Positions 1 to 64,000 of a stretch of DNA of 64,000 nt are shown in pieces (positions within the stretch are counted from its first letter, which is position 1; every line of letters starts with the position of its first letter). The stretch lies in contig OU612073.1 in assembly GCA_914767715.1 (NCBI GenBank), positions 24,306,001 through 24,370,000 of the forward strand, given 5' to 3'. The stretch is from Membranipora membranacea. Taxonomy: Eukaryota; Bryozoa; Gymnolaemata; Cheilostomatida; Membraniporidae. The notes beneath the pieces are model-generated. The model did not search any database. It was given only the letters and a program-made list of their open reading frames with translations, and was not told the origin of the DNA. Both the position numbers and the translations under genes were made by a program.

Positions 1-1736
1 CTTCCAACTCAGAACCCTTACAAAACAAACCAACCAGAGCCGAATCATTATTACCCTTAACGTGAAAGTCAACTAAACAAATAAGACTTAAATCTGCTGA
101 CGCTGAGAAGTATATGTAAACAGTACGCCCAAAGACTACCACTTACAGAGTGATTGTGACTAACTGTAGCAACAGCAGAAGTCAGCAGTGATTAACGTTC
201 CATCAGAACTAAATGGATTAATTAAGTCAATAGCACCAATCAAGGTTATATTAATGACGAGAGTTGACAGCAGGATATTGTTAAGCACAGTCTCCGCTGA
301 AATGCCAATGGGAAGCTCAGTCAGAAAATAACCTACAGAATACACAGCTCACCCCTCTCTGGTATTCCCAGAGTAAGAAGAAAATAAAAAATTGGTTTGA
401 CATTTTAACGATTATATCAAGAAACCAGCGATTTCTGTTAATAATAGCTCTATGACTGCGCCACTAACAGTCAGATATATTTGTCTTGTTTATTTGTGTG
501 GCCGAGTGATGACTCCTGACCAGTCACAAGTGATATGATATAATATTACAAACCAGATGTTGGTAGTGGCTGCCCATATCTAACAGACTATCTCTGCTCC
601 AGCTCCTGGGTATGTGGCGGCAGCGGCGGTGATAAGCTTGTATAACCTTATTATCAGCAGCGTGAGACAGTAATGTCAGAAAGAGCTAAAGCTGCCGGAA
701 CGTGATCAGTTACATGAATATTTATGAGGCTGAAATATTATTATGATATTTATTATTTACAGCCAGCAGTTCACACTTGTCTTCACTGTTTTATCGACTA
801 GCTTTGATATCAGTATATATTCATCTGCTGCCGATTAATGCTGATCAAAGCATAGAAAACTCAGTAAGATATGTATTACCAAGTCTTAGTACTCAGGTAG
901 CTGCTGCTGCTGCTCGGTGTAATCTGAAACTAATGCATGCCGAGTGTTGACAATGTAGCTCTTACTTTCCAAATTGATAGATATTCTTTATGCTTCTCAA
1001 TCTAGCAACAATTTTAATCATCCATTAAAGGGTTTTCATTTTAATTGATATCTCAAATTGTTTACACTATCTTAAAAGAAATTTCTTTCCATTATATCGG
1101 CTTGCTTTTATTTCAGCGGGTTTGTTATGTCATCTCATCATTTCTATCGCAATGTACATACTATAATATGGATAAAATAATAATAGAATTCATGTGATGC
1201 CAGCAATGACACTTATGAGAATAAACAAAGGCTAAAACTGTAAGGACTCGATCAGTGCTAGCATCAGTCCATCAGATATTCTGTATATATCTGTACGTAG
1301 TATTGATCCAGCCAGGAATGGCCATTATAGACGAATATTCCTAACTTGATTACTTGTATTATTTTACCCATTAACTTCAAGTATGCATCACCATGAGAAT
1401 ATCGGAGAAAGAATATCGGAGAGCCGCCGGAAGAAATGATAATATAAATAGAGCAATGACAGCACAATAACGTATCTCGATTTCTGTGAGATTGAGATTG
1501 CAAACTGTGATTGGAAAATGCGCCATGATTTAGACATCCTCTCACCAGTTACACCATATGAATAAGCATGCATAAGTATAGGCAGCAACATCTAGTCTCA
1601 AATAATCTTATCATAACATCAGTAAGAAGAATATCTGACCATGAATTTTGACTGCTGCCCGGGCTAGAGGGGACCATGGCAGTTTGCTATCCTAGACTTG
1701 TGAATCAAAGCGCTGCTGTTTTACAGAGGAAACTGT
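1..1736. other. Non-coding stretch, no gene recognised
   Basis: AT-rich sequence without a convincing exon. A hydrophobic minus-strand reading frame at about 160-345 has no flanking splice pattern that I could link to anything. Confidence 0.4.
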
Positions 1737-1834
1737 CTATATAATCTCCTCCAGCTTCGGCATCACCTGCAGAACCCTCATCAGCCATTATTATTGTTTT
1801 ACTATTGACAAAGAATCTACTTGAAGTCACTTAC

Positions 1835-2654
1835 TGCAATACTAGGTCTTGATTTCCCAGAAAACAATGCGTCAAAGTCTGTAGGTGGAGACTGTGGTTC
1901 ATTATACTCATCCTCATAGCCTCGCGTCCCCATTCCTGGTGCATTTGGATATGGGGAGGTCATCCCACCACCCATGCGGGAGGTAGTTGGAGCACCAGGA
2001 TAACCAGCTTGTGTGGGATGGCCTGTATCGTAGCCTTGAGATGAAGGATTGTATCCTCCTCCTCCTAAAAGTAAAGATTGAGTAGACTGTGTGTTCTGTT
2101 CTATAACAGGCAGATTATACTATATTAGGAGTTTTTCCCCCTATGCTTATGGGAAGACAATACCAATAACAACCTTGTTAGAAATAGCCCAAGTAACTGT
2201 CTCCTCGGCTCAACTCAATCAAGTTGCTCATAAATGGTGTATATCTTAGTAGTTGTTTTGTATTGTAGGGAGTTATCCCTTAATAGCAAATTAAATTTGG
2301 AACTTAACAAACATTTCAATTTACCGGTGCAGTAATAAACAATAGAGCGATTTCTATACAGCTAGACATGTTGATAAAGAAGTTCTCAATGTTGATAGCA
2401 GAGACATCACAAACAATTTGATGTTTGATTTTTTATGGTTGCTCAGCTCAAAATTAATTGGACAAATTTATAGGACTTGATACCATTCATATTAGCGTTG
2501 TGGGGTCGTTGAGTGGACGAGAAAGCGTTGAGGGTAGAGCCTGCAGCTCCATACGATCCCTGAGGGCCTGCTACTCCTTGATGAAGTGGTGTACCAGGAT
2601 GAGTTCTTGTTTGGTAGCCGGTTGACATCTTGCCTGGTTGTATATTTTCTATCA
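1835..2654 (-). CDS. 3' exons of an unrecognised G/P/S/T/Y-rich protein (partial)
   Basis: Two minus-strand exons, 2484-2654 and 1835-2064, are bounded by good splice sites (acceptor TTGTAG, donor GTATCA; acceptor TTTTAG, donor GTAAGT). Their phases agree: phase 1 between them, phase 0 at the end. The product is low-complexity, rich in Gly, Pro, Ser, Thr and Tyr, with Gln-Gly and Gly-Tyr elements and an acidic YEDEYNEPQSPPTDFDALF stretch near the C-terminus. A possible terminal exon at 1737-1766 would end in MPKLEEII, but its acceptor has a weak pyrimidine tract. Reading through the last donor instead gives SIAVSDFK and a stop. The upstream exons were not found. I do not recognise the family; the composition fits a disordered tail of a larger protein. 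Confidence 0.5.
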
Positions 2655-2989
2655 CTACAACAGAGACAGAAGCATTAGTTATATGATTATTTGAAGAGCG
2701 TCACTTTGCCTGTATTATACACAGACACAATCATAGCTAGGCAATAACAGTAAAGTGAGTAAAGTGCTATCTCAGATGATTATCCAAGGATTGAGGCCAA
2801 TTAAAGTTGAACCTAAAACTATGGCATATGCTTTCAAATTTACAGCAAACAACCGAATATTTTCTGTGGGTAAATAGAGCAGATAGGATGACTTGATCTG
2901 ATCGCTGAGGAGGTATATCTGTGTCAGTCACCTGCTGTGAGTTTAGTATGCTAAGTGTGCTCAGATTCACAGTAAACTGAGAGATAGGT

Positions 2990-5330
2990 AAACACTACAC
3001 ACAAGGCAGCGGTAAGTTGAGAGAGCAGCTTTTTTAATCTCTAGCAACAGACAACACACAGCTCAATAAAACATTGAAGAGTCAAGGGTTTTGCCTCCTA
3101 TGAGCGGGCTATGATGGATATGAATAATTCATGAGAAAATAACGTAGAAAAAAGTGCTGACAAGTAACTGTTCATAGAACGCCGGCAGCGCTGATTGATA
3201 AATAGGTCGTGTTACAGTGGGTGAAAATAATACTAGTAAGGCCCCGCAGCAAACTATTTATTTATCTCAGCCACAGAGCTAGTCTAAAATCTAAACACCT
3301 ACACCAGCCATCACCAGAAATCAAGTAGTGCATCCTCCCACAAAGTGATGATTTGCTGTGTTGGAGGTCGGATAGGAAGAACAATATCTCACCACCAACA
3401 CACAAAAACAGTCTTTTTTTTGGTGGTCAGTGGTATTATTTTTATGAGCCTTGTCCACACAAACTATTAGCTCCTAAACTAAAAATCAATCCGTAACACG
3501 CCTGTGGCACAACTAAACAAATCAAAGATAAATTTTCTCATTTTTTATCTTGCCCTTCTTAATTACAAAGACGAACATCCAGGGGTACCCAATGAGCTGA
3601 AGTGATGTGAAGCAATGTTATATGGAATAAAACTGGAATCACTTTATGTCGAGCAGCATCAGAGATGGCAGAGTAAAGTGTAGGATGAGGAAATGTGACA
3701 GGACATAATGCTCGCTCTCATTAGGAAATCAACCAAGTAAATTTTATATTTTTAATTTTGGAAAGATGTGATATGGTTTCAGTTCATCTATTATTAAACT
3801 AAATACTATACTATTTGATTTGCAATTGTATTAAAAAGCATTTTAAAAGGTGAAACCTTGTGCATACACTTCATGCAGTTGTCAGTAAATAAACATGTCC
3901 TCTGCAATTAAGATCTCAGTTTCTTTCTTTGGGTAAACCAACATCGGGAAAAGGGCAGACAAGAACAATTATTATTGTATATCAAAGTTACAAAAACATA
4001 CAGAATCATCAAGTTTAATAATCTGCCTTGCGAACCATACATCAACAGTAAGTTTATGGTTACAACTCAGGAATGAGCCTCTAAATGATGTATGTTCAGA
4101 TCAAGAATTAAAGTTTTGTAATCATAAGCAATTTTACAAAACCACATTTTAAGTGAAGACAGCAAAAGAAGAGAGATGTTAATAACCCCTTGTGGATGAG
4201 ATAAAAATCCACATAAAACTCAGAATTAAATTACAATATGACATGTGAACGTATTTTTAAAACATAAAATGAGGAAAAGTGCCAAACAATCTATCAGAGT
4301 ATGATTCATTTACACAATCAGAGATGTGTTGTGTTCTAGTGAAGAGGAGAAAGATTCAGTACAATAACTTACCCAGTGCTCGACCCTGTCTATCTCGTCT
4401 TATCAAAGTAGAAGCTCATAGAGTAATGCAGCTGTGAAAGCGATGAATAGAGTTCAATGGTGGAAGTGCGATCACAAGTATTTCTACATTAGTATCTAAA
4501 GCATAGCCTGCAGTGTTGTTTTTAGATGACTAAAATGTGAGATAACTCAATTATGAGTTGTCAAGAGGCCCACTAATGACAAAAAATAATGGCAAAACCT
4601 AATCCTACATCTGAGCAAATCAATACACTAAACTGGACAGCTCAGGACTGCACAGTCAGTGAATGTTTGAAACTGTCAGTCAATAGTTTTACTTTGTATG
4701 CTGAATAATAGATTCACACATTTGTGTAATACTGTCTGAACCCTAAACAAACTAAACTATTGTTCTCTGATACCCTTTATCATGACAATTGATTATTGCC
4801 CTTGGAGCTCGGCTGCTTTTTATATTAAAATTGGATAAGTTTCATTGAATGGTTTGGGTGAATTATCTATGATAGCTAACTTTGATCTCAACAACAGTTG
4901 GTTATGTGTAGAATTTGAATTCATGGATTTATATGGTTGTAGCTTTCATCAAGTTTTTAGATATTCCAAATGTCCATGAGAGGGATGGAGTGTGCTGAAT
5001 GCCAGCTCAGTTACTGCCTTGGGATTAGCTAGTTCTACCTCATGTGCTTAAACTATCCAGGGACTAGTGCTGTCCCAAGAAAAATAAAAAATTTGAACTG
5101 TTTGGCACTGAAGAGCATAATTTTGTTCTGAACTGTTGCTCATGTTGAATAATAAATTATCTCCGTAAGGATATTGGTTCTTTTCTCCTCCTGTACATTG
5201 AGGAGATTACTCTTTAGATAATAAATATGTCCTAATTTATTGCTACTTATTGTCATAATTGATAAAGTGACAAGTCGGCGAGCCATACACTCTGGGAATT
5301 CTCAGTAAAGCGGAATAGCAGACGGGAATA
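2990..5330. other. Non-coding stretch, no gene recognised
   Basis: About 2.3 kb of AT-rich DNA with stops in all frames. It may be intron or upstream sequence of the minus-strand gene at 1.8-2.7 kb. No structured RNA, repeat or exon was evident. Confidence 0.4.
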
Positions 5331-5344
5331 CCCCAAATATAGTA

Positions 5345-5816
5345 AACACTCTCAGTTCGATGAGTGATGTAGCGATGTTGCGCTGTAGTGGTAGCGATGT
5401 AGTGTAGTGATGCAGTGATGTAGTGTAGCGTAGTGATGTAGGGTAGTGTAGTGATGTAGTGATGTAGTGTAGTGTAGCGATGTAGTGTAGTGATGCAGTG
5501 TAGTGTAGTAGTGTAGTGATGTAGTGTAGTGTAGCGATGTAGTGTAGTGATGTGTAGTGATGTAGCGATGTTGCGCTGTAGTGGTAGCGATGTAGTGTAG
5601 TGATGCAGTGATGTAGCGTAGTGATGTAGTGTAGTGTAGCGATGTAGTGTAGTGATGTAGTGTAGTGTAGCGATGTAGTGTAGTTATGCAGTGATGTAGC
5701 GTAGCGATGTAGTGTAGTGTAGTGATGTAGCGATGTTGCGCTGTAGTGGTAGCGATGTAGTGTAGTGATGCAGTGATGTAGTGTAGTGATGTAGGGTAGT
5801 GTAGCGATGTAGCGAT
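5345..5816. repeat. GTAGT/GATGT minisatellite
   Basis: About 470 bp built from shuffled 5-bp words (GTAGT, GATGT, GCGAT, GCAGT). They form longer units such as GTAGCGATGTAGTGTAGTGA, and a larger segment beginning GTAGCGATGTTGCGCTGTAG recurs three times. No open reading frame of interest. Confidence 0.9.
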
Positions 5817-5819
5817 TAT

Positions 5820-6350
5820 TTAATATTTATTCAGAGTTTTCAGCATTGTGAGGAGATATCAGAGCTGGAGGTGATAGACTGAGATCGCTTAGTATGATTG
5901 TGAGTAAGCTGGATTGATGAAGGGTGGACTGGATATGATTATCCCTCCAATAAGTCATGTAAGAGCTAGTAAGGACCACAATCTACAGAGAGAAAGAGGA
6001 GATTGAGAGAGATTCGACAGGATAGAATTGACATGGGGCGGTGGTATATATATTATTTCTTCCCAATGCACAAACCATCTTCTAATTGAACTGACTGATA
6101 ATTTGTAAAACAATCATAATTGATTCCGAACCACACGATTAGCCACTAAGACCCAATCTGGCTTATAGCCGGTCGTCTAGGTTCAGGCTGCGCTCTTGGC
6201 TAGGTTTGAATGTAAAAGTTTATGGTAGTTTATATACTACTGCAGGCTTATAATTGAGTATCTAGAGGAAAAAATGTCAATCATTGTACTGTCACAGAAT
6301 ACATGTACCCTGGTCACATGTCAGTGGAGAGTTTTCATATTCCGATATAT
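5820..6350. other. Non-coding stretch
   Basis: Between the minisatellite and the fold-back element I see no exon or structured repeat. Confidence 0.35.
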
Positions 6351-6352
6351 TA

Positions 6353-6540
6353 AGAGTGCAGACCTACAGTTGACCAAAACCACAAATTTTTCCTTCATAA
6401 TACAAGATGCAACAAGACAACTATGATGCGCAGCTACAGTGGCGGTTTTTGTCTGACCAAAACAGCCACCTCTATAATTACAGGCACCGGGGATATTATG
6501 TGGGGGAAAATTGGCGGTTTTGGTCAACCGTAGCAGACCG
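6353..6540. mobile_element. Short fold-back element (MITE-like)
   Basis: The left end (CAGACCTACAGTTGACCAAA, then ACCACAAATTTT) is the imperfect reverse complement of the right end (AAAATTGGCGGTTTTGGTCA, then ACCGTAGCAG). This gives inverted arms of about 33 bp around a core of about 120 bp with no coding capacity. A target-site duplication was not clear. Confidence 0.55.
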
Positions 6541-8690
6541 CCACAAAAGTCAAATCGAAAAACTCAAATATCAAGATGATTGATTTAAGATGGTCTTCTT
6601 GTGCGCAGATCTCAGCATGAATGATTGTTCGGAATAAAGCAGAGATGCAGTAGCGTAACGTAACAGGGCTGATGAAAGCTGATAGGACAGTACAATAATC
6701 ATCACAATGGCATTGAACCCGCCAAGAGTTACCTACCCCAAGTTACAAGAGGTAATACAAAACGTTGCAGCAAAGACTTCAGTTCTTCAACTAAAAGCCA
6801 TAAGATGCCATTTAAGGATGATAGTCATAATTGACAAATGATGAGGCAGTTCTAATTTAACTGCACAGTGTGGTGTCATGTGGATTACACTTCACTGACA
6901 ACAACAACGAAAAGGCTGATATTAATTAATGCCTCCAAGCTTTTCAGTATTGAACATGGATTCTGGATTGGAACCACCATAGAGTTCTTATATACTCTTT
7001 AACTTTATGGGAACCACTAATCTCCTAGGTGACTAACCAATGTACATAAGTATATGTCAGTAACGTTGTTGATTGCTTACTTACCAAAGAGCCAACTATA
7101 AGGCATGATGTTATACCTAACAGTATACTGATATATGTAGTCGGATTTCTCATAGGTTTGAGAGACAGATAGTCTTCTGTGTATAGAGATGAGAGTACAC
7201 CTGTACCGAGACAATCCATAAATAGCTCAGGCTCCCAGCTACCGTTACTGTAATCAGCGAGCAAACACAATTTACTGACGACTTTCTAGCTTGATAAAAA
7301 GGCTGAATCTGATGTAAAGCATGATTCTCATCACCCCTTTGAGTGAACAAATAAATCATTTTACAATGTTTTTATGAGTCTACAGTATGTAATCACGTCA
7401 CATACCTATGCCATGAGTAAAACCTACACTACTACTCACTGAGATACAACAAGGAGTAACTCCTGTGTCACAATCAAAATCAAAAATGGTTCACATAGTA
7501 CATGTGTAAGATATCCAGTAAAAACTCTAACCTCTGACAAGTGTATGCTTGATGTTTCCTCACATTGCCCAAATACAGACAGCTGAGAGATACATTTTCT
7601 CCGGCCTTGTACAGAAGCGGAACATCTGGACTGACGGATAACAAGCATCGATGAACTCCTACCTCCTACAGTAATAATACAATGAGCTATAACGACTTAA
7701 AACTACCATCCCATGTACGCCTTTTTCTTACAAACGTGTAGATTGAAACACAAGACCTCGATAATTTATACTGTATCTGGTTTACTCCACATCGTTCATT
7801 ATTTGAGCTGGTGTCACTCGCACCTTTACAAGGTATTGAGTGCACATCTCCATCTTAATGACCCAAGGGGATTTAACATGACGCTGCACAAGCCCTGCGA
7901 TTTCAATACTAATTTTAGATAGCAATGGAGTGTGCGGAATTTATTTACTGAATTTCTGAGATTCACCACAGGTAAACATATCATACTCTATGGTGTTAAA
8001 CTATATCTTGTTCATTGGTATGTGAGGATGCCGTGCACTCACTCTGCAGATAATCTTCTGGTGGGTCATTGTCATATCATGTATTCTAGTACAAATCATA
8101 AATTACGAGTGTTGAGAAAACTTTTCTCTAAATCTAATAGTCCTAGTCCTGAGTTTTCCTCATATTACTCAAAACATACCTGTGTTCTAACAGACCATGC
8201 TCCAGTCAGCAGACAGACGAGCAGCAAATCTATGTAACTCATGACTTCTACTTTCTTGAGCCTACCAACAGAATAAGAATTATCTGAGCCTTTAACATCC
8301 TCATCACTTTATGAAGAATACTTCCAAATGATGGGTTTCCATCTCGATTTTGAGATAATCCAAGACCTATGACGCAGATACTAACAATATATGCCGCTAC
8401 AGTCTGAGCCTGCGTAGGTTGATTTGAGAGAAAAGTCCTGATAAAAAGAAGAAGAATAAAACCTAGTCAGTAATAAGTTGGATAAATAATATCTTTTAGT
8501 ACACATTAATAAAGTATTCGCTTGCATCCTTCCTCTCTCCACCCCCTCCCTCACGACCAGAGGTTACAGTTTATATCAAAACAGAGGATGGGCTGCCCTT
8601 GAACAGGGACGCAAGTTGCCCAAAATCCTTGTACTGAAAGTGTGATACATCCTAGAAAACTATAATGCATCCTAGAGGTGAGGCCATAAA
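6541..8690. other. Non-coding stretch, no gene recognised
   Basis: Several 60-100-codon open frames occur on both strands between 7.0 and 8.2 kb. None resembles a known family or sits between matched splice sites. Probably intron or intergenic DNA upstream of the gene starting before 8.87 kb. Confidence 0.4.
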
Positions 8691-8828
8691 GATTATTGTA
8701 CTTTTTTATATTTCACTAAATTGGTTCTTTTTACACTCATATATGATTTCTAAATTATAATAAACTATTAGAAATCATATGAGTATAGACAGAACCAATT
8801 TAGTGAAATGTAAAAAGGTACAATAATC
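8691..8828. mobile_element. 138-bp palindromic MITE-like element
   Basis: The first ~62 bp, starting GATTATTGTACTTTTTTATA, are the near-perfect reverse complement of the last ~61 bp, which end AAAAAGGTACAATAATC, around a short AT-rich loop. It can fold into one long hairpin and has no coding capacity. It lies 44 bp before a predicted splice acceptor. Confidence 0.8.
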
Positions 8829-8872
8829 AGGTGGGGATGTCAGTACTCATGCAGCCATATCAGCCTATTCAG

Positions 8873-11800
8873 GTTTTTGTTACCATGGATTTTCTCTGGT
8901 CCATAAAGTCAGCTCTGTTTGTGCTAGAACCTTCAAATCTGAAGCAAATGAAAGAGGAAGGAGGGCTGAGTTAGAGAGAGATTTCAAGGTAGGTTGTAAA
9001 AAAATTTTTTTGTGTTTTACCATGTTTGGTGTTTTTTGGGTGATCGATACTGGACATTGGCAAAGTAAAGATATGTAAGTCCCAGGGGCCCATGACTACA
9101 ATTACATAATATAATTATTTTAAATGACTACACCAAACATCTCAGCAATTTCAGACGAAAGCGCGATGTCGCACGGAGAAGAGATGTTGCAGCCTTTTCA
9201 ATTTTTTGAGAGATTTTTAGTAGTCTATTGTTATTACCCAGAGCACTCTATCTATATATGATCCATTTTTATTATAATATCAATCACATAGTAGGAGTAA
9301 TATGATATACATAGGTGTAATATAAACTAAGCTAGAAACGACTAGTACTCATAGCAGGGAGAAGAGGAGGTGAGTTATGTAAGTCTGGGGGACTGGCATG
9401 ATTATAAGGAGGTACTTGAACATGACAAATCGCTATACAGCTAGCTGCTGTCCTGACACTGGCTGAGTCTGGAATGGTTATCTTTTATTAATTCAACTCA
9501 GGAACATAGGACTGCCGCAGTTCCTGATTTTGGGCTCGGTGTGGGTGGGCCAAAATCAGGAACTGCGGCAGTCCTATGCTCAGGAACAAGATATGCACTG
9601 TACTATTGAGGACCATGGGAGTTTTGCAACACATGATGAAGAAAGAATATTGATGTTCATAAATACCTTAAACAGAAGTATGAAAACCGTTTAGCTTCTT
9701 ACAAAGGTTGTTATTTTATTTTTATTTTCTTTCTTTAATCTTGGTTAGGAAAATCCTACTGATGGGGAAATTTTCAGAATTGTACTACAGGAAGTGGTCT
9801 GCAACTTTGCGCATGCCCAGTACCTGGTTGTCAATGAAAACAACATGGCTGCCCATATTGTTGCAGAGTTTCCAGTGAGTGATTGTAGAACGGTTTTTAC
9901 TGGTACATCTGAAGAAGATACAGCTAATCTGAAGATATTCTGGAAATCTATTCATCTCAACCCAACAATAGAATCTAGACTGGTGTCTTCTGATGTCAGA
10001 CAAAGGTTACAACATGCCCCTGCAAAGTCTCATGGTGAGTTATAATCTGTCAGTGTCTGTATTTATTTACTTGAGGGGGCCTGCCAGTGCCAGCTTTTTT
10101 CTGTGTCTCCATTGTTCACTATTTTTGGCCTGACACATTATCTTTGACCACTCTCTCAGGGCAACAGACAGACTGAGCATTGATACTATGTCATGAACAT
10201 AACAAATGTTAGTAGTACTTGAAATACTCACTAACTGAGCGATTCCAGAGTTCAGTAATAAGCAGTAACACATATTTATATATACAGAGAGCAACAGTAA
10301 TTATGGAGAATACTATCACTATAGGGACATAAATAGGCCAGTCATCATATTATATAATGTGACTATATTACACCGAGTCCATAAGGTGTTGGTACTACTC
10401 ATATGGTGCCATTTAAAAACCATCTTACCTTGTCCAGGTTCTAGAAGTTCCACATCCACATCATCTGGAATTGGTATGTCTTTCTGTGGCTCTGGGACTG
10501 GTGATTATGTTAAACTGCTCTGGGGTCAGTCTGTCTGAACCCAACTAGCCAGTCTGCTAGCTCTGATCGATCAGAGTCAATACAATTGCTAGTTCGTGCT
10601 TGGACTCCTGAGCTGTGCAGCCTCCCACTTCAATCTCGGCCACTGCATAACTCAGGTGTTCAGCCAGTTTGACATGCGCCCACAATCAATCTTCTGTGTG
10701 CCCTAGAGAATCTGTCGCAAACTCACAATGTGCGCTTCCTTCTATTCTGCCACTGTTATAGCAATGAAGTTCTGCCCATATCAGAATCGAAGCGTTACTT
10801 GGTCATGCTCTTTTTTTGAGAAGCTCTCGGGATTAATTTCTATTCAGTAGCGCATTGGGATCCATCATGAAAGTACACTAAACCAGTTTTTTTTGTAAGT
10901 GGTACACCAGAGGACCTTTGTGAGCTCATCACTTGTTTGAGGATCGTAGGCTCATTATAGATGTACAACTACTTTTCAGCAGCGTAAAAGGCCATACTGG
11001 TGATAAGTTGTCAAATCAATTGCTTCTTGTCGCATGTGATAACCATAGAGGTTACATGTTACCTTACTTTCAATGTTATATCTACAGCGCTGTCTGTCTG
11101 GTAAACTTTGACTTTGCACCCAAGCTGCTCTTGTAAAATTTCAGTTGTGGTAAATATTTCATTATTGCTTGATATACAAGATGGAGATACTGTGAAATGT
11201 TGATGTAAAAGTTTCGTCACAGTTTTACCTAGACAGCAGATTCTTACAAAGTTTATTTCATAAATTCTAACATTTAAGGCTGGGTGTGTATGTGTCCTCT
11301 CTGTAAACCTGACACCCGGGGCGCTCGCACATCAATCAAGAGTGATCCTCCAATGGGACTTGTACCCACAACTCCACTGATTGTGCTATCTCTACATACA
11401 CATAAAAGAATGGGTTGCTACTCCGTGTTGGCACTCGCATCCAATTCAGGTTATTCAGCCACTCAATCTTACACAAGTTAAATGTATTAGGGTTAATGGA
11501 GCTTACATTGATGGGACTACTGGTACTGGTATCTTTCCGTGAGTCAGTCAGAAGACGAAAGATCCTCGTGATGGGTCAATTTAGTATGTTGGTGATGTTT
11601 GGGCATGTTTAGATTTAGTGTTTACGACAAGTCCACAATAAAATTTAAATTCTGGGTTTTTTTTTTAGAGAAGCACAAGTTCAAACTGAGAGAAGAAGAC
11701 CCTCCTCGTAAGTAGTGTAAGATTAGAATCTATCTGGACGTGAACTTGAATCATTTACAAATTTCAGACTTCTATAATGGAGACTTGATTTCAATGTATT

Positions 11801-14708
11801 TAAAGTGCAAACCATGCATGTTTTTTTTGCAGATCATTTTCTCCAAGCCAAACATCTTTACGTTACAGCTTATTACCTGCAAAATAAAATGCTGGTGGTG
11901 GTTGTTGCTTGGCAGCTGACTATGTCTAGGAAAGAATAGTAGTCACCACTGATACTGTATTAAATATTTATGGGACCACAGTTCTCATCCATATTGTAAA
12001 ATAGATAATTTTTAGTAGGGCAGTAATAATGATATTGTCTTGTGCTTACTTTTTAACTGTACTGATTTCCATTCAGAGCTAGCTGAGTTTCATAAGAATG
12101 TGTTCCGGTTAGAATCAGAAGATCAGCATAATAAGAGAATGGCTCTGTTAGACAGAAGAGCAGATGACCTCGGCAGACACAAACAGAGAAAGAACAAGCG
12201 TGAGAAGGTAATTACAATCCGCCACTCGACATCAGCAACTATTATCGGCTAATCCTCTTTTCTCAGGATTATGGCATTAAACTGTCTATCCAGCATTGGA
12301 GAGGACTATCATGGATTAACTTTCAGCAAATGATCTAAAACAATATTGTCTGCTCAGTATCAGTTTCTAATGAACATCATCTTTGAAACACATTTCGATA
12401 AGCGGGTCCTCATCTTAATAATAATTACAAACTACACGAGTTCAGTCATAAATGATATAATGAGTAGAAGATTTAGTTCAAACTTTAATACATGTTGTAC
12501 AAGTTGGGAGTTGTCCCCCTTGACAGCCTTTTCTAATTGAGAAAGGGATTTTTGTCATCTGTTTTGAGCTATGCTGCATATAGATAACAACGTAGGCATA
12601 AGACAATGCAGTTTACTAGAAATACTGGAATATCTAATCCCCACACTTAAGAACGACTTGTTTCCACATTATCTTTGAGGCTAATGTTTCTCATTCGTAT
12701 CTGAATTCCATCGCACTGTTCATTGTTAATTGGTAGGCAAAATGGTACACCTTATCACCTCCACACCCAGGACCGGCTCCTGGGAATTATTTGGGCTGGG
12801 CTTCACCGGGCACACACCAGAGTCCTAAGCCCTGATATTCTAAAAATAAAACTAGAGCTGACACAATCAGAGACCCATCCCAAAAATGCCAAACTAATCG
12901 GCTCAGGTGGTCAGATCATAGCTTAGTTCGATAAATTGTATAATAAACTGGAGCCAGACAGTGTGGAAGCATACTTAAGATACAACATACAGTGGTGCGC
13001 GTACCACTGCACAACACACATGTCTTCAGCTAGAAACCATGAGTCAAGCGCTCTTTCGAGGCCTTCTCTAGTACAACCTCCTCATGGCCGGCCCCAGCAG
13101 CATGAAGCCACCCCTGTGTGTTGATGAGCATCTCAATCAATCTCATCGATCCCTCAGTGCATTTTGTAAGTTTCGGTGGTTTGACACAATTGGTATGTTT
13201 ACGCTGTTGCGCAACCAGGGAGGCTGCCAACTCATCATTGTTTCAGTGCAACAATGTTCACCCCATCACTCTCATGCTTAAACTCTAAGCCAAACCAGTG
13301 CAGGGAAGTTTGCTTTCCGCAACATCGCTCATTGGCAAGGCACCCGCCCCTCGTGCCATAGTTCACTACACAAATTCACCACTTTGAGCATAGTACAACT
13401 CATACACAAGTCAGAGAGATGACTTGTTTGCGCTACAGCCAGTGGGCTGACTGTGATCTCCTGTCTCGCTCTGCCTGCCTTTTATGCAATGGCCAAGCTT
13501 TTAATCCTATGTTTGTAATGCCTTAGATTTAACTCAGACTCACTTTGATTTTTCACCCTGCAGAGATTAAAATACTTTAATTTGAGTACTAAAGGCATAA
13601 TCCCGCTTAGCCTTCTACCCCGGGCAGTTTGCTAATCATCACTTAATCCCCTCAATCTAATCTTTACAAGGATTATAAACAAAGGAATTGCTGGCCAACT
13701 CCTGCAAAACAAAGTGAGTGTGTTAAACCCCAGCATACAAGCAATAGGATTACTTAGCTTTTGTCTTCACACAGTGCTGTTGCCAAATCCATGCAGATGC
13801 GCTTTCTGCCTCATGTACTATGCTTTTTGTGGCTTGTTTGAGTTCTCTGCCTGACAGCCCAACTCTAGTCAGAAATTTGGTAGCTGATCTAGCCCGAATA
13901 ATTCGCAACTCCAACCTTTGTCTTGGCATTGTGTCACTAGATCTTCGTATCTTGTCAGTTTTCTCTCATGCGCGTTTGACAGATTTTCTTCCCAAGGCAC
14001 CGTGAATTCCATCAGTATTAGTGCTTTTTCTTTGTCAGACCAGACAATTGAGTCTGGTCTTTGGTTCGTGATCACAATATGCTGTGGCATGCTGAGCTGC
14101 TCTGTGAGGTTGCATCTCACCTGCCATTCTCCGCTATTCATCAATCCCTTTTTGCGCAAAATCTTTTCACGCGCTTCACCACCAGCATTAGCATATTCAC
14201 ACTTCTCCGTGACATATTTACACAACACTTTCAGGACTGGATTATGCCTATACGTGTATCTTCCCAGGCTCTGCGGGCAATTCGACAGAATATGTCGAAG
14301 TGTGCCCTTGGCCGAGCACTACTTAAGAATACTTAAGATTACTTAGCTCTTTCATACCAGAGACAAAGATTAAGAATGTATCTTGGGATCTTGCAGACTT
14401 ACCTAGCTAGAAAGTTTGAGGCCAAGGAATTTTTTAACAATCAACACCACTTCATACTGGTACATGTTTTTCTCTTTTTATTCTAGGTACAGAAAGCATC
14501 TAGCCAGCGACCAATCTCTGCTGAGCCTTATCAAGTGCTTCCACCGATCACACCTGAGTATAACGATGATATCGATCTTGAACAGGAGAGGGTTTTAGAA
14601 CTTGAAGATGCGATGAACGACTTGGACAACTTTGATGAAAGTCACCAGCTCACATACAGGGTTCAGGGCAAGGAACCAGTCGACGAACATGCAATAAAAT
14701 TTGACTGA
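8873..14708 (+). CDS. Unrecognised protein, five 3' exons (partial at 5' end)
   Basis: Exons 8873-8988, 9749-10034, 11669-11707, 12077-12207 and 14487-14708 join with agreeing phases (0, 1, 1, 0) and end at a TGA. About 264 residues are covered. The first part (FRIVLQEVVCNFAHAQYLVV and on) looks globular and well ordered. The next part is strongly charged and helical (LAEFHKNVFRL, then HKQRKNKREK). The C-terminus has a PITPEYNDDIDLEQERVLEL segment that could be a short coiled coil. No catalytic motif is visible and I do not recognise the family. The 5' end is missing: exon 1 enters in phase 1 and no upstream exon could be joined. A candidate exon near 9650-9705 was rejected for wrong phase. 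Exon 8873-8988 is the least certain. Confidence 0.6.
9497..9587. repeat. Perfect 29-bp hairpin flanked by direct repeats
   Basis: Arms 9505-9533 and 9550-9578 are exact reverse complements (CATAGGACTGCCGCAGTTCC, then TGATTTTGG) around a 16-bp GC-rich loop. The direct repeat CTCAGGAA(C) at 9497-9505 and 9579-9587 flanks the hairpin like an 8-9-bp target-site duplication. It lies in the intron between 8988 and 9749. Confidence 0.85.
10429..10515 (-). other. Possible minus-strand exon inside a plus-strand intron
   Basis: On the minus strand an acceptor-like AACATAATCACCAG is followed by an open frame containing PEPQKDIPIPDDVDVELLEP and a strong donor (CAAG/GTAAGA). No neighbouring exon in matching phase was found, so it may be chance or an exon relic. 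Confidence 0.25.
13750..14313 (-). pseudogene. Broken 3' ORF of a non-LTR retroelement with endonuclease-like motif
   Basis: The minus strand encodes GTLRHILSNCPQSLGRYTYR, then RPDSIVWSDKEKALILMEFT and VPWEE, then NAHERKLTRYEDLV. I recognise this from the C-terminal part of repeat-encoded proteins common in marine invertebrate genomes (typically RYTWRHD, PDIVLWS, ELTVPWEE). The RPD-x(n)-EFT pattern resembles a PD-(D/E)XK nuclease core. The frame then shifts by one near 13.89 kb: the expected ending (TKFLTRVGLSGRELKQATKS, then ASAWIW) continues in another frame to a stop at 13750. No reverse transcriptase core is present nearby, so this is a truncated dead copy inside the last intron of the plus-strand gene. 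The low-copy-like GC-richer sequence at 12.7-13.7 kb may be its 3' flank. Confidence 0.7.
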
Positions 14709-15269
14709 CTCTCACGATGAAATTATTTTGGTTTAAGTCCCCAAGACCATTACATACCAGCACCCGAGCAGCATGTATAACATTCGATGGTTAAGCACAG
14801 TAGTGAACTAGGAGAGGAGAGGAGAGAGGAGAGGAGAGTTGTCATAACAGACACATTGAGAAGACAACTCAGGCAACTGTATGATGCCACGCAAACTATT
14901 GTGCACAGGTGCACAGATGCTAATGGAGGATTTCTGTTATAACTTTATGGTTATAACTTAGATACGTAACAATAGCAATCTACAAGAACTCTTTTTATTT
15001 CCATTGAAGCTGATTTCCGGATGGTTTTTATTAAGCTCTAATTGAAAGGATTATTTTTTGTATATAATCAATATTTATGAAAAACATCCCGATTAAATGT
15101 TCAACAGGTATTGCAACCAAGTCTGTCCTAGTTAATTGAGAATGTTTTTTTTGTCTTCAAAGTTTGTGATATGCATAGCATTTTATGATATAGCAGAAGT
15201 GCCAGCTTATGGACTAAAATGGGCTGGTTTTCCATAGCTTAGCCAATGTTGACTGACCATAGCCTACTC
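14709..15269. other. 3' flank of the plus-strand gene, no further gene
   Basis: Contains a short GAGAGGAGAGGAGA purine repeat at about 14810-14840 and AT-rich sequence. No exon recognised. Confidence 0.35.
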
Positions 15270-16124
15270 TATACACTTTCGGTAACTGTAAATTGCTGAA
15301 CAGGCTGAACATGCTGAACAGCTGAACAGAATTTCTCAGACTACTATTTATGCACAAGCCAACTCCATATATTCTACTGGATACTTATTTTAAGTTTGCA
15401 ATTGCCTTTGTTTCTTTCTATTATTTTATCCACAGTAAGTTTTAGGGTATTTACACTTAGTGAATGGATGGAAGGAACCCCCAACCCCCCTTCCCAAACA
15501 CAGCTTGTCAAGACTGGCTAGATGAAAGGATTGCATTGTGCTGAATAATATTTCTGGTTTCCTAAAATTTCCAGATTTGGTAGATTAATGGCTTCATTTG
15601 CTTGCCCTCATTGATATGAATTTATGGATCAATGGTAAAACACAAAATGGCTATTTGTGACGATATGCCATCAGTATAAGGCTTAGTGTCAGGACATAAA
15701 TGAACTTAAAAATCTTGCAGCTTATACATTACGCATGATTGGAGTTCCAGTAACAACCTTAAAAGACTCAGGCAAGCGCTGCTTGACCAAAGTTTACGAG
15801 GGTCAGCTATAACAGATTCTGAACTTGTGGACAAATTAAAGATGAGAATTGCTGTCCAGCAACCATACATGAATAGCCATGCGCCTGCTCAGGGTTAGAT
15901 ATGGTACATGTAATTTATATCATTAAGTGCTCTAAAACGAATATATAAGGTGCCAGCAGGAACTTAGTGACTCATTATTCTCACTAAATCATTTGGCTAG
16001 GAGGAATGTGTTTGAGAAGTTATAGTCAGCCACAGTAAAAAATACAAAAAATAATTCTAGTCTGAGAAATTCTGTTCAGCTGTTCAGTCTGTTCAGCAAT
16101 TTGCAGTTACCGACTCTAGAGTAT
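15270..16124. mobile_element. ~850-bp TIR element (DNA-transposon relic)
   Basis: The ends are long inverted repeats. The left arm (15270-15351) contains CGGTAACTGTAAATTGCTGA, GAACAGCTGAACAGAATTTC and TCAGACTA. The right arm (16048-16124) reads as the same sequence in reverse complement, about 75 bp with few mismatches; both outer ends begin TATAC. The interior has no intact transposase, only an open stretch near 15780-15900 that I cannot identify. The truncated F-box homology starts about 12 bp beyond the right end. Confidence 0.75.
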
Positions 16125-16135
16125 ATAATAACTCT

Positions 16136-16908
16136 ATGAGCGCAGCACAGTTTGAGAAGCTTGATTTAACAGACACGATAGATCTTTGCGGGGATTTAGT
16201 GGCTCAGGTATCACAAAAGTTACGGAGTTTAAAACACTTGCGCTTAAAAATGGCCCCCGGAACCGAAACCAATTCACAACATCTATACTTCCCTTCCCTG
16301 CTAAGCCTCAAGACTAAATTAAGGTATAAGAGGTTTTTTGGCTCAATCACAAGTAACTATAAGCTCATTTCTAATATGCTGAGAAATTCTCCAAACATCA
16401 GGGCACTAGATCTTTGTGAAGGAGACAATAGATATAAGGATGTTGACCGCAGTGAAAACTTTGCTGATATCTTGAGATTTGTCGGTTCGTGTCCCAACCT
16501 GAAGTTTGTTAATGTATCGGGTAGTGGGAACGTGGTGTTCTCAAACTACTCACTGAATTGCCGTACCTTGAGGTACATATCGCTCTTGGTACTACCAGTA
16601 CAGATGTACTACTGGACGAAAAGAAACCTGAACAAGGATCTAAACAGCTGGTCAGTTTACTCGTTGAGAACAATCCGAGTTGGATAGATCAGCTACCGAG
16701 CCTGTCGTACAAGTATATCGCCGGTCATGTGTACATGAAGAGTGCAGATAACATCACATGGAGGCGAGTGCACCGGGGATCTTATCATTGGAAGAAAGCG
16801 CAGGGCTGGAGTTATTTACATTTACCGGATGAATACGATTTCACGAGTAGGTATGAAACTCCAGGTACAGCTTTGCAATTATCTATACAGAAAGGACTAA
16901 GCAACTGA
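16136..16908 (+). pseudogene. 5'-truncated, frameshifted copy of the downstream F-box gene
   Basis: It aligns with residues from about 262 to the end of the intact gene at 19909-21450, including LVAQVSQKL, CPNLKFVNVS, LLVENNPSWIDQLPSLSYKY and the final ALQLSIQKGL. The F-box and the first half are missing. A 10-bp deletion after GGGAACGTGG (about 16532; the intact copy has GCCATAAAGG there) shifts the frame, so no single frame covers the copy. The 3' flank up to about 17140 also resembles the 3' UTR of the intact gene (TATTCAGGAAGT, TTTATAAAACATT), so this is a DNA-level duplication rather than a retrocopy. The second half is far closer to the intact gene than the first. Confidence 0.85.
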
Positions 16909-17389
16909 ATATAAACACTGACCTATGATAGAGGAAAGGTAGTGATAGGCTATGATTTTATCATAATTGAGACGTAGTCAGCAAGCTCTTAAATTTTGTG
17001 GCAATGATACAGTAGTTAACCGTTCAAATAATGAATAATCATGATATAACTATTCAGGAAGTGTACAACAGATTTATAAAACATTCTTTTTGTTATAATA
17101 TTTGAAAAGCGATTTTTGTTCTTTATTTCTATGTTGTATTAAAATCTAAAGCTTTTGTGAAGCTCATACAAATACCCTAGATCTTACTACAGATAACTTT
17201 AACCCTCCCCTGTACTCGCACTCATGAAAGAAAAAAGGGCACTAAAATGACACTAGGTGGGGTGCTGTAAGCTCTCTCTCTAGGTTCTTTTTTTTTACAA
17301 AATTAACCAAAAACTCCGATAAGTCCCTATAGAGCCGATTCTGACATGGAAAATTCAATTATTGTGATTTTATGGCGCTATATTCATCA

Positions 17390-17515
17390 TTCTAGAGGAG
17401 GCAGTGCCTCCCTGCCCTGTCTCCCTCCCTGCCCTGCCTCCCTCCCTGCCCTGCCTTCCGCCCTACCTCCCTGCCATGCCTCCCTACCCTGCCTCCCGCC
17501 CTGCCCGCCCCGCCT
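17390..17515. repeat. CCCTGCCT low-complexity tract
   Basis: About 125 bp of diverged CTCCCTGCC repeats, with no coding interpretation. Confidence 0.85.
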
Positions 17516-19908
17516 GGATTAAATTTATAAACCTCACTTGTTATTGCTATTGCTCATCAATGCCCTAATAGTTGCGCCAATTTGTGAATAAAGAAATGAC
17601 ATTTTTAGTCTAGTCAACAATGCCTTATATGGCAGTAACATATTAACATCGAAACTTTAAGAAAGGCTTGTTTTTGAATTAATTGATTGCATTAAATTTT
17701 TGCTTGGATAGAACAAGTTGCAGCATTATAAACTCTACTTAGTATCAGAATACTTAAAGGCATAAAATACTTCGCCAGGACTTGTTGTCAACAACTTGTT
17801 CAGTTGGACTTCAATGTCCGTCTCCTAAAGTTGAGAACAACAACTGACACTGTGGATCTCGGTAAGTTTGGTCCTATTCTTACTTGACTAGGTATTCCTG
17901 TCCACTTAGACTCTAATTGTCATAAACACAACTTGGTATCGGTTTACTTTGATTTCTATTTCAAACCAAAGTTTGATAATATTGAAATGTTGTGCTCATT
18001 TCATGACTCAATATAAATGTTGCCATTGTTAAAAAATCTCATATAAAACTGAAAAAAAGCTTTTTGGGTCCGAAATATTTCTGGACGGTATTTAGTGCAT
18101 TCATCATTAGCACGGAAGGATCTCTTGAGATTATTAAAACTAATGCGACTAAAATGTGGATGAGACTGGCTACTAGAAATATGTTCAAAATGTATGGCAC
18201 AGCAAGAAAAAATAAAATCATTGTGTAGCGGTCTAGAATGGAAAGCTAACCTGTCAGTGTGACTCATATCGGGGGTAATAATCTTAGTGGCACTGCTCTG
18301 AATTGCTCTAGTTTATCCAAGCAGGGGCTCCATAAAATAAAATGGAGTTAAGTCAGCGCATGGAATAGATCTTTGTCAGCAAAAAGGAGATGAGCTTACA
18401 GTACATGGCCAGATAGCTGGTCGAAATCAATGACCACCTGTAAAGGGGCGCATCACCAGTTATATAACCCCACATCAATGGCCATTGATAGCCATGCTTA
18501 TTTTATGTTATGTCCCAACAAAACAAGAGATGTCTCAATGTTTTTTTTATTTTCTACAATTTTGGCTTTTCAGCTACAACTACAAAACTGAGGCCACAAT
18601 CAACCAGATATTAATAATAAGATATTTATTATGAGACTTTTATTCAATATTTTAGAACAATGATTGCGTTTTATGTGTGATCAAATACCGAAATCAGATG
18701 TTTTGATCTTAAGATATGCCTGTAGCAGATAAATTAAGTAAAATGAATTATAAGTTTAACGTAATGAACATTATTGCTGCTTCTAGTATAGCGGAGTTAT
18801 CTTCCTCTTCAGTATGGGAGATAACTTCAATCACATGTAGTCAGTTCCTTGTATGATTACTCAGTATAAGCTGACTTGCGTGAAGCCTTAAAAGCTTGAA
18901 AGCAATGAACTAAATTACTAGTTCATTGTTGAAAGTAATAGACCCTTTTATTTAGTTTTAAATTTCATTTGTTTGTATATGTTACGATGGTTATACCAAA
19001 TAAAATGCTTTGAATAGAAATTAAATCTTTGCTTACTCGTGATGTTCGACGGAGGAAAAAATGGTTTTAACACTGAGAAGATAAATAGAACATTGGCAAC
19101 TGCTCAGCATCCTAAAAGTGGAGTGGAGTGGAGGTACAGCCACAAAGACGAGATGTAAGGTAGTACCACGCCTCAGTCTCTGCCAAACTCTACTCTTTTG
19201 AGAATAGATCTACTCTTTTTCCAATTCTACTCTCTACTCTTCTGCTTTTTTTTCAGAAAGCATGGTAATCTACTTTTTTTAAAGTTTGAGCTCATGCCGT
19301 ACCTATTTGTATACTATACCACAGTGTGTAAAGTCTTGGTCCATCGGTATATTGCTTCAGGTATCCACAGAGCCCTTAATTAAGGCATCAATGCATAAGA
19401 AATTCCACAGGAGGCGCCACATTTTTATGCACAAATAGACATTTACACAAATAGACATTTTTAGACATAAATAGTTGGCAGCCGTGCTGTTGAAGCTGTT
19501 TCAAGTCTGTGGTCAATGGATTATAACAAATAGTGGGGTAGACAGCTGGGTGAGTGCATAATAATATCCTAAGCAGCTCAATGTATTCTACATACTCAGA
19601 TGATGCTTCTACTCTTTCTGTTTAATATGGTTACTGTAATTTTGCTTATGAACTGAGCATAAGTACTAAGTTTTCATGAAGTTTCACAGCCCCTCCCCCC
19701 CCCCCCCCCCCCCTACTGTTTACTATCATTAAATATTTACATACAAGTACTGATCTGTTATCTTTGAGGTGATATTTCCTAATAAAACATGTTAGTAAGT
19801 TGAGGAAGTAAAGCTCTTGCTCACATCAGTTCATTACAGACACAGATAAAGTAGGGCAACGATTGTCCATACATATCACATTCATCACCTCACGCCACTG
19901 AGATCATC
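17516..19908. other. Intergenic stretch between the F-box pseudogene and gene
   Basis: AT-rich. A poly-C tract of about 20 bases lies at 19687-19713, 200 bp before the F-box start codon. No exon recognised. Some minus-strand codons at 18.0-18.27 kb look repeat-derived, but I could not assign them. Confidence 0.4.
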
Positions 19909-21450
19909 ATGGCCTCCTCAACTCTGGCATCAAAGAGACAAGCATCACACACAGAAGCTACAAATCTTCACTTTGACGTGCTATTACACATGTTCAAGTT
20001 TCTGGACCAGAAAACATTAGGTAGGTGTGCTAAGGTCTGCAGAAGTTGGAGAACGGTAGCTTATCAGACATCATTGTGGTCTGACTGCCTGTTTGAGATT
20101 CCTGCTACAGGTCTCTGTGAAGAGGCAGCATTAAGTCTCACGTCTCGAGGTGTGACAGCAGTATCAGTCAAACAAAACTGGCTCAGTATAATGCCTACAC
20201 ACAGTCACGAGAACCCCTATCCCTATGATTGGTACTTTGATACAGATCATAGTTTTCACACACGCTATAAAATAAGAGATTCACAGAAACACAATTTTCT
20301 TTTATGCGAGGATCAGTTGACACCCATATTGAGATGCTGCACAGAAACCCTGCGAGTTGAGATATTGGTTGTTATGGACTCACCGCTCCAATTTAATATG
20401 GCTACAAAGTTCACAGGGCTGAGAAAGCTCTGTCTGATAGATCCTGATATTGACATTGAAGCTTTTGTTGGAATTCTCGGATTGATGGAAAATCTGGATC
20501 AGCTGTATATCAACTCTAAAAATCGGTATGTAGAAAGCTGCGGAATCTTTCAGAAGAAGGACAAGCGTAGATTCAACTGCTTTGATGTCTTACAAGATGT
20601 AGTCCGTAGTAAGCAAAGTCTGTGCTCCTTAGAGTTGGTCAGTCTTAATTGGAGTATATCATATAGACCTCCTCCTGAACTACACTTTGGTAACACAGCC
20701 CAACTGGAAAAGCTGGTTTTAACGGACACAATGAATCTTTGTGAACATTTAGTTGCCCAGGTATCACAGAAGTTACCGCACTTGAAACATTTACACTTGA
20801 CCAAACTTACAACTGGTAACCCGACTAATTTACGAGCGTGCTTCCCTGCCCTACAGAGCCTCACTACACAGCTGGTTGAAACCGAGCCCAGTAATGAGCT
20901 CATATCTAATATATTACATAACTCTCCAAACCTGACAGCACTAGACCTTAGTGAAGGAGTGGATAGACCTAAGGATGACGACAGTAGTGAGCGCTTTGCC
21001 GTCTGCTTAAGACTGATCAGTTTGTGTCCAAACCTGAAGTTTGTCAATGTATCGGCTAGTGGGAACGTGGGCCATAAAGGTGTTCTCAAACTACTCACTG
21101 ATTTGCCGCACCTTGAGGTACTAATTGCTCTCAGTACTACCAGTACAGATGTACTACTGGAGGAAGAGAAACCAGAACAAGGATCTAAACAGCTGGTCAG
21201 TTTACTCGTTGAGAACAATCCGAGTTGGATAGATCAGCTACCGAGCCTGTCGTACAAGTATATCGCCGGCCATGTGTACATGAAGAGTGCAGATAACATC
21301 ACATGGAGAAGAGTGCACCGGGGATCTCATCATTGGAAGAAAGCGTTTGGCTGGAGTTACTTTCATTTACCAGATGAATACGATTTCACGAGTAGGTATG
21401 ATACTCCAGGTACAGCTTTGCAGTTATCTATACAAAAAGGACTACGTTGA
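19909..21450 (+). CDS. F-box protein with leucine-rich C-terminal region, single exon
   Basis: A 513-residue uninterrupted frame. Residues 19-62 form an F-box (FDVLLHMFKFLDQKTLGRCA, then VCRSW, W57), of the type that binds Skp1 in SCF ubiquitin ligases. The rest contains irregular leucine-rich segments (LRKLCLIDPDIDIEAFVGIL; LEKLVLTDT; LPHLKHLHL; SPNLTALDL; CPNLKFVNVS; LPHLEVLIAL) typical of FBXL-like substrate-binding repeats. The C-terminal ~80 residues are not LRR-like. The substrate is unknown. The start is the first ATG of the frame and gives a complete F-box. There are no introns, unlike every other gene here, which suggests retroposition or a lineage-expanded F-box family. The 3' UTR has a variant poly(A) signal ATTAAA at 21701-21706. 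The long opposite-strand frame is its shadow. Confidence 0.9.
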   Translation: MASSTLASKRQASHTEATNLHFDVLLHMFKFLDQKTLGRCAKVCRSWRTVAYQTSLWSDCLFEIPATGLCEEAALSLTSRGVTAVSVKQNWLSIMPTHSHENPYPYDWYFDTDHSFHTRYKIRDSQKHNFLLCEDQLTPILRCCTETLRVEILVVMDSPLQFNMATKFTGLRKLCLIDPDIDIEAFVGILGLMENLDQLYINSKNRYVESCGIFQKKDKRRFNCFDVLQDVVRSKQSLCSLELVSLNWSISYRPPPELHFGNTAQLEKLVLTDTMNLCEHLVAQVSQKLPHLKHLHLTKLTTGNPTNLRACFPALQSLTTQLVETEPSNELISNILHNSPNLTALDLSEGVDRPKDDDSSERFAVCLRLISLCPNLKFVNVSASGNVGHKGVLKLLTDLPHLEVLIALSTTSTDVLLEEEKPEQGSKQLVSLLVENNPSWIDQLPSLSYKYIAGHVYMKSADNITWRRVHRGSHHWKKAFGWSYFHLPDEYDFTSRYDTPGTALQLSIQKGLR

Positions 21451-21700
21451 TCAATGTTAGCGTTTCATATATATAACAGAGTCTATAGATAACCCTGTCT
21501 CTGTAAATAAGACATAGCCAGAGAGCAGTTTTAGTTTCAATGTTATGATTCAGGAAGAAACGTTTTCGAATAATTAATGATAACCTAAGGAGAATATGAT
21601 TATTCAGGAAGTCTTCACAAATTTATAAAACATTATAATATCATTCTGTAAATTTTTTATGATATTGTTGTACGATTTTCTTCCCTTATTTCTATATTAT

Positions 21701-21706
21701 ATTAAA
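21701..21706 (+). terminator. Poly(A) signal (ATTAAA) of the F-box gene
   Basis: About 250 bases after the stop codon. The same position in the duplicated pseudogene flank (around 17137) has TATTAAAA, supporting a shared 3' UTR. Confidence 0.5.
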
Positions 21707-22344
21707 CCACAATGATGACCTGAGACCTTTATTGCTGTGTTATCTCAAGTGTGAGCTACTCATCATCTCACCGAAGAGAACCAAGTGGACTAGGAGAGCA
21801 ATCCTATTAAATATTAGCACACCTGTGTCCAGTACACTAGAAGATACGACGTTGAGCATTTGTAGTTACAGAAGGTTCGGATGTTTAACAAGTGGCCAAA
21901 TAGCAATATTAACAGTTATTTACATCTTCCCCATGAACTCCACGGTAGTAATGTAACAAACACTGAGTGTCCAGTAGAAATTCCTTTTGTGTTTATAAGC
22001 AAATAGTGAAAATATAGTATAATTAATTATATAGTAGTTATTATGTGAGCCAACGGTTTACATTGTGTCATTTGCGTGTAATGTTTTAGCAGTGTTCTGA
22101 TTTGATAAAATTCGCCCAAAATCATACTATAGATAACCTACAGTGGGAGATAACTTATCAGGCTACTAATAATACCGAGTGTCCGGTCTACGATGCTATC
22201 TAACAATGCAAGGTTAACTCAACATCTCATACTGTGTTATCTTATCATTTGACATGATAAAAGGCCAGAATGGTAGGCAGTGGTTCTTGATGTTCTGAAT
22301 GCCTCGCTGAAGCTTACTGCATCAAATGATCCTGGGTAAATAAC

Positions 22345-25300
22345 TCAGTAGTAACTCTGAATTATGATGTCTGAAGCCTTTTCTCCGATCATCATCGCAG
22401 GAGCATTGGTATTACCAGACGTCAGATGTGGCATTATAGAGTTATCTGCTACTCTTAAATTCTCCAACCCTTGTACTCTGAAACAATCATGAAAGAAAAT
22501 AGATATCCGATAACTGAGAAAGTGACCACTATAAGCTCAGGTCACAGGATTCACTGTTATACATGACTCTATAACACTACAGGCCTGAGCATGACTAAAT
22601 AACATTCTAAGGATTAGAGTAATCACCACCCGAATATCACAGATAGTTGGACTAGCTCCAGTTAAGTGAATATAACTGAGTCATTCAACATACAAGCACT
22701 CAACAAATACAAGAATTATCTCTGAGATCATTTCCATTTTCAATGCATTGGATTCATCCTCTCCGCTTTGTATGTTTCTTGAGAACACATCCAACAACAG
22801 TTATCTGCTTGCAAATTCAAAATTCATTAAAACAAGATACAGCAATCAGATTTTTCAGTGTTGGTGGAGGATTATAGCTTCCTTTTATATCAGAACAGAA
22901 GATTGATATTATGTGATAGTGTAAAACAGACCTTAATAAAGGATCGACCACTGCAGTCGGATCGCCTTTAGCACCCATCTTACATGATCCAGCAGCATGA
23001 TAATCTACTCTAGTCATTGTAGATATAAACTCATCTATATATTCATCGCTATCAGGATCAAGGTTATAATCAGATCTATATAAGATGGGCTGATCAATAT
23101 GTGAGCGGGCGCCGAGTTGTTTTCTTTTATTGACATTGACTGGATGGCCGATTCTGTCTCTCTCACGCTCTCTCTCATCGATTAAATAAGCACCGAGATT
23201 CTGCATCTGGGCAGTTTTCACCAAATCTCTGACATATTTATAACCTGTAGTAAGGGAATCAAGGTGATTGTCATTAAGAGTATCTTCTCAACCTATTACT
23301 AACTTTACATGAAGACCCACATCCTTCATCCGCCCAAAAACTTCTTTTTGATTCATATGACTACTTCTTTTAACAACCTTCATCAACATCTTCGTTCATC
23401 AACAACTCTACGTACATTTAAATTTGCATTGTCAAAACATCTGTTATCATTGAATTGAGTTTTATTCCCTTGATTTTATTTCGATTGTTTTTTGTTTTGG
23501 TTTCTTTGCACATCAGAGAGAACATCTTCGGATGATGGTTGTTGCAATAAAAATGTATATGATGCATGCATATATGATGAGGCATCTAAGAGAGATCATG
23601 AAAATAACATGGTGAGATAAAGTTTCAAACAACGAAATATATAGGAAAAGTGGTTTAGCACCGATGGCAGAGATCCTCATTGAGCGCAACTTGAGATGAA
23701 CTGGACATGTTCAGCAAATGGGTGAAGACAGGCTTCATAGATAGCTTCTCTACTCACAACTGACCTCAGGAACAAGGAAGCAGGCACGTCCATGTCTTAG
23801 ATATAAAGATGTAGTGAAACGGAATTTGAAATGGAGAGACATCAAACCGGATACTTGGCAGACTGCAACTAAAGATCGAGCTGCATGGAGAACTATGACC
23901 GGAGACCATAAAATAGAACAGTCATCGTCGACCCAGCGGACTGCTTATGATGATGATATATATATATATGATCTTTTGTAATAACAATAACCTGCTGCAT
24001 AGATGGTTAAGACCTAGCATTATTAACAAGTCAAAAGTTTTAGAATGGGAGAAATCAAGTAAATAAAACAGGCCGAAACATTTGATAATGGATTAATTGC
24101 TCTTGGCTGGGATAAGGAAGGATAACTGAAAACTTGTGACCCTGTAATATACGATGTAGTAACTATAGCACAACAGTTCTATACACATTAAATATATTTG
24201 GCCACAGTGAACTTTCTCAGTAACTTCCACAAGGTAAACATCACCACTAATTTTTCACTATCACACCTATTCACACCATGATGCGTTATTAGCTCATTAG
24301 ACGGCAATCTATCTCGACCCATCAAGACAAACACTGGTACACCTCAGGGCTCCGTTTTAAGTCCTCTTTTGTTTTCCATATATACGGACCGGATTACGTC
24401 TGAATTGAGCAATGTTACCATAATCAAGTATGCTGATGACACCTGTATCATTGGCTGCATTTCCAATCAACAAGATCTAGACTCATACTTTAACGAGATA
24501 GACAGGATTTCTAAGCAATGTCCTGATTATGATCTTTTATTGAATGCCAGCAAAACTCAGGAAATATTATTTTCTACTCAACGAACTAAGCCTCATACCC
24601 CTCCTATCGTTTTAAATGGTGAAAGCATTACTATGTGTGACAAAGTCACTTATCTTGGTATTATGTTAGATCAAAAGCTGCGCTTTGAAGAACACATTCA
24701 GTCTGTTGTGAGTAAAGCTGAGCAGCGAATGTATATTGTCAGGAATTTTGTACATCTTAGCACCATACCCCTTGCCACTATGTTATTTAAAAGTTTTATT
24801 GTTTCCCTGCTCACTTATTGTTTACCAGTATTATACACTACTATTTTTGCTAAAGACAAGAAACGTTTGAGCAAGTTTTTTGATCAGGCCTCAAAGCTCA
24901 AACTCCAAGTAGATGATCTCGACAGCCTTATGACTAAGCGTACCAAAACACTTGCCCTCCGATATATCCATGACGATGACCACTTTATGAACAACATTCT
25001 TGCTAAATGCCCCTCAGGCAGGTATCGAACAATTAAACACAGAAGTGCCTTTGGTAAAGACTGTTTTTGAGGCATGCTATCCATATTTTAAATGATATTC
25101 TCTTTTAATCATCCATCTATTTTTCCTTGTATGTGCTGGCTCCTTTTCAGTATGAACACCCTTATCTCGCAACATATTATTTTATGTTAGTGATAGAATA
25201 CAATCAATCAATCAATCAATAAAACTTGCGGATATTGAGCTACAGGCCTATACCTCTTACCTGCTTTCATTACCTGTCTATCATGAGGATGAGCGAGCAG

Positions 25301-28300
25301 GTTAGGGTCTATTATAGGTCTGCTGTGAGGATCTGAGTCTAGTAGGGTTATAGAACCTCTGCTAAGAGGATGTAAAACTGCAGGTAACATAAAGGAACCA
25401 GCCATGTTCTTATTGGTAAAATACCGGGATATCTGTAAACACATAATCACAGAGATATTAGAATGAAGACGTATACTTTATTTCCTAGTTTTCTTATAAT
25501 GCAAATTTATCCTGATATGTCAGAGTAAATTAGATGGGAATTTTGTGGACTTTCTGCCCCAAATGTATATCCCATCATCCATACCTTTGTTATTCAGTTA
25601 GAAATTCAGATTAAAAGCACATATTACATTCCCACTTACAGTTCGGTGGTTAAGGTTAGATGAGCTGAGTATCCTATCGTTGAGCTCACCACCTGGATCT
25701 CCACCGAACACTATACCTCCCATATGGAGCTGTATCTGAGGTGCTCTGTCAGACATACAGTAATATCCATCTCTATAATCCATCAAACAACTCATCATTG
25801 TAGCGTTGCAGGCTAGGGGTCCTGTGACAAAACGAAAATTCCTATTCTGAAGAAATTGGTATTTACCTTATTGTAACAAGTAGCTTATTGTTTATCAGTG
25901 AATATAGCCCAGCTATCACTCCTAATACCACACCTACCTGCATATGTTAGACCAGGTGGTCAGAGGCCTTACCTTGGCCAAACCAGTCATATTTTAGTTT
26001 GGTGCTTCGAGTGCCAAGTTCAGAAAACTCCAGCGTCTTCACTCGCTCAGGGTGCTTAAAGAATACATTCATAGGCATAATAGGATGGTCCTGAAAATTC
26101 TCTCCGACCGGCAAATCGGCTACTAATGGAATCTAAAAGTACAGATTCATTGTGCTGTAATAGAGACTAAGCAAGGCTACCGACAATGAATACGAGATAA
26201 TGACAATATGTGCAGATTAGATGGCTGCTGTATAGGTGTGTCCCACTCCTACACACCCTTCAATCATTCACACAATTATTGTATGCTATTTCAAAATCAG
26301 GGTAAGACTCTTATTCAAAATTATTTCTAATGAGAATGGGAAAATATCAAAACTGTTTGAGGATTAAGTTTCAGTGTATACCTTATGTTTACTAAGTTCC
26401 TGTTTCGGACCCACACCTGACAGCAGTAGTAGATGTGGTGTATTAATGGCGCCTGCTGACAGTATGACCTCTCTGTTAGCATATACATCATAATAAACAT
26501 CGGAGTTATCTCCTGTCTTTACAACTCGCACTCCTTCAGCTTTTTTGCCATCAAAAAGCACCTGAAATAAGTGAGGGTGAGGATTACAGATTTATCAAGT
26601 AGTTGTGTCAGCCAGTAGCTCATACTTCTATACTTCCGGCTGGATTATGACCTCAGTCCTCAGTCCAATGCCCAGACCTACAACACAGGTTGTATGTCTA
26701 GATCTATGTGATAAAACTGAGAGTAGAAAGACATTATGACAGAGTCTCAAAGTAAAACGTCTGAGGTTATGTGGGTTAAAATGTGGGTTAAAATCGCAAG
26801 TGTTGTCTTTGTCCGAGGACTGAGAAATATCAGGGCCTTAAGGGCGCGGCCGCCGTATTCGGTGCCAAGTTGCTCTCAGTTTGCAGGCAGGTCGGAGCAC
26901 ACCTGGGCCGTCACATGAGCCCAGTAGTCAGTAGACTGCAGCGGGATTCGAACCCAGGACCTCAAACGCTTGCGCGTTAAAGGGCAGGCGCTCTAACCAA
27001 CCGCTGAAACGTCAATTCCAATTTTATTTGAAAATGTAGGCAAAATCAAGTCTTTCTGCTTGAGCCCATTGATAAATACGAAAGTCGGATTTCCTAAGTT
27101 GGCGGCTTCAGGATGTAATAACCACATCTTACTGCCTAGGATTACAGTGAGTAGTATATTTGTACCTTGGTGACTTGTGTATCAGTGATGACTGTTAGGT
27201 TCTTTCTACCCTTAGCTGGCTGTAGATAGGCTGTAGCAGAACTACATCTTCTCCCATTGCACACGGTGTAATGACACGGCGATATACCTAAAAAACATAT
27301 AGGCAAAAAATTATATATTATAACGTTATAACATCGATCACTTACAACTTGATCAGGCGATCAAACCACTTTCCTGTGCTTATGAAAATGTACCTGTCAT
27401 CTGTTCTACTGATGAATGGTGATGGTGGCATTTTTCTATGGTATAAAAAGTTGGCCAGTTTGAACAGATAGAAAATATATGGACTCCCAGCTGAGCTTGC
27501 AAAAACATGGGTGGGAACTGAAGCTAACATTCTGTTATCCAAAATCTAGCTAAATTGAGCTAACATTTATCCTTCTATAGTGAAACTTAACTTGGCTAGT
27601 TATTCAGTCACTGAATGGTCAATGATGTTATCACATATGAGTTATATAAAATATTAAAAGTGTTTAGGAAAGCAAAAAAACATTGTTCATATCTAAGCAT
27701 TTTCATAGCGAAGGACAAAAAAAATCAAATTTTATTCGCACAAGGACATTTTTGAATAATATTACCAGTTTCAAAGTGCAAAAACTAAGAGTCTAGAAGG
27801 GCCTAGAAAACATTATCTCCCCTGTTACAGATTATAACTCTATAAAATATCTTCGCCTAGGCTACCTTTGGTCGATACTGACTTGTGATAATTTCTAGTG
27901 AAAATATAACAGCCTGGTAACTGACCTAGGCTAGGTTAGTGGATCATCATTATAGTGTTCATCTGTAACTCGGGAGATACCATACTCTAGACTCTGGGTT
28001 TTTGCACTTTGAAATCGGTCATATCATTCAATAATGTCCTTGTGCAAGTTAATGATATTGTTTATGGCGTGCCCCCCCCCCCCCGTCAGTTTGATTGATG
28101 ATGTTTAACGACCTACCTTGGCTGTCACCGTTGTTGTAGGACATGTTTTCATTGATTCCAAGTTCAGATGATGCATTTATTAACTTCTTAGCTAGATCAT
28201 CATAATGTGGAGTGTTTGGTGATATTCTAACTGGACCACCCTGTCCCAATCCATCTGGAGACAGACAGACAGACAGACAGAGTTACTTGTAGATCTCAGA

Positions 28301-30319
28301 TCAAATAAAACTTAGCTGTAAAATCCTGGTTCTGAATTAGCAGCTGAGCAGACAGAGAGTTAGAAGAAGGATGGAAGGTGTATACAATACTATTACTAGG
28401 GCGTCCATATACAATACTATTACTAGGGCGTCCATATACAATACTATTACTAGGGCGTCCATATACAATACTATTACTAGGGCGTCCATATACAATACTA
28501 TTACTAGGGCGTCCATATACAATACTATTACTAGGGCGTCCATATACAATACTTTTACTAGGGCGTCCATATACAATACTATTACTAGGGCGTCCAACCA
28601 GAACGGAGAGTTAGAAGAAGGGTCGAAGGTGTATACAATACTATTACTAGGGTGTCCAACCAGAACGGAGAGTTAGGAGAAGGGTGCAAGGTGTATACAA
28701 TACTATTACTAGGGCGTCCATATACAATACTATTACTAGGGCGTCCATATACAATACTATTTCTAGGGCGTCCATATACAATACTATTACTAGGGCGTCC
28801 AACCAGAACGGAGAGTTAGAAGAAGGGTCGAAGGTGTATACAATACTATTACTAGGGCGTCCAACCAGAACGGAGAGTTAGGAGAAGGGTGCAAGGTGTA
28901 TACAATACTATTACTAGGGCGTCCAACCAGAAAATTCTGCTTCTACTAGGGCATTTTAATGTTTGCATATTGTGCATACTTATTTCTCAGGACTTAACAG
29001 CTCAAACAAGCAAGAGTAAACCTAAAGTTTGTGTAGAGCTGAGACATATTTACCGCCAGGTCCTGATTGATGCCTTAAACAAAGTAGGAAACTTACCTTC
29101 TTGAAGGAAATAATCTTCTAGTTTGAGAAAATATTTCTCCACTCCCTGCCAGCCCCATCCTGTACACCCCTCCTTCTCCCAGCTATTAAAGTCCTCGGGG
29201 TGTCCTCGTACATATACCATATAACCAACAGAGCTACCCCCTCCTAGTATCTTACCGTGCTGTGTACCAACTCTCTGAGAGCAGATAACACATAAACAGT
29301 CAGTCACTCATTGGTTCGGAGGAACAGAATAAAAATACATCGCAAGCTATGCTATGATGTAAGCTATTGCAAGCTATTGAGCTGCTGGTGTCATAATAAT
29401 ACCCATTGTTCATAAATCAATTCTTCATTAACTATTGAAACACAGAAATTATAGCATAATATTAGGCCTAACTCATAAAATGTCCAAAAAAATTTTATTT
29501 TCTCAACTGATCAATCGTTTCATGCAGGGTGTGGTCCAGTGCCCATAGATACTCCATAGAGTGACTGATTAGGGTTGACCCCTGAGGATTGACCCCTGAG
29601 GATTGACCCCTTAGGATTGATCCTAGTGCTGCTTGTACTCACCCTGTCGTTATATCCACCGGCAGCATTTCGCTGACCTTCTGTAAAGTCCCACCAGTTA
29701 TACCTCTTATCATTACATACATCAGCAGCACTCATCGGTATATCTATATCAGGATTATCTCCTCCTAGGCTACCAGCCTCGAGGAGTAATACAGAGAACT
29801 GACCGTCCTCTGTCAGCCTGTTAGCTAGAACACAGCCAGCTGACCCGCCTCCCACTACCGATAAGTGTGTAAAAGATTATCATCACAGACATCGATAATA
29901 GTATCAGAAAGTAAGTCAAGCTCCACTTCACCCTCTCTATAAAGTATTCAATAATTCTACCAACTACATGACATGGTGTCATAGCTTGCCACTTGATCAA
30001 GGTAATAAATGAGATTAGTGAGCATATGAGTACACAGTAAATGGTGAGATAAGATGAGGAGACATGGCGTGATATGAGTATGATAACACAAATGAACCAT
30101 AGGTTAATTGTAGACATATTCTCACTTACCAATGATAAAATCATATGAGCGCTGCAGCTGTTCCAAAGCAATAGGGCCATAGAAGTCATGTGCTTCACCA
30201 TACAACTGCTTGACTCCACATTTCTTCTTTTTGCTAAACAACTTATGAGAAAGCAATGCTAGGCCTGCTGTAGCTATGGCCCCCAATACAACCTTACTGT
30301 CAACTACAGAGGCTTGCAT
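22345..30319 (-). CDS. GMC-family FAD oxidoreductase (choline dehydrogenase-like), complete
   Basis: Eleven exons join in phase to 659 residues: 30130-30319, 29643-29854, 29097-29274, 28117-28254, 27166-27287, 26382-26561, 25973-26132, 25640-25821, 25261-25432, 22932-23244, 22345-22477. GMC enzymes oxidise alcohols with bound FAD; choline dehydrogenase is the best-known animal member. Visible marks: the FAD dinucleotide motif [16 protein letters not shown] near residues 62-77 (V64 is split by intron 1); [19 protein letters not shown]; the GMC signature [14 protein letters not shown]; and the active-site pair H594 in [11 protein letters not shown] and N640 in [14 protein letters not shown]. 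The N-terminus has a hydrophobic segment ([14 protein letters not shown], about residues 10-24) followed by basic residues, suggesting a membrane anchor or organelle targeting. All key residues are intact. The substrate cannot be read from sequence; insect ecdysone or glucose dehydrogenase-like roles are also possible. Confidence 0.92.
23645..23955 (+). mobile_element. Decayed LINE 3' end in GMC intron 10
   Basis: Plus-strand codons give [12 protein letters not shown], stops, [20 protein letters not shown], then [16 protein letters not shown]. This is the recognisable C-terminal end of many non-LTR retrotransposon reverse transcriptases (usually GHVLRMDDDR, GRPKLRYKDV, WEELAADRSAWR). Several in-frame stops are present. 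It is followed by TATATA repeats. Confidence 0.75.
24282..25222 (+). mobile_element. 5'-truncated LINE with reverse transcriptase C-terminal half
   Basis: An open frame from about 24282 to 25070 contains [19 protein letters not shown] and [13 protein letters not shown]. These are reverse-transcriptase core motifs; YADD is the catalytic box. Then come [12 protein letters not shown] and [18 protein letters not shown] (thumb region). It ends DCF-stop, followed by an untranslated stretch and a CAAT-repeat tail (25200-25222), as in LINEs with microsatellite 3' ends. The N-terminal half of the polymerase and any endonuclease are missing. It lies antisense in the largest GMC intron. The clade (Jockey/CR1-like) is uncertain. 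Confidence 0.85.
26790..27017 (-). mobile_element. tRNA-derived SINE
   Basis: On the minus strand, GCGGTTGGTTAGAGCGCC (A-box region) and GGGTTCGAATCCCGC (B box) form a tRNA-like head. The body is CCCAGGTGTGCTCCGACCTG, CCTGCAAACTGAGAGCAAC, GCGGCCGCGCCC, TTAAGGCC. The body is shared with the copy at 61838-62064. It lies in a GMC intron. Confidence 0.8.
28371..28935. repeat. 27-bp minisatellite with higher-order blocks
   Basis: The unit is TATACAATACTATTACTAGG plus GCGTCCA. Runs of one to eight units are separated by a 36-bp spacer (ACCAGAACGGAGAGTTAGAA and on), making nested repeats. Because 27 is a multiple of three, false reading frames stay open on both strands. It lies in GMC intron 3. Confidence 0.95.
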
Positions 30320-30689
30320 ATTGGTGGAAACTGAGTTGTACTACCATCAGGACTTGCTCTGCCATGTATTCAAGTTTTCTATGTAGTTTCTCTTTGTAAT
30401 ATGTCAAGGTCATAAATAAGCTCCGCCCAGCGCTTCATTGAATGAATGAGCTTGGATTTTCCACTTCCCTTCATTACACACAAATTTGGAACTCGGTAAG
30501 TAAAATCAAACTGTGTGATAGCTCTTACTCATTTTCTAACAAAAGACCAGGCCAATGATTAAGGCTTAGGCATATACATGATTTATCAGTACTTCTGTAC
30601 TATCTAAACAAGTAATCCTGGTAAGTTCCAAACCCAAAACTGGAGTGTCAATCATTGAATCAATGATGCCAAAACTAGCCTGTCTTGAC

Positions 30690-30935
30690 AGAGCTACTAC
30701 CATGGAAAACATGGAAGAATTGAGAGCAGAGTACAGTTTTAGTTAAGATGGCATAATTATAGCACTTTCTTGAGACAGTGGGGCAACAAGGCCTTATGGG
30801 CGTGGCCACAATGCTTGCTGACAAGCTGCTCTCAGTTTATATGCCTGTCAAAGCAGACTTGAAAATACATGGTACCCTAGTAGTTAGTGGTTAGTAGAAG
30901 AACTGAAAATAGACCTATGCCTGTCTTGACAAAGC
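30690..30935. repeat. Dispersed repeat, copy 1 (SINE-related)
   Basis: About 245 bp starting GACAGAGCTACTACCATGGA and ending near AGAACTGAAAATAGACCTAT. It is almost identical to 34536-34790. Its reverse complement shares AAACTGAGAGCAGCTTG and GGCCACGCCCATAAGGCC with the SINE bodies at 26.8 and 61.9 kb. It sits between the divergent GMC and TELO2 starts. Confidence 0.85.
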
Positions 30936-31272
30936 TTTGTCAAGACATCATTTTCAGTGGTCTGGTAAAGGAACCTGAAGCGTGACTATTGAGGTGACAA
31001 GTCAACATAGCTTGCATGTAAAGCAATGGGGAAGTGAATAGAGGTGTTGATTGAGAGGCCGTAATGGTAGCCTGATGGATGAGATGCATTATACTCTTTG
31101 ATAATGTGGGCACATATATATACCAGCTCTTTGTTTATTATTTGTAAGAGGTAATCAGCTCACAGCTGATTGAATTAGCTGTGTGCTGTAGACCAAACAT
31201 TTATTTTTGAAATGCCTCACGTCTCTTTTCAACAATCTGATTTATCCCTTTTCAGTATTTCTCTGTAAGAAG

Positions 31273-34200
31273 ATGGAGTCCTATCAGCTCCAGGTTCAAT
31301 CGCTGCTTAGTCAGATGAGGAACGACGATAACATAACTGAAAGCTTGAGTGCACTGAACCACCTGCTCCCTACATCACACGAGAGCTCATGTCAGCTCTA
31401 TCCCTTCTGTAGTGATTACTCGTCAGCTCGTAGGTTCTACATGTCAGGACCTTATGAGACTCTTCTCTATAAACTCCTTGATCTGATGGGAAACATCCAA
31501 GTATTCACCGCACACAGTAAACTGATCACAGTGGCGTTTACTGAAGGCAGGCATGATGCAGCTTTTGAGGTAATTTCTACTGATTTGATTCTACTGATAC
31601 TGATCACCTGCGATTGACTTTTGATATTTATTTCTGTAATCCCCACCATACTGAGCTTATCCTTTATTTATATAAGATTGCAACCTGTCAGCGGATAGTA
31701 CATGAGGGACTTATTTGCCTAATGTGCCCAAACAATACCTTGCCATGTGGTGCTTACCAATCGATACATGAAGTGAAGAGAATGGGTGATGATGTGATAT
31801 ATCTGGATATCCAGGCCGTCTGTTAGAGCTGTATATATAACGTGTTTATTATCATGATTCAGGTACTTAGTACTGGACTAAGCTCTAAGTACAGCTCCCT
31901 GACTAACGAGAGATGTCTGTACCTCGTCACACAACTCGTATCATTCAACAAACTATCAGATGTAGTGAAGAAGAAATGTGCTGATGAGACGGTCATGTTT
32001 AATGGAGAGTTTGATTCTCTGATACAGGCCATAGTGAATCTGCCGGACCGAGCTGCTAACAGGTATATAAGTCTGTTTAGTGCAATGCCTCTGTTCTAAC
32101 ATTGAAGTCAGCTCAAACAAGCCCCCCCCCCCATATTTATTAATTTTCCCTCAAATTTTGCCGTAATTTCTTTGGCATGTTATGGAAATCATCCGTCCAA
32201 TAGTGTATATCAGTGTAAGCGAAGCCGTTTAGTAACATTCCTGTCTTGAGAGAAACATATAATGTTTATCCATGTTATACTGAACTACAGCTCATGTTTG
32301 CTCAAGAGAAGATTTGATGAGCACATTAGCTGTGTGACGATCATGACTGACTTCACCGATTATTGTCTAGAGCTACAGTTTCTTATTATATTATGGTATC
32401 ATTGTATCATCTACACATATAATAGTAAACATGGTCCCATACAGAGGGATCCATTGTGTTCCCCTCTTTGATCGATTGAAAATAAAGTTCAAATTTATCA
32501 TTATTTATTTATTTCACTAACAAAAATCAACACAAGAATCTGTATGTTTAGATTTCAACGCAATGTACCAGAGCCGCTTCAAAGAGACCAATATTATCTC
32601 ATAGTATTCAAAGCCATACTAACAGGGCTGCATGCTGTCAAGTCACGTCTAGAACTGTCCATGCCCAGCTCCGTGGCCTTTGTCAGCCAGCTTGTGGGTA
32701 AACTGTGTCTAAACGGACACGCCACAGATCTGTGGAAACATTTGTTGGCAAACATCATGGTAAGCTCTGTTTCTACAATGATATCTTCTATATACAGTCT
32801 TGGCTTATTACTTAGTTTTGGAACACCACATCACTTGTAATGTATTGAGTCTTATAAATAGTTTTACCCATCACAATATGCGCCAACCATTACTCTAAAT
32901 GTAGATTATCACTCCTATCAATGTCAATGTAATGCACTATTTCAGCTGACTCTTCTGTGATTTTATATTTGGTAGATGAGTCAGGATTTCTTGATCTCCC
33001 GAGTATTCCATAAGGTTATATGTGGCATTCCCCTGAAATGTCTCGACGCTACAATCATACCACTGCTTAAGTGTGTTCATCATCATGAAGACCTCTCTGC
33101 ACTGCTCGGCAATACAATCATAAGTATGTTATTAGTAGACCTGATGCTTATGTCTTGTGTGAGGGCTTGTGATATTGCCCTCTAGTAAGGTAGTTCATTC
33201 GCTTTACAATCTTTCGTGAACAATCGTATTTCTTTTCCTTAGCGGATGAGGGAATTTGTTTTCAAATTTACAAAACTTGAGTCTACTCTCTAATTACAGT
33301 AAAACCCATCAAAGCCCGTATCAGTGAAAATCGTGTATATCAGAATGCTATAATAATGATAGTAAATCTGATTTTATGAATGTTTCGTGATATCCTTTTG
33401 ATTCTCTAGTTGTCTCTGTATATATGATGTATATATGATGTATATATGATGTATATATGATGTAAATATATATATGATGTATATATGATGCTTTATTATA
33501 GACACTACAAGATTGGAATATTTGATAATGGATAAATTATTCCTACACAAATACTACACGACTCCCGATGTACACTTACTGCTGTATAATGTGGTGGGGT
33601 ATCTGGCCTCTTCTCCCAGTCGTGTGGAGCTATATCAGGATCTGGCTGTCAAACTTCTACGTGTGTGGTCTGATAACAGTAGCATCAGGTAATACCTTCG
33701 GAGAATACCTACGGGGAATACCTAAAGGGAATACCTACGGGGAATACCTATGGGGAATACCTAAAGGGAATACCTACAGGCACTTCTAGAATCTTACTTG
33801 ACTTTGATCTTGCCCTAATCCTTATTTCTCATTGGACCAGCTGCTAGATACAAATTCATTACAGCAAGTAAATAAAGTACCAACTGTTTACATTGACAAA
33901 TTCAGACCATGTTGTTAATATCATCATGTAGAACACAAGATTCCCTCTTTATCCCTTGCCTCCTTTATGATTTATAAGTTCGGTACTTTCATCAAAGATT
34001 ATAAATACTATCGTTGTGTACAAAAGCAACCATTCAAAGTGGCACCTCTTTTCTCATCATGTATTGTTAGTGTAGCTCTATTGTTCGTCTGAGTGCAGGT
34101 AGTTTTATGGTTGACCTCTCCGTGTTATATAATGTATTTTTGTATATTACATACATATTAAATTTTGGTATATTACAGACATTATTATGTTTTGAATATT

Positions 34201-37200
34201 ACAGACATATTATAATTATTATATTACAGACATATATCATTTGACCAGCACATGTATATCAGTAAGGCTATAGTTGTATGCGCTGCATTCATGAAGCCTC
34301 TCAAGAAGGCCGATGAGGCAGATATAATGAAGATCATAATGTCAGGATTACAGAATCACCTGGAGAGCAGTAACCCTTGTATGAGGAGAGTCGGTGAGTT
34401 ATCATACTGTGACTAGTACTTGAGATCTTTGATGTTCTAGGGGATAAGGTATGTGTTTTGTGTATGCTGTTGAATATTTAAACAAATTCAAAATCAGCTT
34501 TACACCACTATTGGTCGATTGTTTGACCGACCTTAGACAGAGCGACTACCATGGAAAACATGGTTATTACTGTTCTTTTGAAGAATTGAGAGCAGAGTAC
34601 AGGTTTAGTTAAGATGGCATAATTATAGCACTGTCTTGAGACAGTGGGACAACAAGGCCTTATGGGCGTGGCCACAATGCTTGCTGACAAGCTGCTCTCA
34701 GCTTATATGCCTGTCAAAGCAGACTTGAAAATACATGGTACCCTAGTAGTTAGTGGTTAGTAGAAGAACTGAAAATAGACCTATGCTACAGGGCCGGTAA
34801 AACGCAATCATTATTGTCACTGTACATTAAAAGCAGATGATCTTTCACATTCCTTTTCCTGTTCATCAATCATAAGGCTTATATCTCTGTATTTATATCC
34901 TAGTATACTTTATTTTAATTACCAGGTATGTCGATAGCGCAGATTATAACACCGATTGTTCAGCCTAAAATAGAGAAGAAACTAGAATTTGACTTTGACT
35001 CAAATGTAGAATACGAGACACTGAGGAGCTTTCTCAAACCTCCCTCTAATTTACCAGACAGCTACGGACTGACAGATCAACCTTCAGTTAATACTGAGGG
35101 GAAAGATGGTAAACACACAAAATCTCCTAAAAAGAAGGTATGTGGTTTGTGTTTAAATATGTTTCTGATTATTCAAGTAGATGATGCTGTCATAGTAAAA
35201 AAGGAGGAACTATCACAAGGTACTATTTATAGATTGCTGTATGTTGGAAGGGAACCCTGAGAATCACAATCACACTATTGAAGAATTCCAAATCACCCAT
35301 CTATAACAGCAGATGGACAAATTGATTTTTGTGTTTCTTCTCTCTCAGCTGGCTAAAGAAGACTTGGATAGCGATGATGACTTAGAGCCGATTGGTAAGT
35401 TTGAAGATAAGCCACGCCCATCACATAGACCACCCGGGTATCTTGGTGAATGTATGCAGGGATTGATGGATGATGAACACCCTGATAGAGTAGAAAGCTG
35501 TCTGAAGGTGGCGAGCAAGCTCATCAGAAAGAACAAGGCCATGGTGCAAGAGGTAACCTTACAAGATTAGATAGAGCAAAGATATAGGGAATCAGTTGAG
35601 TTAGGATATGGTCCAATTATGAATTCCTGTAGAACAAAGCTTATGCATTGCATATACAATGGTACTCCATAGGTTGCTTGATAAAACTACATAATGATAG
35701 AAAGCATCATGAGAAACCAGAGTTATCTGCTTAATGTCAAGGAGAGAGCAACTTAAAATTTTATATGGTTCATTTTTACCACAGACATCTGTGTATTGTC
35801 TACGATTTTTACTTTCAAGGTTCTTGTGTTTTGAACACAATATCTGTACAGACTATCTGGTTTGGTTCATTGTGAGAACCTAATCAAAATGATATCAAAC
35901 CTTCCCTATTTGTAGATTTCAGTTGAGTTTGCTAAGATCCTTCTACACATGGGTAGTACCGTCGCTATAGAGAGTTATATGGTATACAGGCACCAGTCTT
36001 TAGTGTCACTCTTGGTTATGTCACCACAGCCTGTAGCTGAATATCTGTGTGCTCAATTCAAATCTAGAAACTACAATGTTAGACAGGTCAGTGGATAGAG
36101 AGATGTAGGCTGAGTGTGGGCCATGTTGTGACGCTGTCATCTATTGAGTCTGTCATTTTATGAGGCTATTATGGTGCAGGTGTCGTGCTTCAGATGCTAG
36201 CTGATCGGAACAAGAAATTGTTCCAACTGAATACTGCCACGTTGATTTGTGTCGGTAAATTCATGAGAAAACTGACATAATTCTGACAATACCACGTACA
36301 ACACAACACTGAATATGCCTCCTTTTCCTTGTAGTTGTTATCTCATTTCATACCCATGCCAAATCTCTAACTGCATTATATCCCATCTTCATATCTTCTC
36401 TCATCATTCATAAGTGCTATGAGATAGGTTATTTATTTTTACAGAGACTTGATATTTTGGATGCCTTGGCTGCTGGTGCGATGGAGTTGTCCGATCCTAA
36501 CGCTCAGCACGAGCAGAAAACTGCTAAATTGGTAAAGGAAGTCAAGAAGATGGACATCAACAAAACAACCAAACCAGGTAACCACGGTGCAAGCATTCTA
36601 ATCTAATTCAATTCAGATATATCTACAAGAGGAATGAATGAGGTTTGATTGAGCAGATAAAGGAGACAAGCTCTTAAGCCTATATTCCGCTCAAACTAGT
36701 GGTTGACAGCACATATGGATTTATTTATCATTACTCTAGACGTCATAATTTATTCAATTGTTATTGTCAAAAAAAGTGAAAGGTAACAAGCTCTTCACAT
36801 TATATGTGTTAGTTCACACACACTGGATATTAAAATAGTTTTAAAAAAGCCATTTATGTTCATGGGATTGTGTGATTGATAAATATAGCACAACCCAGTG
36901 TTTACGCTAATATGATCCTAGGGTGGCTGTAGAGCAATCTAAATGTCTGTTCAGGTTAAAATCATTTACTACATCTGACTATAGTTGGTAACACTCTCTT
37001 CTATCTCGAGGATTAAAATCTCTATTAACTTTTAAAGTGATGAAAGCATAGTGCTGTGTATCACTGCCCGCACTAATTATCTCAAGTTAATGACTTAATA
37101 CCAATATATCACTTAGGTATATTTCTGTGCCATTGTCATAAACTCATTGCCAAAATTATGATTTGAGAGATGTCAAACTATCTACTGCATTGCACTTGGG

Positions 37201-40200
37201 GAATCTCAAGGATACAACAAGGAAACAGATTGTCATTTGACTTTTTTGATATACGGTTGTATTATTGAAGGGCAGTGACCAGGGCCATAGTTTAGAAAAA
37301 CAATTATGGGTGGGGGGGGGGACACAAATTTCAGATGGTGCAATGCAACACCAGCTCCTTATGGAGGGCATTGGGTGACATTTTGACGAGAAGAATGCCC
37401 CATGACTTCTTGCCTCCAGCTGGCTCTGACATGGATTATTCAATTATAATGCTTTAGGCCGCTTTATTTAGCTTTGTAGGGGAGGCAGCCCCTTCCTGCC
37501 TCCCCTATGACTTCAAGCTTAGTAACATTCATCACGGTGATATGGTCATTAAAAGATCATTTAGAAAACAAACTGTAGAATCTATTGAGGAAATATCAAG
37601 GAAGCTAGTCTTACGAAATCTATTGGTAAGTAGTGCTACTCTTCTAATGAGAAAGTATTTTGATGAGATAACCATCATATGATGCTGGAGACTGGACTAA
37701 TTGAGTTGAGTTTTTAAAAATTCTTCATACGCTTTATTATGCTTTTGGCAAAATATGTGTATGCCGGAACAATTCTCTGCTTTCTTCTGATATCACAGGT
37801 AGGAACTTAAAACTTTGACTGTTGTTTTTGTGTATAGATCCTGGAAATGTGTTTATGTAAGTGTCATATCTTTGGATTGTTGATAATGTAATTACCTCGC
37901 TCTGTGGATATTGATATTTAATACCTGATAGACTGTATCAGTGATTGTTAAATATGACACTTTTTAAATTTAACTGTTAGTTTGTCACATCATTATTTGT
38001 TTCTGTATTCTGTATCTGTTGTAGTTTTCTGACGCACAGAGACTAGTTCCTGCCCCAGGACCAATTAACATCTGTCAAACACGTATGTGTGATCTTAATT
38101 TCAACCTATTCTGTGCAGAGTATGAACGTGTTTATCCAGCAGTAAGTTCTATTACATATTGTATTACACATGTTTAAAATCAAAGTTTGCATAACCGGTA
38201 TTCACTGCATTCAATTCTTAGCCAATATCCGTTATATAAAACCACAGGCAACATCATATCCTTATTTGATCACATCCACTGATATAAGAACACAAATCTA
38301 AGAAACATTGAGCAAATGCGCTGTTTCTTTCTTTATAGCACTGTCGGTGCAGCGTATGTGTACGATGCATGAATACAACTGAAGTGCCACCAGACTGCAC
38401 GGGTGATAACAAGAACGGACCTCCGCAGCTCTTCCTAGGCTAATCCTAAGCTTGACAAAGCTTCATCGCTATCTTCCCTCCCAACAATAATTTTTCTGTC
38501 ACCTTTTTCGCTCTCTAATGAGTCGTTTTAACAGATAAAGAAGAGATAAATAAATATGCTTTCTTGAGTGCAGTTTATTTGCTATTCGCTTTAATGATCA
38601 AACCTTGTTCATAGATTACCTGTTCGACAGGATCTTGCCTTACCATGCATGTGGTCCCCAACAACAAAATGATAAATAAGACATCCTTCCTCCAGTCATT
38701 ATTTTTCTTGCTCAGCGTGGTCACAATATACATATAACAGGTCTGGTTTACGGTCAGTGACCAAAATTCGAGCAAGCAGTAAGTTATTATACACTGTGGC
38801 TTCTTCATGTGTCCCTTCTATATACACATTGAAATATGTAACAAGTCATTGCTGCTATATTTAACACAACACTTTTATTGTCAGCAGCAAATCAGTATTG
38901 TTATTTATTCTGATTATGAGAAACTTGTAAAGTAAACTAATATGGGGCTTGGTGGAGACTTGCTAACAAGGGCACGTTCTCTACTAGTTAAAACAATTCT
39001 TTTGGTTGCCTGTTGTTCAGTAGAATGGCCTTGGTAAACCATAAATGGCGTTTGAACTTATTCTCTTGTGGTAGAGAAGGTACATTAGTCAACTTCCTGA
39101 ATAAATTCACATAAAGCTCCCAGCTACCGACTATGGGCAACATCAGTCTTTTAGTCGAACCCACAAAATCTCTCAATAATCTGTTTTTGCTCCATTGTCA
39201 ATTTGGTTATGATAAGCCCCTGAATATAGCCGATGATATTATTCTGTGCAGTAAGCCCAAACAGCACTTGGGCTAATTGTTAATTTGCTGTACACTGAAA
39301 AAAAATGCTTGGAGGATCCATGCATCACAACATATAAAAAGTATATAAACTTTAAGGTATTGAAAGGCAATAGGGAATATGAAAACCTAATGGTGATTGG
39401 TTATTTTGACCTTAGTGTCTAAAAAACCAATAACTTGTCACTCACAGAATTTAGCTAGCGATTACATATCCCCTGTAATCTGCACCCTGATGTGTATTTT
39501 GAATATTTGATCCTCTTTCGACCTGAATGTCATATACAGCTAAGGATTGATGTCTAACTTATTGACTACCATTCTTGGCCAGCTCGACAAATTCACCACA
39601 CACTAAAACCATATTTATGATTCTATCTATGATTACCTTTAGAACCAGATTGGAAGGCGATAGTAGACGCCCGTGTAAAAGCTAAGACGAGAAGATTTGC
39701 GAAGGCCTCACAGTCTACACCTCAGGGTACAGCTAACAGATTTGCTAATGTAGCTGGAAGCTTCTTTTTCCCTCTCCTAGCGGTAAGCTCTCTAACTCAC
39801 TCTCTACAAAACCTAATTTGAGACACTGTATCAAGGAACATTTTCTGCATGCCTGTTTTATTGGCACTATTTGTGGATCATATTTCCTCCTTAAAAATGC
39901 ATCAGATAGACATTTTTGTATTATTGAGTCAACTATTTTGGCGTGATATTCGTATTGGATGATTCTGTTGGAACATTCTTACTAATAGCTGTCCACAATA
40001 ATATTCATGGTAAATCTGCTTCTAGTATGATCAAGCTTATTGTGATCATGTTGAGTTATGGAACAAGTATTTTTTGACAGGCTGCTAACACCTATGAAGG
40101 AGAATACAATCCACTATCAGCTGATCTTATATTACTAGTACAGTACCTGTATACTCTGGGGAAGATAACAGCATCATCACTGAACTCACCTCTGGTCAAC

Positions 40201-40951
40201 AAGATCGCTCCCGAGATGCTCGCCCTATTCTGGGTCTTCAGGTCTGATTACTAAAACTATCCCAGGCATGAGTGTGTTTGAGAAGCTGCCTAACAGCCCT
40301 TAAATGTTCAAACGGAATGTAAATTGTGCAGGGATGTAAAATTTTTCTTCTGCATGGCCCGGCGGTAATGGTAAAGCACCATTATCGAAACGATATTATG
40401 AACACATTAGCTTTAACTTGGCGGATAATCAAACATTACTATGTCCATTGATCCAATCTCTTACTTCCTGGTAGGTTTAGATATCAAAGTATGATCAATT
40501 TCAAAATAAGCTTTGGTGTGTCCTCTTCCTAAATGATCACATGTCCATCATAGACAAAAAGCTCTCTGCTCCTATGGTTTATGTTTTATAACAACTACTA
40601 GCTAATCAGCATAGATGTAAGCTCTGCACAGCTCATGTAACTAACCTTTGACCTCTCGTGTACTGTAGATCATCTGTTGAGAGAGAGGTACGTAAAGCTG
40701 CTATGTTCTGTTTAGCCATGTCTCTGATGATTATACCTCCTACAGACTTACTAAGTATGTACGATATGGCCGATAACCGTGAATACCTCGAGGCTCTATC
40801 TGAGCGCGACCCTGACCCCGATGTACGCGACATGGCCGGCAAGGTGGTCACTTATCTCCGAGCTCAACTCAAGGTCAGCCTCGATAAATCCCTGGCCGCT
40901 AATAAAACCTCTAAACTCCTCGGCGAAAGCTCATCAACTAAGTTTAGGTAG
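31273..40951 (+). CDS. TELO2: TELO2 (Tel2 homologue), complete
   Basis: Thirteen exons join in phase to 835 residues (human TELO2 is 837): 31273-31569, 31863-32062, 32552-32759, 32976-33123, 33502-33688, 34230-34393, 34926-35137, 35349-35552, 35916-36086, 36445-36577, 39643-39782, 40081-40241, 40669-40951. TELO2 is the HEAT-repeat core of the TTT complex, which with R2TP/Hsp90 matures PI3K-like kinases (ATM, ATR, mTOR). The acidic linker has EDLDSDDDLEPIG around S480, matching the DSDD motif that in mammals is phosphorylated by CK2 and bound by PIH1D1. The conserved Tel2 C-terminal domain follows at about 495-610 (RPPGYLGECMQGLMDDEHPD; FAKILLHMG; RLDILDALAAGAMELS). ATG 31273 was chosen because a probable 5'-UTR splice acceptor precedes it; ATG 31207 is in frame but upstream of that acceptor. 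Confidence 0.93.
33418..33490. repeat. Short ATGATGTATAT tandem repeat in a TELO2 intron
   Basis: About six copies of an 11-12-bp TATATATGATG unit just before the acceptor of the exon starting at 33502. Confidence 0.8.
33689..33782. repeat. GGGGAATACCTA minisatellite starting at a TELO2 splice donor
   Basis: Units of 12-13 bp (GGAATACCTACGG, GGAATACCTAAAG) begin directly at the GTAATACC donor after 33688. Confidence 0.8.
34536..34790. repeat. Dispersed repeat, copy 2 (SINE-related)
   Basis: Near-identical to 30690-30935 except for an 18-bp insertion (TTATTACTGTTCTTTTGA). It lies in the TELO2 intron between 34393 and 34926. Confidence 0.85.
37739..38443 (+). CDS. Small secreted cysteine-rich protein, nested in a TELO2 intron
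   Basis: Three short exons (37739-37798, 38025-38141, 38339-38443) join in phase 0 to 93 residues and end at TAA. Residues 1-25 form a signal peptide: the hydrophobic core YAGTILCFLLIS ends at FSDAQ before RLVP. The mature part, about 68 residues, has eight cysteines. Three are in exon 2 (NICQTRMC, LFC) and five in exon 3 (HCRCSVCVRC, DC), enough for four disulfides, plus one N-glycosylation site (NTT). Donors are GTAGGA and GTAAGT, acceptors TTGTAG and TTATAG. A poly(A) signal AATAAA lies in the AGATAAATAAATA tract near 38547. The gene is on the same strand as TELO2, inside the 3-kb intron 36578-39642. I do not recognise the cysteine pattern; the function is unknown. Confidence 0.72.
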
Positions 40952-41155
40952 TGGGGGTAGGTGGTAAAACGCCCCAAACTATTGTATTACTGATCACAGT
41001 TATATTACTACCTACTGCTGGACACTAACTGAACCTTACCCACTGCGGACAATTGCACAATAATAATATTGTTTTTTCAAATGTGAGGTAGGAATTCAAC
41101 ATGAATTTCTACCGAAACAAGTTTTATTATCAGGAAATACTGCCACTATAACCGC

Positions 41156-41161
41156 AATAAA
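41156..41161 (+). terminator. Poly(A) signal (AATAAA) of TELO2
   Basis: First canonical signal after the TELO2 stop, 205 bases downstream. Confidence 0.55.
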
Positions 41162-41321
41162 TTTCCGTGTTCACAAACATGACAAAATAATACACAAAAA
41201 ATATACATCACAACGAACACGGAGGAGACAGAATCTCAGTGTCAAGGCCAATGTAACCAGAGGCTGATCGACTAAGTTTGACGGAGACATGAATTTGTAC
41301 AGTTGGAGCGACCATAGTCAG

Positions 41322-41327
41322 TTTATT
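41322..41327 (-). terminator. Poly(A) signal (AATAAA on minus) of the tyrosine-repeat gene
   Basis: Reads TTTATT on the plus strand, 92 bases past the minus-strand stop at 41419. The TELO2 signal is only 160 bp away, so the two 3' ends nearly meet. Confidence 0.6.
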
Positions 41328-41418
41328 CCTTTCTGAGGCTGATTGGCTGTAAGCCCTATTCCTTCAGTTTCACATCAGGTAAGCTGTAGAACTTGCGTCA
41401 TTTTAGCTGCAGGTGATT

Positions 41419-44400
41419 TTAGTCTTTAATCTCGTTATATATCGTATATTCATCGAAGTCTGCCCCTGTCACATCTTTACCTGCGCCACCTTCTAGCTTC
41501 TTTTCTTTCTCAGCCTTCAGAATTCCGTACTCGTTCAGCTCTCCTAAATATCACACAACATACAATATGTACACTACTCGTTCAGCTCTCCTAAATATCA
41601 CACAACATACAATATACACCCTACTCGTTCAGCTCTCCTAAATATCACACAACATACAATATACACACTACTCGTTCAGCTCTCCTAAATATCACACAAC
41701 ATACAATATACACACTACTCGTTCAGCTCTCCTAAATATCACACAACATACAATATATACACAACATACAATATACACACAACATACAATATATACACAC
41801 AACATAACTTATCATTTAATATCTGCCTGGTGTTCCAATCTTCTTCTTAGTGACTATGGTACAATTGTATTTGGGCGGTTGCTCTAAAATTCATGTATGA
41901 ATAGCCAACAGTCTAGAAGGAAATCCCCTCTTGTATTGATTTGGATCTTTATTCCAGTTCATGAGACATTCAATGTGTCTGTTATTAGGAAGTCTCACTT
42001 ACCCTGATCATAGATGGTGTACTCATCAAAGTCTGCCTTGCCATCGTGCCCTGCTGCTCCCTCCATCTTCTTCCTGGCTTGGTCTCTCAGAACTGCATAC
42101 TCATTCAGTCCACCTGCAACAGTCGATCGGATTGAGAAAATGAACTAACAAAAATATTGTCAATGTACTGAAAAATGAAAGGTGTGGATCCACAGATATC
42201 ATATCTTATCTCACCAGGTACTTTGTTGAGTGGAGATAGTGGTAGACAAAGTTTTATCCTATTTGCCTGTGTTTCGGGACAAACCCCTTCCTTCTGGGAA
42301 GAAGCCGCCGGCTCGAGGGGAAGTAACTCCCAATGTTAGATAATTAGATCAAACTTAATCGAGGGTGGGGACATCTCAACATCAACAACTTCCTTTGATT
42401 GAATAAGGCAATTTGATTGTGAAAACCCTTCACCACCATTTGACCATGTTATAGTACCGAGTTATACATGTGAAGGTTTTATTTTTCAGTCGTTATTTAT
42501 TTCTAAGAAGCAGCATTTTACCTACCTTGGTCGTATATTGTGTATTCATCAAAGTCGCCAGTCTTATCCAGTCCAGCTGTAACAAAATACATATTTATTC
42601 AATAACTCAGATCGGCTAGGTGATTTTCTGCTCTAAGAAAGCCCATTCAAATAAACTTCACCATTAAAAATCAGAACTATGGTACTACCATTAAACATCT
42701 GTCCCAGAGGCTGAGTGATAATGCATCATATACCCTTACAGCTGACTTGTTTCAAGTGCCCAAAAATTGTTGATGATGAGTGCTGCTATGAACCAGTTAA
42801 CTGCACTTCATTTTAATAAAACCTTTAGCAGTAGCTTGAGTTTGTAAGTCTTACCCGCTCCAGCTTTAGGACCACCTGGCACTGGTCCCTGATCATATAT
42901 TGTATATTCATCAAAGTCAGCCCCTACTTGTTCACCCTTCTTTGGGTTCCTGACACGCTTTTTTGTCGCCATCCTATTCCTGGTAGAAGAATAGAAAGTA
43001 GAATATAAAATGGTTCGACTGCTGAGTGTTTCTCCTACACAATCATAGCCTGTTGATCTGGTTTTCACCCTGTATGAAAAGTTGTGTGGTAATCAAAATA
43101 ATTCGTAGACTGGCAGGCTATGACCAGAAATTATTATTATGAAACTAGCCCATCTTGATGTACAGAATAGAAAATTTGTTGAGCAGTTGTACCTTATTTT
43201 AGGACGTCCTGATGCTCCTAGCCTCACTCTCTTCTCATCTTTTTTCTGAGGTATATTTGGGATGACTCCTGGTATGCCCTGATCGTAGATAGTGTACTCA
43301 TCAAAGTCAGCTGTGGTGTCTAATCCAGCTCCTCCCTCCATTTTCCTCCTGGCAGCATCTTTTAGTATTCCGTATTCATTCATAGGTCCTGTGGTAGTGA
43401 AAGTTATGTTTAAGATTAAAACAAACCAGATTGCGGAGTAATGACACCACAGCTTCTGGGATGTTGCTAGAAACATACCAGGCATAAGTATAAGGTACGG
43501 TCGTCTGCCCTTTATGTGTGGGTGGACAACTCAATATTGTCATTAGATTTGCTATGACTATGCTTTTCGATTCGGAATTAACTATATCTTTACCTTGATC
43601 GTAGATAGTGTACTCATCAAAATCTGCATTTGCATCCAGGCCAGCTCCTCCTTCCAATTTCTTCTTGGCTGCATCTTTCAGAATTCCATATTCATTTAGC
43701 TGCCCTGGGAGCAAAATGATAAAAATATCATCGGTGACTTTAAGCAGCTCATTTTATCCATTTGATCTTCAAGCTTACCATAAGAAAGCTTGTAGTTTTA
43801 ATTCACTATTTGGATTTTTAAAGATTTCTCACCTTGGTCGTAGATTGTATACTCATCGAAATCGGCATTAGCGTCTAAGCCTGCTCCGCCCTCAATTTTC
43901 CTCCTGGCCTCCTCCTTCAGTATTCCGTACTCATTCAGCTGTCCCTGATCATAGATGGTATACTCATCAAAATCACCCACGTGACCTGCTATATCGTCTT
44001 TGGGCTTAGCTAAAAAATCAGTATCAAAATAAAAATATCACAGCCTCATTATGGTTTCTGTCCTCTTAAATAACGTATACCTTTCACTCACTGCTACCAC
44101 GCAACGTTACTCTTTGGCGTCTATGATCGTAGATGCAGACGAGGGTTGTGGGGGCGGGAGTAGGAATCGAACTAAGGCCACCGGAGGCACCCATCGTGTA
44201 GTAAGGAATAACTAGCACGTCAGCCAGTCCCAACATCCTTAAAAAACTATGGGTAGATGGCATTTTTACAAAGCTTGCTGAACTCCGGAGCACATGTATG
44301 TCCCACTTATCCACTTGTATTCTGACTTCCCTTGATGACAGCTAGCTTGGCTCGGCTCTCGACTTATAAAAGTGAGGCGCGCATGATATTGAGAATTAAA

Positions 44401-47400
44401 TGATGAGTCTGAATATTAGTCTATACTGGTCCATTTGTAAGCTATGCTTCACTTACGCGGTGGTATAGAACCAGGTCTTTGTACTGGCGCTCCAGGCACT
44501 GCTGGTAGAGGTCTTGCGGCTCCTGGTATTGCAGGCAGTGGTCTACTACCGGTAGCCGCACCGGTTCCTGTTCCTGGTCTGCCCTCACCGCCCTGCGTTG
44601 TCATCGCTCCACCTTCTGTCTTCCTCTCCCTAAGTTGAGAAATGAGATGAAAATCTGGCATTTAACTAATTGTTTAACATAATATTGTAGCAGCTATTGC
44701 CTCACAACCTTTATGACACCTGCATTCTAAAGATTGCCTGTCAAAAATAGTAAATCTTTAATAGTTTGTATCATGTCATTAATTTTAATTAGAATATAAT
44801 CATTGACTTGATTTATATGTTCACCTCTCAGCTTTGAGAACTCCGTATTCATTCATAGGACCCTGATCATAGATAGTGTACTCATCAAAGTCAGCATTAG
44901 CGTCCAGGCCTGCTCCTCCCTCCATCTTCTTCCTGGCAGCCTCTTTATGAAGTCCGTACTCATTGAGTTGACCCTGATCATAGATGGTGTACTCGTCAAA
45001 GTCGGCATTCGCATCCAAGCCTGCTCCTCCCTCCATCTTCTTCCTAGCAGCCTCTTTGTGAAGTCCGTACTCATTCAATTGGCCTGAAATAAGTATGAAA
45101 AGTCCAAAGGAAATGAGACTACAAGGCCAAAGGACATGTGACAGAACAATTGGTCCATCAAGCTTCATTGATTACAGCTTCTAGTTCTACTGGTTATTTT
45201 GAGGACACTCTTTCACTTTGGATAACTCATAACCTGTTCTCTAAGTGTCAGTTACATTTCAGAAATACACTATGAGCTTTTTATAACAAATTGTCTACAA
45301 ATTCTCCCTCACCTTGGTCATAAATAGTATACTCATCAAAGTCAGCGTTGGTATCGAGACCTGCTCCTCCTTCAAGCTTCCTTTTGGCAGCGTCTTTGAG
45401 TAAACCATATTCATTAAGCTGTCCCTGGTCATAGATGGTGTACTCATCAAACTCTGCTTTGGCGTCAAGAGCATCAGCTCGTCCTGTGTAATTGATACAA
45501 ATAAACTTGATCAATTGAGAACTTAAGTTCTGTACTCTCCAAAGAGTAGTGTGACCATAATCAACGATAAAAATGTAACTACAGCAGTACAATTATTTAC
45601 AAGTTTGTTTTGAAGTGAAGACTGGGTTTGAACTATTCACCGGTTAGATCAGCAGCTCCATCAAGGTAAAATTAAGTTATTCCATAACTTGTTCATAAAT
45701 ACCAAGTGCCAAATTTATGGTAATGGTTTCTTTCACCAGAAACGAAAGATTTAAAATCTGGTTAATCCGTTGTTTTGACTTTTTGATATGATACTAACAA
45801 TAACCAAATGCTGAAGTGTGGACCCTACTCAAGTCCGACTAGATTTTTGTGATGCCCTTGCTCACCTTTAGCACCTGTGGTTGGTAGGATTATACCCTTC
45901 TGCATTGGGGCTTTCGGTAGTGGTCTCGGCCCTGGGGGCAACTGAGGTAGGGGTCTGTTCGCCATTGAGACAATTGATTGGTTACTGGGAGAAGGTTGCT
46001 AAAATAAATTTAAATATATCATAGAAAATTTGTTGCAAACACCTTAGTGAATGAGAAGTAATTTAATAACAAAAAATCCTCTCCTACAAGCTAGTAAAAC
46101 TTTATATGTATCAATGGTCTTCACTCCAATGTACATTTGGTATACTTTGGTATAATGAAGACTCCCGCTGTCTCCTTCCCACCTCAAAAAATCTGCTGTC
46201 ATCTTTTTCTACTGATGCCTAAAGTTTAACGTCATGAATTCACTAAGGTAGACTGTGTACTTATATATATAAGGAAAACGTTTAAGAATAACTTAAGTCT
46301 TTTTTCATCACATATAGTTACCTTGTTTACCATTGTAGAAAAATAAGTGTTTCCTCATCAATGAACTCACCATATTCATTGCCGGTATATACATTTGCGG
46401 GCCTCCCTGTGGATAGGGCATTATCCCTGGTTGAGACACTCTCCCCTGTTCGGGCATCAAACCTGGTTGAGACAACCTCCCCTGTTGAGGAGGCATCATA
46501 CCTTGTTGAGGCATCATGCATTGTTGAGAAGGCATCATCCCTTGTTGAAGCATCATCGCCTGTTGGGGAGACATTCTCTGTGGCATTGGGCTGCAACCTG
46601 GTGTTGAGCTCATCGGCGTAGATCCTTGAGATGATGTAAACATCATACTTGGAGTGGAAGTTAACTGACCCCCAGCTAGTCTCTTTTCCAACTCGACAAA
46701 ATGTGGAATTATCCTCTGTCTTCCTCCTGTAAAATAAATCCGAGGGAAACAGATAAGCAACAGCTCAGTAAATAAATGCAGTACTTTTAACTTACTGTTT
46801 GGGGCGCAGAATGTTTTGTGTTGGTCTTGAAACAAGATGAACAAGAATGTACTCTTACCAATCGTGCTGATGTCAGTCTCAAATATACCCAGTCTCTGCA
46901 TCTCCTGGGGACTATTCAGAGTTTGAGTGATGGTTGTTGCTCTAACACCCATATTATAGAGTCTTATGAGGAATTGGTTCATATCTAACATTCCACCTGT
47001 ACTAGTTGTTCGCCTAGCCTCATGAACTGCTTGTCTTATTTGATGAGTGTGCATCATATAGTTCTGAGGCTGTACCTGACCTGTCAACAGGGGACAACTC
47101 TTATAACAAAGGTTAAATATCATTATACCTATGACGTCAAAGGTGTCAGCTAAATGTTGCAACGGCAAATGATATTGACTCATGATAGAGAGAAGGGGAA
47201 ATGATCTGAACCGAACGTAAGTATTACCCAAACGTGAAGTTTCATAACCCACCTCTTGACTGGCACGCCGCACATGAGCAGCAGCCTATAGCTACTACTG
47301 CTGTCACCAGCACTGTTACAGACAGAACCGCTATCCATAATGTAGACGAGGACCACTCAGGGGGAGAGACGCTAGCTAAGTCTGGTCCAGCTGAAAATTC

Positions 47401-48059
47401 CAAATAGCAAAGTGAAAATATCTTACTTTAATCAGAAAAATAAAGACGAGCCTAATTCTCATTGAAATTCTTCTTCTAGAGCCTAAAGTAAAAAAGCATT
47501 TTTAAACCTAAATGGCAACATAACAAGACTCACAATGTACAGGCATCAGTACTAGGACAAACTTACAAGGATTCTTACCCGTAAACTATGACTGCTATGG
47601 TAAGTTTGTACTGTGTTAGTTAATCAAGTCAAAATATACCATCAACAGATGAAATCATGATAATTAATACTCTAATTCATTTTTGCTTTGGTACTCAAAG
47701 ATTTGATGTGCTCAGAATTTATTCAGGTTTTTACTGGACAAGCATTCTGTTGTTGATAGGCCCACTTAGATGCCACAAAAAAGCGACCTTATTATAATGA
47801 TCAAGTAACAGTTGCGTAGACTTGCTCTATGCCGTTTATGAAAAAAGTGTATTAGCCATCCATTCAGCTTTCTTAAAAGAACATGGTTTGCTATGCTAAA
47901 AAAATGCATCAATGAACAGAAAATTAAATAGACAATATTCATTCACCCACCTTTGCCATCAACCTTGCTAAGACCCAAACAATATATGGTCGGTGTAAAG
48001 AAATGGAGGATCAAGCCTATCCACAAAGGACAGGTCCTGATCTTATCTCTCCAACGCAT
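41419..48059 (-). CDS. Single-pass membrane protein with twelve FDEYTIY modules and SH3-ligand motifs
   Basis: Sixteen exons join in phase to 825 residues: 47951-48059, 47253-47390, 47129-47149, 46859-47080, 46371-46726, 45866-45998, 45313-45483, 44825-45083, 44457-44629, 43833-44009, 43594-43704, 43193-43388, 42855-42979, 42526-42576, 42003-42113, 41419-41543. An in-frame TAG lies two codons before the ATG. Domains: signal peptide (LWIGLILHFF, residues 12-21); ~20-residue ectodomain; membrane span 54-74 (LWIAVLSVTVLVTAVVAIG); Cys cluster GCCSCAAC, probably palmitoylated; helical region ~90-190; Met/Gln/Pro-rich region ~200-282; RPLPxxP motifs at 297, 307, 499 and 509. From ~327 to the end, FDEYTIYDQ occurs twelve times, nine paired with (L/M)NEY(G/A). 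It resembles vertebrate transmembrane adaptors (LAT, PAG) in plan, not sequence. Inferred: a scaffold phosphorylated by Src-family kinases. Least certain: the 21-bp exon and the first exon. Confidence 0.8.
41528..41762. repeat. Five 47-bp tandem copies of a splice acceptor plus exon start
   Basis: The unit TACTCGTTCAGCTCTCCTAA, ATATCACACAACATACAATA starts at 41528, 41575, 41622, 41669 and 41716. On the minus strand each copy carries ATTTAG/GAGAGCTGAACGAGTA, the acceptor and first codons of the last exon of the tyrosine-repeat gene. Only the first copy leads into the real exon. A TATACACACAACA tail continues to about 41812. Confidence 0.95.
44110..44260 (-). mobile_element. Possible tRNA-derived SINE head
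   Basis: On the minus strand GACTGGCTGACGTGCTAG resembles an A box, and TTAGTTCGATTCCTACTCCC a B box. Spacing is tRNA-like, but the body differs from the other SINEs here. It lies in an intron of the tyrosine-repeat gene. Confidence 0.4.
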
Positions 48060-49584
48060 ACTCTACATTTGTAATGGTTTTAGGTAGGCATCGTAGTTTT
48101 GTACTTAACATAAAAACCTACAATCAACTTTGGAATGGTATCATTGTTCTAAACAAGAATTCCTGTCATGCCTCTACGCTAGTTGTGACATTGCTAGTAG
48201 CAATGTGATTGTTTTGATTCTTATGATTATATTTGGTGATGATGATTCTTCACTCGATTTTCTCTGATAAGGATAATAAATCACTTGTCAAACAGTATAT
48301 TATCTTTAATTTTTGTCAGACTTATTCATATTATTTTCTCGAAAGGTTATGGAGCTGCTTTCCCAAATAGTTGGCGTCAGCGAGTGCTACAATCAAACAA
48401 GTTTTTTGTAAATATTAAATAAAAAAAACCTAATGTATCTTGAATCACCAACTGAGATATGTTATTACGATTACGTAGTATAGAATATTTAATTGACACT
48501 TTGTATTCATGAGTAACATGGTATAGTAATACTCGTCTTATGTTCTGCTACTAGAGTTGTCTGCACATTGGTGACATATTGATCACATCCAGATTCAGTA
48601 GCTTTAGTTGCATTGCATGACGCTCATCACACTCCTCTCCGAGCAGCTATGGTTTTCACAAAAAATACTTTATCAGCTAGCCTCAATCATTGACATAATA
48701 TTGTTTTAATTGATATCGTTCTGATAATCAGCTATCAATACCAGCCAGGTAAATTCCCTCAGTACACACAGCACCAAAATTAATCATAATTCTTTCAAAA
48801 TCCAGAATTCCATAATTGCCTTTCAAGACCCTTCCAAGTTTTGCTATTTTATTGAAATGAATGAAATACATCATTATACTTTTTATACGAATGTTAGCAT
48901 ATTTCTGATATCAAAATCAAGTGAATGGTGAACATGCTTGCACAGTGGAATATTATGCCTTAAATAAGAGATTCTTTCAATAAATATAATCAACAAATAC
49001 AAATAAGTAGAGATATATCACAAATAACTATAATAATCTAATATCCTGAGATTCAGAAGGGAAAATAGCTTATAATAAATCAGTGGCATTATTTTTAATT
49101 CTGCAACCTGACAATTCATCTAAACAGAGTGAAAATTTGTTCCTGGATATTCCACGCTTGTCTTCTGACTTACCAAAAACTCTGAAAAGACGCATACTAA
49201 TACAGCAAACTCATATTATTGCTGCAAATTCTCCTTGCACCAAATCTATAAATCTATTGACCCACATTGATTAATCTATAAAGCGCGAAAAATGGAAGCA
49301 ACTGCGTAAAAGTCGTTTACTTCAAGTCCGATACAATGCGCAGCAACAGTAGCAGGCTAAACCGTCAGCGCAAAATATTCACAGCAAACAAGAAATATTT
49401 TTCCATCATACTGTGTAGTGTGTCCATATGATATGAAGCCAATCCATGTCGCAGTGGTAACTCCTCTACATTTACAGAGCCGACCCAAGGGTAGGTAAGT
49501 ACTCTACATGTACATTATAGTATCTTTGTGTAGATCTGGTGATTGCATAAGTTGTGCTTACAGGTGAAATACAATGCTTTGTTG
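48060..49584. other. Intergenic stretch between the KCNQ 3' end and the tyrosine-repeat gene
   Basis: AT-rich, with the promoter of the minus-strand tyrosine-repeat gene expected here. An alternative short first exon (ATG at 49195, MRLFRVF, donor GTAAGT, phase 1) could also feed the membrane-span exon, but it lacks a signal peptide. A minus-strand AATAAA (TTTATT near 48849) could serve KCNQ. Confidence 0.4.
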
Positions 49585-52500
49585 TCAGGGGACTCCTTCT
49601 TCGTGGTTTATTTGAGCATCAGTAAGCCCCGGTGGTTGTTCATCTTTTTCCTCCAAACGTTTCACTATCGCATTGAGCATGATAATCGTTTGGTCCATCT
49701 TCATATCCATCCGGAACACCTGATCGAAGCAAGGACCAATTATTGCGAGTCAGTTATTTACACACACCATGGACTGAGATGATATTTTATAACTTGTTTG
49801 GTCTTATTTTTGCAGTCATCAGCCAGTACATTCCGTAAGATTAATAAAAAAAAACCTGTGTTTTGAAGAAAAATGATAAATGATGCACTTGCAGTTTTAG
49901 ATCATCAGAGCTATTGAAGACAAATAAATATGTTGTATACTGTTTTTTCCAGGAAGCTGAAAGGTTTCCGCAAAGTTCCGGGAGTTTTGAGTGGATTAGA
50001 CTAGGCCTACCTTGTCTTCTACCCTAGCCAGCCTTGACGTGACGGTAAGTCTTTGTCTGTCTTTCTCTGAAGTTGGCACACCGTTGCCTGGTTTGCCGAG
50101 CGTCTGATCCAGGCGGCGCTGTAGCTCTTTTATTCGTACCATCATATTTAGATGACCTTGTGAGTATTGTTCTATAATATCTCTGACATCATACGGCTTT
50201 CTTGCTTGCTGCAAATAAACCGAAGCAGGTAAAAATCCTATCATAGTACATCATTCACGTACCCACATACACATTCCAGAGCCAAAAATTAGCTCAGTAT
50301 ATAGAAGTAGCATTATGGTTTGTGTGATCCCACATAGTTGTAAATGGAGGTCCAACACAAATGCATCACAGAGAGTGACTGAGTAATCCGATGAGATTAT
50401 ATAAGATGAGATAACCCTCACATAAAGCATGGCTGAGATGTTTTAATCACAGTAGTTTACAATCTATTTAATTGGCAATTCAAAAAATGTGTGACGCACA
50501 CAGTAAAAGACAATACAGAGGAAGAATGACCATAAATTAGACGAATATATAACGCTGTATAACATTTTCAATAGCAGCCGAAAGCTGATATATTTCATGA
50601 CATACAAACCTGAAATTTCCGCCTCGCCACGAAGTATTTGATTCTCCTGATCACTCTAATAGCTGATTTGTGCTGGTCTGTAAGCCTGAATGATAAGAGA
50701 TAGATGATTAACATAACTGCCTTAACGTGTCAGGCTTAATTATCAGTCCCTGCTAGTAAGTCAGCTAGGTTTACTAACCAAAACCATGCTTCTATTGTCT
50801 GCCAAGAAGTAGATTCGTTTCATGCAGGAAAGAGGATGGGATTAAACAGGCTTTCACCAACATCAGCTAACTTCGGTCTATTCTAGCGACCTTTACCTTG
50901 ATTTGGTGATATAGCCTGTTTAAATGTTAAGATTAAACGAGGAAATAGGAGTGAGTCTAATTTAGAAAGTTTTGTGTTTATTCGACAACACTGATGAATC
51001 TCACACCAGGGGATAAACAGATAGAAGCTTATGATTGCATGCTCGCAGGCAGGCGGACAGAATCGACAGGCTAAAAATGATTTAACAACCTCTTAATTTG
51101 TGATCATAAATAAAATTGAAAATTTAGTTGAACGTGTATTTTCAGGTAAAGATTATTGAACGTGAACACAACGTACTCAAAAGGTATTTGGTACTGCATT
51201 CTGAATGCGAGAAAGGGGTTTAGTGTTGTTATTGTAATAATCCAAAGGTATGGTCAGAGTGTGCCAATTACTACAAAGGTTTTCTTCAAAGTTTTACCTG
51301 GGAAGGCTACTTCGCCTTCGCAAGCTCAGGCGTCTCATGAATTTGTCAAATCTGGAATACCCCAGAGTATTCATGATTCAAACTCAATTTCAAAATTTCA
51401 AATTCATATTCTCCATATACAACATTGTTGTCACCAAATATGGTATTAGAAGTTTAACTTATAAGATGTTAGAAGCTGTTAGAAGCTGAGTAGCACTATC
51501 TGAAGCTTATAAGTAACTGTAAGGTTAGTAGCTGCTGGAGTGATAGTATGGAGTGATAGTATGGAGTGATAGTATGGAGGATAACTCCCCTATAGCTCAG
51601 GGACATGTCAAGGAGAAGCTGTCACGCAACGGGAAGGGAGGGTAACTCTCTATATCTCTCTGCTCGCATTATCAAGTTTTTACAGTATTTATCCTCTGAT
51701 AACTAAAATACCAGCTCTGTAACATGCCATGTGTGAATGTTTACATTAAAACCTGATTGGCTGGACACATAAGTTTAGTTGTTGACAGGTTTTCTGCTTT
51801 GAGCTTAGTCTACTTACTGTGTCGGTTTAACTATAATATTATCTTCACTGTCCGCATCGTTCTGATCATCAGTGAAAGCATCATCATTATATTTACTCAT
51901 CTGTTTTACAGAGGACTGCCTCTTCAGTGCTATAAAACATGTCAGATATGCGAGATAGGGTCAAGATGTAGCGTTACCTCACTGATCGCTATATTTACAG
52001 TAGAAATCATTCAGGTGCAGGTTCAGTCTAGGAGCAAAACACAAGAAATACTATGTATAGTTACCCTTATTAGTTGCCGATGTAGTATCGTCATTGCTTA
52101 TTGTCATACTTTCATTACTTTCCTTTCTATCCATAGATCTAACAGAGAACTTCCTCTTCTTTATTATACTGGGTCTCTTAGCTTTGTTCTGTGAGAATGG
52201 ATTCATGTGATGATGTTTTGGTTCCTGAAAAATTAGCGATAGTCATCAAGTTAAACAGTCTTGTCAGTGCATTGAAATTTGTTACCCTTCACCCTCTGAT
52301 GGTGACAATCCCTGAGATATCAGTATGTGTCAATGCAAACAAATATTTTCTAGTCGCTGAGTGCAAATGAACTTTTCAGACACTGTGATCATTATCATGT
52401 CATTGCAGTTGCAGGGTAAAGCACCATGTTGTGACTGTGTTTTCTACTCATGGACAAAATGCATTTCTCTGTCAGTCTTGTTTGTGGGTTTTGTCTAAGG

Positions 52501-55500
52501 TTGATGTTGAAAAATGCTAACTGGTGATAGAAGTTGTCCCACTCTTTTCAATGGGTACATAACTCTATACAAAGAAAACTTCTATGCAGCAAAAACAGGT
52601 GGTGCCAGCTCTAGACAAATAACTGAAGAATCTGTGAAATAAAGTTGAGATGTTCTTGGTGATCAAAGCAGTATTCTCAATAGCCAGCAATAAAATAAGA
52701 GAGCTTTAACGTTTTACTTTTTAATCATTTTTACAAAATAGCTTTCAATAGAACCCAATAGATAACTGATATAATCAGCAAAATAACAGTGGGCAAGGCT
52801 TTCATCGGGTGTACATCTAAATTAAGTGGGAGTCGCAACGATTTCACTTACTCCAGGTTTAGAATTGGGCTTCTTGGTTTGAATAGGAGGCTGAAACATG
52901 CAAACAACAGGAGACATGATTTACATATTAGAGATTACGTTCTAGCTTTTATGTTTATGGATCATTAAGACTAAGAAGAGAAGGCGGAAGAGATCGATGA
53001 CAAACATGTCGTTTACAGCTAATCTACACCTGAGAGTGGGGGATAATTATCACCAATTACTTTTATCACAGTCTATCACTGAAACGCCAATCACAGACAC
53101 GACCTGTTACAAGAAATATAGAACTATCACAAGGTACCAGTCTATGGCTCATGAACCATGACCATCTTAAGAGCAGTTTTGTCCCTTTGTTCTTATGGCT
53201 AAGATTTGTGAGATTCAAAGATTTAGGAGAAAAATTTCACAATTCCCATCCCCGGCAGACTGCAGGAAGCAAATTTTTTATGCATTTCTGAGATTCTAGG
53301 ATGTAAAACAGATAGATATCAAATAGCACTCTCCCTCTGTATATCCTTGACTGGGGAGAAGAGTGATTCACCTGCTATGAAATCTATCACTCGGGAAATA
53401 GTATGCAGTGGATCCTCCTAACGTAAATCTACTATTCAAAAGTTGAGATCGAATCATGTTTTATATATCACAATTAGAATCATATCAAGCTCAAATCATC
53501 ATCTCTGATGAGACAAGACAATTCCCTGCACACAATACATATTAAGTGAATTATTGGTCCACAGCGAAGAAAGCCTCAGTTCTAAAAGAAGTGATGTATT
53601 TGTAGGGGTTCCCTAAGCAAGATTGTGAAAATCTGCTCTGACCTAAAAACTACATGTTCAAATTATGACTGTTGAGCCATAAGAGGAAGTCCTTCCCTCC
53701 GCTGGTTAAGCTTGAGGTTAGGAGAAGATAGGCACAGGACTGTAGACTGTAGATATGTACCAGATTTGTTAGATGGGTGTAGAGGTATCCCCCTCCAACT
53801 CACCTAATAATCTCAGACTATATAAAAGGTACAAGAGTAGTCTATGCTACCAGACTAAGAGACTGAAGTACATGCTACGAAAATGAAGGTCAAAAACTTG
53901 ATATGTTACCAATGATAGGGATGTGTCTATGGTTGAGCGCCGGAGCCTGGATACTTGAGGTACAAGGCTGGCCCTCGAGAGCAAACTCCTGCGCTTAGGC
54001 TAACAATTATATCAATAAATAATAAAGGATATTCTAAAATATAGATATTATTCAGGTATGTCTGAAAATGTATCCCAGAATGCAACCCTTGCATGAAATT
54101 CAAACTGAGAAAAAGACAAACTAGACCTGCAAGTGTATATTCAATTTCATTACAATAAAACTCCATCATTGGGTATTATTTTTCCAAGAAAACATGGGGG
54201 TGTCATTGTCCAACTGACGAAAAAATAACACTCCTTGAGGAAACATATCAAATATTTTTTGAGGGAAATCCTAAATTAGGAGATGGATGCCGTTTGCAGC
54301 ATGGACTATGAACTCCAAAATAGTCTGACTCTATCCTTATCTGATTGTAGAGCGCAGTTTTAAACTATAATATTTATTTATAGTCGAATAATTATCATCG
54401 GCACAAAAGTTGGTATACTGAAAATAATATCTTTCAATTTTACTGATACATGGTTGGTCATACAAAGCAGTATGGGAGATGAGGTGAGTTTGATCATGTG
54501 TTACCAAAACGCCAAAGCACAGATGATGTATATCGTGTTCACTTGAGGCACGTGCTCAAATAACTGCCCGACATTATTTGATGTTTCTTAGTTCAGGAAC
54601 AAGTCCTGAGCACGCATTGATGTATGCACGATTTGGTAAATAATTTATATTTTTGCACCAATTGTTACATATGTTATGCATACTTTGGATTCATATGCAT
54701 CATGCGATTTAAGGTCAGATTTGAGAATAAACTAGAAATGTTATCTCATAATAACATTTTTCACCGATCTATATATAGCTATGTTATAATATAACTGGGG
54801 CTCAATTATGTAATTGAGTGATATATTGATCAGTTTACATGATCCTACAAACTAACCCACGCGCACGGCACACACATAAATTTATATAAAAAGAAATTAT
54901 GAAAATGAGATATTATTTAGTACGCTCGTACCTGAGTATACATTTTCCATGTGGCACTGTTGATGTTCTTATTACTGGCAGCGTGCACTCTCCACAAGCA
55001 CTGGATAAGCGTAGCAGCTGCAGGTATCTGTCTGTTAAAGTGTTTCTGACGCTGCTTCTGCTGCACTTTTAGAGCAAAGCCCGATCCTAAGATACCCTGG
55101 ATAATACAATAACATAATACCTCATACTGTAATACAATAATTTCATATATATTTGTACTGAAGCAGCCATAACACAACATACCGTGTAACCGACTTATTG
55201 TTTTAAAAAGTACACGTGCTCGATGTTACACAACTAATCTGAACTCCTCTTCAGCTCATTGAGTTTTTAAGTCATGTTTATGGATCACAATATTCGAAAA
55301 TATCAAACACCGCCCACTGTTTGATGAGAAAGCTGTCGAGAAAACCTTGGATATTTCCACATAGAATCATCCTAAGTTTGCAGAACCGTGTATTATATAT
55401 ACTAAAAAGCGAAGCTCAAATCCTTTACCCTTGGGTGCTTTAAGCATCAAGGGAACAAAATCATGATTTAAACTTATGTATAAAAACTAAATGCCTCATG

Positions 55501-58500
55501 GTTTATTATTACAAATAAGGAAGTTATCGCCTTGAATTAAATCATCATATTATCCCCAAATACACTGAAGGTTAGACTAGCCGTACAGTCTAGCTGTTCA
55601 GACTTACTGCTGGCAGGGCAAAGAAAGAGATTGCGAACACGGAGAAGCATGAGGCGACTATCTTCCCCATCCAAGTTTGGGGTACTGTGTCTCCGTAACC
55701 GATCGTCGTAACTGTTATCTATCAAAAGTGAACCCAATATAGATATGTTATACATATTCATATTTTTATACAATACATATGCATATCTGTGTACAATTTA
55801 CATATTGATATATGTCACACAATGATGTGTTGGCAAGACCTTATAAGAATTTTAGTTAGAATTAGTGAATGATGATCCGATCAAGTATAAAATATCATCA
55901 GGCTTATCGCATATTATACAGCTTGTGAGGTCACGATTCACTATTTTTTCTCTGCTTGAGGCTGAGAAATGTGTAGACTTTTTATGATTTATGCGCTACC
56001 AAAATTAGTTTTAATGATAGAATATTGATTTGACCGTTTTCAGGCGAGATAACTTCCAAACGAAGCAGCAATGTTATTTTGTGGAAATAATTGTTTGACA
56101 AGTGGAAAAAGATGTCATCAAGAAGATCATTAGTTATTGCACAATCAATTGTAACCTAATTATCAGTTTCTTCAACCATCAGAGTAAATCACCATTCATG
56201 TGGATCAAGAAGACAATGAATATCAGTGTTCAGAGCAATGGTGACTGGTCACACTTACCACACCCCACCAGAGGGCGTCTGCATAGCTTTTAAAGTGCAT
56301 TTTACCATCTTTGTCCACCTCGTCTTTTTCTGCCAGGTAGACAAAGTATGAGGAGAAGATCAGACCCAGGAATCCTATATACAGAGTGGTGATCAACTCC
56401 TACAACAATGTCAAACAGTTATATCAAATATTGAATCAGCTGTATGTGGGTAACTGTATAACATGTAGTACAGTAAGGCCACACCAAATTAATGTCTTGA
56501 TGTAGATGACGAGCAAGAAGGAATTTTGGAGGAGGGAGGAGGTATATTATTTTTTCATTTTATGCCAAAATACTAGAGGAGGCTGGAGGGAATTCCATTT
56601 TATTGTTTTATTTTTGGCAATTATGGAGAGGACGCTGGAGGGAAATTCATTTTATCACACGTTTTGTGTTATTTTTACAATAATTTAGAGAATGATCAGC
56701 TGGAGGCTGGAGGTAATTTTAGTTTATTTCTATGATCCAGATAATATTTTAGAGGAGGGAGGTAAATCTAGATCAAGACATCAATTTGGTGTGGCCTAAC
56801 ATATGAATATATTCTAGCTAGCCCAAAGCTACCTTGTACAGGGGTATACTAAGTTGAATTTCATGTGTATAAGTTTCTATGCAATACGTTTCATGTCTTG
56901 TAAAGACAGCTGGAGAGCTGCTAATAAAAAAGTGATGAACATTTTACATTTACAGTTTTAACTAATAATACATTTACTGATAAACAAGTTTACTAATAGC
57001 TTGAGTGGTAAAATCTGATATCCGTATGCTCACAGGGACAAACATTTAACGGTTTGTTGGCCGTTTGACCTTCCCTCTGACCTGTAATAACACTTAGATA
57101 GGATAATAATTCAGCTAATTATCACATACCTGTCTATGAATATATACAACAGAACCTAGAAGTCTCCATGTTCCTCCCTGTCTATCCACATGAAGCATTC
57201 GCAGTATCTGTAGAAATCGTACTCCTCTGTAACCGATACAAGAATATAGTGTCATTATTGTCTTAGGTTAATTTCAGACTATCGCTTCTTTTGGGGGATG
57301 TCTGATAGCCGCACAGATGATGCCTCCTATAAAAACTAATTTTGTCTCTTGACCCAACATCCCAATGAAAGCAAAATTCTAACAATTGTTTTAGATTTTT
57401 ATCAACATTTAAAGTTCCGATGTCTGAAGACCAGCAAAGAGCGTTCACAGATAACAGTCAGGTTGAAGTGCACCCTGACCACATAACAGGTCACGAGTCT
57501 TCGGGGTCAGGGAGACTTCTAGAATGCCAAATCAGCAGCTTTCTGAACTTGGGTGTTGAAATGGAGAGCTTTCATAAGCGCATACTGATCTTTGAGACAT
57601 GAATTTGGTTATAACCAGCTGGCAACTTAGACTAATGATATGAAATTGTTTTTGCGGCATGGTTTGACCAAATAGTATGAAACCCGGGTCACATGTCACA
57701 GCATGGCATTAAGCCAATTACCAAGGTTTCCCGTCATACTAACCTGATTGCAGAAGTTGCAAAAACCTGACCCTCGGAGCCAGCGGATAGCACAACTATA
57801 GATGCTACAACTACTATAAAATCTGTAAAAGAAATAGATGGATATACAGTATTGTTTACAGTTAGAATAACATTGCTGTATTCTCAAATCTTGTTATGCT
57901 CATTATGCCTGCTTTCTTGACAAGAAGAAAACTTGATTATGCAGAGATTCAACATCTTTTTAATATTTCCTCTGTGATATTTTCATGACAGCTCAAGAAC
58001 ATTTACAAACAATACTGTTGTTACAGCTCCATCTTGAGTCCGTCCTTACAATACTTACCAATAACTGATATAGGTTTCCTCGCGAATCTAAACCTCCCTT
58101 GTAGTCCTAAGTATTTACTCCTGCATCCAGCAGACCATAGTCTTACCATATACTCCACTCCAAAAAATACTACCAGAAAAATCTCCTACAACAAAATTAA
58201 TATAGGTTAGTTAGAGGAAAGACCAGGTGTGCTGTGTGAGGTTTTGGAACCTTTATTATGGTTGATTTTGGTCAGGTGCTTCTATATGTGTATTTTTATT
58301 ATATGTGTGCTGGAATGGTTGATCCTATTCACCATCAAGCTGGCCATTCTCTCGTTAAACAAGCAATACAGTGCTTGTATAATATCAGGGAATAATTGTA
58401 CCCTTGTTATGTTACATACCATATCCCATAATGCAACTCTGTATAAGCTGTCTTCTGTTTCTCAATATACAATGACTGACCAAAGAATGAGTGTAAAAGT

Positions 58501-60767
58501 TTGGGCATCTTCTGTAAGGACATCTGATTGGAGGGTGAAAAATCTCAAATAGTCCCCAACACATTTGAAGGTTTGGGAAGTCTAAGTTGTCAGAGCTTTT
58601 TTCTCATCAATAGATATCTTACCATCCAGAAGAGTATCCCGTTTGCGAATGATGTGTATTTTTCTATTGTTGATAACACACTGAATATGAGACAAATTAG
58701 CACCAACATGAATCTAAAACATACAAAAAACAATGATTTTCATTGATCATCAATCATTTCAATATGAATGTAAACAAGACACAATATTTACGCGCAAACC
58801 TAGGCCTAGCCTTAGTATAGGAAAAAATGCTTTGAGGAATAGCCTTGGGCAATTGGTTAATTTTTAGCTTTGCTAGGAAAGGGTTACGCACTAAATGAGC
58901 GTTTTGTATTTTGCCAATTTCTCTTCGCCGAACCACGGCCTGTTACATGAGGGTAGGGCAGTACAATGGTATATCCAGTATGAAAAATGAATGATTCTTA
59001 GTTTGTTTTGCTGCTTGCCTTGGCATGCAAATATTCAACTAAAATAATCGTTATCTGTCTGGGGCTGAGCAACTGATTGGGCCAGTTGTCAACATAATAA
59101 TACTATGTGACAAATTAACAATATACTAGCTGAAATATTTTATTATTCAAACACTGAATTAGCGTTTATTTAGCATATTGACGTGTCTGTACTCTGCTAG
59201 GTGTAATGTATACAGTTTTCATTCTCTTAATAAACTCATCTGCAGATTTATCGATTATTGAGAGAAAACCCCAGGAGGAAAATCGACAGGGAAACAGAAA
59301 TAGCTCAAAAGTCAATTGTTCCGCACCACCAGTTTAACCAATAAAGTCATAACAAGCCTGCAGCCCACTGCTGTGGATAATACTTCAGACCTGAGAATGG
59401 TTTAATTATCTCAGTAGCTTGGCCCTATTCCCAAATCGAGGATCTCAATATTCTCAGTTCAAACCTCTTGTCAATGTACGATCAAAAGGTCAATTGCAAA
59501 TTTGCATAAATATCGGACCATCAGGATTTTCCAATCAACATCAAGAGGAAGATTTGTTTGTTGATTGGGATAAGCGGCATTACCATACAGGCTACTTAAA
59601 GGGTGCTTGGAATGTATGGGGCGTATGACGTAGCTCGGTTAGGGGTATTTGTTCCGGCGTTTCAGGTCTTTTTGTAGGTGGGCTGTGAGTTTAGACAGGA
59701 TGTCAAATCACTACAGTATAAACATTCACACTCAATTAGAGGATGTTTAATATTGAAATCGCTTTCACAATCCTCAGTTTATCTTCATCCCAACCACTAC
59801 GACTAAGGATGTATAGGATGTGTATTATACTGCCATGTTTAATGGATAACAGCTATTATGAAATTCATTAGAATTTAAAACAAAGTAGCTGAATGAGATT
59901 ACACTCATCAGGGTAATTGGTATTGTGTCATCTCAGCACAGCTTTCAATGTTCTCATCAATATTGATACATGGTAATGTAGATCTCATATGGACATCAGC
60001 AGCGTTATCGGCTATAAGTCTGAGTGTCGGTTGCTGCCAGCTGATGGGACTTGTGTACCAGTGTATCATTACATTAGGGTCAGCACGTCATGAGAACAGC
60101 TCTGATTGTCAATATAGGTATAAGGTGATGGACATTCAATTTGTTCTGGACTTAGAATTAGTAGAAAAGCGATATACAGGATTTGCCTGAGCAGACATTC
60201 AAGGCCAGGAATGAGATATCAGTTAGATCATGTTGATATTCATATCTTTAGCTGAGGCTCACAGGCGATTGGAGCGCCATAACCCTTGCCCTAAGTCTGA
60301 CAGCTTATCCGGCTGGAGAGAGGAAGTGGCCTTTAGAAAATACGCTGAAAACAAGTTGTAACCAAAAGGCGCAGCACAGTCCCCGCTAAATTACCATACT
60401 CATAAACAGCATTCAGGTAAGCTCATGGAAAGCGCTACTGTGAGAGAAAGATCCTACCAAATGATGGAAAAGGAAATGAATAAATGTAAAATTCAAATTC
60501 TAAGTTTTCTCTAACAAAAATGTTTGCAATGATCTGAGCATAGAGCTACCTGACTTACACAGCAAAGTGGTAGATAAAGCATTTCCACCCAGTAGGTCGC
60601 TCTAAGAAGTTGTATATCCTCGCTTGTATAGTTTGGTGTATGTGTATAGCGCTACGTTTAGAGAGAGGTACGCCGTGTAACATTGCAGATATCCCTCCCC
60701 TGTCTCCTGGGGCGGGCGGCTTACTGTTGTTGTTGTGGAGTAATCGAGTCGGGCTCGCCTGGTCCAT
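49585..60767 (-). CDS. KCNQ: KCNQ (Kv7) voltage-gated potassium channel, complete coding region
   Basis: Fourteen exons join in phase to 579 residues: 60559-60767, 58623-58713, 58059-58185, 57744-57822, 57130-57226, 56259-56399, 55608-55718, 54932-55096, 52852-52890, 52065-52224, 51818-51929, 50610-50685, 50011-50208, 49585-49719. Kv7 channels carry slow, PIP2-dependent K+ currents that damp excitability. Seen in order: [15 protein letters not shown] before S1; S1-S3; S4 with [21 protein letters not shown]4-S5 [16 protein letters not shown]5; filter TTIGYGD (253-258); S6 ending [20 protein letters not shown]; helix A with the calmodulin-binding [14 protein letters not shown]; helix [21 protein letters not shown]; and the assembly coiled coils ([28 protein letters not shown]; final exon [20 protein letters not shown]). 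All hallmark residues are intact. The ATG follows a TTTAG acceptor directly, so a 5'-UTR exon probably lies upstream. The 39-bp exon could be alternative. Confidence 0.95.
56477..56796. mobile_element. 320-bp PIF/Harbinger-like MITE in a KCNQ intron
   Basis: Terminal inverted repeats of about 30 bp (GGCCACACCAAATTAATGTC, TTGATGTAGA at left; reverse complement with two mismatches at right) are flanked by the direct repeat TAA on both sides. A 3-bp TAA target duplication is the habit of PIF/Harbinger elements. The interior is three or four diverged ~65-bp repeats (GAGGCTGGAGGGAATTCCAT and on). No transposase. Confidence 0.8.
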
Positions 60768-60877
60768 CTAAACAAAAAGGTTTGTTGGTTAATTTGATCT
60801 CGTTGTGATGTTGATGATGTCATGAACCTCACAATAACATTACAGGACGGATACTGTACACACAAAATAACTCCCAC

Positions 60878-61178
60878 AATATTTCATTAGCATTTCATTA
60901 GTCATTAGCATGTGACCCCAAAACTTCTGAACTCAATTCTAATTTGGACATATAATTGATCTAAATATAGAAATGCAGATCTGAGATGTAGGAATACGGG
61001 CCGCTGTGTTCTTATGTTGGAACAATTTTCAGAGTCCTCATAAACGAGACAATCGGGATTATTTTTCTACCAGCTCCAATTCATAAAACTGGTATGTGAT
61101 GTTCAGTGGAATGTCTCAACAGCTATTTAAGCATACATACAAACCAAATTTCTTATATATGCTGAAATTTCGTTTATT
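60878..61178. other. KCNQ upstream region, no exon recognised
   Basis: AT-rich, with repeated CATTTCATTAG words near 60880-60905. A 5'-UTR exon and promoter of KCNQ are expected here or further upstream. Confidence 0.35.
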
Positions 61179-61483
61179 TAAATAAATAAATGAATGACCA
61201 CGTGTTAAGAGGAGGGTTGATATATACAATTCAAAGCAGAGTTCACCAGTCGAAAAGTAAAATGAGCATTGTGAATGTCTTTCTTTGAATCCCTTCGAAA
61301 GCCTAATTGCGCATCAATGGAAGACCTAGTAAATAAATAAATGAATGACTACCTGTTAAGAGGAGGATTGATATATACAATTCAAAGCAGAGTTCACCAG
61401 TCAAAAAAGAAAAAATTGGCATTGTGAATGTCTTTCTTTGAACCCCTTCGAAAGCCTAATTGCGCATCAAGGGAAGACCTAGC
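61179..61483. repeat. Two tandem copies of a ~151-bp unit
   Basis: Copy 1 at 61179-61329 and copy 2 at 61330-61483 both start TAAATAAATAAATGAATGAC and end CGCATCAAGGGAAGACCTAG (one mismatch in copy 1). Near-identical, suggesting recent tandem duplication. Confidence 0.9.
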
Positions 61484-61837
61484 TTTTTAATCAAATATTA
61501 ATCTAACATTTTCCTTTACAGATAAGTAAGAGGCTAGATATCGCAGTGCTCACCCCGCGACCTTTGAGGAAGCCTAGCTCTATGCTATCTTCATCTAGGG
61601 TTTGTGGCATCATTTTAGCATGCAGCGTATAACTCTCTGACGCGGCAGCAGTGATTAAATGTATAAGCGCTACTGAGAAGGCTGCCTTTAGTTAGATGAG
61701 CTCCACACCTCACTACATCTTGTAAACTTTGATACACAAAGCAGCTGGAAAAAAATAGAAGATAAAACTGTATTTTAGCAAGTTTATCTGCTGTAGGCCG
61801 ATGCTGTTGCAATGATTAACCTAACCCAAACTAACTA

Positions 61838-62064
61838 GGAGTAGGAGTTGGCTCAGTTGGTTAGAGCGCCGGACTTCAACACGCAAGTGTTGAAAGTCAT
61901 GGGTTCGAATCCCACTGCAGTCCATCTTCTACTGGGGATTGGTTGGTACCCCAGGTGTGCTCCGACCTGCCTGCAAACAGAGAGCAAATTGGCCTCGCCA
62001 ATAAGGCAATAATATTTCGCCGCCCATGCCTCGGGAGGCGAGTGATAAGACATCGGATTTTAAT
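61838..62064 (+). mobile_element. tRNA-derived SINE
   Basis: The tRNA-like head has A box TTGGCTCAGTTGGTTAGAGC and B box GGGTTCGAATCCC about 35 bases apart. The body is CCCCAGGTGTGCTCCGACCT, GCCTGCAAACAGAGAGCAA, then GCCGCCCATGCCTCGGGAGG, ending in a T/A-rich ATTTTAATCAAC tail. No CCA-proximal acceptor stem match, so not a working tRNA. Same family as 26790-27017. Confidence 0.85.
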
Positions 62065-62464
62065 CAACCTTTTTAATCAACTCAGGGGTGATACAAATAG
62101 ACTGAAACAAGGGTAGGGTGAATTACAGGACTTGTGTGTCAACTTTGCCCTCAAATGAGCAGCAGAAGGTAAAATCTGCTTGAAGGCACTATTCCCTTAG
62201 ATTGAATATAGTTTTCCCTTCAAAGCGTTACAGGGGTCAAATTTAGCGCTTGCGCTTGGAAAAACAAATAATTAATAATATCGAAATATTGTTTCTGGGC
62301 CCATGGGTGACATTCTCATTGATGTCAATAACCTAACTATGTGTCGACACCCTTCTGCCCCTGTGTCGTGAGGATAGAGAAATGATGCAGTAAGGATCGC
62401 CACAGCTTACCTTGAATATATTTCCTTATCTTCTCCTTTATGTCTTTTTTAATTCTCCAATACC

Positions 62465-62667
62465 ATGTGCAATAGTAGCTTCAGGAATAAACTCACCGTC
62501 CACCTCCCCACATCAAAGACAGCTTTGATCGAGGATCAGATGATCGTACACAGAGCTGAGTTTGACCTGCTGTCGCTGTGCAGAGCAGTATTCAGAATGT
62601 GCGGCGAGCAGAGAGTACTGTCATTCAGAGATCTATCAATCAACAAGAAGAAAATCAATGGAGCAGC
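62465..62667 (+). CDS. Orphan exon of an unrecognised gene
   Basis: An open frame of 67 codons with balanced codon use, starting MCNSSFRNKLTVHLPTSKTA, containing VHRAEFDLLSLCRAVFRMCG and ending SFRDLSINKKKINGA at a good donor (GCAGC/GTAAGTG). It may be a first exon, or an internal exon entered at an AG just after the ATG. No following exon could be placed before the end of the window. Family not recognised. Confidence 0.45.
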
Positions 62668-64000
62668 GTAAGTGAAAATGATGCCAAGATAATGTCAATA
62701 ATAGATGAATAATGATAATTTCTCTAAAAGCGGACACCTCCACATAATAATCATGAATGCATGCTGTCAGCTATGATAATATAATGATAATATAGTAGTA
62801 AATTACTCTCCTTCTTGTAGTGCAATCATACATATTTATACATTGACCAAATATAAGACATTCATTTTCTTAAGCTCTTTTGCAATTAGTAGGTTGGGAT
62901 TAGAAAGATTTTCCAATTTCTTAACTTACTATATCTAGCTAATTTTATCATTCAGAGTTGAAGGTCACGGGTTTGACCAGCTATGAACTGTACTGACTGC
63001 TAAATTTGGTGTCAACCAGCATTTACCTCGATTACCTATTGTTTAACTATTATAACTAAAAATTCGTAGCTTGGACAGATGATATATGGAGAACCCATAT
63101 CAATACTTATGTACTTTTTTACAACTTTAACCTCATATAAAATAATTTTGGATTGGTTTAGTGACGGCGACTCACTGAGTCTTGATTCTTTTAATGCTAA
63201 TAATATTTATTTCATTTGCTCGCACTTTAACCCAAAAGTGACAAAAGTCTACTATCAATCCCTGCACTTTTAGGATTTATCTCCACATTCACACTTACTA
63301 TGTAAGTATGGTTCGCCACGCGAGAGAGCACGGTATCTCATTCGTAAGCCACAATGCGACAAAGCCCATTATCCCCTTTTCTTTAAAAAATTTGCAAAGC
63401 ACTTTCTAAACTCGTAAACAGCCCAAGTGCATCAAAGTTACACGACTCTACATCAGAGAGTGTCCCACACTAAGTGGCCTGACATAGTGCTGAGAGTTCT
63501 GCTGCATATCGCATTTTTATTCGTTGCTATGGTCTTGCACTGACATTTCCCTATCTTTAACTGTGATTATTTTTATCCTGAAAATTGGACAGTTGGCTCT
63601 TTGGACACCGTTCTGGGCCTTAGTATTTCAATCTTTAATAGATTCCCAACTGTCCCAGGTTAGTGAGATTTTGAACGGATCGAAACCAGGGCCCTTTTCG
63701 CTGCAAGATCGTGATTTATTGGATTTACATAACCTAATCCTTATTTGCATGACTTAATCTCTGCGGGTTATTGTGGCCTTGTATTTTATCAGAACCATAT
63801 CACGTTGAAGAGCTCAGTACAAATCAAGCGGACACACATGTACACAACAAACTGCTTCTGCACAACTCTGCTCTGCACACAGAAATTCAGCCAGATATCA
63901 TAAATCTCAGGCTGCTTAGGGTCTGTCACTAGTTAAACATCCCCCTCCCCCCCCCCCCCCCCTCCTGTCACCAGCAGTATAAAGTATTCCGTGTGTTGGT
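62668..64000. other. Non-coding stretch to the window end
   Basis: Mostly AT-rich, presumably intron of the gene whose exon ends at 62667. A poly-C tract of about 20 bases lies at 63941-63962. Open frames at 63.1 and 63.5 kb lack splice context and family resemblance. Confidence 0.35.

Follow-up and report, generated by a model that had tools for sequence, protein, structure and literature searches.

The transmembrane adaptor LAT has a very short ectodomain, one membrane span, a CxxC motif beside the membrane and a long tyrosine-bearing tail that includes Grb2-type YxN tyrosines. To our knowledge, it contains neither near-identical repeats nor RPLPxxP motifs. PAG/Cbp is also a membrane adaptor with several tyrosines, a CxxC motif and proline motifs, which binds Csk through a phosphotyrosine and ends in a C-terminal PDZ ligand. 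Cas contains 15 YxxP repeats placed in a disordered domain. In TCR-zeta, seven residues separate the two halves of the ITAM, and the spans of ITAM adaptors contain a charged residue by which they pair with receptors. The ITAM-type recruiter of Syk and the LAT-like substrate of Syk are split between two proteins in vertebrate immune cells. The sequence RPLPxLP is a class I ligand of the Src SH3 domain.

Here, we describe a gene of the bryozoan Membranipora membranacea that contains twelve FDEYTIY-type modules. Judged from its sequence, the product is best called a multi-tyrosine scaffold, with a membrane half like that of LAT and a tail like that of p130Cas, which fails tested features of each. 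Its tail probably serves Src- and Syk-type kinases as a docking strip, and it probably arose independently of the similar adaptors of vertebrate immune cells.

Gene structure and membrane-proximal half

The gene is located on the minus strand of a 64-kb window, which is the whole stretch of DNA that was analysed, and extends from an ATG at 48059 to a TAA stop at 41419, with an in-frame TAG two codons 5' of the ATG. The splice sites were picked by hand at the consensus, and splicing by script produced a single open frame of 818 residues across 15 exons, interrupted by 14 introns of 128-560 nt that are all of the GT-AG type. We infer the joining of the 15 exons from the splice sites, the phase and the frame. 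The preliminary description of the locus had counted 16 exons, but the splicing presented here needs only 15.

Exon 1 (47951..48059, minus strand, as for all features below) contains the start codon and a segment (MRWRDKIRTCPLWIGLILHFFTPTIYCLGLSKVDGK) in which residues 1 to ~30, judged by eye, look like a signal peptide or a signal anchor. If a signal peptide is cleaved near residue 30, the ectodomain would be only ~20 residues long. Exon 2 (47253..47390) codes for this short ectodomain, the membrane span and the juxtamembrane cysteines. The span, at about residues 52-74 (47278..47346), contains no charged residue and reaches a top 19-residue hydropathy of 2.6. It is followed by the sequence GCCSCAAC (47263..47286), which forms two overlapping CxxC motifs at residues 73-79 and is a candidate palmitoylation site, the cysteines of which are probably palmitoylated. 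The first charged residue C-terminal to the span is Arg82, and from the span and its flanks we infer that the tail is cytosolic under either reading of the N-terminus.

Exon 3 (46859..47080) contains a helical juxtamembrane region, for which a structure model predicted from one sequence suggests four helices (mean pLDDT 69.9) and for which no relative was found in Pfam or the PDB. The helical-looking region covers ~100 residues and ends in exon 4 (46371..46726), where it is followed by a stretch rich in M, P and Q that is visible as repeats at the DNA level. Two RPLPxxP motifs are present in exon 5 (45866..45998; motif starts at 45945-45956 and 45915-45926) and another two in exon 8 (44457..44629; 44533-44544 and 44503-44514), while the other three of the seven RPLP sequences in the window are located outside the gene. 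The order of parts is thus a signal-like start, the ectodomain, the span, the CxxC pair, the helical-looking part, the M/P/Q-rich stretch, two RPLPxxP motifs, four modules, another two RPLPxxP motifs and eight modules. The membrane half that had been proposed earlier, with a signal-peptide-like start, a tiny ectodomain, one span and GCCSCAAC, was recovered in the spliced frame, and the motif scan returned the four RPLPxxP motifs of the same account.

The tyrosine modules

A six-frame scan of the whole window identified 12 copies of the FDEYTIY-type motif, all of them minus-strand and located from 41437 to 45451. All 12 copies are present in the one spliced frame, as are nine NEY(G/A) motifs, and both counts agree with the preliminary description. 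A tenth NEY(G/A) motif in the window, NEYG at 46369, falls in an unused frame of exon 4. Exon 6 (45313..45483) contains modules 1 and 2, with FDEYTIY at 45431-45451 and 45320-45340, and exon 7 (44825..45083) contains modules 3 and 4 (44980 and 44869) within a 111-base tandem repeat. Modules 5 and 6 (43951 and 43840) are located in exon 9 (43833..44009), module 7 (43601) in exon 10 (43594..43704), module 8 (43285) together with a basic linker in exon 11 (43193..43388), and module 9 (42895), with no NEY after it, in exon 12 (42855..42979). Module 10 (42533) is the sole content of the 51-nt exon 13 (42526..42576), while module 11 (42010) is located in exon 14 (42003..42113). Exon 15 (41419..41543) contains module 12 (41437), which ends in YTIYNEIKD before the stop, consistent with the YTIYNE ending noted earlier. 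Five of the nine module-bearing exons are of phase 1-1, and two of these, exons 10 and 14, are exactly 111 nt long and correspond to one 37-residue unit each.

The FDEYTIY sequence is invariant in the 12 modules and is in every case preceded by D or E, while the columns further upstream are variable, which is the pattern expected of a linear motif. The residues that follow are DQ in 11 modules and NE in one, and three of the modules lack a following NEY motif. The spacing between modules is 37 residues in seven of the 11 intervals, with 92, 59 and 28 among the other spacings. The repeat region has a net charge of -33, and its structure model contains no regular fold (mean pLDDT 44.0), which, being predicted from one sequence, does not prove disorder.

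The codons of the modules differ widely at silent sites. For the ten-codon cores of the 12 modules, the uncorrected Nei-Gojobori proportions were 0.81 for synonymous (pS) versus 0.02 for non-synonymous differences (pN) over 66 pairs. When the seven units with a length of exactly 37 residues were compared (21 pairs), pS was 0.66 and pN 0.11, in a comparison that omits two of the nine NEY motifs, one of which begins a 38-residue unit while the other has no module within 40 residues. Even the two units of exon 7, which are the most similar, have a pS of 0.42. The copies are not the result of recent duplication, as the synonymous sites are near saturation, and gene conversion is unlikely to be the cause of their identity. 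Since silent sites are not shared while FDEYTIY is unchanged, the copies are of old origin and are maintained by selection at the peptide level.

A degenerate DNA pattern for DEYTIY was found at 16 places in the 339-Mb genome (18 contigs), 12 of which are in the gene and four elsewhere, as compared to three places for a reversed control. One of the four outside places is located in a tyrosine-bearing open frame; at the other three, stops occur close upstream or downstream and no coding context was seen. Because of this genome-wide count, the saturated silent sites combined with a constant peptide, and the phase 1-1 and 111-nt exons, the modules are more than a product of chance.

Relatives and kinase genes

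Searches with the N-terminal 200 residues against the 339-Mb genome at E ≤1 returned only the gene's own exons (four matches, best five candidates scored), and searches with the repeat returned nine places, all of them inside the gene (best nine candidates scored). Hence, no second copy was found in the genome among the best candidates scored. No relative was identified at E 0.001 in a set of 5.8 billion proteins (7995 candidates scored), which is weak evidence since the animal coverage of the set is unclear. Searches of the same set at E 10 also returned nothing for residues 40-185 (303 candidates scored) or residues 320-818 (7996 candidates scored). The Pfam matches, DNA_pol_B_thumb at E 0.15 and CDC48_N at E 0.17, were not significant, the two NCBIfam matches, at 23.9 and 12 bits, fell short of their cut-offs (324 and 350), and searches of PDB sequences gave either nothing or six matches, none better than E 0.66. 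A pattern fitted 34 stretches in prokaryote genome contigs and two in viral contigs, none of which was confirmed. A literature search judged by titles and the starts of abstracts found no description of such a protein, which is no claim that none has been published. Nothing was found against an independent origin of the module protein, and no relative was detected in sets whose animal coverage is unclear.

The same genome encodes candidate partners. At the level of exons, 57 SH2 candidates were scored, of which 44 reached E ≤0.001 and exceeded the family cut-off, while SH2 was not found in any of 14 control genomes. A Src-type gene at 2394100-2405600 on contig C4, read in part, contains a MGNCLS start, an SH3 domain, an SH2 domain in two exons and tyrosine-kinase exons, in this order and on one strand, with the domains confirmed by Pfam. 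A Syk-type gene at 24386700-24392800 on the same contig, also read in part, contains two SH2 exons followed by kinase exons in order on one strand, with its domains likewise confirmed by Pfam; the scan of this stretch did not reveal its last kinase exons. Three exon pieces from the two genes were compared to the PDB. The catalytic exon of the Src-type gene had Src among its best matches, below a first entry labelled EGFR and a second that is a reconstructed Src-Abl ancestor. For the first SH2 of the Syk-type gene, ZAP-70 was the nearest match and SYK the next, and the catalytic exon of this gene matched ZAP-70 and SYK directly under one entry labelled EGFR. The match to the second SH2 covered 25 of 77 positions and, at 22.9 bits, only just exceeded the cut-off of 21. 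Judged from these sequences, Src-type and Syk/ZAP-70-type kinases are both encoded in the genome.

A putative phosphotyrosine scaffold and its alternatives

The locus had been described as an adaptor like LAT or PAG. This holds for the membrane half and for the overall transmembrane-adaptor architecture, but not for the tail, which lacks YxN and is as much like that of p130Cas. The protein shares with LAT and NTAL a single span, a CxxC motif at the inner face and a short ectodomain, the length of which depends on a signal cut placed by eye. Acidic residues occur around the tyrosines, as in ZAP-70 substrates according to PMC5889215. However, it differs from LAT and NTAL in its near-identical repeats and its RPLPxxP motifs, and there is no sequence relation detectable in Pfam, the PDB or the 5.8-billion protein set with its unclear animal coverage. 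The combination of a span, several tyrosines, CxxC and proline motifs is also found in PAG/Cbp, but the C-terminus is YNEIKD rather than a PDZ ligand, and no sequence relation was detectable here either. The long repeated tail and the four RPLPxxP sequences, which are putative docking motifs for the SH3 domain of Src, resemble p130Cas and Sin. However, the protein has a membrane span and no YxxP, and while p130Cas has an N-terminal SH3 domain, no SH3 match was obtained in Pfam at E 10 or better. The protein is best read, by analogy, as working like LAT plus p130Cas while being a member of neither.

Alternatively, the tail may resemble that of an ITAM-bearing receptor, with doubly phosphorylated YTIYDQGxxNEYxx(L) units as direct ligands of the tandem SH2 domains of Syk, as in a nine-fold TCR-zeta rather than in LAT. 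In nine of the 12 modules, the first tyrosine and that of NEY are placed 11 residues apart (YTIY-x7-Y in DEYTIYDQGxxNEY), which is a spacing that was absent from the preliminary description, and in seven of these nine units the second half is YxxL. The presence of the Syk-type gene with its two SH2 exons is a further likeness to TCR-zeta and DAP12. However, no match to YxxL/I-x6-12-YxxL/I was found, because the +3 residue of the first half is a tyrosine in all 12 modules, making it YxxY rather than YxxL/I. The spacing also represents one inherited event and not nine, and about 0.1 of the possible offsets give distances of 10-12. The uncharged span differs from those of TCR-zeta and DAP12 and would offer no charge for receptor pairing. 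We therefore consider a receptor tail of this kind unlikely, and regard it as the most daring interpretation rather than a way to classify the protein.

A structural or adhesive role, in which the tyrosines of the 37-residue repeat stay unphosphorylated, for example in an assembly domain or in a luminal tail that cross-links through tyrosine, seems improbable. While the regular spacing and the strongly negative charge are compatible with a luminal or material protein, FDEYTIY is kept where the 37-residue register is lost, including alone in the 17-residue exon, and RPLPxxP motifs are placed among the modules. The position of Arg82 and the lack of a regular fold in the repeat model also argue against it. 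It is still harder to believe that two genes were joined, one contributing the exons for the signal peptide, the membrane span and the helical region and the other those with the repeats. Exons 1-5 do not contain any module, and their joining to the rest depends on splice sites, phase and frame, but the strand and frame are shared, the 14 introns of 128-560 nt are uniformly GT-AG, and RPLPxxP is common to exon 5 and, between modules, exon 8.

The reading that we favour, with some reservation, is a single-pass phosphotyrosine scaffold of the plasma membrane, on whose repeated tail Src-type and then Syk-type kinases would act to gather SH2 proteins. The tail contains 37 tyrosines, with E at the -1 position in 21 and I in 12, that is, E or I in 33 of the 37. 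According to PMC5889215, there is a strong preference at -1 for I, L or V in the case of Lck and c-Src and for D or E in that of ZAP-70. The earlier suggestion that DEY suits kinases of both the Src and Syk types is thus borne out for ZAP-70 but not for Src and Lck (PMC5889215). As the -1 residues match these published preferences, each module would present one Src-type site (TIY) beside one of Syk type (DEY), with another of Syk type (NEY) coming after nine of the modules. However, the preferences are broad and were measured on vertebrate kinases. Ile at -1 is generally selected by tyrosine kinases, and SYK and ZAP70 favour sites that have phosphorylated residues on their N-terminal side (PMC11136658).

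In the proposed mechanism, the tiny ectodomain and the uncharged span would anchor the scaffold in the plasma membrane, and the RPLPxxP motifs would hold a Src-family kinase by its SH3 domain, which could then phosphorylate the second module tyrosine (TIY, with Ile at -1) along the tail. The repeated region of p130Cas has been described as phosphorylated processively by polyproline-bound Src, while later work suggests that the process is stochastic instead (PMC2689226). A Syk-type kinase would subsequently be recruited and phosphorylate the tyrosines preceded by Glu (DEY and NEY). Such a two-kinase relay along a high-valency membrane strip could produce up to 33 phosphotyrosines and a high-valency assembly of SH2 proteins. 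If so, the LAT-type design of a membrane anchor, many kinase-matched tyrosines and the action of Src followed by Syk would have two or more separate evolutionary origins, of which the second lies outside the immune system of vertebrates. The twelve identical modules make valency open to direct testing, and the located Src-type and Syk-type genes permit tests with the organism's own enzymes. More tentatively, and with considerable doubt, one protein may unite an ITAM-spaced recruiter of Syk, a LAT-like substrate of Syk and docking motifs for the SH3 domain of Src, with twelve modules held identical by selection, and so form a self-amplifying high-valency Src/Syk hub with an origin independent of adaptive immunity.

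Against the favoured reading, the modules fit none of the SH2-binding classes tried, as the whole protein contains no ITAM in its strict or wide form, no ITIM and no YxN, YxxP or YxxM. A single ITSM-like match, TIYNEI, is present in the last module only.

Introns 3 and 14 of the scaffold gene

Intron 3 of the scaffold gene (window 46727-46858, minus strand) is 132 nt long, in-frame and open, and its retention would add 44 residues to the protein without introducing a stop. At the other end of the gene, a 47-base tandem repeat (41528-41762), present in five copies with 97% matches, lies within and adjoining the last intron. The repeat unit contains the acceptor of exon 15 (41419-41543) together with the first codons of that exon, and four more copies of this acceptor lie upstream of the one used.

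DEYTIY and SH2 matches elsewhere in the genome

At L013, a site outside the scaffold gene (G000:C1:20742175-20742192), DEYTIY is found within a tyrosine-bearing open frame, QYSADYTFSTPTYRKPEGSDTDEYTIY, which possibly represents another receptor tail. Two SH2 matches, L040 and L042, adjoin each other on another contig (G000:C9:12128490-12131610). Judged by eye, they look like the SH2 pair of an SHP-2-type phosphatase, and no phosphatase motif was detected in the 30 kb scanned.

Other reading frames in the window

The plus-strand open frames at 31192-40948, which by eye resemble a TELO2 relative, stop near the 3' end of the scaffold gene on the opposite strand, and the last of them contains a HEAT match of 20 bits, which is under the curated cut-off of 23.5 bits. 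Two related, neighbouring reading frames are located at 16061-16908 and 19855-21447, of which the first appears to be split into overlapping frames and the second has an F-box-like match (E 1.5e-10). The reverse transcriptase of a retroelement is located at 24282-25067 (RVT_1, E 1.7e-15).
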